The position numbers and the translations under genes are program-made. Below the pieces are notes generated by a model, which did not search any database, was not told the DNA's origin, and saw only the letters and a program-made list of their open reading frames with translations. From NCBI RefSeq assembly GCF_016902615.1, contig NZ_JACJMB010000020.1, positions 1-40,963 on the forward strand: 40,963 bases of DNA, read 5' to 3'. Of this stretch, positions 1 to 40,963 are shown piece by piece (position 1 is the first letter of the stretch; each line of letters starts with the position of its first letter). Source of the DNA: Collinsella tanakaei. Lineage in GTDB: Bacteria > Actinomycetota > Coriobacteriia > Coriobacteriales > Coriobacteriaceae.

Positions 1-220
1 GGCAGGGGGCTGCGCCCGGGGCACGGCGTCGCAAAACGCTTGGGAAGAGGTCGCAATAGTTCATATGGCGCTTCAGCGATCCGGCGCGCGCCCGCGTCGC
101 AAATGGCGTCGCTTGCCGATGCGGCGAGCGTGGCGCCACGATGCGCGAAATGGCAGGTAATTTAGCAAATCCGCACGTAGATGCCCCCACATTGAAGCTT
201 AGGTTGAAGCTTAAGGACCT
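1..220. other. Upstream intergenic stretch, no gene recognised
   Basis: No recognisable protein or RNA was found here. Frame 1 of the + strand is open from base 1 to a TAG at 163-165, but the conceptual peptide is Arg/Ala-rich low complexity and has no family signature, so it is not called as a gene end. The only structured part is the pair of direct repeats at 192-213, listed separately. Confidence 0.4.
192..213 (+). repeat. Tandem direct repeat TTGAAGCTTA, 12-bp period
   Basis: TTGAAGCTTA occurs at 192-201 and again at 204-213, one start 12 bp after the other, about 30 bp upstream of the -35 box of the NlpC/P60 promoter. Each copy contains the palindrome AAGCTT. Two in-phase copies just upstream of a promoter are the layout expected for a dimeric activator or response regulator. 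Cell-wall hydrolase genes are often under such control (WalR, MtrA), but the sequence does not match a box I can name. Confidence 0.45.
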
Positions 221-241
221 ATGGAGGGCGCATGGAAGGAT

Positions 242-270
242 TTGGTACGTCCGTATCCGGCTGCTAGAAT
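242..270 (+). promoter_or_regulatory. Sigma-70-type promoter of the NlpC/P60 gene
   Basis: TTGGTA (242-247) and TAGAAT (265-270) are separated by exactly 17 bp. Transcription would start near 277, giving a leader of roughly 85 nt before the ATG at 361. The -10 has five consensus bases and the -35 four. Confidence 0.55.
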
Positions 271-284
271 GACCCTACCTTTGC

Positions 285-303
285 GCTCCCGTCAGACGGG
301 AGC
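285..303 (+). promoter_or_regulatory. Palindrome in the 5' leader of the NlpC/P60 gene
   Basis: GCTCCCGTC (285-293) and GACGGGAGC (295-303) are perfect reverse complements around one central base. The site lies about 10 bases into the predicted transcript. It could be a repressor operator or a mRNA-stabilising hairpin; no T-run follows, so it is not a terminator. Confidence 0.4.
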
Positions 304-360
304 ACGACCGACACGAGCGCTTCCGCGCATGCGGTGCGCACCGTTAAGGAGATGTAACCT

Positions 361-1635
361 ATGGTGCACCTTAAACGCAGCCTCTTCGCCATTCCCACCT
401 TGGGACTCGGTCTCGCGCTCACTGCGGGCCTGTGCCCCGCACCGGCGGTGGCAGAGACTTCGGCCGAGCTACAGCAGCAGCTCGATAGCGTGTCGGAGCA
501 GCTGTATTCCCTGTACTCTGCGGCTGAGCAGGCCGGTAACGACCTCGCTACCGTTACCTCGAACCTGAACGACACCAAGGCGCAGATCGAGCAGACCACC
601 GCGGATATCGCCGAGGAGGAGGCCCAGCTCGCCGCCTATCAGGATGAGCTGGGCGAGCTCGTGAGCACCCAGTACAAATCGGGTGGCAGCACGAGCATCG
701 TCACGCTGCTTCTCAGTTCGGGAAGCTTCACCGACCTCATTTCCAACCTGCACTACGCCGACAAGGCCGCCCAGCACAAGCAGGGCGTCATCACGGCCGC
801 GCGCGAGCTCAAGGACTCCCTCGAGCAGAATCGTCAGGCGCTCGAGGAGCAGAAATCCGAGCAGGAGAAGCTCGTTGCCGATCAGCAGGTGAAGACCGAG
901 GCCGCCCAGGCTGCGGCCAATGAGGCCCAGGGGTACTACAACCAGCTCTCCGATGAGCTGAAGGAGCAGATCGCTGCCGAGGAGGAGGCGGCCCGTCAGG
1001 CTGCCGAGGCCCGTGCGGCCGAGCTCGCCGCGCAGCAGGCTGCCCAGCAGGCGGCTGAGCAGCAGGAGCAGCAGGCCTCCGGCGGCGATGCATCCGGCGC
1101 GACCGACAGCGGCGACACGTCCACCACGACGGAGGAGGACACCTCATCCGACACGTCTGACGAGGTCGAGCAGCCGAGCCATGACACAGGCGCCAGCGAT
1201 GATGACGTGGACGACACGCCTGCCGGCGGCGGCTCGAATGTGAGCCCGAGCGGTCCCACCGCATCGGCGAGCAACCTCGTGGCCCGCGCCCAGTCGGTTA
1301 TCGGCTCGGGCTATTCCTACACCGGCTACAACTGGACCGGCTCCACGAGCTCCTCGTGGTTCACATGCTCCGGTCTCGTCGACTACGCGCTCGGCCTGCC
1401 GTCATGGTCCAACAGCCCCGAGTCGCTCTACGGCAAGGTGGCCTATATCACGACCGACGTCAGCCAGCTGCAGTACGGCGACCTCGTGTTCTTCGCGTCC
1501 GGCGGTCGCTGGTGCGGCCATGTGGGCATCTACATCGGCGGCGGCGAGATGATCGACTCGATTCCGGGCTCCGGCGTCGGTTACCGTACGCTCGACTACA
1601 TCGGCGGCTTCATCGGCGGCGGCCCCATCGTCTAG
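361..1635 (+). CDS. Secreted NlpC/P60 peptidoglycan hydrolase with coiled-coil N-terminus
   Basis: 424-residue exported cell-wall hydrolase, predicted to cut stem peptides as a gamma-D-Glu-diamino acid endopeptidase, the usual NlpC/P60 activity. Residues 1-31 form a signal peptide with a hydrophobic core and an AVA cleavage site. Residues about 33-240 are Gln/Glu/Ala-rich heptads, a long coiled coil like those of RipA/CwlO-type enzymes. About 240-305 is a Ser/Thr/Asp-rich linker. The catalytic domain is C-terminal: nucleophile Cys336 in FTCSGLVDYA and His387 in WCGHVGIYIGGG. The ATG is preceded by AAGGAG (346-351). The coiled coil suggests activation by a divisome partner such as FtsEX. It is transcribed alone from the promoter at 242-270. 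Family certain; exact substrate inferred. Confidence 0.93.
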   Translation: MVHLKRSLFAIPTLGLGLALTAGLCPAPAVAETSAELQQQLDSVSEQLYSLYSAAEQAGNDLATVTSNLNDTKAQIEQTTADIAEEEAQLAAYQDELGELVSTQYKSGGSTSIVTLLLSSGSFTDLISNLHYADKAAQHKQGVITAARELKDSLEQNRQALEEQKSEQEKLVADQQVKTEAAQAAANEAQGYYNQLSDELKEQIAAEEEAARQAAEARAAELAAQQAAQQAAEQQEQQASGGDASGATDSGDTSTTTEEDTSSDTSDEVEQPSHDTGASDDDVDDTPAGGGSNVSPSGPTASASNLVARAQSVIGSGYSYTGYNWTGSTSSSWFTCSGLVDYALGLPSWSNSPESLYGKVAYITTDVSQLQYGDLVFFASGGRWCGHVGIYIGGGEMIDSIPGSGVGYRTLDYIGGFIGGGPIV

Positions 1636-1692
1636 CGGGTTGCACGCGCAGGGCTGCTCATGCGGGTATGCGCCCGCGCACTGAACGGTTCG

Positions 1693-1723
1693 ACGGCCCC
1701 AGGGCATTGCGCTCTGGGGCCGT
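1693..1723 (+). terminator. Hairpin after the NlpC/P60 gene
   Basis: ACGGCCCCAG (1693-1702) pairs perfectly with CTGGGGCCGT (1714-1723), a 10-bp GC-rich stem with an 11-nt loop, 57 bases after the stop. The downstream sequence CTGGTATTG is only mildly T-rich, so termination may be partial and allow read-through into ybaK. Confidence 0.55.
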
Positions 1724-1748
1724 CTGGTATTGAGGGAGGGCGATTGCT

Positions 1749-2246
1749 GTGGCCCGCAAGGAGAAGGTGGCCAAGACGAATGCGATGCGCGAGCTCGAGC
1801 GCGCCGGCATCCCGTTCGAGGTGCGTACCTACGAGGTGGATGAAAACGACCTGTCGGGCATCCATGTGTCCGAGCAGCTGGGTGAAGATCCCGGCCAGGG
1901 GTTCAAGACGCTTGTGACCCAGGCGCCCGACGGCACGCACGTGGTGTGCTGCATTCCGGTGGCCGCAGAGCTCGACCTCAAGGCCGCGGCGCGCGCCGCC
2001 GGCTGCAAGGCGCTCTCGATGCTGCATGTCCGCGACCTGCTTCCCGCGACGGGCTATATCCGCGGCGGCTGCTCGCCGGTGGGCATGAAGAAGAAGTTCC
2101 CGACGCTGATCGATGAGCGTTGCATGCACTACGACCAGATCTTTATCTCCGGTGGTAAGCGGGGCATACAATTGATGCTCGCCCCGCGCGACCTGATCGA
2201 CCACACGGGGGCGACCGTTGCCTCCATCTGTGCGGAAAGGGCGTGA
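1749..2246 (+). CDS. ybaK: Cys-tRNA(Pro)/Cys-tRNA(Cys) deacylase, YbaK family
   Basis: 165-residue trans-editing enzyme that hydrolyses Cys wrongly attached to tRNA(Pro). Length matches the family (about 155-165). Family-typical segments are visible: FKTLV near residue 55 with the conserved Lys, and YIRGGCSPVGMKKKFP near 100-115, the glycine-rich loop with paired Lys. The start is GTG at 1749, 8 bases after GAGGGAGGG; no better ATG exists upstream in frame. It ends 1 base before the murJ ATG at 2248, so the two are probably co-transcribed. Soluble, cytoplasmic. Confidence 0.9.
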   Translation: MARKEKVAKTNAMRELERAGIPFEVRTYEVDENDLSGIHVSEQLGEDPGQGFKTLVTQAPDGTHVVCCIPVAAELDLKAAARAAGCKALSMLHVRDLLPATGYIRGGCSPVGMKKKFPTLIDERCMHYDQIFISGGKRGIQLMLAPRDLIDHTGATVASICAERA

Positions 2247-2247
2247 G

Positions 2248-4527
2248 ATGCGCATGACTGACGAGGAGTACCCGAGCCGTCCCGCCGGCGCTCACTTCAA
2301 GGCGGCTCCCGATACGGTCCCGGCGCCCGTTCCGACGCCTGCCCATGCGGCGACCCCGGCGTCCGAAGGCGAGGCACCGCTCGCGACCGCGTCTTCGTCG
2401 GCCGCAGCGGCGCCGGCCCATGCGGCGGCTGCCGGCGCGCACGCGGCGACGCCCGATCCCGTCGAGGTGCCGTCTTTCGCCCGCGCTACGGCCCCCGTGT
2501 CCGATGCGGCGCCGGCACCGGTTGCCCCGTCTGCGCCTGCTGCTTCGAATCCGCAGGCAGGTGCTCCTACCCGGCTTCCCGCGCCAGATGAGACCACGGC
2601 GTTTCTCATCTCTGCCGGCGTGGACCCGGCGCGCTTGGCCGCACCCGGCCGCCAGGCGCCGGTCCCGCACCCGTCGGCGGACGAGACGGCGGCCTTCATG
2701 GTCGCCGCCCAGTATGACTCCGTGTCGTTTGCGGGCTATACGTCCGTGCGCCCCGACGAGACCGCGCAGTTCGCGCTGACCGAGGCCCAGGCGACCGACG
2801 GGTGGGACGCCGACCCCTTCGACGCGGCGCCGGTGGCACCCATCGAGACCGAGCGCGAGGAGGCATTCGTCCCCGCCGCCATCACGGTCGATGACGCTGA
2901 GCAGATCGGGCAGATCGAGGAGGTCGAGGAGCTCGAGGAAGCGAGCGCCGAGGACGTCGGCAAGTCGGCCGCGCTCATGAGCGGTCTGGTCATCGTGAGC
3001 CGCATCACCGGCTTCTTCCGCACCTGGGCGCAAGCCTATGGCATGGGCACGACGCTCGTGGCGAGCGCCTTCACGGTGGCGAACAACCTGCCCAACGCCC
3101 TCTACGAGCTCGTGATGGGTGGCATGCTCGTCACGGCGTTTCTTCCGGTCTACGTTTCGACGAAGAAGAAGGCGGGCCGCGCCGGCGCGTGCGCCTACGC
3201 GTCGAACCTGCTGTCGCTCGTGACGCTGCTCATGGGCGCGCTGTCGGTCATATCGTTTATCTTCGCCGGGCAGATCATTTGGACGCAGGCGTTCAACGCG
3301 TCGTCGGAGTTCGACTTCGACCTCGCCACGTACTTCTTCCGGTTCTTCGCCATCGAGATCGTGCTGTACGCGCTCTCGTCGGTCATATCGAGCATCCTGA
3401 ACGCCGAGCGCGACTACTTCTGGTCGACGGCGGCGCCCATCGCCAACAACATCGTCATCACGGTGGCGTTTTTCCTCTACGGCATGCTTGCCGATACGAA
3501 CCCGACCGCAGCCATCCTCGTGCTGGCCATCTCGAACCCGCTCGGCGTACTCGTGCAGGTGCTCATGCAGGTGCCCTCGCTGAAGCGGCACGGCGTGCAT
3601 CTGACCCCGCGCATCGACATCCACGACCCGCTCATCCGCGAGACGCTCTCCATCGGTATCCCGACGCTCGTCGTGACCGTCGTGTCGTTTGCCACGACCT
3701 CGGTGCAGAGCAGCTGCGCGCTGTCGGTCAACCCGAGCGGCGCCTCGATCACCTATTACGCGCGCATCTGGTACATCCTGCCGTACTCGGTGTTCGCGAT
3801 CCCCATCACGACGGCCATGTTCACCGAGCTCTCGTCGTTCGTGGCGGGCGGCAAGCTCAAGGAGTTCGTGCGCGGCCTTGCGAACGGCTCGGGCCAGATC
3901 CTGTTCCTGCTCATCCCGTTCGCGCTCTACCTCATCGTCTTCTCGCCCTGCCTGTCGAACATCCTGCGCGGCGGCCAGATGTCGGCCGAGGACGTGGATA
4001 TCCTGGCGACCTACATCGCCTGGTTGTCCATCTCGCTGCCCGGATACGGCCTGTGCACCTATCTGCAGAAGGCGTGCTCGAGCCTGCGCAAGATGAAGCT
4101 GTTCGCCGTGGCCGAATGCATCGCCGGCGCCATCCAGATCGCCATCTGCCTCGTGTTCACGCCGATTTTCGGCTTCAACGTCGTCGGCTTCAGCTCGACG
4201 TTCTTCTTCGTGTCGATTGACGCGGTGACCCTGTTGTTCCTGCGCCATGAGCTCGGGCACATCGGCTTCAAGTCGATGGCGGTCTCGGGCGTCCGCGCGC
4301 TGGCCCTCGGTGCCGCCGGCGCCGCCGTGGGCGCAGCGATCCTGTTCGCCCTGCAGACGTTCGCGGGCCCGCTGGGGGGTGGCGGCATGCTGCGCGCACT
4401 GCTGTACGCCTTCGCCGGCGGCATCCCCGCGCTCATCGTCACCTTCGGCATCGCCATCAAGCTGAACCTGCCCGAGGTGTCGTTCATCCGCTCGATGCTC
4501 GGGCGCTTTCTGCCCGCCCGCGGCTAG
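2248..4527 (+). CDS. murJ: Lipid II flippase MurJ (MviN) with about 235-residue N-terminal extension
   Basis: 759-residue membrane protein that moves lipid-linked peptidoglycan precursor across the membrane. The start is ATG 2248, with a GGAAAGG site 7 bases upstream; an in-frame TTG at 2218 would overlap ybaK and is less likely. Residues about 236-759 are the MviN core, starting near KSAALMSGLVIVSRITGF, with some 14 hydrophobic helices and the usual length (510-550). The first 235 residues are Ala/Pro-rich, acidic near the end and probably disordered and cytoplasmic. They carry the short motif D-E-T-x-x-F three times: residues 114-119, 145-150 and 170-175. Mycobacterial MurJ also has a long cytoplasmic part regulated by Thr phosphorylation and FHA binding, though at the C-terminus. 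Core function secure; role of the extension unknown. Confidence 0.93.
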   Translation: MRMTDEEYPSRPAGAHFKAAPDTVPAPVPTPAHAATPASEGEAPLATASSSAAAAPAHAAAAGAHAATPDPVEVPSFARATAPVSDAAPAPVAPSAPAASNPQAGAPTRLPAPDETTAFLISAGVDPARLAAPGRQAPVPHPSADETAAFMVAAQYDSVSFAGYTSVRPDETAQFALTEAQATDGWDADPFDAAPVAPIETEREEAFVPAAITVDDAEQIGQIEEVEELEEASAEDVGKSAALMSGLVIVSRITGFFRTWAQAYGMGTTLVASAFTVANNLPNALYELVMGGMLVTAFLPVYVSTKKKAGRAGACAYASNLLSLVTLLMGALSVISFIFAGQIIWTQAFNASSEFDFDLATYFFRFFAIEIVLYALSSVISSILNAERDYFWSTAAPIANNIVITVAFFLYGMLADTNPTAAILVLAISNPLGVLVQVLMQVPSLKRHGVHLTPRIDIHDPLIRETLSIGIPTLVVTVVSFATTSVQSSCALSVNPSGASITYYARIWYILPYSVFAIPITTAMFTELSSFVAGGKLKEFVRGLANGSGQILFLLIPFALYLIVFSPCLSNILRGGQMSAEDVDILATYIAWLSISLPGYGLCTYLQKACSSLRKMKLFAVAECIAGAIQIAICLVFTPIFGFNVVGFSSTFFFVSIDAVTLLFLRHELGHIGFKSMAVSGVRALALGAAGAAVGAAILFALQTFAGPLGGGGMLRALLYAFAGGIPALIVTFGIAIKLNLPEVSFIRSMLGRFLPARG

Positions 4528-4546
4528 ATTGAGGAGTTGATCGTCC

Positions 4547-5731
4547 ATGAACCGCAGCCCTGAGGAGCGCCGCGTCGCCGAGATCATGGCCGAGCGTACC
4601 GGCACGTGCGCCGATGACTGGTACCTGGTCTATCGCGCCCGCCACGGCATGCTCGTGGCGCTCGAAGCCGTCCGCGAGGAGCTGGGGGAGGGCCACGTGG
4701 TGACGCAGCTGCTCACCTGCTGCACCGCCGTCGATCCCATCCTGGCCGCGGGTCTCGAGCCGGTCTATGCGGAGATCTCGCGCTGTGCCGCCTCGATCTG
4801 CCCGGAGAAGCTCGAGATGCCCGCGAGGACCCGGGCGGTCATGCTGCAGCACACCTACGGCATCGTGGACGAGCGCGACAGCGCCCTGCTTGCCGAGAAG
4901 GCGCATGCCGCGGGGGCGCTTGTGATCGAGGACTGCGCCCACGGTCTGGGGCGCATGGCGCGCACGGCGGGTGGGCGCGCCGTGGCCGATATCTCGGTGC
5001 ATTCGTTCGGCGTCGAGAAGATGCTGCATACGCAGTTCGGCGGTGCGATCTGGGTGAACCCGGACGCTTCGTTTGCCTCGGTGCGCTCGCGCATCCGACA
5101 GCGCATGGAGGCGCTGCCCGTCGCAGGCTCTCACCTGACGTCGCTTACGCGCACGTTCGTGTTCTGGAACCGCGTGTACAACCACCTGCCGCACGGCATG
5201 GCGCGCGCCCTGCGCCAGACGCTCACGGCCGTGGGGCTGTTCGAGCCCGCGGTCTCAGACGAGGAGCGCCGCGGCGCGGTCTCGCATGAGCCCCTGCGCC
5301 CGAGCTCCGAGATCTGCCAGCGCGTGATCGATGCGTTCGCGGCGCTCGATGGCGATATGCGCACGCGCGCCGAGGCGACGGCGACCTACGCCGCCGAGCT
5401 TGCGGACGTGCCCGGCGTCGAGCTGTTCAGCAGCGGCTGCACCGATCCCGCCCAGCCCCTGCTGAAGTTCCCCATCCTCGTCGGCGACCGGCAGACGGCC
5501 GACCGCATCACCGAAGAGGTGTGCGCGGCGGGTTACTACACCTCCACGTGGTACCGCCCCTACTTAGGCCCGGGCGTGCTCGACGAGGCGGCTTACCGGG
5601 TGCCCGCCGACACGCGCTCGATTCCCTCGTGCATGAGGATCATCGACACGGTGGCGACCCTGCCGACCGATCAGGGCGAGGCGGGTGCGCGCGCGGTGGC
5701 CGCCATCGTGCGCCGCGTGGTCTCTTCATAG
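4547..5731 (+). CDS. DegT/DnrJ/EryC1/StrS-type PLP-dependent enzyme
   Basis: 394-residue fold-type-I PLP protein resembling sugar/amino-sugar aminotransferases. VIEDCAHGLG around residues 125-134 holds the Asp that contacts the pyridine nitrogen. HSFGVEKMLHTQFGGA contains the presumed Schiff-base Lys158, matching the family pattern SF-x3-K followed by a glycine pair. The ATG is preceded by GAGGAG with a 10-base gap and follows murJ by 19 bases. Placement between a lipid II flippase and a FemAB/ATP-grasp pair suggests work on an envelope precursor or glycan. No sugar-nucleotide genes are beside it, so the substrate is open. Several consensus positions around Lys158 differ (FGG instead of GEGG). 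Confidence 0.8.
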   Translation: MNRSPEERRVAEIMAERTGTCADDWYLVYRARHGMLVALEAVREELGEGHVVTQLLTCCTAVDPILAAGLEPVYAEISRCAASICPEKLEMPARTRAVMLQHTYGIVDERDSALLAEKAHAAGALVIEDCAHGLGRMARTAGGRAVADISVHSFGVEKMLHTQFGGAIWVNPDASFASVRSRIRQRMEALPVAGSHLTSLTRTFVFWNRVYNHLPHGMARALRQTLTAVGLFEPAVSDEERRGAVSHEPLRPSSEICQRVIDAFAALDGDMRTRAEATATYAAELADVPGVELFSSGCTDPAQPLLKFPILVGDRQTADRITEEVCAAGYYTSTWYRPYLGPGVLDEAAYRVPADTRSIPSCMRIIDTVATLPTDQGEAGARAVAAIVRRVVSS

Positions 5732-5762
5732 ATTGGCGCGCCCAGGCGTCGCCCGCACGGGC

Positions 5763-5790
5763 TTGCGATACCATTGACTGCTGGTATATG
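5763..5790 (+). promoter_or_regulatory. Possible promoter with an embedded inverted repeat before the FemAB gene
   Basis: TTGCGA (5763-5768) and TATATG (5785-5790) are 16 bp apart. Inside this lies ATACCA (5768-5773), 8 bp, then TGGTAT (5782-5787), a perfect 6-bp inverted repeat covering the spacer and touching both boxes. This is where a dimeric repressor would block RNA polymerase. The gap of about 150 bp between the DegT gene and the FemAB gene makes a separate promoter reasonable. Confidence 0.35.
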
Positions 5791-5880
5791 AGAGGTGGGG
5801 GTACCGCGTGCGGGCACGGATGCGCCCGGTTGCCGGCGGGTCCCCTGAGGCCGGATACGAGAGATGAGGAGCGCGACGCG

Positions 5881-6897
5881 ATGCAGGTTCACGAGCTCTC
5901 GCGCACGGAATATGAGATCGGCATCGGCGGTCTCGACGTCAACGTGCCCATCGAGCAGCTGCCGGTGTGGCAGGACTATGAGGCGACGATCCCCGGACGC
6001 TCGCCATGGGGCTTCGCCGTCATCTGCGAGGGCGACGATATGCTCGCGTTCGTGTCGTTCGTGCAGTACGAGACGCACGGCTACCGCTATCTGCGCGCGC
6101 ACCACGGGCCGGTGTGGACGGTCGAGCCGACGCCCGAGCTGGAAGCCGCGGCGCTCGATGAGCTCGCGGCGTTCGTGCGCAAGCGCGATAGGCATCAGGT
6201 CTTCATGCGCCTGGCGGTCAAGCACGAGCTGCCCATCACGAGTCCCTGCCTGTCGACGCTGCCCTACGACACCACCGTCATCATCGACACCACGGGCGGC
6301 GATGAGGCCATTCTCTCCCGCATGAAGCAGCGCGGCCGCCGCGACGTGCGCAAGGCGCTGCGCGAGTGCGAGCTGACGTTTTCCGATGAGACCGAGCGCG
6401 CCATCGAGTCGTTCGACGAGTACTACGAGATCATGGTCGAGACCGCCGAGCGCGATGGCTTCACGCCCTCGCCCGCCGAGGACTACCGCAACATGCTGCG
6501 CATCCTCGGGCACGACCACTGCCGCCTGTTCGCCGGGCGCGACGGCGACCGCGTGATCACCTGGACCATCGCCACCATCTCCGGCACGCGCGCCACGCGC
6601 TACTACGGCGCCTCCCGCTCCGGCGCGGCGCGCAACCTCGCGACCGACCGCCTGATCTACTTTGAGTGCTGCGAGCTCGGGCGCGCCGGCATCACCGAGT
6701 ACGACCAGATGGGCATCGGCAGCGAGTTCCAGCCCGCGACGATGGGCCTCAACACGTTCAAGACGAAGTTCGCCAAGGACGGCGTGCGCATGATCGCACC
6801 CGACCGCGACGTTTCCATCAAGAAGGCGTTCTACCGCGCGCTCCAGACGGCGAAGTCACTCCGCGCGCGCCTCCGCTCCGCCCGACACGACCAGTAG
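5881..6897 (+). CDS. FemAB/FemX-type peptidyltransferase (aminoacyl-tRNA dependent)
   Basis: 338-residue protein of the FemABX family, which adds amino acids from aminoacyl-tRNA to the third-position side chain of lipid II stem peptides. The start is ATG 5881 with AGGAG (5867-5871) 9 bases upstream; longer in-frame readings run back into the DegT gene and are artefacts. Two GNAT-like halves are visible. RRDVRKALRE near 155-165 is the typical basic segment of the family, and the second half contains TRYYGASRSGAARN and MGIGSEF. There is no long coiled-coil hairpin between the halves, so it resembles the short FemX type (about 335 residues) rather than FemA/FemB. The gene is 11 bases from the ATP-grasp gene. 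The amino acid donor cannot be read from sequence. Confidence 0.85.
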   Translation: MQVHELSRTEYEIGIGGLDVNVPIEQLPVWQDYEATIPGRSPWGFAVICEGDDMLAFVSFVQYETHGYRYLRAHHGPVWTVEPTPELEAAALDELAAFVRKRDRHQVFMRLAVKHELPITSPCLSTLPYDTTVIIDTTGGDEAILSRMKQRGRRDVRKALRECELTFSDETERAIESFDEYYEIMVETAERDGFTPSPAEDYRNMLRILGHDHCRLFAGRDGDRVITWTIATISGTRATRYYGASRSGAARNLATDRLIYFECCELGRAGITEYDQMGIGSEFQPATMGLNTFKTKFAKDGVRMIAPDRDVSIKKAFYRALQTAKSLRARLRSARHDQ

Positions 6898-6908
6898 GGG
6901 TATCCACC

Positions 6909-8183
6909 ATGACGGCTCACTCCCGTACCATTTCCGCATCTGAGCTCTCCGACCGCCTGGCTCCCGTGGCGCTCGGCGGCGAGATCATGTCCTATTCTTT
7001 CGCCCGCTGCTTCTATGAGGCGTACGGGGTGAAGACGATCGTCGTCTCCGCCGTCGACGTGCGCGTGACGTCGTCGAGCCGTCTCACCGACTATCGCGTG
7101 GTGCCGGCGATGGGCGAGGGCGAGGACGCCATCATGGACTACCTGCGGCACCTGGGCGCTGAGCTCGCCGCCGCGGGCAAGGTCCCCATCATCTTCGGCA
7201 GCGCCGACTGGCATGCCCGCATCCTCTCCTCCCACAAGGAGGAGCTCTCGCAGTGGTTCGCCGTGCCCTACAACGATTTCGAGCTGCTCGACGAGATTAC
7301 GCAGAAGGAGCGTTTCTACGAGATCTGCGAGGAGCTCGGCATCGACTATCCCCGTACCTGGACGTTCGACTGCGCCGATTCCAACGTGGAGATCGACGCC
7401 GACGCCTTCACCTATCCGCTGATCGCGAAGCCCTCGAACTCCGCGCGCTACGACCTCATGGACTTCCCCGGCAAGGAGAAGGTCTATGAGGTGAAGAGCG
7501 CCGAGGAGCTCACGCGCGTCTTCGACCTGCTGCGCGGCGCCGGCTACGATCGCGAGCTCGTCGTGCAGGATTTCATCCCGGGCGATGACGCCGCCATCCG
7601 TTCGCTCACGACGTTTTCCGACGCCACGGGTGAGGTCCGCGTCGTGTCGGGCGGCCGCGTCGTTCTGCAGGACCACTCGCCGGCTCGCATCGGCAACCCC
7701 ATGTGCATCCTGCCGGAGCGCGTGGAGCCCATCATCGAGGCGGCGAAGCGCTTCTGCGCCCATGTGGGCTACCGCGGATTCGGCAACTTCGACATCAAGT
7801 ACGACGCGCGCGACGGCAAATACAAGTTCTTCGAGATCAACACCCGTCCGGGGCGCAATACCTACTACGTGGCCCAGGGCGGCGCGAACATCGCCAAGCT
7901 GCTCGTGGACGAGTACATCCTGGAGGCGAAGATTCCCTACCAGGAGGCCTACGGCGACGTGCTCTACACCTGCGTGCCCGCGCGCGTGATCGAGCGCTCC
8001 GTGCCCGACCCGGCCCTGCGCGAGCAGGTGCTGGCGATGTACCGCGCGCACAAGACGGACTACCCGTATGACTGGCGCGGCGACACGCTCGCGCACAAGC
8101 TGTGGGCTTGGGTCACCTACCTGCACCAGATCGAGAAGTTCAAGCGCTACGTGGGCGACGTGCGTCGCGAGGACGCACGTTAG
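6909..8183 (+). CDS. ATP-grasp carboxylate-amine ligase, possibly D-aspartate ligase-like
   Basis: 424-residue ATP-grasp enzyme that would activate a carboxylate as acyl phosphate and couple it to an amine. ATP-grasp signatures: LIAKPSNS (residues about 174-181) with the nucleotide-binding Lys, VVQDFIPGDD (adenine/ribose region), and FDIKYDARDGKYKFFEINTR with the metal-binding Glu and Asn. The start is ATG 6909, preceded by a weak AGGGG; upstream in-frame sequence overlaps the FemAB gene. Length and position next to FemAB fit D-aspartate ligases such as enterococcal Asl(fm), which add a D-Asp branch to the precursor peptide, but other ligases share this fold. Role in cross-bridge synthesis is an inference from context. 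Confidence 0.72.
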   Translation: MTAHSRTISASELSDRLAPVALGGEIMSYSFARCFYEAYGVKTIVVSAVDVRVTSSSRLTDYRVVPAMGEGEDAIMDYLRHLGAELAAAGKVPIIFGSADWHARILSSHKEELSQWFAVPYNDFELLDEITQKERFYEICEELGIDYPRTWTFDCADSNVEIDADAFTYPLIAKPSNSARYDLMDFPGKEKVYEVKSAEELTRVFDLLRGAGYDRELVVQDFIPGDDAAIRSLTTFSDATGEVRVVSGGRVVLQDHSPARIGNPMCILPERVEPIIEAAKRFCAHVGYRGFGNFDIKYDARDGKYKFFEINTRPGRNTYYVAQGGANIAKLLVDEYILEAKIPYQEAYGDVLYTCVPARVIERSVPDPALREQVLAMYRAHKTDYPYDWRGDTLAHKLWAWVTYLHQIEKFKRYVGDVRREDAR

Positions 8184-8185
8184 GC

Positions 8186-10213
8186 ATGGCGCGCCCGCTG
8201 TCCCCCGAGGGGCTTCCCACATCGAGCGTCACGGTGTCGCCCTTCGACACCCGCGCCGCCGCGGCCCATGTCGCGCAGGCAGGGGAGGGCGGCGCCCTCT
8301 CGATTGCCGACCAGGTGGCGCAGGTGCCCACGAGCCCGGGGTGCTACCTGTGGAAGGACGCCGAGGGCACCGTCATCTACGTGGGCAAGGCCAAGAACCT
8401 GCGCGCCCGCATGAAACAGTACGTGCAGCTGTCCGATGACCGCGAGAAGATCCCGCTCATGATGCAGATCGTGGCGAGCTTCGACTACATCGTCGTCGAC
8501 TCCGAGCACGAGGCGCTCGTGCTCGAGCGCAACCTTATCGGGCAGTACCATCCCTATTTCAACGTCGACTACAAGGACGACAAGAGCTATCCCTATATCG
8601 CCGTCACGCACGCCGACCTGTTTCCCGCCATCAAGTACACGCGCGAGAAGCACAAGCCCGGCACGCGCTACTTCGGCCCCTACACCGACGCGCGCGCCGC
8701 GCGCGAGATGATCGACACGCTGCGCAAGGTCACGCCGATCTGCTCGGCGACCTGTGCGGAGTGGAAGCGCGTGCGCCGGCTGCTCGCCAAGCGCCCCGAC
8801 GATGCCGACATCATCGGGCTGGTGTGCGCGCAGAAGGGCCGGCCCTGCTTCGACTATCACGTGGGCCGCGGCCCGGGCGTGTGCGCGGGCATGATCTCGC
8901 CGGACGAGTACGCCGCCAACGCGCGCCGCGTGGAGCGCTTCTTGTCCGGGCAGCGCCGCGAGCTGGTGGGCGAGCTGAAAGACGAGATGGCCGAGGCCGC
9001 CGCCGACCTCGACTTCGAGCGCGCCGGCCGCATCAAGCGGCGCCTCGAGGTGATCGATGGGCTCGACGACCGCCAGCAGGTGGTGTTCCCCACGAGCGTG
9101 GACATCGACCTTGTCGGCTTCTACCGCGAGGAGACCATCGCGGGCGCCTGCGTGTTCGTGGTGCGCGAGGGCCGCACGGTCCGCACCTGCGAGTTTATTT
9201 TGGACAAGGGCCTCGACGTGCCCGAGGAGGAGCTCACCGCCGGGTTCGTCAAGCGCTACTACGACGAGACGGCAGACATCCCCGCCGAGGTCGATGCGGC
9301 TTGCGAGCTGGAGGACGCCGAGCTCATCGGCGAGTGGCTGACCGAGAAGCGCGGGCGCAAGTGCACGCTGCACCGTCCGCAGCGCGGCGAGAAGCGCCAT
9401 CTGCTCGTGACGTGCGAGCGCAACGCCCGCCATGCCCTCATGCGCTACATGATGCGCACGGGCTACGCCGACGACCGCACGAACCAGGCGCTGCTGCAGC
9501 TGGAGAGCGCGCTTGCCCTCGACGCGCCGCCGATGCGCATCGAGTGCTTCGACATTTCGACCATCCACGGTCGCTTCACGGTGGCCTCGATGGTCGTGTT
9601 CACGAACGGCAAGCCCGACAAGAGCCAGTACCGCCGCTTCAAGATCAAGACGCCGCTTACCGAGGCGAACGACTTCGTGTCCATGTCCGAGGTGCTCGGG
9701 CGCCGCTATGCGCCGGAGCGCATGGCCGACGAGCGCTTCGGCAGCCGCCCGGACCTGCTCGTGGTCGACGGCGGCAAGCCGCAGCTGACGGCGGCCATGC
9801 GGCAGCTCGAGCAACTCGGGCTCGACATCCCGGTCTGTGGCCTTGCAAAGGCCGACGAGGAGGTGTTCGTCCCCTGGGATGACACGCCGGTCGTGCTGCC
9901 GAACGGATCGGCCTCGCTCTATCTCATCAAGCAGGTGCGCGATGAGTCGCACCGCTTCGCCATCACGTTCCACCGCGAGCTGCGCGACCGCGCCATGACG
10001 GTGTCGGTGCTCGACGAGGTGGAGGGCGTAGGTCCCACGCGCAAGCGCGCCATCATGCGGCACTTCGGCTCCATGAAGAAGCTCCGCGCCGCGAGCGTGG
10101 AGGAGATCGCCGCCGTCAAGGGCGTGCCCGCGCAGGTGGCGCAAGCCGTCTACGACACGCTGCGCGCTTGGGAGGCCGAGCGCGCGCGGGCGCAGGGAGA
10201 CGACGAGGCGTAG
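8186..10213 (+). CDS. uvrC: Excinuclease ABC subunit C (UvrC)
   Basis: 675-residue nucleotide-excision-repair nuclease that makes both incisions around a UvrB-marked lesion. GIY-YIG domain about residues 45-130 (PGCYLW, IYVGKAKNLRARM). UvrB-binding UVR motif near 270-300 (ADLDFERAGRIKRR). RNase H-like domain with ECFDIS and LLVVDGGKPQL. Helix-hairpin-helix tail from EGVGPTRKRAIM. It is longer than most (about 600): some 40 extra residues precede the GIY-YIG domain, and about 25 are inserted in the cysteine region. Cysteines sit at 186, 190, 214, 221 and 233. The canonical third Fe-S ligand, eight residues after Cys221, is Gly229 (GRG for GRC). ATG 8186 has only a distant GAGGA; a later start cannot be excluded. 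It follows the ATP-grasp gene by 2 bases. Confidence 0.96.
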   Translation: MARPLSPEGLPTSSVTVSPFDTRAAAAHVAQAGEGGALSIADQVAQVPTSPGCYLWKDAEGTVIYVGKAKNLRARMKQYVQLSDDREKIPLMMQIVASFDYIVVDSEHEALVLERNLIGQYHPYFNVDYKDDKSYPYIAVTHADLFPAIKYTREKHKPGTRYFGPYTDARAAREMIDTLRKVTPICSATCAEWKRVRRLLAKRPDDADIIGLVCAQKGRPCFDYHVGRGPGVCAGMISPDEYAANARRVERFLSGQRRELVGELKDEMAEAAADLDFERAGRIKRRLEVIDGLDDRQQVVFPTSVDIDLVGFYREETIAGACVFVVREGRTVRTCEFILDKGLDVPEEELTAGFVKRYYDETADIPAEVDAACELEDAELIGEWLTEKRGRKCTLHRPQRGEKRHLLVTCERNARHALMRYMMRTGYADDRTNQALLQLESALALDAPPMRIECFDISTIHGRFTVASMVVFTNGKPDKSQYRRFKIKTPLTEANDFVSMSEVLGRRYAPERMADERFGSRPDLLVVDGGKPQLTAAMRQLEQLGLDIPVCGLAKADEEVFVPWDDTPVVLPNGSASLYLIKQVRDESHRFAITFHRELRDRAMTVSVLDEVEGVGPTRKRAIMRHFGSMKKLRAASVEEIAAVKGVPAQVAQAVYDTLRAWEAERARAQGDDEA

Positions 10214-10736
10214 CGGGTGCGCCGAGCATGGGGCGCGCTGCCGGGGACGCGCGGGAGCAGCGGATGCCGGCGATATCCGAAAAGGAGCGCATCGGGAAGA
10301 TGCCGTCGTGCCGGCGCTGCAAGCTTTTGGCGGCGGGGTTCTCGGGCGCCGCGCGCCAGCGGTCGTTTGCCGCCCGCCGGGCGCTCATGTACGCCGGTTT
10401 TAGGTCAGCCTGCGCGCGGCTTCGCGGCAAAGGCACGCGCAGACCGCAATCGGCGCAGGTAGCACGGGGCGCGCGGCTCCGCCGTTGGGCCCCGGGTTTC
10501 GGGCAGGAACCTAAAAGCGTCCTGCAGGAGCAGGTGCCGGGCGCGCACCCTCCTCGGTCCTTGCGGATAAGTCGAACAGCGATCCGTCCGACGGTTGTTC
10601 GGGTATCGAGCGAGAAGAGCGCGTGATGATATGTTTCTCCGTTACTCGCACTTCGGGTTCAAGCGCGTTTTTCGGCAGACGGGTGGGGGTATATCGAACC
10701 GAGCGCGAGAGGGTGCAGGCCGAAAAGGTTTAGACC

Positions 10737-10831
10737 AGTACCAGCGCGTCATCATTGCCATGGCGCTCACCCGCAACCCCTCGCTCGTCATCTGCGACGA
10801 GCCCACGACGGCGCTCGAGGCGCAAAGAGCC
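10737..10831 (+). pseudogene. Relic of an Opp/Dpp-type ABC transporter ATPase
   Basis: About 31 codons read YQRVIIAMALTRNP followed by SLVICDEPTTALEAQ. This matches the stretch from just after the ABC signature through Walker B and the D-loop of peptide-transporter ATPases; compare [14 protein letters not shown] and [11 protein letters not shown] in oppD of this window. Walker A and an intact LSGGQ are missing, and the sequence ends abruptly after the D-loop, so it cannot be functional. It lies in the same frame as rapZ with no stop between, which could mislead gene finders into a fused start. Confidence 0.75.
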
Positions 10832-10873
10832 TGTCATATAACCCCGTCCCCGATGGAGACAGCCCGGCGCGGG

Positions 10874-10879
10874 TATACT
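10874..10879 (+). promoter_or_regulatory. Probable -10 box of rapZ
   Basis: TATACT (10874-10879) lies 40 bases before the rapZ ATG. No good -35 hexamer is seen at 16-18 bp spacing, so the promoter is tentative. It supports the ATG at 10919 rather than an upstream start in the ABC relic. Confidence 0.3.
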
Positions 10880-10918
10880 GAGGTGCGTGGCCGAAGACGC
10901 CGCAGAAAGAGGGTTCCC

Positions 10919-11860
10919 ATGAGCGACAGCACCAGCAACTCCATGACCGCAGCCGAGCTCGCCGACCGCGTGCCGGACATCGTCATCATCACGGGCCTGT
11001 CCGGCTCGGGCCGCACGCAGGCCATGCACGTGTTCGAGGACATGGGCTACTTCTGCATCGACAACCTGCCGCCCCGCCTCATCCTACAGCTCGCGGAGCT
11101 CGTGGGCATCAACGCGGGCATCGGCCGCCATCTCGCGGTGACGTGCGACCTGCGCAGCCAGGGGCTGTTCGACGAACTGCTCGATGCGATCCAGGAGCTG
11201 CGCGCCCACGAGATGAGCTGCAAGATCGTCTTCCTTGAGGCCTCCGACGAGGTCCTCATCCGCCGCTACAGCGAAAACCGCCGCCGCCATCCGCTCGCCA
11301 TGGCCGGCGAGACCACGGCCGACGCCATCCAGCGCGAGCGCGTCCAGCTCGCGAGCGTCCGCGACCGCGCCGACATGATCATCGACACGAGCCGCATGCG
11401 CACCACGGCGCTGCGCACCCGCCTGCGCCATGCGTTCTCCGAGCTCACCGACCAGCAGCTCATGGAGGTGCAGGTCTTCTCGTTCGGCTTCAAGCACGGC
11501 ATGCCCGTCGAGGCCGACCTCATGATTGACGTGCGCTTCCTGCCGAACCCCTTCTACGACCCCGAGATGCGCACGATGACGGGCCTGGATGAGAAGGTCG
11601 CGCGCTTCGTGTTGGACAACCCCAAGACGAAAGAGTTCCTGGACGCGTGGTTCCGCCTGCTCGACGCGGTGATGCCCGGCTACGTGGCCGAGGGCAAGCC
11701 GCAGCTGTCCATCGCCATCGGGTGCACGGGCGGCCAGCACAGAAGCGTGGCCATCGCCGAGGCCACGGCGCGCTACCTGGAGCGCCAGCAGTACCACGTG
11801 ACCATCTCGCATCGCGACCTGCCGCGCGCGAACCGCACGGCGACGGGCGAGGCGCACTGA
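10919..11860 (+). CDS. rapZ: RapZ/YvcJ-type RNase adapter and nucleotide-binding protein
   Basis: 313 residues, slightly longer than the usual 285-300. P-loop GLSGSGRTQ near residues 26-34; the Arg in place of the Walker Lys is common in actinobacterial homologues. The C-terminal domain carries IGCTGGQHRSVAIAE and HRDL, the conserved region that in E. coli RapZ binds glucosamine-6-phosphate and the GlmY/GlmZ RNAs. In Gram-positives the role is less clear; it is a nucleotide-binding protein linked to cell-wall metabolism and competence. The ATG is chosen from an AAAGAGG about 7 bases upstream. It precedes whiA; yvcK is not present in between. Confidence 0.93.
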   Translation: MSDSTSNSMTAAELADRVPDIVIITGLSGSGRTQAMHVFEDMGYFCIDNLPPRLILQLAELVGINAGIGRHLAVTCDLRSQGLFDELLDAIQELRAHEMSCKIVFLEASDEVLIRRYSENRRRHPLAMAGETTADAIQRERVQLASVRDRADMIIDTSRMRTTALRTRLRHAFSELTDQQLMEVQVFSFGFKHGMPVEADLMIDVRFLPNPFYDPEMRTMTGLDEKVARFVLDNPKTKEFLDAWFRLLDAVMPGYVAEGKPQLSIAIGCTGGQHRSVAIAEATARYLERQQYHVTISHRDLPRANRTATGEAH

Positions 11861-11975
11861 GCGGCTTCGCCTGCCATGTGGAAATGGGGCGGCTCGAGGC
11901 CCTGCGTGCCGGCAGCCGTCTACGATGCGACAATAGGGAAGAGAAGAACACGTCCGCGTGCGAGGGGAGGCGTCC

Positions 11976-12914
11976 ATGTCGTTTACCGCAGAGGTCCGCG
12001 ATGAGCTTGCGCGCTGCGCGCCGACCTGCGAGTACTGCAATCTCGCGACGCTCGCCGCGCTCACCCGCGTGTGCGGCACCCTGAGTCTCGCCGGCCGGGG
12101 ACACTACCGCCTGCAGGTCGCCACCGAGACCGGCGCGGTCGCTCGGACCATGATCGGCCTTACGCACCAGATCTTGAAGCTGAAGACGGAGTTCACGGTG
12201 AGAAAGAGCGTGCTCCACCGGGTGCGCAACTACCTCATCGCCCTGCCGGATCAGCCTGACCTCGAGAAGGCGCTCGTGCTGCTCGGCATCCTCGATCGCT
12301 CCGGCGCGCTCGTGCGCGGTGTGCCCCATCATATCGTGGCGCGCGACTGCTGCCGGCTCGCCTACATCCGCGGCGCACTGATCGCGGGCGGTTTCGTGGC
12401 CGACCCGCGCGGAGACTTCCATCTCGAGATATCGGTGCAGGGCGAGGACCTTGCGCAAGGGCTCGCCGACCTCATCGGGCAGGTCGGCATCCGCGCACGC
12501 GTGAACCGCCGGCGGGGGGCGTACGCGGTCTACATCAAGAGCGCCCAGGACATCCTGCAGCTGCTCATGCTTGTGGGCGCGAAGCGCTCGGTCGCCGAGA
12601 TCGAGGAGGCCCGCGTGGTGAAGTCGGTCAAAAACGACGTGAACCGCCGGGTGAACGCGGAGCTCGCGAACCAGGGGAGGAGCGCCGGCGCAGCTCAGCG
12701 CCAGCTCGAGCTCATCGACGAGGCGGAGGCGCTCGGGATTATCGACAGCATGCCCCGTGCGCTCAGCTCGTTTTGCGAGCTGCGCCGGGCACACCCCGAC
12801 CTGTCGCTGCGCGATCTCGGCGAGATTGCCGACCCCCCGCTCAGCAAATCGGCCCTGTACCATCGCGTCCTGCGCATCGAGAAGCTCGTCGAAGCGGCTC
12901 GATTGAACAAATGA
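11976..12914 (+). CDS. whiA: WhiA, DNA-binding cell-division/developmental regulator
   Basis: 312-residue WhiA. The N-terminus MSFTAEVRDELARC is the typical start of the LAGLIDADG-like part; the nuclease-like centre runs to about residue 210. The C-terminal helix-turn-helix is seen in LSLRDLGEIA and PPLSKSALYHRVLRI. In Streptomyces it activates sporulation-linked division genes, and in Bacillus it affects chromosome segregation and Z-ring assembly; this organism is probably non-sporulating. The start is ATG 11976, five bases after GGGGAGG; an ATG 18 bases upstream lacks such a site. 115 bp separate it from rapZ. Confidence 0.94.
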   Translation: MSFTAEVRDELARCAPTCEYCNLATLAALTRVCGTLSLAGRGHYRLQVATETGAVARTMIGLTHQILKLKTEFTVRKSVLHRVRNYLIALPDQPDLEKALVLLGILDRSGALVRGVPHHIVARDCCRLAYIRGALIAGGFVADPRGDFHLEISVQGEDLAQGLADLIGQVGIRARVNRRRGAYAVYIKSAQDILQLLMLVGAKRSVAEIEEARVVKSVKNDVNRRVNAELANQGRSAGAAQRQLELIDEAEALGIIDSMPRALSSFCELRRAHPDLSLRDLGEIADPPLSKSALYHRVLRIEKLVEAARLNK

Positions 12915-12938
12915 AGCGCTCCAATACCCTCTACGCTG

Positions 12939-12980
12939 GTGTTTTGAAGCGAATCAAACTCCCGAAAATTCTCAAAACAC
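12939..12980 (+). promoter_or_regulatory. Inverted repeat upstream of the gapA promoter
   Basis: GTGTTTTGA (12939-12947) and TCAAAACAC (12972-12980) are a perfect 9-bp inverted repeat with 24 bp between. It sits just before the gapA promoter and just after whiA. It may be an operator for a glycolytic regulator, or a weak whiA terminator; no T-run follows, so the operator reading is preferred. Confidence 0.4.
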
Positions 12981-12990
12981 GCCGTTTGTC

Positions 12991-13020
12991 GTGAAACTGG
13001 AAGGGAAAAAACGGTATATT
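12991..13020 (+). promoter_or_regulatory. Probable gapA promoter
   Basis: GTGAAA (12991-12996), an 18-bp spacer and TATATT (13015-13020). The A-rich spacer and strong -10 box suit a highly expressed glycolytic gene. Transcription would start near 13027, giving a leader of about 65 nt. Confidence 0.5.
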
Positions 13021-13037
13021 CTAAGAGGTTTGTTTGT

Positions 13038-13074
13038 AGGCCTCAGCGGCAGGCAAGGGAACCTGCGGGGGCCT
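13038..13074 (+). promoter_or_regulatory. Stem-loop in the gapA 5' leader
   Basis: AGGCC (13038-13042) pairs with GGCCT (13070-13074), and inside it GCAGG (13049-13053) pairs with CCTGC (13062-13066) around an 8-nt loop. The structure ends 5 bases before the AAAGGAG ribosome site (13079-13085). It probably protects the abundant gapA mRNA or tunes its translation. Confidence 0.4.
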
Positions 13075-13091
13075 CGCGAAAGGAGACAAGC

Positions 13092-14117
13092 ATGGCAGTA
13101 AAGGTTGCGATTAACGGCTTTGGCCGCATCGGTCGTCTCGCGTTCCGCCAGATGTTCGGCCACGAGGGCTCCGAGATCGTCGCTATCAACGACCTCACCT
13201 CTCCCGATATGCTCGCGTACCTCCTGAAGTACGACTCCACGCAGGGCAACTACGCTCGCGACCACAAGATCACCTCTGACGAGAACTCCATCACGGTCGA
13301 CGGCAAGCAGATTACCATCTACAAGGAGGCCGACGCCAAGAACCTCCCGTGGGGCGAGCTGGGTGTCGACGTCGTGCTCGAGTGCACCGGTTTCTACACC
13401 TCCAAGGCCAAGGCCCAGGCTCACATCGACGCCGGCGCCAAGAAGGTCGTCATCTCCGCTCCGGCCGGCAACGACCTGCCCACCATCGTCTACAACGTCA
13501 ACCATGAGACGCTGACGGCTGAGGACAACATCATCTCCGCCGCTTCCTGCACCACCAACTGCCTCGCCCCGATGGCCAAGGGTCTGAACGACTTCGCCCC
13601 CATCGTCGCTGGCATCATGACCACCATTCACGCCTGGACCGGCGACCAGATGCCGCTCGACGGCCCGCAGCGCAAGGGCAATAAGCGCCGCAGCCGCGCC
13701 TGCGCCATCAACATCGTCCCGAACAGCACCGGCGCCGCCAAGGCCATCGGCCTGGTCCTGCCCGAGCTCAACGGCAAGCTCATCGGTGCCGCCCAGCGCG
13801 TCCCGACCCCGACTGGCTCGCTGACCAACCTCTACGCCGTCGTCGACAAGAAGGTCACCGCTGACGAGGTCAACGCCGCCATGAAGGCTTACGCCGAGAC
13901 CATCCCCGACACCTTCGGCTACAACGAGGACGACATCGTTTCCACCGACATCATCGGCGAGACCCACGGCTCCATCTTCGACGCCACCCAGACCATGTGC
14001 AACGATCTGGGCAACGGCCAGACCCTGGTGCAGGTCGTCTCCTGGTACGACAATGAGAACTCCTACACCTCTCAGATGGTCCGCACCATCAAGTACTTCG
14101 AGAAGTTCGTCGGCTAA
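13092..14117 (+). CDS. gapA: Glyceraldehyde-3-phosphate dehydrogenase
   Basis: 341-residue GAPDH converting glyceraldehyde-3-phosphate, NAD+ and phosphate to 1,3-bisphosphoglycerate in the cytoplasm. Rossmann motif [12 protein letters not shown] at residues 7-18; catalytic Cys153 in [10 protein letters not shown]; substrate-binding [12 protein letters not shown]. Full family length. Strong AAAGGAG ribosome site 6 bases before ATG. Codons are strongly biased, as in highly expressed genes. First gene of the gapA-pgk-tpiA-gpmI cluster, but separated from pgk by a terminator. Confidence 0.98.
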
Positions 14118-14150
14118 CGAACGACTGAAGAGCTTCTAGCGTCTTGAATT

Positions 14151-14202
14151 GAGAGGGCGCGGCCTCAAGGCGAATGCCCTAGGTCGCGTCCTCTCTTTCA
14201 TT
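14151..14202 (+). terminator. Terminator/attenuator between gapA and pgk
   Basis: GAGAGGGCGCGGCCT (14151-14165) pairs with AGGTCGCGTCCTCTC (14181-14195) as a 15-bp stem with two G-U pairs, followed by TTTCATT. As pgk lacks an obvious promoter of its own here, partial read-through is likely and would set gapA expression above the downstream genes. Confidence 0.75.
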
Positions 14203-14249
14203 CCGTACGGGCCTTTGCGCCCGCCCGGCAAGAGAAAGGTAGATTGCAC

Positions 14250-15432
<1,183 letters not shown>

Positions 15433-15443
<11 letters not shown>

Positions 15444-16203
15444 CCGTGTCCGCCTGATTGCAGGCAACTGGAAGATGAACAACGACGTGGCCGAGGCCGC
15501 CAAGCTCGCTGACGAGCTGGCCGAGGCTTTGAACGAGGTGCCCGCAGGCGTCGAGGTCGTCGTCTGCCCGCCGACCATCGACATCACGACCGTGCACGAC
15601 CGCATCCAGGCCGCGCCCGTGAAGCTCGGTGCCCAGAACGTGTACTGGGAGGAGAAGGGCGCCTACACCGGCGAGTCCTCCTGCGCGATGCTGAAGTCCG
15701 CCGGCTGCACCTACTGCATCATCGGCCACTCCGAGCGCCGCGACTACTTCCATGAGACCGACGCCGACGAGAACAAGAAGGCCAAGGCCCTCATCGCCGC
15801 CGGCATCACCCCGATCTTCTGCTGCGGCGAGTCGCTCGAGACCCGCGAGGCGGGCGAGCACGTCTCCTTCGTGTGCGCGCAGATCAAGGCCGGCCTCGAG
15901 GGCATCGAGCTCACGAGCGCCGATCAGCTGGTCATCGCCTATGAGCCCATCTGGGCCATCGGCACGGGCAAGACCGCCACGGCGGCCGACGCCCAGGAGG
16001 TCTGCGGCGCCATCCGCGCCACCCTCGTCGAGATCTTCGGCGAGCAGCTCGCCGGCGGCATCCGCGTCCTGTACGGCGGCTCCGCCAAGCCCGAGAACAT
16101 CGCCGGCTTCCTCGCTGAGGAGGACGTCGACGGCGCCCTCGTGGGCGGCGCTTCGCTCAAGGCCGACGCGTTCTCCGCGATGGTCGAGAAGGCGGGGGAG
16201 TAG
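15433..16203 (+). CDS. tpiA: Triosephosphate isomerase
   Basis: 256-residue TIM barrel interconverting dihydroxyacetone phosphate and glyceraldehyde-3-phosphate. Catalytic residues are visible: Lys in GNWKMN (residues 11-16), His in IGHSERRDYF (about 96-105), Glu in AYEPIWAIGTGK (about 165-176); the phosphate loop VLYGGSAKPEN is near the C-terminus. The ATG lies inside the end of pgk, with a GGAGTGGAGG stretch upstream. Length typical. Confidence 0.98.
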
Positions 16204-16206
16204 ACT

Positions 16207-17763
16207 GTGACCAAGCATCTTCCTGCACTTCTGGTCATCATGGACGGCTGCGGCCTGGCGCCCGAGGGCGCCGATAACGCCGTCGCCGCCGCGAACACCC
16301 CGTTCCTCGACAGCCTGTACGAGCAGTACCCCCACACCACGCTCGGTGCGTCCGGCGAGGACGTGGGCCTGCCCGACGGCCAGATGGGCAACTCCGAGGT
16401 GGGCCACCTGAACATCGGTGCCGGCCGCATCGTGTTCCAGGAGCTCTCCCGTATCAACAACTCCATCAAGGACGGTTCCATCCAGGAGAACGAGACGCTC
16501 GCCCGTGCCATGGACGACGTCGCCAAGACGGGCAAGACCCTGCACCTGCTCGGTCTCGTCTCCCCGGGCGGCGTGCACTCCATGCAGCGCCACGGCGAGA
16601 ACCTCGCCGCCATCGCCGCCATCCACGGCGTCGAGCACATCCGCTTCCACTGCTTCATGGACGGCCGCGACGTCGATCCGCATTCCGGTGCGGGTTACCT
16701 CGAGACCCTGAAGCAGAACCTCGAGGCGCTCTCCACCTACACGGGCGTCGACGCCCGCATCGCCACGGTCTCCGGCCGCTACTGGGCCATGGACCGCGAC
16801 AACCGCTGGGAGCGCGTCGAGCGCGCCTACGACGTCATCACCCTTCCGTGCGATGAGGACCGCGACCCCGTCGAGGGGGTGCGCGCCTACTACGAGAAGG
16901 ACGATCGCGGCGACGAGTTCGTCGAGCCGTTCGCGTGCCACAACGAGGGCGTGCACGACGGCGACGCCATGGTGTTCTTCAACTTCCGTCCGGACCGCGC
17001 CCGCGAGATGACGCGCGCCTTCACCGAGGTCGATTTCGACGGCTTCGAGCGCAAGGTCTTCGCCAAGCTCTCGCACTTCGTGTCCATGACGGAGTACGAC
17101 GATACGTTCAAGAACGTCGAGGTGGCCTTCCCCAAGACGTTCCCGCAGAACGTGCTCGCCGACGTCATCGCCCAAAACGGCCTCAAGCAGCTGCACACCG
17201 CCGAGACGGAGAAGTACGCCCACGTGACGTTCTTCCTGAACGGTGGCGTGGAGGAGCCCAAGGAGGGGGAGGAGCGCGTGCTCGTGCCCTCGCCGAAGGT
17301 CGCCACCTACGATCTGCAGCCCGAGATGAGCGAGCCGGAGGTTACCGAGAAGCTCGTCGAGGCCATCAACGAGGACCGCGCCGACTTCTACATCGTCAAC
17401 TACGCCAACTGCGACATGGTCGGTCACACCGGCGTGTTCGATGCCGCTGTCAAGGCGGTCGAGGCTGTTGACGACGGCCTGTCCAAGGTGATTCCCGCGA
17501 TCCTCGCCAAGGGCGGTTTCGCGCTCATCACCGCCGACCACGGCAACGCCGACCACATGTTCGACGTCGACGCCGAGGGTGAGAAGCACCCGTTCACGGC
17601 GCACACGACGAACCGCGTGCCGTTCATCGTGGTCGATCCCAAGGCGAAGCTCACGGGCATCGAGGACGGTCGCCTGTCCGACATCGCCCCGACGATGCTG
17701 ACCCTGGCAGGTCTCGAGCCCTCCGCCGAGATGACGGGCCGCGTGCTCGCCACCGAGGAGTAG
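16207..17763 (+). CDS. gpmI: 2,3-bisphosphoglycerate-independent phosphoglycerate mutase
   Basis: 518-residue, Mn-dependent mutase converting 3- to 2-phosphoglycerate; it belongs to the alkaline-phosphatase superfamily. VIMDGCGLAP at the N-terminus holds a metal Asp. Phospho-Ser63 is in DGQMGNSEVGHLNIGAGR. NFRPDRAREM and TADHGNADHM supply further substrate- and metal-binding residues. The start is GTG at 16207, six bases after GGGGGAG; only 3 bases separate it from tpiA. Length typical (about 510). Confidence 0.97.
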   Translation: MTKHLPALLVIMDGCGLAPEGADNAVAAANTPFLDSLYEQYPHTTLGASGEDVGLPDGQMGNSEVGHLNIGAGRIVFQELSRINNSIKDGSIQENETLARAMDDVAKTGKTLHLLGLVSPGGVHSMQRHGENLAAIAAIHGVEHIRFHCFMDGRDVDPHSGAGYLETLKQNLEALSTYTGVDARIATVSGRYWAMDRDNRWERVERAYDVITLPCDEDRDPVEGVRAYYEKDDRGDEFVEPFACHNEGVHDGDAMVFFNFRPDRAREMTRAFTEVDFDGFERKVFAKLSHFVSMTEYDDTFKNVEVAFPKTFPQNVLADVIAQNGLKQLHTAETEKYAHVTFFLNGGVEEPKEGEERVLVPSPKVATYDLQPEMSEPEVTEKLVEAINEDRADFYIVNYANCDMVGHTGVFDAAVKAVEAVDDGLSKVIPAILAKGGFALITADHGNADHMFDVDAEGEKHPFTAHTTNRVPFIVVDPKAKLTGIEDGRLSDIAPTMLTLAGLEPSAEMTGRVLATEE

Positions 17764-17788
17764 CCTCGAGCTCCCATCCGCATCGCGA

Positions 17789-17826
17789 GCCGCCAGCGCG
17801 CCACGTGCCGCTGGCGGCTTCTTTTA
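17789..17826 (+). terminator. Rho-independent terminator of the glycolytic cluster
   Basis: GCCGCCAGCG (17789-17798) pairs perfectly with CGCTGGCGGC (17809-17818), followed by TTCTTTTAT. It lies 25 bases after the gpmI stop. Confidence 0.85.
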
Positions 17827-17872
17827 TGGCGATGGGGGAAGTACAAGCGGACCCGCCGCCGACGAGGCCCGG

Positions 17873-17935
17873 CATTGTCTTCATGCGAAAGGCACACGAA
17901 GAGGTACTTCGTGTGCCTTTCGCATGAAGACAATG
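17873..17935. repeat. 29-bp perfect inverted repeat with 5-nt loop
   Basis: Arms 17873-17901 and 17907-17935 are exact reverse complements around AGGTA. There is no T-run after it, and a normal terminator already lies 47 bases upstream, so it is not simply the gpmI terminator. Both strands give short conceptual peptides of no known family. Possible roles: an mRNA processing site, a cruciform-forming or mobile palindromic element, or an antisense/bidirectional terminator. Its function is unknown. Confidence 0.8.
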
Positions 17936-18009
17936 AAGCGGTGGCTCGGCAGCGCGGCGTGCGTGCTCGGATGCGAATGCATGGCGATTGCGTGCGCTGC
18001 GCGCTTGTG

Positions 18010-18018
18010 TGCTACCAT
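18010..18018 (+). promoter_or_regulatory. Possible extended -10 promoter of secG
   Basis: TGC-TACCAT (18010-18018) fits an extended -10 element; TTGCGT (17988-17993) lies 19 bp upstream as a weak -35. It precedes the secG GTG by 36 bases and lies after the palindrome. Confidence 0.35.
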
Positions 18019-18054
18019 ATCGCCTGTTCGTACGTACAACGAAGGAGTGTCCCC

Positions 18055-18309
18055 GTGGGTCCGTTCCAGATTATCCTGTTCATCGTGTGGGCGCTGTCCA
18101 CGATTGCCCTCATCGCGCTTGTCCTGATGCATTCGGGCAAGGGCACCGGCGTGTCCGACATGATCGCCAGCTCGCTGTATAACGCCAGCGCTGCTACCGG
18201 CATCATGGAGCAGAACCTCGACAAGCTGACCGTCATCGTCGCGGTCGTCTTTGCCGCCTGCGTCGTTCTCGCCATGTTCTTCTTCCCCCAGGGCATCGTC
18301 GGCATCTAA
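18055..18309 (+). CDS. secG: Preprotein translocase subunit SecG
   Basis: 84-residue membrane subunit of the SecYEG channel. Two hydrophobic helices (about residues 4-24 and 59-79) flank the loop MHSGKGTGVSDMI, which matches the conserved cytoplasmic glycine-rich loop of SecG. The start is GTG 18055, seven bases after AAGGAG; the longer in-frame reading through the palindrome is rejected. Placement after the glycolytic genes is common in actinobacteria. A terminator follows. Confidence 0.93.
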   Translation: MGPFQIILFIVWALSTIALIALVLMHSGKGTGVSDMIASSLYNASAATGIMEQNLDKLTVIVAVVFAACVVLAMFFFPQGIVGI

Positions 18310-18338
18310 GCGACGCGTATCGCCCAGATCGAGACGTG

Positions 18339-18365
18339 AAGGCCGCCTTCGGGCGGCCTTTTTGC
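18339..18365 (+). terminator. Rho-independent terminator of secG
   Basis: GGCCGCC-TTCG-GGCGGCC with A bases before and TTTTT after (18359-18363): a stable UUCG tetraloop hairpin with a T-tract, 30 bases after the secG stop. Confidence 0.93.
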
Positions 18366-18591
18366 TATGAGATGGTCTTCCTCGGACGCTTGCACCGCAT
18401 GTCCCATATATTGTTGCAGACGTGTAAACAAACCATACGGATTTATGTTTCGAGTCGGTAAAGCCGCCCGGGAACGCTAGGTGAAAAAACCCGCAGCATA
18501 CGCGGTATCTATACATGGGCGTGCATCATTTAGCATGGAATTGCTTTCATCCGATAAAGAAAAAAGCGAAGTTTAACCAAAATGTACGCTT
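18366..18591. other. Long A/T-richer leader region before oppA
   Basis: Part of a 415-bp gap between secG and oppA. It is clearly more A/T-rich than its surroundings and contains no gene that I can recognise. A small inverted repeat, AAAGCG (18563-18568) with CGCTTT (18587-18592), is present. I see no confident promoter hexamer pair and no known riboswitch consensus. Confidence 0.4.
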
Positions 18592-18617
18592 TACCTTACC
18601 GAAGTTGGGTTAAGGTA
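18592..18617 (+). promoter_or_regulatory. Operator-like inverted repeat upstream of oppA
   Basis: TACCTTA (18592-18598) and TAAGGTA (18611-18617) are perfect inverted 7-mers 12 bp apart, about 110 bp before the oppA start. The spacing (19 bp centre to centre) suits a dimeric regulator binding two major grooves. Confidence 0.4.
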
Positions 18618-18669
18618 TTGCCTACGTTGCGGTGGCAAAGATCAGTCAGCCTGGGCCTTTGGCGCCGCA

Positions 18670-18701
18670 CTGTGCATGGGCGGACCGCAAGGTCCGCACA
18701 G
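18670..18701 (+). promoter_or_regulatory. Stem-loop in the oppA leader
   Basis: GCGGACC (18680-18686) pairs with GGTCCGC (18691-18697) around a GCAA tetraloop; alternatively CTGTGC (18670-18675) pairs with GCACAG (18696-18701). It lies 11 bases before AAGGAGG (18713-18719). The two pairings share bases and so exclude each other, which could matter for translation control, but no ligand class is recognised. Confidence 0.35.
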
Positions 18702-18724
18702 GTTCCTGTATTAAGGAGGATGGA

Positions 18725-20407
18725 ATGGCTGAATTCCTGAACAAGCCGGTCGGTCGCCGCACCTTCGTCGGCGGCGCGCTGGCTACCGGCGTGCTCGCTG
18801 CGCTCGCCGGCTGCGGCCAGAAGGGTGGAAGCACCGCTGCCACCGGTTCTGGCGAGGGCAGTTCCGCTACCGGCGGCACCCTGCGCTACTACATCAACAA
18901 CCCCGTGTGCATCGAGCCGTTCAACCTGCAGGAGGATCAGGGTACCCAGGTCGGCTTCCAGCTGTTCGACTCGCTCACCCAGTATAACTTCGAGGAGGGC
19001 AAGCTCGAGCCCCTCGCGTGCGAGAGCTACGAGGTCAACGACGACGCGACCGAGTTCACCTTCCACCTGAAGCCCGCCAAGTTCCACGACGGCACCGACG
19101 TGACATCCGCCAACTGGAAGTACGGCTGGGAGCGCATCGTCAACCCGAACACCAACACCGAGAGCCCCTCGGTCATCGGTTACCACCTGGCTATGATCGA
19201 CGGCTACGACGCCCTCGCTGCCGGTGAGGCCGAGGAGATGACGGGCCTTTCCTGCCCCGATGACGAGACCTTCGTCGTCAAGCTGTCCTACTCCTACGCT
19301 GATTTCCCCTACGTCGCGTCTCACCCCGCGCTCGCTCCTATCCCGGATTGCGCCAAGGACATGACCCAGACCGAGTTCGGTCTGGCCCCCGTGGGCAACG
19401 GCCCGTTCAAGATGGACGGCGAGTGGGTCGACGGCCAGTACATCAACCTCGTTCGCTTCGATGACTACTATGGCGACAAGGCTGTTCTCGACGCCGTCAA
19501 CTTCATGATCCAGAAGGACGTGGAGACCGCCTACAAGGAGTTCCAGGCCGGCAACCTCGACGTCTCCGACGTCCCCGTCGCCTCCCTCGAGACCGCCGCT
19601 AAGGAGTACGGTACCTCCGAGGACGGCTACACCATCACCCCGGGCCACCAGTTCCTGAACGGCACCGAGCCCTCCACCTACTATCTGACCTGCAACGTCG
19701 TGAACGGCCCGTTCACCGACGTGAACCTGCGTCACGCCGTGTCTTTGGCCATCAACCGTCAGGCCATCTGCGACACGCTGTTCCACGGCTCCCGTACGCC
19801 GGCTGACAACATCGTCCCGCCGGGAATCGATGGTTACGAGGAGGGCGCGTGGGAGTACTCCCGCTACGACGTGGACGCCGCCAAGGAGATTCTCGATCAG
19901 TACTATCCCGCTGACGCCGACGGTAACCGCGGCCTCGAGCTGACCATCACCTCCAACCAGGATGGTGGCCACAAGGAGGTCATGGACTCCATCATCTCCG
20001 ACCTCGCCGCCGTGGGCATCACCTGCGTCGCCGACACCCCCGACTGGGCTACGGTCCTCGACCGCTACCAGAAGCTCGACTACCAGTTCGGTCGTCTGGG
20101 CTGGGTCGCCGACTACCCGATTCTCGACAACTTCCTCTATCCGCTGTTCTACACCGGCAACGGCGACAACCGCGCCGGCTACAGCAACCCCGAGGTCGAC
20201 GAGGCCCTCATGGCTGCCCGCTCCACTGTCGATGACGACGAGCGCAAGGCTGCCCTGCAGGCGGTCAACAAGACCATCGGTGAGGACATGCCGGTTATCC
20301 CCATCATGTTCTACACCCACACCATGGTCGGTGGCCCCAACGTCGCGACGCTGTACCTCGATCCGCAGAAGAAGGCCGACCTGTCCAAGGCCGAGCTCGT
20401 CAGCGCG
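18725..20407 (+). CDS. oppA: Oligopeptide ABC transporter substrate-binding lipoprotein OppA (first copy); reading frame closes at 20410
   Basis: 560-residue family-5 peptide-binding lipoprotein, anchored outside the membrane, that delivers peptides to OppBCDF. The signal has a twin-arginine-like GRRTFVGG (residues 10-17) followed by a lipobox LAGC with Cys30, so it is a candidate Tat-exported lipoprotein; Sec export is not excluded. Family-typical segments: FQLFDSLTQYNFE, FHLKPAKFHDGTDVTS, and NRQAICDTLFHG. The start is ATG 18725 with AAGGAGG 5 bases upstream. Strong codon bias and a large leader suggest very high expression. A hairpin separates it from oppB, the usual way to make more OppA than membrane subunits. 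Confidence 0.94.
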
Positions 20408-20460
20408 TAGCATTTCGGTGAAGACGCAATTCTAGTGATACACTGGCGATTATGTCTGTG

Positions 20461-20493
20461 TAGGGCGCCTGTCCTTCCGGGGCAGGCGCCCTA
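20461..20493 (+). terminator. Intra-operon hairpin between oppA and oppB
   Basis: TAGGGCGCCTGTCC (20461-20474) pairs with GGGCAGGCGCCCTA (20480-20493) with one G-U pair. It is followed by CTATATAT, A/T-rich but not a pure T-run. Best read as a leaky terminator or 3' stabiliser of the oppA mRNA. Just upstream, TGATACACT (20436-20444) could be an extended -10 box, a weak candidate for an extra promoter. Confidence 0.7.
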
Positions 20494-20526
20494 CTATATA
20501 TGTCCACCAACTAGGGGAGAAGAATC

Positions 20527-21564
20527 ATGGGGAAATATATATTGAAGCGCGTGCTTCAATTCATCCCTGTCTTCATCGGCGTGACGATCATCCTGTTCGC
20601 CATGAAGGCAATCGTTCCCGGCGATCCTATCTCGATGATCACCGGCGGACGTTCCGTTCCCGAGCAGACGCGCCTGCAGCTCGAGGTCGAGAACAACCTG
20701 ATCTACGGTAACGACAAGGGTCAGCCGATCTACGACGAGAACGGCGACACCATTCCCGTGCCGCTGCACGAGCAGTACTTCCGCTACATGAACGACCTGC
20801 TCCATGGCGACTTGGGCACCTCGTACTCCAAGAAGCGTCCGGTCACCGACATCTTCGCTGAGAAGTATCCCTACACCGTGAAGCTCGCCGCGTGCGCCAT
20901 CTGCCTCGAGGCGGTCATGGGCATCGGCGCGGGCCTCATCTCGGCCGTGAAGCGCTACTCGTTCTGGGACATCCTCGTGACGCTTGTCACCTCGGTCCTC
21001 GTCGCCGTGCCGGCATTCTGGCTCGGCATGATCTTGCAGCTGATATTCGGTATCTGGCTGAAGGATCTGACCCACGGCGCGGTCGCGCTCCCCATCTCGG
21101 GCGCCGGTGGCCCCAACTCCCCTTATCAGGACTGGATGCACTACATCCTCCCGTCGTTCACGCTCGCTGCGGTCTCCACGGCCTACACCGCGCGCATCAT
21201 GCGCTCGCAGCTGCTGGACGTTTTGAACCAGGACTACATCCGCACGGCGAAGGCCAAGGGTCTCTCCCGTCGCTCCATCATCATCCACCACGCGCTGAAG
21301 AACGCCCTCATCCCGGTCGTCACCTACATCGGTATCGACTTCGGTGCCATGATGGCCGGCGCGATCCTCACCGAGACGGTCTTCAACTGGCCCGGCGTCG
21401 GCTCCGAGATCTACAAGGCGATCTCGGCGCGCGACTGGCCGCTCGTCATGGGCGGCGTCACGATCATCGTCGTCGTGGTCATGGTCGTGAACCTTATCGT
21501 CGATATCAGCTACGCCTTCCTTGATCCGCGCATCAGGCTTGGCAGCAGCAAGAACGAAGGCTAG
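20527..21564 (+). CDS. oppB: Oligopeptide ABC transporter permease OppB
   Basis: 345-residue inner-membrane permease. N-terminal helix after MGKYILKRVLQF, the common start of DppB/OppB proteins, then five further hydrophobic helices. The EAA-like cytoplasmic loop that docks on the ATPases is DYIRTAKAKGLSRRSIIIHH (about 238-257). The ATG is preceded by GGGGAGAAG. Second gene of the opp operon, 11 bases before oppC. Confidence 0.95.
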   Translation: MGKYILKRVLQFIPVFIGVTIILFAMKAIVPGDPISMITGGRSVPEQTRLQLEVENNLIYGNDKGQPIYDENGDTIPVPLHEQYFRYMNDLLHGDLGTSYSKKRPVTDIFAEKYPYTVKLAACAICLEAVMGIGAGLISAVKRYSFWDILVTLVTSVLVAVPAFWLGMILQLIFGIWLKDLTHGAVALPISGAGGPNSPYQDWMHYILPSFTLAAVSTAYTARIMRSQLLDVLNQDYIRTAKAKGLSRRSIIIHHALKNALIPVVTYIGIDFGAMMAGAILTETVFNWPGVGSEIYKAISARDWPLVMGGVTIIVVVVMVVNLIVDISYAFLDPRIRLGSSKNEG

Positions 21565-21575
21565 GAGGAACGTAC

Positions 21576-22544
21576 ATGAAGTACCCGGGTCTTTCCCAGC
21601 ATCTTGCCGCAGAGGGTGCGCCTGCGACCTCCGCTGCCGCCGTCGCTGCCGGCAAGGAAACCGTTTCCGGCGAAGCGTCCCGCACCCTGTGGGGTGACGC
21701 CTGGAAGCGCCTGCGCAAGAACAAGCTCGCCATCATCGCGGCGATCTGGATTCTGTTCGTGGCGCTCGTAGCCATCACCGCCGACCTGTGGGCCCCGCAG
21801 CTCCTCGGCTCGCCGACCGCGGCCGACACCACGGCCATGGCGACCTCGTCGCTGCTGCCGCCTTCGCTCGAGCACCCGTTCGGCACCGACGTCACGGGCC
21901 GCGACATTCTGGTCCGCGTCATCTACGGTGCGCGCATCTCGCTCACCATCGGCCTTCTGGCCACCGCGATCTCGACCGTCATCGGTCTCGTGATGGGCGC
22001 GCTCGCCGCGTACTACGGCGGCATCTTCGACACGATCATCATGCGCGCCGCTGACATCTTCCTGGCGTTCCCGTACGTGCTGTTCGTGCTCTGCCTCATC
22101 GCCGCGCTCGGCCAGAGCATCACGAACGTGTTCGTGGCCATCGGCATCCTCGGCTGGCCCTCCATCGCGCGCGTGTTCCGAAGCGCGATCCTGTCGGTCA
22201 AGGAGAGCGACTACGTCGACGCCGCCCGCGCCATGGGCGCCTCCGACGCGCGCATCATCGCCCGCCACATCTTCCCGAACTCCGTCGCCTCCATCGTCGT
22301 GTACGCCACGATGAACATCGGTTCCGCCATTCTGACCGAGGCCTCCATCTCGTTCCTCGGCATGGGTGTGCAGCCGCCGAATCCCTCGTGGGGCATCATG
22401 ATTCAGGACGGCCAGGCCTACCTGATGACCGCACCGTGGCTCATGATCATGCCCGGTCTCGCGATTCTCTCCACCGTGCTCGCGTTCACGCTGCTCGGTG
22501 ACGGCCTGCGCGACGCGCTCGATGTCAAGATGAAGGATGCATAA
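21576..22544 (+). CDS. oppC: Oligopeptide ABC transporter permease OppC
   Basis: 322-residue permease partner of OppB. A soluble, Ala-rich N-terminus of about 45 residues is followed by a helix at about 48-72 and five more. HPFGTDVTGRDILVRVIYGAR is the conserved periplasm/entry segment of OppC/DppC; DYVDAARAMGASDARIIARH is the EAA loop. AGGAGG precedes the ATG. Its stop overlaps the oppD start by one base (TAATG). Confidence 0.95.
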   Translation: MKYPGLSQHLAAEGAPATSAAAVAAGKETVSGEASRTLWGDAWKRLRKNKLAIIAAIWILFVALVAITADLWAPQLLGSPTAADTTAMATSSLLPPSLEHPFGTDVTGRDILVRVIYGARISLTIGLLATAISTVIGLVMGALAAYYGGIFDTIIMRAADIFLAFPYVLFVLCLIAALGQSITNVFVAIGILGWPSIARVFRSAILSVKESDYVDAARAMGASDARIIARHIFPNSVASIVVYATMNIGSAILTEASISFLGMGVQPPNPSWGIMIQDGQAYLMTAPWLMIMPGLAILSTVLAFTLLGDGLRDALDVKMKDA

Positions 22545-23671
22545 TGGCCAAGAAGAATTCGAACTACACCGACCTTAAGGAGAAGCCCATCCCCGAGGGG
22601 CGTCACCTGCTCGAGGTCGATAACCTCAAGATGTTCTTCCATACCGAGGACGGCATCGTCCACGCGGTGAACGGCGTGTCCTACACGCTCGACCGCGGCG
22701 AGACCCTCGGCGTGGTGGGCGAGTCCGGCTCCGGTAAGTCCGTGACCGCTATGACGATTATGGGCCTCATCGACATGCCCCCGGGCAAGATCGAGGGCGG
22801 CAACGTCTACTACCGTGGCGAGTCGCTGCTCGAGATGACCGAAGAACAGATGCAGCACATCCGCGGCAACGACATCGCGATGATTTTCCAGGACCCCATG
22901 ACCTCGCTGAACCCGGTCTATAAGATCGGGCGTCAGGTGGGCGAGGGCCTGCGCCTGCACCGCGGCTGCTCCAAGCAGGAGGCGCAGGAGCGCGCTATCG
23001 AGCTGCTCCGTCTCGTGGGCATCCCGAACCCCGAGAAGCGCGTGAACGAGTACCCGCACCAGTTCTCCGGCGGTATGCGCCAGCGCGCCATGATCGCCAT
23101 GGCGCTCGCCTGCGACCCCGACATCCTCATCGCCGACGAGCCCACCACGGCCCTCGATGTGACGATCCAGGCGCAGATCATCGAGCTCATGCAGGAGATG
23201 CAGCAGAAGAACGGCAACGCGATCATCATGATCACACACGACTTGGGCGTCGTGGCCGACATGGCCGACAAGATCATGGTCATGTACGCCGGCCGCCCGG
23301 TCGAGTTCGGCACCGCCGACGAGATCTTCTACGATTCGCGCCACCCCTACACCTGGGGTCTTATCCGCTCGATTCCCGAGCAGGCGATTGACGAGAAGAA
23401 GCCACTCAAGCCGATTCACGGCAACCCGCCGTCGCTCGTGAACCTCCCGAGCGGCTGCCCGTTCGCGCCGCGCTGCCCGTATGCGGTGGATATCTGCCAC
23501 GAGAAGGAGCCCGTCCACATCACGACGGAGACCGGCCACTACTCGGCCTGCCACTTCGCCGACGATCCCGAGTTCCTGAAGTTCGCTCCCGATACGTCGC
23601 GGTCTCGCGGCCATATTGCCACGGGTACGCCCGACACCATCGAATCCAAGCCCCAGGGAGGTGAGGCATAA
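22544..23671 (+). CDS. oppD: Oligopeptide ABC transporter ATPase OppD
   Basis: 375-residue ATPase energising peptide import. Walker A GESGSGKS (residues about 61-68), signature [14 protein letters not shown], Walker [14 protein letters not shown]-loop [10 protein letters not shown]-terminal oligopeptide-transporter extension with the cysteine cluster [17 protein letters not shown], which binds an Fe-S cluster in some homologues. About 22 residues precede the usual N-terminus. Translationally coupled to oppC. Confidence 0.95.
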
Positions 23672-23672
23672 G

Positions 23673-24701
23673 ATGGCCTCCAATACCACAGGCGAGCCCT
23701 TGCTCAAGGTTGAGCACCTCACCAAGGAGTTCCCCGCTGAGGCCGGCATGATTGCCGGGCGCTTCTCCAAGCGCGTCGTCTCGGCCGTGAACGACGTTTC
23801 GTTCGAGATCTACCCGGGTGAGACGTTCGGTCTCGTTGGCGAGTCCGGCTGCGGCAAGTCCACGACCGGCCGCACCATCATGCGCCTGACCAACCCCACC
23901 GCGGGCAAGGTCTACTTCGAGGGCAAAGACGTCTCGAAGATGAACAAGCATGAGCTGAAGGACCTCCGTCGTCAGATGCAGTTCATCTTCCAAGACCCCT
24001 ACGCGAGCCTGAACCCGCGTATGACGATCGGCGAGATCATCTCCGAGCCCATGACCATCCACAACGTGGGCACGAAGGAAGAGCGCATGAAGACCGTGCG
24101 CGAGCTGCTCGATGTCGTCGGTCTGAACCCCGAGCACATCAACCGCTACCCGCACGAGTTCTCTGGCGGTCAGCGCCAGCGTATCGGCATCGCCCGCGCG
24201 TTCGCTCTGCGCCCGAAGCTGATCATCTGCGACGAGCCCGTCTCCGCGCTCGACGTCTCCATTCAGGCTCAGGTTCTGAACCTGCTGAAGGAGCTGCAGG
24301 ACCGCTACGGTACCGCGTACCTGTTCATCGCGCACGACCTGTCCGTCGTGCAGCACATCTCCGACCGCGTGGCCGTGATGTACCTCGGCAAGATGGTCGA
24401 GCTCTCCGACTGGAAGACGCTCTACACCGAGCCGAACCACCCGTACACGCAGTCGCTGCTCTCCGCCGTGCCGGTGCCCGATCCGGACGTGCAGAAGACG
24501 CGCGAGCGCATCATCCTCGCAGGCGATCCGCCCTCGCCGATCGATCCGCCGTCCGGCTGCCGCTTCCATACTCGCTGCCCGATCGCCAAGGACATCTGCA
24601 GCAAGGAGCAGCCTGAGTTCAAGCAGGTCGCTCCCGGTCACTTCTGCGCGTGCCACTTCGCCGAGAAGTTCCCGATCAAGCAGTCCTCCATCGAGCTGTA
24701 G
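23673..24701 (+). CDS. oppF: Oligopeptide ABC transporter ATPase OppF
   Basis: 342-residue partner ATPase of OppD. Walker [10 protein letters not shown], signature [16 protein letters not shown], Walker [15 protein letters not shown]-loop IAHDLSVV, and the C-terminal [16 protein letters not shown] cluster. The start is ATG 23673, just after the oppD stop, with GGGAGGTGAGG upstream; an earlier in-frame start would lie inside oppD. The operon ends with the terminator at 24728. Confidence 0.95.
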
Positions 24702-24727
24702 CGAGCAGCTTGCATTGCTTTTCATGT

Positions 24728-24757
24728 GGGCCGTCCCATCTGGGGCGGCCCTTTTTG
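24728..24757 (+). terminator. Rho-independent terminator of oppBCDF
   Basis: GGGCCGTCCC (24728-24737), ATCT-type loop, GGGGCGGCCC (24742-24751) with one G-U pair, then TTTTT (24752-24756). It separates the operon from the second oppA. Confidence 0.92.
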
Positions 24758-24911
24758 ATAGGGTGAGCGCTCTCGGCGCGGTCCGGCGCGCCAGGGGGCA
24801 AGTTTCCTGGGAAAGATGCGCAGCCCGGCCGTTCTTGTGCATACGCGGCACGGCATGCGGGACAATGGGCCTACATGCACACGTATTGCTTGACATCGAT
24901 AGGGTGACGAT

Positions 24912-26612
24912 ATGGCTCGCTTCGATCTGATGATGAACAGAAGGGCGCTGCTCGGCGCTGCTGCCGCCGGTCTCGGTGCGCTGGCGCTCGGGGGCTGCTC
25001 GACGGGCGGCGCCGACGAGGGGTCGGACGCGGGAATCGCGTCGGTCGATGTGGTGGATGATTCGACGATCGTGGTGGGTATCGACCAGCCGGTCTGCCTC
25101 GACCCGTACTTCGCGAGCGCGCCGGCGAGCGCGCAGGCGGTCTTCCAGCTGTTCGATCCGCTCACGCGCTATGATTTCGAGACCGGGGCGCTCACGTGTC
25201 TTGCCGCTGAGAGCTATCGTGTGTCGGAGGACCAGCAGACGTTCACGTTCACGCTGCGCGACGCGACGTTCCACAACGGCGACTCGGTGCGCGCAAGCGA
25301 TTTCAAGCGCGCTTGGGAGCGCCTGGTGAGCCCTGAGAGCGCCGCTGCGACGGCGTGGGGCGGGCCGTCGTGGGCGGGTCATCTGCTGGCGCTCGTGGAG
25401 GGCTACAACGAGCTCCGCTCGGGCGCGGCTTCAAGCCTTTCCGGCGTGAGCTGCCCAGACGACCGGACGCTCACGGTGAAGCTCACCCGTCCGTATGCCG
25501 AGTTCCCCTATATCGTGTCGGCGCTGGGCCTCGCCCCGGTGCCGGCGTCTGCCGAGGATGATCCCGTTGCGTTCGGGGCGGCGCCGGTCGGCAACGGCCC
25601 CTTCATGGTCGCCGCCGAGCAGGGGCATCCCGATGATGCCTTCGACCTCGTGCGCTTCGAGGAGTATCTGCCCATGCCCGCCCAAATCGAGCGGGTCCGC
25701 TTCAGCTTTCAGGAAGGCGTGTCCGAATCGTACCGTGCGTTCGAGTCCGGCGACCTGATGGTGTCGGCCTGTCCCTTCAACGAGGTCGACGCCAACGCCG
25801 CCAGCTGGAAGTCGAACGATGATGAGCGGCTGCAGCTCAATTCGAGCCGCCATATGGTGCTTGGCAGCGAACCCGTGGTGTCGTATCTCGTGTGCAACAC
25901 CACCGTGGGGCCTCTGAACGATGCGGCTATCCGTCGCGCGCTGTCGATGGCGATCGATCGCGACGCGCTGTCGAAGCGGGTGTTCCGTGACGCGCGCATG
26001 CCGGCCTATGGCATCGTGCCGCCCGACATCCCCGGATACCGAGAGGAGGGATGGGCGGCTGCCGAGTACGATGTGTCGGCGGCCACCGACGCGCTCGATG
26101 CGCTGTACCCCAAGGGGGGCGATGGCGAGCGCGACTGCGCGATCTCTCTCCTCTACAGTGCAGACAGCGGTCACAAGAACGCAATGGAGCTGATCGCGGA
26201 GGACTTCGAGGCGGTGGGAGTGACCTGCGAGCTCGAGGAGGTCTCCTTCGAGGAGCTGTACGAGCGGCTCGAGGCGGGTACCTTCCAGCTTGCACGCATC
26301 GATTGGACACCGGATGTGCCCTGCATGGACAACGTGCTGTTCCCGCTGTTCCATTCGTCCGCCCAGGGCGGGTTCAACTTCTCGCGCTATGCCAACCAGC
26401 GGGTCGACGAGCTGATCGACCAGGCGCGGGCGACGGCAAGCGATACGGAGCGCATCGCGCGCCTGCGTGAGGCGGAGGACGTGATCGCTGCCGACATGCC
26501 CGTGATCCCGTACATCTTCGGTGCGCATGCCGTGGTGGGATCGCGCCAGGTCGAAAAGCTCCTCATCGATCCATATGGCTATGCGCATCTGGGGGAGGCG
26601 GAGCTTGCCTAG
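24912..26612 (+). CDS. Second OppA-like peptide-binding lipoprotein
   Basis: 566-residue family-5 solute-binding lipoprotein, a divergent paralogue of the oppA at 18725. NRRALLG (residues 9-15) is twin-arginine-like; lipobox LGGC places the lipid anchor at Cys29. It shares the framework of the first copy, for example FQLFDPLTRYDFE against FQLFDSLTQYNFE, and IVPPDIPGYREEGW against IVPPGIDGYEEGAW. The ATG has only a weak AGGGTG site and codon bias is milder, suggesting lower expression. A terminator and about 150 bp separate it from oppF, so it is regulated on its own. It probably supplies the same OppBCDF channel with different peptides. Confidence 0.9.
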   Translation: MARFDLMMNRRALLGAAAAGLGALALGGCSTGGADEGSDAGIASVDVVDDSTIVVGIDQPVCLDPYFASAPASAQAVFQLFDPLTRYDFETGALTCLAAESYRVSEDQQTFTFTLRDATFHNGDSVRASDFKRAWERLVSPESAAATAWGGPSWAGHLLALVEGYNELRSGAASSLSGVSCPDDRTLTVKLTRPYAEFPYIVSALGLAPVPASAEDDPVAFGAAPVGNGPFMVAAEQGHPDDAFDLVRFEEYLPMPAQIERVRFSFQEGVSESYRAFESGDLMVSACPFNEVDANAASWKSNDDERLQLNSSRHMVLGSEPVVSYLVCNTTVGPLNDAAIRRALSMAIDRDALSKRVFRDARMPAYGIVPPDIPGYREEGWAAAEYDVSAATDALDALYPKGGDGERDCAISLLYSADSGHKNAMELIAEDFEAVGVTCELEEVSFEELYERLEAGTFQLARIDWTPDVPCMDNVLFPLFHSSAQGGFNFSRYANQRVDELIDQARATASDTERIARLREAEDVIAADMPVIPYIFGAHAVVGSRQVEKLLIDPYGYAHLGEAELA

Positions 26613-26706
26613 CGCGGCTGTCGGCAGGCATGTACGCCGGTGAGCAGGCATGATGCCGGCGGAAAGGGCACACGCCGCCTGGACGAAAACTTTTTCAAAA
26701 AAGTTG

Positions 26707-26736
26707 TTGCATCCGGCGTGCGCCTTGGGCTAATAT
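26707..26736 (+). promoter_or_regulatory. Promoter of tRNA-Leu
   Basis: TTGCAT (26707-26712), 18-bp spacer, TAATAT (26731-26736), then ATTCCTCGC at the presumed start. A palindrome AACTTTTT-CA-AAAAAGTT lies directly upstream (26688-26705) and may serve as an UP element. Confidence 0.65.
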
Positions 26737-26755
26737 ATTCCTCGCCGAAAGGCAC

Positions 26756-26845
26756 GTCGGAGTGGCGGAATTGGCAGACGCGCTAGCTTGAGGTGCTAGT
26801 GACCACATTTCGGTCATGCGGGTTCAAGTCCCGCCTCCGACACCA
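26756..26845 (+). tRNA. tRNA-Leu (anticodon GAG)
   Basis: Acceptor GTCGGAG (26756-26762) pairs with CTCCGAC (26835-26841); discriminator A and encoded CCA follow. Anticodon arm CTAGC-TTGAGGT-GCTAG gives GAG. The long variable arm (TGACC...GGTCA) and the TTCAAGT T-loop confirm a class II leucine tRNA. Confidence 0.97.
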
Positions 26846-26855
26846 TCGGAGATAC

Positions 26856-26889
26856 ACCCGAGCTCCTCAGGGGTTCGGGTATTTTTTTA
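26856..26889 (+). terminator. Terminator of tRNA-Leu
   Basis: ACCCGAGCTCC (26856-26866), loop TCA, GGGGTTCGGGT (26870-26880) with two G-U pairs, then ATTTTTTTAT. Strong rho-independent terminator 10 bases after the tRNA. Confidence 0.92.
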
Positions 26890-27072
26890 TCTATATACCA
26901 AAACTAACTATCAACCCTTGCAGCAACCATTCACACGCCCGTCCGGGCATCGCGCGGTGGGCGATTTGCGCTGCCTGCGATTGCTCCTTTGGATATACTG
27001 CACTCGTGTGCCGCGTGGCGCCGCATCGGCGGGTCTGCGGCATGTGGACGGCGCGTCATCGGAGGTGCGACG

Positions 27073-29427
27073 ATGGAATCCATGATGGGGGAGCGTTTTG
27101 CCGAACTCGCGCGTCTCGTGGAGCTCACGAGCGACGCGGTTGCCCTCTGCGAGGCGAACGGCACGGTACTGCATGTGAACCACCAGATGGTCATCCTCGC
27201 GGCGGCTCAGCGCGACCGCCTCGTCGGCACCGACATCAAAGACATCATCTATAGCGACGATTTCGAGCGCGCCGAGGACCACCGCATGCCGTTCACGCTC
27301 GATGGCAAGGATGCCACCTGTCGCATCAAGCTGCCGGACGGCTCGTTCGTCCCCATACGCGTGCGCGCCCGCACCGTATCCCCCACGACGTTGGCTGAAG
27401 ACGGCGAGCGCGACCCGGTCGGGCGCATTCTGGTGGTCATCAACAGCCTCGAGGAGCAGTACACGCGCGACCGCCAGACGCAGCGCCTGTTTGCAGAGCT
27501 TCAAGCGGTCAACAGGCGCCTGTCGGGCACGCTGTCGGTCATCATGACCGCAGCGGGTTCGAAGGATCTGCCCTCGCTGCTCGACGCGGTGCTCAACAAG
27601 CTCGTGGACGCCCTCGATGCCGACGGCTCGTCGATCTACTTCTCCGAAAGCGGCGGCTTCAAGCTGCGCGGCGTGAGTTACGGCCTCATGCACGACTACG
27701 TGCCCGAGTTCATCCCGTACGGCTCGGGTATCCCCACTTACGTGCTGCGCGAGCAGCGCCCCTGCAGCCTCGCCATCGTGCCGTCGGCATATGGCAAGGG
27801 CATCGAGGCGAGCGTGTTCTTCGACTTCGATACCCACATGAGCACGCGCCTGCGCCTGGAGAACGTGCCGCCGTACCGCACGCTCATCGCGGTGCCGGTG
27901 TTTTTCGGTACGCAGGTGCTCGGAATCCTCGAGCTCGGCTGGAAACGGCCGTGCCGTCCGCGCGCGCTCGACGCCCGCGTGCTCGAGGTCATCTGCGACT
28001 ACCTGTCCATCGAGCTCGTGGGGCTGGTGAGCAGCCTGCGCGCCCAGCGCACCGAGGAGCTCACGCGCTCGCTCAACCGCATGCGCGAGCATCTGTTCGA
28101 CCAGAGCGAGGACCATGCCGCCGTCTGGCGCTTCGTGTCCGACGAGGTGCGCCGCGTGCTGAAGTGCCGCACGTGCTCCGTTGAGCTTGACCCCGACACC
28201 GGGCGCTACGTGATCGACTTCGAGGGCGGCAGCCGGGTGCACCTGCCCGACACGATCGAGGACATGTTCTTCTCGACGACCGCGCCGGCCGCTCGCGTCG
28301 ACCCGGGGGCGCACGCGCCGTTTTCAAACGGGGGACAAAGTTCGTGGCTCTGCTCACCTGAGGACCTCACGTCCGTACGCTTGGTGCGCGTGGACCAGAC
28401 GATGAGGGCGGGGGAGTGGCTCGCCTCGCGTGGGCTGCCGAGCCAGGGCGTGTTCTTCGACATACGGGCGGATATGGCGGCCGATGGCTCGGGCGAGCCG
28501 GTCGGCCGCACCGAGGGGGTGCCCGGCATGGTGCTGCTTCTGCGCGACAGCACCCAGGAGCCCGTCGACGATATCGAGTACGACTATCTGGTGCGCTTGG
28601 CGCACGATTTCGAGATCATGATGCGCGGCGTGCGCAAGACGAACTCTGAGCGCCATATCGCCCAGACCCTGCAGGTGGGCCTGCGCAGCGACCTGGGCAC
28701 CGTGCCGGGCATCACGACCGATTCGCTCTATTCATCCGCGACGCGTCAGGCGCTCGTGGGCGGCGACTTCTACACGCTCATTCGCCTGCCCGATGACCGC
28801 GCCGTCATGATTCTAGGCGACGTGTCGGGTAAGGGCATCGAGGCGGCGTCGATGTCTGCGCTCGTGAAGACCGCGCTGACGGCGTACGCCTGGGAGGGCA
28901 CGAGCCCGGTTTCGATGGTCCGCTCGCTCAACGGCATGCTCATGAGCTTCTCGCGCGTCGAGACGTTCGCGACCATGTTCGTGGCGAAGATCGACCTGCG
29001 CGCCGGCGTGGCCGAGTACTGCTCGGCCGGCCATCCGCCCACGGTGCTCATCCATCCGGCGAAGGCCGATCCGGACGACCCCGAGGCCGGCAGCCCCGCC
29101 GAGATCGAGCTTCTGACCGTGCAGTCCGGTGTGGTCGGCGCGTTCGAGGCCATGGTGTATGAGGGTGGAACCTTTACCTTCGAGCCGGGTGACATCCTGT
29201 TCATGTACACCGATGGCGCCATCGAGGCGAGAAGCCCGGACCGCGAGTTCTTCGGCGAGCGGAGGCTGTTTGACGAGCTTCTGCACGCGTCGGCCAACGG
29301 GGTCGAGGGGCTGTGCGGCACGGTGCTCTCGGCGCTCGATGCGTTCAGCGACTCGGAGCTCGACGACGATATCGCGCTCGTGGCGCTGCGCTTCGATACG
29401 GTGGGGGCAAGCGATGAGCAAAAGTAG
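27073..29427 (+). CDS. PAS/GAF-containing PP2C (SpoIIE/RsbU-type) serine phosphatase
   Basis: 784-residue cytoplasmic sensor phosphatase. Residues about 8-125 resemble a PAS domain (LVELTSDAVALCEANG start). About 165-330 look like a GAF domain, ending AVPVFFGTQVLGILELG. The PP2C domain is C-terminal from about 525: metal and catalytic motifs GGDFYTL (Asp565), LGDVSGKGIEAA, SAGHPP, YTDGAIEAR and DDDIALVAL are all present, so it should be active. Such enzymes dephosphorylate STAS antagonists in partner-switching pathways. The start is ATG 27073, five bases after GGAGGTG. The next gene encodes just such a STAS domain, the likely substrate. The signal sensed is unknown; no transmembrane helix is seen. 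Confidence 0.9.
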   Translation: MESMMGERFAELARLVELTSDAVALCEANGTVLHVNHQMVILAAAQRDRLVGTDIKDIIYSDDFERAEDHRMPFTLDGKDATCRIKLPDGSFVPIRVRARTVSPTTLAEDGERDPVGRILVVINSLEEQYTRDRQTQRLFAELQAVNRRLSGTLSVIMTAAGSKDLPSLLDAVLNKLVDALDADGSSIYFSESGGFKLRGVSYGLMHDYVPEFIPYGSGIPTYVLREQRPCSLAIVPSAYGKGIEASVFFDFDTHMSTRLRLENVPPYRTLIAVPVFFGTQVLGILELGWKRPCRPRALDARVLEVICDYLSIELVGLVSSLRAQRTEELTRSLNRMREHLFDQSEDHAAVWRFVSDEVRRVLKCRTCSVELDPDTGRYVIDFEGGSRVHLPDTIEDMFFSTTAPAARVDPGAHAPFSNGGQSSWLCSPEDLTSVRLVRVDQTMRAGEWLASRGLPSQGVFFDIRADMAADGSGEPVGRTEGVPGMVLLLRDSTQEPVDDIEYDYLVRLAHDFEIMMRGVRKTNSERHIAQTLQVGLRSDLGTVPGITTDSLYSSATRQALVGGDFYTLIRLPDDRAVMILGDVSGKGIEAASMSALVKTALTAYAWEGTSPVSMVRSLNGMLMSFSRVETFATMFVAKIDLRAGVAEYCSAGHPPTVLIHPAKADPDDPEAGSPAEIELLTVQSGVVGAFEAMVYEGGTFTFEPGDILFMYTDGAIEARSPDREFFGERRLFDELLHASANGVEGLCGTVLSALDAFSDSELDDDIALVALRFDTVGASDEQK

Positions 29428-29522
29428 CGCGCGCTGCCGCGGACAGCGACACGCTCCTGCCGTCTGCGTGCCAGCGTCTGCGCAGGTGAATAGTCGGTAC
29501 GGTCTGCGGGAACCATGAGCGT

Positions 29523-30269
29523 ATGAATGAGTGGAACGACATAGCCGTGATCACACCGGCTCACGACATCGACATCTCGACGGTGAGCGAGCTGCGCGAC
29601 AAGATCGACAACTTGATCGTGTCGGGCATCTATCGCGTGATGGTAAACTGCCAGCACGTGACGTTCATCGACTCGTCGGGTCTTGCATGCCTGATTTCCC
29701 GTTCGCGGCGCCTGAGCCGAGAGGGTGGCATGCTGTCGCTCGTCAATACCTCACCCAACGTCACGCGGTCGTTGCAGATCGCCCGCCTTATCGACGCCCT
29801 GCACGTGACGGCGGCAACGCGCCCACCGGTGCCCGTGCTCAAACCCGGGGCGATGCCGCTGTGGAGCAAGAGCATGTCGGTGCGACAGGGGGTGGAGCAC
29901 CTGGGGTACTACCGGCATCGAGTCGTGGACATGATCTCGGCGCTTCCCCTGAGCGACAGCGACCGGTTCGACATGGCGCTGGCGACCGGCGAGGCGCTCT
30001 CGAACGCGTACGACCATGCGAACGGGGCGGAAGGGTGTACGTGCATGGTGATCGCCTATCCCGACCGCGTGGTGATCGAGGTGCGCGACACCGGCGATGG
30101 TTACGAGATCGCGCCCGATGAGGTGCCCGATGGCAGCGAGGAGCGCGGGCGCGGCATCAAGCTCATGCGCATGCTCGCTGACAGCGTCGAGGTGCGTCGC
30201 CGCAAGGACACGCACGGGACGCTGGTTCGTCTGATCAAGCTGTTCGCCCTTCCCGTCGCCGCGGCATAA
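29523..30269 (+). CDS. STAS anti-anti-sigma domain fused to an RsbW/SpoIIAB-type HATPase domain
   Basis: 248 residues. The N-terminal STAS domain (about 1-105) has FIDSSGLACL with the phosphorylatable Ser51/Ser52. The C-terminal GHKL ATPase domain (about 125-245) has N-box ALATGEALSNAYDHA, G1 VRDTGDGY and G2 GRGIKLMRML. In classical systems these are two proteins: the kinase binds a sigma factor or phosphorylates the antagonist. Here both are on one chain, with the activating phosphatase encoded 95 bp upstream. The ATG 29523 has only a poor ribosome site; an ATG at 29515 runs straight into a stop. No sigma-factor gene lies nearby. The fusion might self-phosphorylate and be reset by the phosphatase. 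Confidence 0.85.
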   Translation: MNEWNDIAVITPAHDIDISTVSELRDKIDNLIVSGIYRVMVNCQHVTFIDSSGLACLISRSRRLSREGGMLSLVNTSPNVTRSLQIARLIDALHVTAATRPPVPVLKPGAMPLWSKSMSVRQGVEHLGYYRHRVVDMISALPLSDSDRFDMALATGEALSNAYDHANGAEGCTCMVIAYPDRVVIEVRDTGDGYEIAPDEVPDGSEERGRGIKLMRMLADSVEVRRRKDTHGTLVRLIKLFALPVAAA

Positions 30270-30363
30270 GGCGAGCGGCGATTCGCTGTTTTCCGTTTGC
30301 AAATGAATATGGTTCGAGGCTGCGCGCTGCTCGAGGAGGTGCGTGACGGGGATGACGCTGCAT

Positions 30364-30391
30364 ACGAGAAAGGGGCCCCGAAGGACCCCTT
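30364..30391 (-). terminator. Terminator of the first tRNA-Gly/tRNA-Cys pair
   Basis: On the - strand AAGGGGTCC, loop TTCG, GGGCCCCTT, then TCTCG. The stem bases are at 30383-30391 and 30370-30378 on the + strand. It ends the unit 9 bases after tRNA-Cys. Confidence 0.85.
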
Positions 30392-30399
30392 GAGCTGTC

Positions 30400-30473
30400 T
30401 GGAGGCGAAGCCCGGATTCGAACCGGGGGTAAAGGCTTTGCAGGCCTCTGCCTTACCACTTGGCCACTTCGCC
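30400..30473 (-). tRNA. tRNA-Cys (anticodon GCA), copy 1
   Basis: Reading the - strand, acceptor GGCGAAG pairs with CTTCGCC; discriminator U and encoded CCA follow, as expected for cysteine. Anticodon arm GAGGC-CTGCAAA-GCCTT gives GCA. The T-loop GGTTCGAATCC is intact. 74 nt including CCA. Confidence 0.97.
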
Positions 30474-30486
30474 ATCAATATGAGAA

Positions 30487-30508
30487 GGGCCGATTGAAGA
30501 ATCGGCCC
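30487..30508 (-). other. Hairpin between tRNA-Gly and tRNA-Cys, copy 1
   Basis: GGGCCGATT (30487-30495) and AATCGGCCC (30500-30508) form a perfect 9-bp stem with a 4-nt loop in the 46-nt spacer of the dicistronic tRNA transcript. It has no T-tract and may guide RNase processing. A shorter version exists in copy 2. Confidence 0.6.
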
Positions 30509-30519
30509 GAATCATGCGA

Positions 30520-30595
30520 TGGAGCGGACAACGGGGCTCGAACCCGCGACCCCAACCTTGGCAAGGTTGTGCTCTACCAACTGAGCCATGTCCGC
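30520..30595 (-). tRNA. tRNA-Gly (anticodon GCC), copy 1
   Basis: On the - strand GCGGACA pairs with TGTCCGC, discriminator U, CCA encoded. Anticodon arm CAACC-TTGCCAA-GGTTG gives GCC. 76 nt. First gene of the transcription unit with tRNA-Cys. Confidence 0.97.
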
Positions 30596-30607
30596 TTGCG
30601 AGGAAGT

Positions 30608-30636
30608 ACTATACGCGAGTTTTTCGACCTGTGCAA
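30608..30636 (-). promoter_or_regulatory. Promoter of the first tRNA-Gly/tRNA-Cys pair
   Basis: On the - strand TTGCAC (30636-30631), exactly 17 bp, TATAGT (30613-30608), then ACTTCCTCGC before the tRNA. A near-consensus strong promoter. Confidence 0.85.
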
Positions 30637-31190
30637 GCGTCCTTAACTTCTTCACATTTCCGGTTGAGCTAAGCGCGGGCTGTGTAATGCGAACCGCCGC
30701 GGTCCTGTTTGGTGGGGCGCGGTGTTTGGCTGGCGGACGATTGCGACCGCAGAAGGCGCGCCGCTCCAAGTGGGGATTCCAAGAATCGCAGACCAGGCAA
30801 GTAGGCGCCGGCTGGGGAGGCCCTTCACAGAGATAGCGCGCTGAGCGGAAGAGTGATGGCAACCAACTTGTCAAAAGTCTCGCTTGGAGATCTCCTTAGA
30901 GAGACTTTTGACAAGTTGGTTGCCGCCGATGCAGCTGATCGCTCGCCGAGGGCGCCAGATCGCCGCCAGGCGTCCGCAAGGGGAAGAGGGGAGCGCGGTG
31001 CGCGCGAGGGAGGCCTCGAGGAGCGTCTGATGCGGCACAGGAGGTGTGTTGGCGCCTTCGCCGCCGCCCGTGTCGTTTTACGCACCAGATTCGGGTGCTG
31101 AGGGTATCTGAGACGCCAGCTACATCCGCTCATCACGTTCGCCAACGAGAGCGCTCTCCGAGTGGCGAGCAGCGTGGGGTCTCCATACAT
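30637..31190. other. Spacer between the two tRNA pairs
   Basis: About 550 bp without a recognisable gene. A short + strand open frame at 30856-31101 (ATG of ATGGCAACC) begins inside the palindrome and continues as Arg/Ala-rich low complexity; I do not call it. The clear structure is the 24-bp perfect inverted repeat at 30858-30924. Confidence 0.5.
30858..30924. repeat. 24-bp perfect inverted repeat with a palindromic loop
   Basis: Arms 30858-30881 and 30901-30924 are exact reverse complements. The 19-nt loop itself contains the palindrome GGAGATCTCC (30886-30895). No T-tract on either strand. It shares no sequence with the palindrome at 17873 but is of the same size class. Its function is unknown; a small palindromic mobile element or a transcription block between the tRNA units is possible. 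Confidence 0.8.
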
Positions 31191-31193
31191 GAA

Positions 31194-31215
31194 AAGGGGT
31201 CCCGAAGGACCCCTT
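31194..31215 (-). terminator. Terminator of the second tRNA-Gly/tRNA-Cys pair
   Basis: On the - strand AAGGGGTCC-TTCG-GGACCCCTT is a perfect 9-bp stem followed by TTTTC when the terminal T bases of the stem are counted in. Nearly identical to the copy-1 terminator. Confidence 0.88.
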
Positions 31216-31223
31216 GAGCGTTC

Positions 31224-31297
31224 TGGAGGCGAAGCCCGGATTCGAACCGGGGGTAAAGGCTTTGCAGGCCTCTGCCTTACCACTTGGCCACTTCGCC
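31224..31297 (-). tRNA. tRNA-Cys (anticodon GCA), copy 2
   Basis: Same 74-nt sequence as copy 1 over the mature tRNA as far as I can compare by eye, including the GCA anticodon, U discriminator and encoded CCA. Confidence 0.97.
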
Positions 31298-31340
31298 GAT
31301 ATGAAAAGAGCCGATTAGAAAACCGGCTCCTGACATGCAA

Positions 31341-31416
31341 TGGAGCGGACAACGGGGCTCGAACCCGCGACCCCAACCTTGGCAAGGTTGTGCTCTACCA
31401 ACTGAGCCATGTCCGC
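31341..31416 (-). tRNA. tRNA-Gly (anticodon GCC), copy 2
   Basis: Same 76-nt sequence as copy 1, with GCC anticodon and encoded CCA. Upstream gene of the second pair. The spacer to tRNA-Cys carries the hairpin GAGCCG...CGGCTC. Confidence 0.97.
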
Positions 31417-31428
31417 TTGCGAAAAAGT

Positions 31429-31457
31429 AATATACGCGAATCGGGTGAGGTGTGCAA
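31429..31457 (-). promoter_or_regulatory. Promoter of the second tRNA-Gly/tRNA-Cys pair
   Basis: On the - strand TTGCAC (31457-31452), 17 bp, TATATT (31434-31429), then ACTTTTTCGC. The A/T-rich stretch just upstream (31461-31480) may be an UP element. Matches the copy-1 promoter in layout, while the spacer sequence has diverged. Confidence 0.85.
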
Positions 31458-31547
31458 GAGATTTTGAAAAAAAGTTTGAAGTCGGTCGTGAGGGCACTAC
31501 AGTATCCACCATGGGTACTGCGAGATTGCTGCACGGGAGGGTAGAGC

Positions 31548-32450
31548 TTGTTTAGGATTCTTCTCCTTGTCGTCTTGGTGTTTTTGCTTGCACGGGGCGT
31601 AGGCTGGCTGATCAGAAAGCGGCTGGATGCGCATAGCCCCGCGCGTGTGGTCACGAAGCTCATCGCGGAGGGGTATCTCAACGAGTCCTCCTTCTTCGCA
31701 GCGGCAAACGAGAAGGTTCGAACGGGCAGGCCGTCGCGCGCGCAGCGCCAGCTGATTCGGGACGCACGGGTGCGACGCCGTGACGCGTATCTCGCGCATT
31801 GCACGCCGTCGCCCTATCAGTACCTCATCATCTTCCTTTTGGCATCGGTCCTCGGGCTTGTGCTCGAGACCATCTATACGTTTGTGGCGTTCGGCGTCGT
31901 GGAGAGTCGCGTGGGACTCGTGTGGGGACCGTTCTCGCCGCTGTACGGTTTGGGGGCGGTGCTGCTCACGGTATGCCTGTGGCAGGTGAGGAGCCGACCG
32001 GGCTGGCAGGTGTTCTTGATATCGGCTACGCTCGGCGGCACGCTCGAGCAGTGCGCCGGCTGGAGCCTGGACCATTTCGCGCATCTGCAGTCGTGGACCT
32101 ATCTCGGCCTACCTGATCACATCACGCAGTGGATCGCATGGCGCTTCCTGTTCATGTGGGGCGTGATCGGCCTTGTGTGGTGCCGCCTCATCATGCCGGA
32201 GCTCATCTACCGCATCGGCGAGCCCTCGACGCGCGGCCAGGCGGTGGTTGCGACATTTCTGACGATCTTCACGTTGCTCGACATCGCCTTGACGCTCGGG
32301 TGCTTCTGGCGGGCGGGACAGCGCCATCAGGGGGTTCCGCCGCAGAACCCATTCGAGGTCTATATCGATACGCACTTCGACGACCGTTTTATGGCCGAGA
32401 CGTTTGAGAACATGCGCATCGGCGAAGATATCCCACCGGCGCCTCGATAG
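31548..32450 (+). CDS. Integral membrane protein, CmpB-like (putative ABC transporter permease family)
   Basis: 300-residue membrane protein. An N-terminal helix (1-22) is followed by a basic cytoplasmic segment to about 85, then four to five helices. VWGPFSPLYGLGAVLL and ATLGGTLEQCAGWSLDHF match the signature blocks of the ABC_trans_CmpB family (GP..P.YG.GA and GG..E). Family function is unproven; no ATPase lies beside it. The start is TTG 31548, six bases after GGGAGGG; no ATG with a site lies near. It stands alone between tRNA genes. Confidence 0.75.
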   Translation: MFRILLLVVLVFLLARGVGWLIRKRLDAHSPARVVTKLIAEGYLNESSFFAAANEKVRTGRPSRAQRQLIRDARVRRRDAYLAHCTPSPYQYLIIFLLASVLGLVLETIYTFVAFGVVESRVGLVWGPFSPLYGLGAVLLTVCLWQVRSRPGWQVFLISATLGGTLEQCAGWSLDHFAHLQSWTYLGLPDHITQWIAWRFLFMWGVIGLVWCRLIMPELIYRIGEPSTRGQAVVATFLTIFTLLDIALTLGCFWRAGQRHQGVPPQNPFEVYIDTHFDDRFMAETFENMRIGEDIPPAPR

Positions 32451-32509
32451 GGATGACCTGCACAAACGTCCCCATTTTCAGCAACCGGAAAAGTTTTTTG
32501 AAAAAGTGC

Positions 32510-32538
32510 TTTACACGGTCGCCGGGCTTATGTATATT
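32510..32538 (+). promoter_or_regulatory. Promoter of tRNA-Val
   Basis: TTTACA (32510-32515), 17 bp, TATATT (32533-32538), then ATTCCTCGC. Upstream AAGTTTTTTGAAAAAG (32491-32506) resembles the A/T palindrome before tRNA-Leu, in reverse orientation. Confidence 0.85.
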
Positions 32539-32570
32539 ATTCCTCGCGCTGAAGAGCGCACCACCTGAAC

Positions 32571-32645
32571 GGGCGTTTAGCTCAGGGGGAGAGCGCTTCC
32601 CTGACACGGAAGAGGTCACAAGTTCAAATCTTGTAACGCCCACCA
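32571..32645 (+). tRNA. tRNA-Val (anticodon GAC)
   Basis: GGGCGTT (32571-32577) pairs with AACGCCC (32635-32641), discriminator A, encoded CCA. Anticodon arm CTTCC-CTGACAC-GGAAG gives GAC; T-arm ACAAGTTCAAATCTTGT is intact. It marks the boundary between core genes and the restriction-modification island. Confidence 0.97.
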
Positions 32646-32653
32646 CGAAAGAT

Positions 32654-32686
32654 AAGGTCAGAGCATTTGCGCTCTGACCTTTTTTC
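32654..32686 (+). terminator. Terminator of tRNA-Val
   Basis: AAGGTCAGAGC (32654-32664) pairs perfectly with GCTCTGACCTT (32671-32681), followed by a T-run to 32685. Confidence 0.93.
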
Positions 32687-32690
32687 ATTA

Positions 32691-32722
32691 TGTCCAAATA
32701 GCTGTCCAAACTTTTGTCCAAA
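32691..32722 (+). repeat. Three TGTCCAAA repeats with exact 12-bp period
   Basis: TGTCCAAA starts at 32691, 32703 and 32715. A degenerate inverted copy, TTTGGA, is at 32745-32750. The position right after the 3' end and terminator of tRNA-Val is where integrative elements place their arm-type recombinase sites, which suggests an attachment-site region. The same bases encode repeated F-G-Q on the - strand (next entry). Confidence 0.6.
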
Positions 32723-32871
32723 TTCATTCGGATTTGTCGGACGATTTGGAATGTCAAGTTTATGCATGGACTAGTGCAAGACGCTTCCTCCTGATGCAGA
32801 AGAGAAATACAAAAACACTATAAATCATGGGTAAGACGACTTTCATTCTATTTGGGGCAGATTGTCTTCGG

Positions 32872-32900
32872 CTTATGGGTCTTAGCCATGCTGATACAAT
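32872..32900 (+). promoter_or_regulatory. Promoter of the hsd operon
   Basis: TTGTCT (32872-32877), 17 bp, TACAAT (32895-32900): a good sigma-70-type promoter, with the start near 32907 and a leader of about 67 nt. Confidence 0.7.
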
Positions 32901-32923
32901 TTCGAATAGGAATTAGTTGAAGT

Positions 32924-32950
32924 GCTGCCTCTGAGATGAGGTGCAGCTTT
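32924..32950 (+). promoter_or_regulatory. Leader hairpin with T-tail before hsdM
   Basis: GCTGCCTC (32924-32931) pairs with GAGGTGCAGC (32938-32947) with a 2-nt bulge, followed by TTTAATT. It lies between the promoter and the GGGGGAG ribosome site (32960-32966), so it could act as an attenuator keeping the restriction-modification operon low. Confidence 0.45.
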
Positions 32951-32973
32951 AATTAAATCGGGGGAGCTCACGC

Positions 32974-35049
32974 ATGGCCGGTCAGGTTGACGTAAAGAAG
33001 CAGATAGACACCGTTTTCAGTATTGCCAACACCCTGCGTGGAACGTATCAGGCGGATAAATATCGTGACGTCATCATTCCCATGACCATCCTCCGTCGCC
33101 TCGAATGCGCCCTTGCGAGCACCAAGGATGCGGTCTGCGAGCTCTATGAGAAGGACCCTGGGACGCCAGAGCAGATCCTGCGCCGCAAGGCAGGGTACGA
33201 CTTCTACAACACGAGTCGTTGGTCGCTTGCCAAGCTGCTCGGTGATCCCGCTCAGCTGCACAAGAACCTTAGAACTTATATAGACGCTTTCTCGCCCAAC
33301 ATCAAGCAGATCTTCGCGGACCTCGAGTTCGACAAGGAGATTACCAAGATGCACAAGGGCTCCAAGCTTACGGGCGTCGTCCGCAAGTTCTCGGAGCTCG
33401 ACCTGGATCCAGGTGCGGTCAGCAACGTGGCCATGGGATACATGTTCGAGGAGATCATCCGCCGCTTCTCGGAGAACGCGGAGGCGGGCGACCACTACAC
33501 CCCTCGCGAGGTCGTTCGCCTCCTCACGCGGCTCGCCCTCGCGGAGGGCTGCGAGGACCTGAGCGAGCCGGGGAAGGTCATCAAGGTGGGCGACTTTGCG
33601 TGCGGAACGGGCGGCATGCTCTCCTGTGCGAAGGAGCTCCTGGACGAGATCTGCCCGGATGCGGACGTCTACCTCTACGGGCAGGAGATCATTCCCGACA
33701 CGCACGCCATCTGCCTCGCTGACATGCTCATCAAGGGCCAGCGCGCGGAGAACATCCGCCAGGCGGACACCATGAAGGAGGACTGCTTTCCCAACGACAA
33801 GATGCGCCTCGTGCTCATGAATCCGCCCTTCGGTCAGCCGTGGGGAGGAAAGGACGCAGGCGACGGCGTGGAAAAGGCTGTCAAGGACGAGTACGCGAAG
33901 CTCGACAGCAGGTTCCCGGCAGGCCTCCCCGCCAAGAGTGACATGCAGCTCCTGTTCATGCAGCACGTCATGTATAAGCTCGACGACGAACATGGGCGCG
34001 CCTGCGTGATCTCCAACGGCTCGCCTCTCTTCTCCGGCGGGACCTCGTCGGGTGAGTCCCAGATTCGCCGGTGGCTCCTGGAGAACGACTACGTGGAGGC
34101 CATCGTCGGGATGCCGGGGGACCTCTTCTACAACACGGGAATCGCCATCTACGTGTGGGTGCTCTCGAAGAACAAGGCCCCATGCAGGCGCGGGCTCGTC
34201 CAGCTCATCGACGCCACCTCCGAGTGGGTGCCCATGCGCCGCTCGCTTGGCAACAAGCGCAAGCAGGTCTCGGGCGAGCAAATCGAGGAGATCGTCAAGC
34301 TCTACACGGACTTCCAGGAGGGCGAGAAGTGCTGCATCCTCCCCAACGAGGAGTTCCTCTATCACGAGTACGCGGTGTACCAGCCCCTTCAGCGAAGCTA
34401 CCAGATAACACCCGAGCGTATCGACGACCTTGCCGCGCGAAAGTTCAAGGACGACTTCCACAACCCGGCAAAGCTCGAGGAGCTCTCGCTCATCGACGAG
34501 GCTGACATGAGCTCCAGGCAGAGAAAGCAGCTCGAGGGCCTGCGCGCTGCCGAGCCGGTCTTCGAGCGGATGCTCGCGCTCTTGAGGGACAATGTCATGA
34601 AAGAGCCGACTCAGGACTACAAGGCCTTCGGCAAGATGGTGAGTGACCTTCTCTTCACCCTTCCGGACTACAGGGACGGCGAGACTCCCGCCCAGAGGAA
34701 GAGCGTCGTGGACAAGGTGGTGGACGCCATGTCCGAGATGGACAAGACGGCGCCCCTGCGCTACAGGCGTGATGGGTCCGTGGAGTACGACCCTTCCACC
34801 AAGGACACGGAGATCGTAAGGCTCTCCGAGGACGTCGAGGAGTACTTCGAGCGCGAGGTCTATCCCTATGTTCCCGACGCGAAGTGGTTCGACGAGGAGA
34901 CCGACAAGGCGGTGAAGACGGGGGCGGAGATTCCGTTCACGCGCTACTTTTACGCGTACGTGTCACCTGAGCCCTCGGACAAGCTGCTCGCCGAGTTCAG
35001 CCGCCTGGAGATTGAGCTGCAGGATCAGCTCAAGGAGTTGATGGCATGA
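32974..35049 (+). CDS. hsdM: Type I restriction-modification system, DNA methyltransferase subunit HsdM
   Basis: 691-residue N6-adenine methyltransferase; with HsdS it forms the methylase, and with HsdR the restriction complex. N-terminal HsdM helical domain about 5-150; SAM-binding motif I DFACGTGGML at 207-216; catalytic motif IV NPPFG from Asn283. It is longer than the usual 500-550; residues about 520-691 form a C-terminal extension that contacts the other subunits in longer HsdM types. GGGGGAG lies seven bases before ATG. Its stop overlaps the hsdS start (ATGA). Confidence 0.95.
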   Translation: MAGQVDVKKQIDTVFSIANTLRGTYQADKYRDVIIPMTILRRLECALASTKDAVCELYEKDPGTPEQILRRKAGYDFYNTSRWSLAKLLGDPAQLHKNLRTYIDAFSPNIKQIFADLEFDKEITKMHKGSKLTGVVRKFSELDLDPGAVSNVAMGYMFEEIIRRFSENAEAGDHYTPREVVRLLTRLALAEGCEDLSEPGKVIKVGDFACGTGGMLSCAKELLDEICPDADVYLYGQEIIPDTHAICLADMLIKGQRAENIRQADTMKEDCFPNDKMRLVLMNPPFGQPWGGKDAGDGVEKAVKDEYAKLDSRFPAGLPAKSDMQLLFMQHVMYKLDDEHGRACVISNGSPLFSGGTSSGESQIRRWLLENDYVEAIVGMPGDLFYNTGIAIYVWVLSKNKAPCRRGLVQLIDATSEWVPMRRSLGNKRKQVSGEQIEEIVKLYTDFQEGEKCCILPNEEFLYHEYAVYQPLQRSYQITPERIDDLAARKFKDDFHNPAKLEELSLIDEADMSSRQRKQLEGLRAAEPVFERMLALLRDNVMKEPTQDYKAFGKMVSDLLFTLPDYRDGETPAQRKSVVDKVVDAMSEMDKTAPLRYRRDGSVEYDPSTKDTEIVRLSEDVEEYFEREVYPYVPDAKWFDEETDKAVKTGAEIPFTRYFYAYVSPEPSDKLLAEFSRLEIELQDQLKELMA

Positions 35050-36389
35050 TGGCGGAGGGGATGAGGCCGAGCGGTGTCGAATGGATCGGGGATATTCCGG
35101 TCTCTTGGAAGATGGGGCGCCTTAGATATCTGGCATCCTTTGAATCCGGTGCAACACCGAGCAAGGACATCTCCGACTTCTGGGACGGCGAGATTCCCTG
35201 GGTTTCCTCACAAGAGGTCAAGACAGACGTTCTGACCGATACTTCTCTTCATATTTCCGTTAAGGCTGTTGAGAGCTGTTCCACAAGACTGCTTCCCGAA
35301 GGGACTGTTGTTATGGTGGCTCGCTCCGGCATCCTTCAGCACACACTTCCAGTCGCGTTGCTTGCATGCCCAATGACAGTCAATCAGGATATCAAGGCGC
35401 TGACTTTCAATGACCAAGTGCTGGGCAAGTTCTTTCTTTACTTTGTCAAGGGAAATAACGACAACCTTTTGAAGGTTCTTCTTAAGGATAAGTCCACGGT
35501 CGACAATATCAGTTTCGATTATCTTCTCTCCCTCAGGGTTCCGGTGCCGCCCATTGAGGAACAAGAGCGTATAACGAAGTATCTGGATACATTCTGCAAG
35601 AGCGTTGAGTTCTGCATCGGCTCAATCGAACGGCAGATCGACTTGCTGGAACGGTATCGCTCCTCCGTAATTCACGAGGCCGTAACCAAGGGCCTTGATT
35701 CAAATGTACCCATGAAGCCAAGTGGCGCGGAATGGGTCCATTCCGTGCCGGAGTCCTGGCGGGTTGAACCTTTGAAATACCACTGCTCGATGTTCAAGGG
35801 CCTCCCGATACTAAAGACCGACCTTGTTGAGGAGGGCGTGCCCGTCATAAGCTACGGGCAGATTCACTCGAAGGACAACACGGGAGCCCATTTGGATGAC
35901 AGCCTGCTGAGGTTCATCCCGGCGAACAGAGTGTCGGGAAGCGAATCGTCAAAGCTCCAGAGGGGCGACGTCGTATTCGCCGACACGTCGGAGGACGTCG
36001 AGGGGATAGGCAACGCTGCGCTGATTGATACGGACGACGTCGTCTACGCCGGCTATCATACCGTGACCTGCCGTTCCGACCAAACGAGCCTGAGCGGCCG
36101 TTATCTCGCCTATCTGGCCAGAACCGATGCCTGGCGCTATCAGCTCAGAAATCTCGCGATGGGCGTCAAGGTGTTTAGCATTACCCAGGCTATTCTCAGA
36201 AAAGCCGAGGTTCTCCTTCCGCCTCGCGATGAACAGGAGCGCATAACGGATTTCCTCGACGATCGATGCTCAGCCATCGACGCCGTCATCAACACAAAGC
36301 GCAAGCAGCTCGACGTTCTCAAGAAGCGCCGGCAATCCCTCATCTACGAGTATGTTGCCGGCAAGCGCCGTGTCGGTACGAAAGGATAG
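35046..36389 (+). CDS. hsdS: Type I restriction-modification system, specificity subunit HsdS
   Basis: 447 residues; sets the bipartite DNA target. Two half-repeats, each with a variable recognition domain and a conserved helical spacer. The first starts at WIGDIPVSWK and its spacer begins EEQERITKYLD (about 172-182); the second starts WVHSVPESWR (about 234) and its spacer begins DEQERITDFLD. The spacer repeat is visible in DNA: 35559-35576 and 36231-36248 differ at 2 of 18 bases. The first recognition domain is lower in GC than hsdM, typical of exchangeable target domains. Translation is coupled to hsdM. No second hsdS fragment or invertase is present, so phase switching is not indicated. 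Confidence 0.94.
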   Translation: MMAEGMRPSGVEWIGDIPVSWKMGRLRYLASFESGATPSKDISDFWDGEIPWVSSQEVKTDVLTDTSLHISVKAVESCSTRLLPEGTVVMVARSGILQHTLPVALLACPMTVNQDIKALTFNDQVLGKFFLYFVKGNNDNLLKVLLKDKSTVDNISFDYLLSLRVPVPPIEEQERITKYLDTFCKSVEFCIGSIERQIDLLERYRSSVIHEAVTKGLDSNVPMKPSGAEWVHSVPESWRVEPLKYHCSMFKGLPILKTDLVEEGVPVISYGQIHSKDNTGAHLDDSLLRFIPANRVSGSESSKLQRGDVVFADTSEDVEGIGNAALIDTDDVVYAGYHTVTCRSDQTSLSGRYLAYLARTDAWRYQLRNLAMGVKVFSITQAILRKAEVLLPPRDEQERITDFLDDRCSAIDAVINTKRKQLDVLKKRRQSLIYEYVAGKRRVGTKG

Positions 36390-36391
36390 CT

Positions 36392-39300
36392 ATGGCTGGG
36401 CAAGGTGTCTCTATAGAGTACGACTCCATGGCTCCTCGCAGGAGCCCTCTTACGGAGCGTGACTTTCAGAACATCATCATCGACCAGCTCGTGCATGAGA
36501 ACGGGTATGTGCGCAGGCTCGCGAAGAGGAGCTACGACCCGATTCTCGCCATGGACTCGGAGCTGCTGATTGACTTTCTCGAGCGGACGCAGCCAGAGGC
36601 GATCGCTCGCCTGCAAGCAATCTATGACGGGGGTTGGCGGGAGACCGTGATCGCCAGGATTGCCAACGAGGTCGCCGAGCGCGGCCTAGTGAGGGCCATC
36701 TGGAACGGGGTCTCGTTCGATTCCGGAGTCGAGCTCAGTCTCGTGCACCCGCGCCCCTCCGCAGGCTTCGACCTCGCGGCGGCGGAGCTCTACGAGCAGA
36801 ACGTCCTCTCCTGCATGGACGAGGTCTACCACAAGGAGGATGAGCGGATAGACCTCGTCATCTTCCTGAACGGCCTCGCAATCTTCACCCTGGAGCTCAA
36901 GTGCGAGAGCTCGGGTACCGGTTGGAGTTACCGGGACGCCATCAGGCAGTATAAGTTCGAACGAGACTGCAAGACGCGCCTGCTCATGCCCAAGGTCGGC
37001 GCGCTTGCGCACTTCGCCGTAGACCTGTCTGAGGTCTGGGTGTGCGCCGAGCTCAGGGGTGGGGACTCGAAGTTCCTCCCGTTCAACAAGGGCGTGCGCG
37101 AGGAGGGGGCGGCACACGAGACGCGCGCGGGCAACCCCGTGGAGGAGGGGAAGATCCCCACCTCCTACCTCTGGGAGGAGGTGCTCAAGCGGGACTCGGT
37201 CTTCTCGCTCATCTACGACTTCGTGTACTACGCGCGCGACCGGAAGTCCAGGAAGAAGAGGGACGAGAGGCCCATATTCCCTCGATACCAGCAGATGCGT
37301 GCCGTCACGCGCATCGCGGGGGACATCGCGAGGAACGGGACGCTCAGAGACTACCTCGTGGAGCACAGCGCCGGATCAGGTAAGACGAACACGATCTGCT
37401 GGCTTGCGCACAAGCTCGCGGGACTCTACGCCGAGGGTGAGGATGACCTGCTCTTCTCAAAGGTCCTTATTGTCACCGATCGCATCGTCGTTGACCGCCA
37501 GCTCCAAGCGGCGGTGACCGACATGGCGAAAGCGCCTGGGACGGTCCGCGTGATCGACTCCGAGGGAAGGGCCGACGAGAACGGGGAGACGAGCAAGTCG
37601 GGCAAGCTCTCAAAGGCGCTTGCAGGCAATTACCGCATCGTTGTGTGCACCATGGCGACGTTTCTCAACTTGGAGCGAGGCTTCTTCGATGGAACGGGCT
37701 TTCGCTTCGCCGTCCTCATCGACGAGGCCCATGGATCGACCTCAGGTGAGACAATGGCGGCGGTCAATGGTGCGCTGTCGGACATTGATCTCCAGGAACC
37801 CTCGGCCATCGACCGCGTCTCCCAGCTCGTCTCGGAGGACATTGCCCGTTCTGGCAGACAGCGCAACGTCTCTATCATTGGCTTTACGGCAACTCCGACC
37901 GGGCGGACGCTAGACATGTTCGGCACGCTCAACAAGGAGGGCAAGAAGGAGGCCTTTGACCTCTACTCCATGCGGCAGGCGATCGAGGAGGGGTTCATCC
38001 TCGACGTCACCTCCAACTACACGACCTACGACTCGTTCTGCCGCGTCGTCAAGTCCATCCCGGACGACCCTGAGCTCGAGACCGCCTCCGCGAAGCGGCA
38101 GCTAGCGCACCTCATTTCCGTGAACGACGGGACCGTCGAGGGAAACCTCCGCGTCATCGTCAACCACTTCACGTGCTGCGTGCAGGGGGACCTTGGCGGC
38201 AGGGCGAAGGCGATGATTGTGACGTCGAGCCGCGAGGCGGCGGTTCGCTATCGCTTGGCGTATGAGGCGCTCCGACGGGACAACATGGGTAAGCTCGGGC
38301 ACGTTCGGGCTCTCGTTGCGTTCTCGGGAGAGATTTGGGTCGATGGGGAGCGCTACACGGAGGTTCTGATGAACGGGGGCCTCGCCGAGAGCAAGCTGCC
38401 CGACGTGTTCGCGCAGGACGGGTACCGCCTGCTCATCGTCGCCGACAAGTATCAGACCGGCTTCGACGAGCCGCTCCTCTCTGCGATGTACGTCGCCAAG
38501 AAGCTCCACGGGCTCTCCGCCGTTCAGACGCTCTCGCGTCTTAACCGCATATGTCCGCCGTATGAGAAGCGTCCCTACGTGCTCGATTTTGCTAACAGCT
38601 ACGAGGACATTGCGGCGGCGTTCGCGCCCTACTACGAGACCACCGTGCTCGAGAACCCCATGACGATCTCCGACCTACGCGAGACCGAGCGCAACCTGGA
38701 GGAGACGGGGGTGCTCGACGCGGACGATGTGCGCGAGTTCTACCGTCTTCTCGCCAAGGGGAAGCAGTCCAACTCGGACAAGGAGCGGATGTGGTCTCTT
38801 CTTGCGCGCGCAGCGTCCTCGGTCAAGGCGATGGACGGTGAAGATGCCGAGGTCACTCGGAGAATCATCCGCCACTTTTGCCGGCAGTACTCGTTCCTCA
38901 TCATGGCGTCGCCCTTTATGGACGAGTACATGCACATGGAGTACCGCTTCTGCCAATATCTGATTCACGAGATTAGCGTGACTCACGGCGGCGGGGAGGG
39001 GCTCGACATTTCCGACAAGGTCGAATTCGCCGATTTCACGGTGGAGAAGTCTGGCGAGTATTTCGGTAAGGCGCTCGAGGCCTCGCCGACCGTGACGATA
39101 GCGAGGGGCATCGGCACTGCGCTCACCAAGGACCAGATGGAGACGCTCTCGAGAATCGTGGCGGAGTGGAACGCGAGGTATGGCAAGAGCTTCGACACGG
39201 ACGTCGCAGCGAGCTCGCTCTTGACGCTGAGAGGCACTCTGAGCGCCAACGAGAAGGTGCGGAGGAGCGCCCGCGTCAACTCAAAGAGGGACTTCGCCAA

Positions 39301-39466
39301 CACCGTGGAGGACCAGGCGGAGGAGGCCATCGTGGAGAACTACGACAAGAACAGGGAGTGGTACAGCTTCCTGCTTAGCCAGCCGCAGGTGGGGCGGGAT
39401 CTCCTCCATCTGCTGGTGGACGGCCTCTACGACGGGATCCGGCGAGAAGAGGAAGATGGGCGCTGA
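36392..39466 (+). CDS. hsdR: Type I restriction-modification system, restriction subunit HsdR
   Basis: 1024-residue motor and nuclease subunit. The PD-(D/E)xK nuclease is near the N-terminus: Asp154 and Glu168-x-Lys170 in TLELK. Superfamily 2 translocase motifs: GSGKT with Lys331, DEAH with Asp444 in VLIDEAHGS, GFTATP, and QTGFDEPLL. All catalytic residues are present, so it should be active. The start is ATG 36392 with AAAGGA 5 bases upstream; a longer in-frame reading overlaps hsdS and is rejected. It sits 2 bases after hsdS. The frame runs to the TGA at 39464-39466. Confidence 0.96.
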   Translation: MAGQGVSIEYDSMAPRRSPLTERDFQNIIIDQLVHENGYVRRLAKRSYDPILAMDSELLIDFLERTQPEAIARLQAIYDGGWRETVIARIANEVAERGLVRAIWNGVSFDSGVELSLVHPRPSAGFDLAAAELYEQNVLSCMDEVYHKEDERIDLVIFLNGLAIFTLELKCESSGTGWSYRDAIRQYKFERDCKTRLLMPKVGALAHFAVDLSEVWVCAELRGGDSKFLPFNKGVREEGAAHETRAGNPVEEGKIPTSYLWEEVLKRDSVFSLIYDFVYYARDRKSRKKRDERPIFPRYQQMRAVTRIAGDIARNGTLRDYLVEHSAGSGKTNTICWLAHKLAGLYAEGEDDLLFSKVLIVTDRIVVDRQLQAAVTDMAKAPGTVRVIDSEGRADENGETSKSGKLSKALAGNYRIVVCTMATFLNLERGFFDGTGFRFAVLIDEAHGSTSGETMAAVNGALSDIDLQEPSAIDRVSQLVSEDIARSGRQRNVSIIGFTATPTGRTLDMFGTLNKEGKKEAFDLYSMRQAIEEGFILDVTSNYTTYDSFCRVVKSIPDDPELETASAKRQLAHLISVNDGTVEGNLRVIVNHFTCCVQGDLGGRAKAMIVTSSREAAVRYRLAYEALRRDNMGKLGHVRALVAFSGEIWVDGERYTEVLMNGGLAESKLPDVFAQDGYRLLIVADKYQTGFDEPLLSAMYVAKKLHGLSAVQTLSRLNRICPPYEKRPYVLDFANSYEDIAAAFAPYYETTVLENPMTISDLRETERNLEETGVLDADDVREFYRLLAKGKQSNSDKERMWSLLARAASSVKAMDGEDAEVTRRIIRHFCRQYSFLIMASPFMDEYMHMEYRFCQYLIHEISVTHGGGEGLDISDKVEFADFTVEKSGEYFGKALEASPTVTIARGIGTALTKDQMETLSRIVAEWNARYGKSFDTDVAASSLLTLRGTLSANEKVRRSARVNSKRDFANTVEDQAEEAIVENYDKNREWYSFLLSQPQVGRDLLHLLVDGLYDGIRREEEDGR

Positions 39467-39503
39467 TTGGTCCGCCGGATGGATTAGAAGGAGTTTGGGA
39501 GTA

Positions 39504-40475
39504 ATGGGCAATCTGAATCAGAGCGCGTCCTCGACGGCAACGGGACAAGTCGGGGTTGTGAACAACGAAGGGGGCGTCACCGTCAACTTGAGCCCCAGCT
39601 TTAAACTATCTGGCTTTGCGGGAGGCTTCCTTGCTCCAAGAAGAGCGAAAAAGGCTGCTGAAGCGATGGCCGCGATGAACAAAGCAATAGCTGAATCGAT
39701 GGCCACATACATGTCCTTTTCACCGACGGTATCGCCGGAGAGGGCGTATCTTATGGCTGTAACCGGCCTGATGTTTACAGAGAGGCAGGCGGATAATCTT
39801 CTCGCCGTGTTGAATCGTGTAGCAGGGTCCATAGACGGGGAGGCTGACCCGGACAACTTATCAGATGCAACGCGAGACAAAATAATAGAGGGTTCGCGCG
39901 AGGCCGATGAGCAAGAAGTGCGCGAAATATGGGCAAAGCTGATACTTGGTGAGCTTGAGTCTCCCGGGCTTTACTCCAAGAGAAGCATGGACATTCTTGC
40001 TAACATGGAACGGAAGGATGCCGAGGATTTTCAGGCCCTATGCTCTATTTGCGTTTATCCTTTGGGAGGAGAGGGTGATCCGAACTCGCTTTTGGTAGTC
40101 GAAAATATCAGCAGCGGATTAATCAATGGCGGAGTAATGTCCTTGCTTGATAGAACGAACCTTGAATCAATGGGCTTGGTTGCCACTTCGATAGTTTCAA
40201 ATAGGCATGTCCCTGCAGGTGGGTTTGTCGGGCTGGCAACAAAGGATGGTCCGGTTTTTATCGTTAACGGCGGGGAACGGGAAAAGGAGGTCGCTTTTTC
40301 ACCAGTGCTTACAAACGAGGGGAAAGAACTGGCCCGCCTTTGTGAAGATTACATTGGGTCATCGAAGAATCTGCGCGAGCAGATATCGATTAAGGCGGAA
40401 AAAAGCGGACTGAAGGTAGGGGACTTAAGCGATTTTGCCCGCGTTGACGTTAAGATAACTGACGTGTCGCATTGA
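39504..40475 (+). CDS. DUF2806-like protein of the hsd operon, function unknown
   Basis: 323 residues from ATG 39504, which has AAGGAG (39488-39493) upstream. An in-frame ATG at 39456 overlaps hsdR and would add 16 residues. A Gly/Ser/Asn-rich N-terminus is followed by LAPRRAKKAAEAMAAM and the block EVREIWAKLILGELESPG plus SKRSMDILANME, which match the DUF2806 pattern (WAK.LAGE...PG.fS.RTL.iL). The family is often seen in defence or mobile regions and has no proven role. GC content is clearly lower and codons such as ata and aaa more frequent than in hsdM or hsdR, so it was probably acquired separately. No membrane helix or catalytic motif is obvious. Confidence 0.7.
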   Translation: MGNLNQSASSTATGQVGVVNNEGGVTVNLSPSFKLSGFAGGFLAPRRAKKAAEAMAAMNKAIAESMATYMSFSPTVSPERAYLMAVTGLMFTERQADNLLAVLNRVAGSIDGEADPDNLSDATRDKIIEGSREADEQEVREIWAKLILGELESPGLYSKRSMDILANMERKDAEDFQALCSICVYPLGGEGDPNSLLVVENISSGLINGGVMSLLDRTNLESMGLVATSIVSNRHVPAGGFVGLATKDGPVFIVNGGEREKEVAFSPVLTNEGKELARLCEDYIGSSKNLREQISIKAEKSGLKVGDLSDFARVDVKITDVSH

Positions 40476-40688
40476 GTCGTTTTTGTCCTTCCAAGTGTGT
40501 CTTCCAAGGTCCTCGCTATAGTGGAAAGCGCATCATAAAAGGTGCGTATGGCGGCCAGAGGCTCTTCATGGTTCTGCCGGTACCAATCTGCAACGGCAGT
40601 CATGGCTGCGGACGACTAGCGCTCTTCCGGGGCACTATGTCTCGTATCTCGTAAACCCCCGCATGCTTAATCGTGCCCCAACATAGCG
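40476..40688. other. Intergenic end of the hsd operon
   Basis: No gene recognised. An imperfect inverted repeat lies at 40618-40635 and 40673-40690: AGCGCT and GGGGCAC in each arm, with five unmatched central bases. It borders the IS110 fragment and may be an old transposon end. No convincing terminator for the hsd operon was found. Confidence 0.4.
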
Positions 40689-40867
40689 CTGCCTGACGTC
40701 TTGCGGGGGCATGCCCGCCGCCGCGGCCGCGATGACCTCGGCGTCCCTCGCGTCGTTCCTGGCCACGCCCGGGACAGCTCGCGCGCCTTCTTCTCGCGCT
40801 TCCCGGTGAGGCAGGCGACCTCGCAGCCGGCCGCACGGGCGCGCCTGACCACGGTGGATTGGCTACA
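40689..40867 (-). pseudogene. Fragment of an IS110-family transposase, frameshifted
   Basis: On the - strand a frame reads VVRRARAAGCEVACLTGKRE and KKARELS, then a frameshift near 40770-40780 moves to PGVARNDARDAEVIAAAAAG. The latter matches the (K/R)-x-D-x-x-DA-x-x-IA block of the DEDD domain of IS110 transposases. The N-terminal part is cut off at about 40867, where the IS3-type element starts, and the C-terminal part is lost after GMPPQDVRQ. Non-functional. Confidence 0.65.
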
Positions 40868-40963
40868 CTAGGTTGGACAGTTTCACGAGGGCCTATGGAA
40901 GGAGGCTCGATGGCCGATCCAAAGCACCCGAGGCATTTCACCGACGATTTCAAGAGGCAGATT
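40868..40963 (+). mobile_element. Left end of an IS3-family element, truncated by the window
   Basis: The sequence from about 40868 (GGTTGGACAGTTTCACGAGG) precedes a transposase start and interrupts the IS110 fragment. The exact terminal base cannot be fixed without the other end and the target-site duplication. Confidence 0.55.
40910..40963 (+). CDS. IS3-family transposase OrfA, N-terminal part only
   Basis: 18 codons up to the window edge, reading MADPKHPRHFTDDFKRQI. The H-F-T-D-x-F-K-x-Q-I opening is characteristic of IS3-type OrfA proteins, where it begins the helix-turn-helix DNA-binding domain. GGAAGGAGG lies directly upstream. The rest lies outside the window. Confidence 0.75.
   Translation, partial: MADPKHPRHFTDDFKRQI

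Follow-up and report, generated by a model that had tools for sequence, protein, structure and literature searches.

A STAS-kinase fusion and its neighbouring PP2C phosphatase as a candidate input module of a SigB/SigF-type general-stress switch in Collinsella

In the SigF switch of Mycobacterium smegmatis, RsbW1 is an anti-SigF factor without kinase activity and RsbW2, in which the N, G1 and G2 boxes are present, is the kinase of RsfB (PMC7693655). In Mycobacterium tuberculosis, the kinase of Rv1364c is reported to phosphorylate its own STAS domain at Ser600 (PMC10950880, PMC9138534). In Bacillus subtilis (RsbP/RsbU-RsbV-RsbW-SigB), RsbW acts both as kinase and as anti-sigma factor. For Collinsella and its relatives, no description of a general-stress circuit was found in the literature searched.

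Here we report on two genes of Collinsella tanakaei, coding for a PP2C phosphatase and a STAS-kinase fusion, within a window of 40,963 nucleotides (the whole stretch of DNA that was analysed). The pair probably supplies the kinase/phosphatase input to a general-stress switch of the SigB/SigF type, the remaining parts of which are encoded at other sites in the chromosome; PP2C metal aspartates, an acceptor serine, GHKL boxes and an RsbW-like gene beside a sigma gene were all found, as in SigB/SigF-type systems. With the M. smegmatis switch (RsbW1, RsbW2, RsfB, RsfR; PMC7693655, PMC10950880), it has in common a seemingly kinase-dead anti-sigma protein beside sigma, a separate kinase with intact boxes, a phosphorylatable STAS antagonist and a PP2C gene near the kinase gene. 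Unlike in M. smegmatis, where these sources have kinase and STAS as two proteins, the Collinsella kinase shares one chain with a STAS domain and is thus no dedicated kinase separate from the STAS protein. The M. smegmatis PP2C is described there as a receiver-domain protein under a histidine kinase, whereas the Collinsella PP2C carries PAS and GAF domains and is read in the same direction. Phosphatase, GHKL kinase and STAS domains, with kinase and substrate in one chain, are shared with Rv1364c (PMC10950880, PMC9138534); however, Rv1364c is a single PAS-PP2C-kinase-STAS chain, whereas Collinsella has two genes and the STAS domain precedes the kinase, so that it is not of the Rv1364c type. The initial annotation contrasted a kinase and substrate in one chain with the separate proteins of SpoIIA/Rsb systems: the two are indeed fused here, but Rv1364c provides a precedent. 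Protein families and PP2C input logic are common with B. subtilis, but the two roles of RsbW appear split in Collinsella, and RsbV, RsbW, sigma and kinase do not form one operon. The best reading, drawn by analogy, would be the kinase/anti-sigma division of labour previously shown in mycobacteria, with the kinase here fused to an antagonist-like domain.

Table 1. Features of the phosphatase and fusion genes (positions in the window)
Feature	Position	Strand	Evidence
PAS-GAF-(second GAF-like)-PP2C phosphatase, 784 residues, RsbU/RsbP-like	27073..29427	+	ORF, Pfam
PAS-like domain, residues 11-102	27103..27378	+	PF00989, 20.5 bits, just below cut-off 22.6
GAF domain, residues 164-313	27562..28011	+	PF13185 (GAF_2), 3.5e-11
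Probable second, divergent GAF-like domain, residues 348-517	28114..28623	+	Secondary-structure order of model
PP2C/SpoIIE phosphatase domain with metal aspartates	28789..29394	+	PF07228 (SpoIIE/PP2C), 1.6e-44
STAS-kinase fusion, 248 residues	29523..30269	+	ORF, Pfam; single group in kinase-domain tree
STAS domain of fusion, residues 5-94	29535..29804	+	PF01740, 4.3e-16
Ser51 of fusion, predicted phospho-acceptor (Asp-Ser-x-Gly)	29673..29675	+	73/73
Linker of fusion, residues 96-112	29808..29858	+	Low model confidence at 88-100; 0 invariant residues, 23 genomes
GHKL kinase domain (HATPase_c_2) of fusion	29892..30239	+	3.2e-17; Foldseek matches SpoIIAB, RsbW
N box of fusion, Glu157 to His165 including Asn161	29991..30017	+	Glu157, Asn161, His165 73/73
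G1 box Asp-x-Gly-x-Gly of fusion, 189-193	30087..30101	+	Asp189, Gly191, Gly193 73/73
G2 box Arg-Gly-Arg-Gly of fusion, 208-211	30144..30155	+	Gly209, Arg210, Gly211 73/73

The initial annotation had recognised an RsbU/SpoIIE-type phosphatase with its metal motifs, which is borne out by the Pfam match (Table 1) and by Asp565, Asp583, Asp714, Asp765 and Asp766, each present in 71 of 71 sequences. The ATG at 27073 aligns with the start of most Collinsella orthologs. Residues 348-517 gave no Pfam match, and the structural model makes a second, divergent GAF-like domain probable there. This AlphaFold model is weak (mean pLDDT 61.6, pTM 0.37); among solved structures it comes closest to 3ke6, which comprises the RsbU and RsbW domains of Rv1364c. 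At 71 of the 73 loci fetched, the gene for the phosphatase precedes that for the fusion and has the same orientation. A second PP2C match of the genome, on contig 2, is weak.

The proposed joining of a STAS domain and a GHKL kinase with intact boxes in one chain was confirmed by the Pfam matches and by the key residues of the N, G1 and G2 boxes, which are the same in all 73 fetched loci; these loci encode 65 distinct proteins and are a sample of a larger number. The check on a sequencing error joining two genes, asked for in the same annotation, rules out this origin and shows the fusion to be genuine, one chain being encoded in every one of these loci; moreover, the whole fused frame is conserved down to about 32% identity, which excludes chance. 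Besides Ser51, Asp50 and Gly53 are each invariant in the STAS domain (73/73), whereas position 52 varies (T32, A24, S13, M2, L1, C1). Hence, of the suggested acceptor Ser51/52 only Ser51 holds as the conserved residue. To judge from the sequences, Ser51 of the fusion and Ser57 of the lone RsbV described below are candidate kinase substrates, and phosphorylation of the fused STAS domain in cis is possible. The AlphaFold model of the fusion (mean pLDDT 76.0, pTM 0.59) is fair in the domains and falls below 50 in the linker, so cis and trans geometry cannot be read from it. Its top Foldseek match, LvrC of Leptospira (9qih; TM 0.42, rmsd 18), is not a rigid match and was set aside.

As had been noted, there is no sigma gene near the pair: the genome has five Sigma70_r2 matches, on contigs 5, 46, 19, 89 and 3, and the window is on contig 12. 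Across the 73 fusion loci fetched, which range in length from 2.4 to 20.7 kb, sigma matches were likewise absent; homologues always beside a cognate sigma gene, named as a refutation in the initial annotation, were thus not seen there. An Rfam search over 26500-31600 gave tRNAs only. The suggestion that the output may be a remote sigma factor gained support, since contig 46 of the same genome carries a SigB/F/G-type sigma gene (TIGR02980, 287.1 bits, cut-off 234.35). Directly before it lies an RsbW-like gene, which ends where the sigma gene begins, and a lone RsbV gene was found on contig 67. These three genes were missing from the initial annotation. The fusion and the lone RsbV account for the only two STAS matches of the genome, and a stressosome (RsbR/RsbS/RsbT) was rejected given that no RsbS or RsbR was found and the genome has only these two STAS domains. 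Three consensus patterns for SigB-type promoters were no commoner before the three loci than in shuffled sequence or on the opposite strand, and autoregulation through such a promoter was dismissed, no motif exceeding chance before any of them; this counts against the proposed switch.

An RsbW-like gene is located directly upstream of sigma in 55 of 55 sigma loci; these and the 25 RsbV loci are a fetched sample, and more exist. As in the M. smegmatis type of anti-sigma protein beside sigma, ATP-site residues are missing: the N-box Asn is present in 0 of 55 sequences, its position being taken by Y44, F6, L3, W1 and C1, and is likewise absent in sigma-adjacent sequences of other Coriobacteriia orders. 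In the G1 box, Gly79 is found in 2/55 and Asp77 in 22/55. Unaligned motif searches gave chance matches in 11 of the 55 rows, one of them DxGxG. The RsbW-like profile matches B. subtilis RsbW (6m36, 7.5e-6) with a tyrosine aligned to the N-box Asn, all 19 members scanned match HATPase_c_2 at E up to 0.1, whereas a profile-profile comparison with the fusion gave a match too weak to rely on (probability 14.7, E 0.0018). By its residues, the sigma-adjacent protein is seemingly kinase-dead. Hence, the kinase and anti-sigma roles appear to be divided between two proteins, and there is no need to assign the second of these roles to the fusion. The lone RsbV has Asp-Ser-Thr-Gly in 25 of 25 loci.

From the observed domains, conserved residues, loss of ATP-site residues beside sigma and co-occurrence, we infer every binding, phosphorylation and signalling step of the following mechanism. 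The RsbW-like protein from the gene just upstream would hold the sigma factor; with its ATP site lost, this protein would phosphorylate nothing and act as a pure anti-sigma factor. Kinase activity would have moved to the fusion, which would keep the antagonist, the lone RsbV phosphorylatable at Ser57, phosphorylated in trans and thereby inactive, and probably its own Ser51 phosphorylated as well. Activated by its PAS/GAF sensor, the PP2C phosphatase would dephosphorylate RsbV, which could then bind the dead RsbW and free sigma. The fused STAS would most likely be an on-board phospho-domain that tunes or docks kinase and phosphatase rather than the main antagonist. For Collinsella and its relatives, the pair and its remote partners represent a candidate circuit of the general stress response, in which it becomes testable why a kinase should be joined to a STAS domain when the genome also retains a free RsbV.

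Part of this scheme depends on which STAS domain serves as antagonist. Among 23 genomes, only Asp, Ser and Gly are invariant in the fused STAS (3 of 89 residues), as against 19 of 100 in the lone RsbV, which keeps a long contact-like stretch. This argues against a role of the fused STAS itself as antagonist, like RsfB of M. smegmatis or the STAS of Rv1364c. In that case it would be phosphorylated either in cis or within the dimer, dephosphorylated by the adjacent PP2C, and would capture the dead RsbW while tethered to the kinase, with the lone RsbV as a second input. We regard such an arrangement as unlikely, despite the invariant Ser51 and the adjacent separate STAS and kinase genes at seven loci outside the class (L271, L273, L274, L276, L278, L280, L282). 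Moreover, in M. smegmatis, rsfB lies beside rsbW2 and a PP2C gene (PMC7693655, PMC10950880). There, this STAS gene next to the kinase encodes the principal antagonist, a parallel that would speak for the fused STAS rather than the lone RsbV. Yet it is the lone-type RsbV, not the fused STAS, that groups with RsbV of other Actinomycetota (97/85, unrooted tree), and in one genome (G803) it lies directly before anti-sigma and sigma. A tentative variant, about as doubtful as the former, is that the fused STAS is a built-in phospho-memory and no longer an antagonist: Ser51 would report the kinase/phosphatase balance and compete for the two enzymes with RsbV. This would create a threshold or timer and allow a second, sigma-independent output. 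If true, such a threshold or timer would be one not known from any described partner switch.

Whether the output is a sigma factor at all can be judged from co-occurrence. Among the matches listed for 121 Coriobacteriia genomes of our choice (80 from 395 of the order, 41 from a class draw, not counting 8 drawn from other classes and a repeat of G045), 90 had both fusion and sigma, 27 neither, 2 only the fusion and 2 only sigma (G392 and G764, with no full fusion match among the matches listed); co-occurrence is confounded by descent, since a single family (f4) accounts for most absences and the 90 and 27 therefore reflect few independent events. A fusion was counted at E <1e-30 in the search of the 80 order genomes or <1e-40 in the class search, sigma at <1e-100 or <1e-35, respectively. 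In the two fusion-only genomes, G045 (98% complete) and G790 (94%), the phosphatase adjoins the fusion and the sigma/anti-sigma locus was not detected in the assemblies; hence, the fusion could also drive a sigma-independent output, as the phospho-memory would have it. These genomes, together with the lack of sigma matches around the fusion, would also suit a self-contained phospho-switch in which fusion and PP2C control another partner and sigma co-occurs through shared ancestry. This appears rather improbable in view of the 90 genomes with both against 2 with the fusion only, of a homologous kinase within the sigma locus of G746 (see below), and of an anti-sigma protein without ATP site, which needs an outside kinase if RsbV is controlled by phosphorylation. 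Least probable by far is that the fusion is both kinase and anti-sigma factor, as classical SpoIIAB and RsbW are, and would bind a remote sigma directly. Both the sequence and the predicted fold of its kinase domain are similar to those of SpoIIAB and RsbW, but its score of 25.7 bits stays far below both the RsbW and SpoIIAB equivalog cut-offs (145 and 135), the SigB-type sigma already has its RsbW-like neighbour in every sigma locus, and RsbW2, its counterpart in M. smegmatis, shows no binding to SigF (PMC7693655).

In the kinase-domain tree, all 19 kinases from fusions cluster together (98/90), and 31 of the 33 anti-sigma-labelled rows make up a separate group (99/95). Taken as a whole, the findings suggest that the kinase/anti-sigma split, experimentally known from M. 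smegmatis, reaches deep into the Actinomycetota and that the fusion arose once in Coriobacteriia. In G746, a genome outside the class, a single locus encodes anti-sigma, sigma, RsbV, another RsbW-like protein, a STAS protein and an intact kinase, and this intact kinase branches as the sister of the kinases found in fusions (100/98).

The source genome (2.45 Mb in 92 contigs, with the window as contig 12) contains five Sigma70_r2 matches, one of which, on contig 46, is a SigB/F/G-type sigma factor (287.1 bits; cut-off 234.35). Directly before its gene, with a one-base overlap, lies a gene for a 125-residue RsbW-like protein, and a lone RsbV on contig 67 is the genome's only STAS domain besides that of the STAS-kinase fusion. 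Of the 80 genomes in a panel, 55 gave a match to the sigma gene and 56 one to the lone RsbV (E <1e-15), the families concerned being those that carry the fusion, and the RsbW-like gene was situated directly upstream of sigma at 55/55 sigma loci. A profile of this sigma-adjacent protein matches B. subtilis RsbW (6m36, 7.5e-6) and has a weak match to the anti-SigF RsbW of M. tuberculosis (8jzt, 0.17); HATPase_c_2 was matched at E <=0.1 by 19/19 members, with member 1 under the curated cut-off. As judged from these similarities, it is a member of the RsbW family.

In the RsbW next to sigma, the ATP site appears to be catalytically inactive. The N-box asparagine is replaced by Y, F, L, W or C in all 55 sequences, the second G1 glycine is retained in 2/55 and the G1 aspartate in 22/55, and no G2 box was seen in the alignment. 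Unaligned motif searches matched 11 of the 55 rows with one motif apiece, which is consistent with chance. An additional 41 RsbW-like sequences, taken from other orders and classes, contain no DxGxG, one N-box match (locus L273, which adjoins rsbV and not sigma) and one G2 match (L237). Hence, if phosphorylation controls the antagonist, the kinase activity would have to come from elsewhere. The only protein of the source genome above the HATPase_c_2 cut-off is the fusion.

The N, G1 and G2 box residues of the fusion are conserved in 73/73 sequences, as is the acceptor motif Asp50-Ser51-x-Gly53. The initial annotation had named Ser51/52 as acceptor; its first alternative stands, whereas position 52 is variable and the acceptor is therefore assigned to Ser51. 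All 71 aligned orthologs of the phosphatase keep its metal aspartates, and a weak model suggests that its GAF and PP2C domains are separated by another GAF-like domain. Both genes are preceded by a tRNA-Leu. Each of the 32 named loci that code for close relatives of the fusion bears the title Collinsella.

Features of the window and of the linked locus in genome G746
Feature	Position	Remark
Oligopeptide-type ABC transporter ATPase and family-5 solute-binding protein	23616-26609	upstream of tRNA-Leu
PAS-GAF-PP2C protein gene	27073-29427	first of pair, after tRNA-Leu
STAS (N-terminal) + HATPase_c_2 (C-terminal), 248 residues	29523-30269	second of pair
tRNA-Cys/tRNA-Gly block, duplicated	30369-30637 and 31193-31458	97% over 105 nt, 86% over 160 nt
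Inverted repeat, 27 nt	30858-30924	96%; between the tRNA-Cys/tRNA-Gly copies
HsdM, HsdS, SWI2/SNF2-type HsdR (type I restriction-modification), then DUF2806 gene	32974-40472	lower GC
Six-gene locus of G746	L271 (G746:C271), 1231-3977	

The pair can be compared with two mycobacterial systems. M. smegmatis RsbW1 is an anti-sigma factor without kinase activity, RsbW2 possesses the N, G1 and G2 boxes, phosphorylates RsfB at Ser63 and does not bind SigF (PMC7693655), and RsfR, a PP2C encoded nearby, strips the phosphate (PMC10950880). In Rv1364c, PAS, PP2C, kinase and STAS are combined in one chain, whose STAS is reported to be phosphorylated by the protein itself (PMC10950880, PMC9138534). By analogy, the Collinsella pair would work like both systems, yet it is a member of neither, because STAS and kinase are fused, unlike in M. 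smegmatis, and phosphatase and kinase reside on separate chains, unlike in Rv1364c. Literature searches for Collinsella with RsbW gave a kidney-disease study as sole match (PMC7554637), Coriobacteri with "partner switching" gave no match, and the word Collinsella was absent from the 15 papers listed out of 321 matches in a broader search.

Which STAS domain serves as main antagonist was approached in 23 genomes with all parts. Of 100 residues in the lone RsbV, 19 are invariant, among them Tyr-Ile-Asp-Ser-Thr-Gly and Gly-Val-Leu; in the fused STAS 3/89 are, a figure lowered by one very divergent row (G346). We read this difference as a two-partner contact surface being kept in the lone RsbV, and the acceptor alone in the fused STAS. 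The arrangement in M. smegmatis, where the main antagonist is the STAS protein beside the kinase, argues the other way, namely for the fused STAS instead of the lone RsbV, and this alternative is therefore kept.

Among 121 chosen Coriobacteriia genomes, 90 have fusion and sigma, 27 neither, two the fusion without sigma (G045, G790) and two sigma without the fusion (G392, G764). This co-occurrence is consistent with a functional link, though confounded by descent, since 19/27 "neither" genomes belong to a single family (f4). In G045 and G790, neither sigma nor anti-sigma was found, while fusion and phosphatase neighbour are kept (L135 and L290) and G045 retains RsbV as well, which counts against a purely sigma-linked role; either the locus is missing from the assemblies or the module also serves another output. 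Physical linkage occurs outside the class in G746, a single draft genome, 71% complete and on a long branch, where genes for anti-sigma, sigma, RsbV, a second RsbW-like protein, STAS and an intact kinase lie within 2.7 kb; this kinase is sister of the fusion kinases in the tree (100/98). In G803, a lone-type RsbV directly precedes anti-sigma and sigma.

A search of 395 genomes of the order (E <1e-30; family counts tallied from the results table) found the fusion in 65/65 genomes of the window's family f1, in 130/140 of f2 and in three others, with no match in f4; we take these families to be Coriobacteriaceae, Atopobiaceae and Eggerthellaceae, respectively. Full-length matches also occur in other orders of the class by profile search. 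Outside the class, two-domain-spanning matches have a stop in between, among the matches listed from 396 phylum genomes, and STAS and kinase were separate adjoining genes in 7/7 loci read. The fusion kinases form a single group in the tree (98/90), as do the fused STAS domains (97/85, unrooted). Split genes outside and single groupings inside the class fit one fusion of an rsbV-rsbW pair, by stop loss, at the base of the class. The phosphatase gene lies upstream on the same strand in 71/73 fetched loci, and in L149 and L159 the best match is on the opposite strand. In other orders, the two genes are adjacent in 6/7 loci, often with a larger sensor part; in L289 no phosphatase match was found in the fetched stretch, which stops at a contig end. 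The sensor part of the PP2C seems to vary widely across Coriobacteriia orders (L284-L287), where the open frame of this neighbour can be as long as about 1100 residues.
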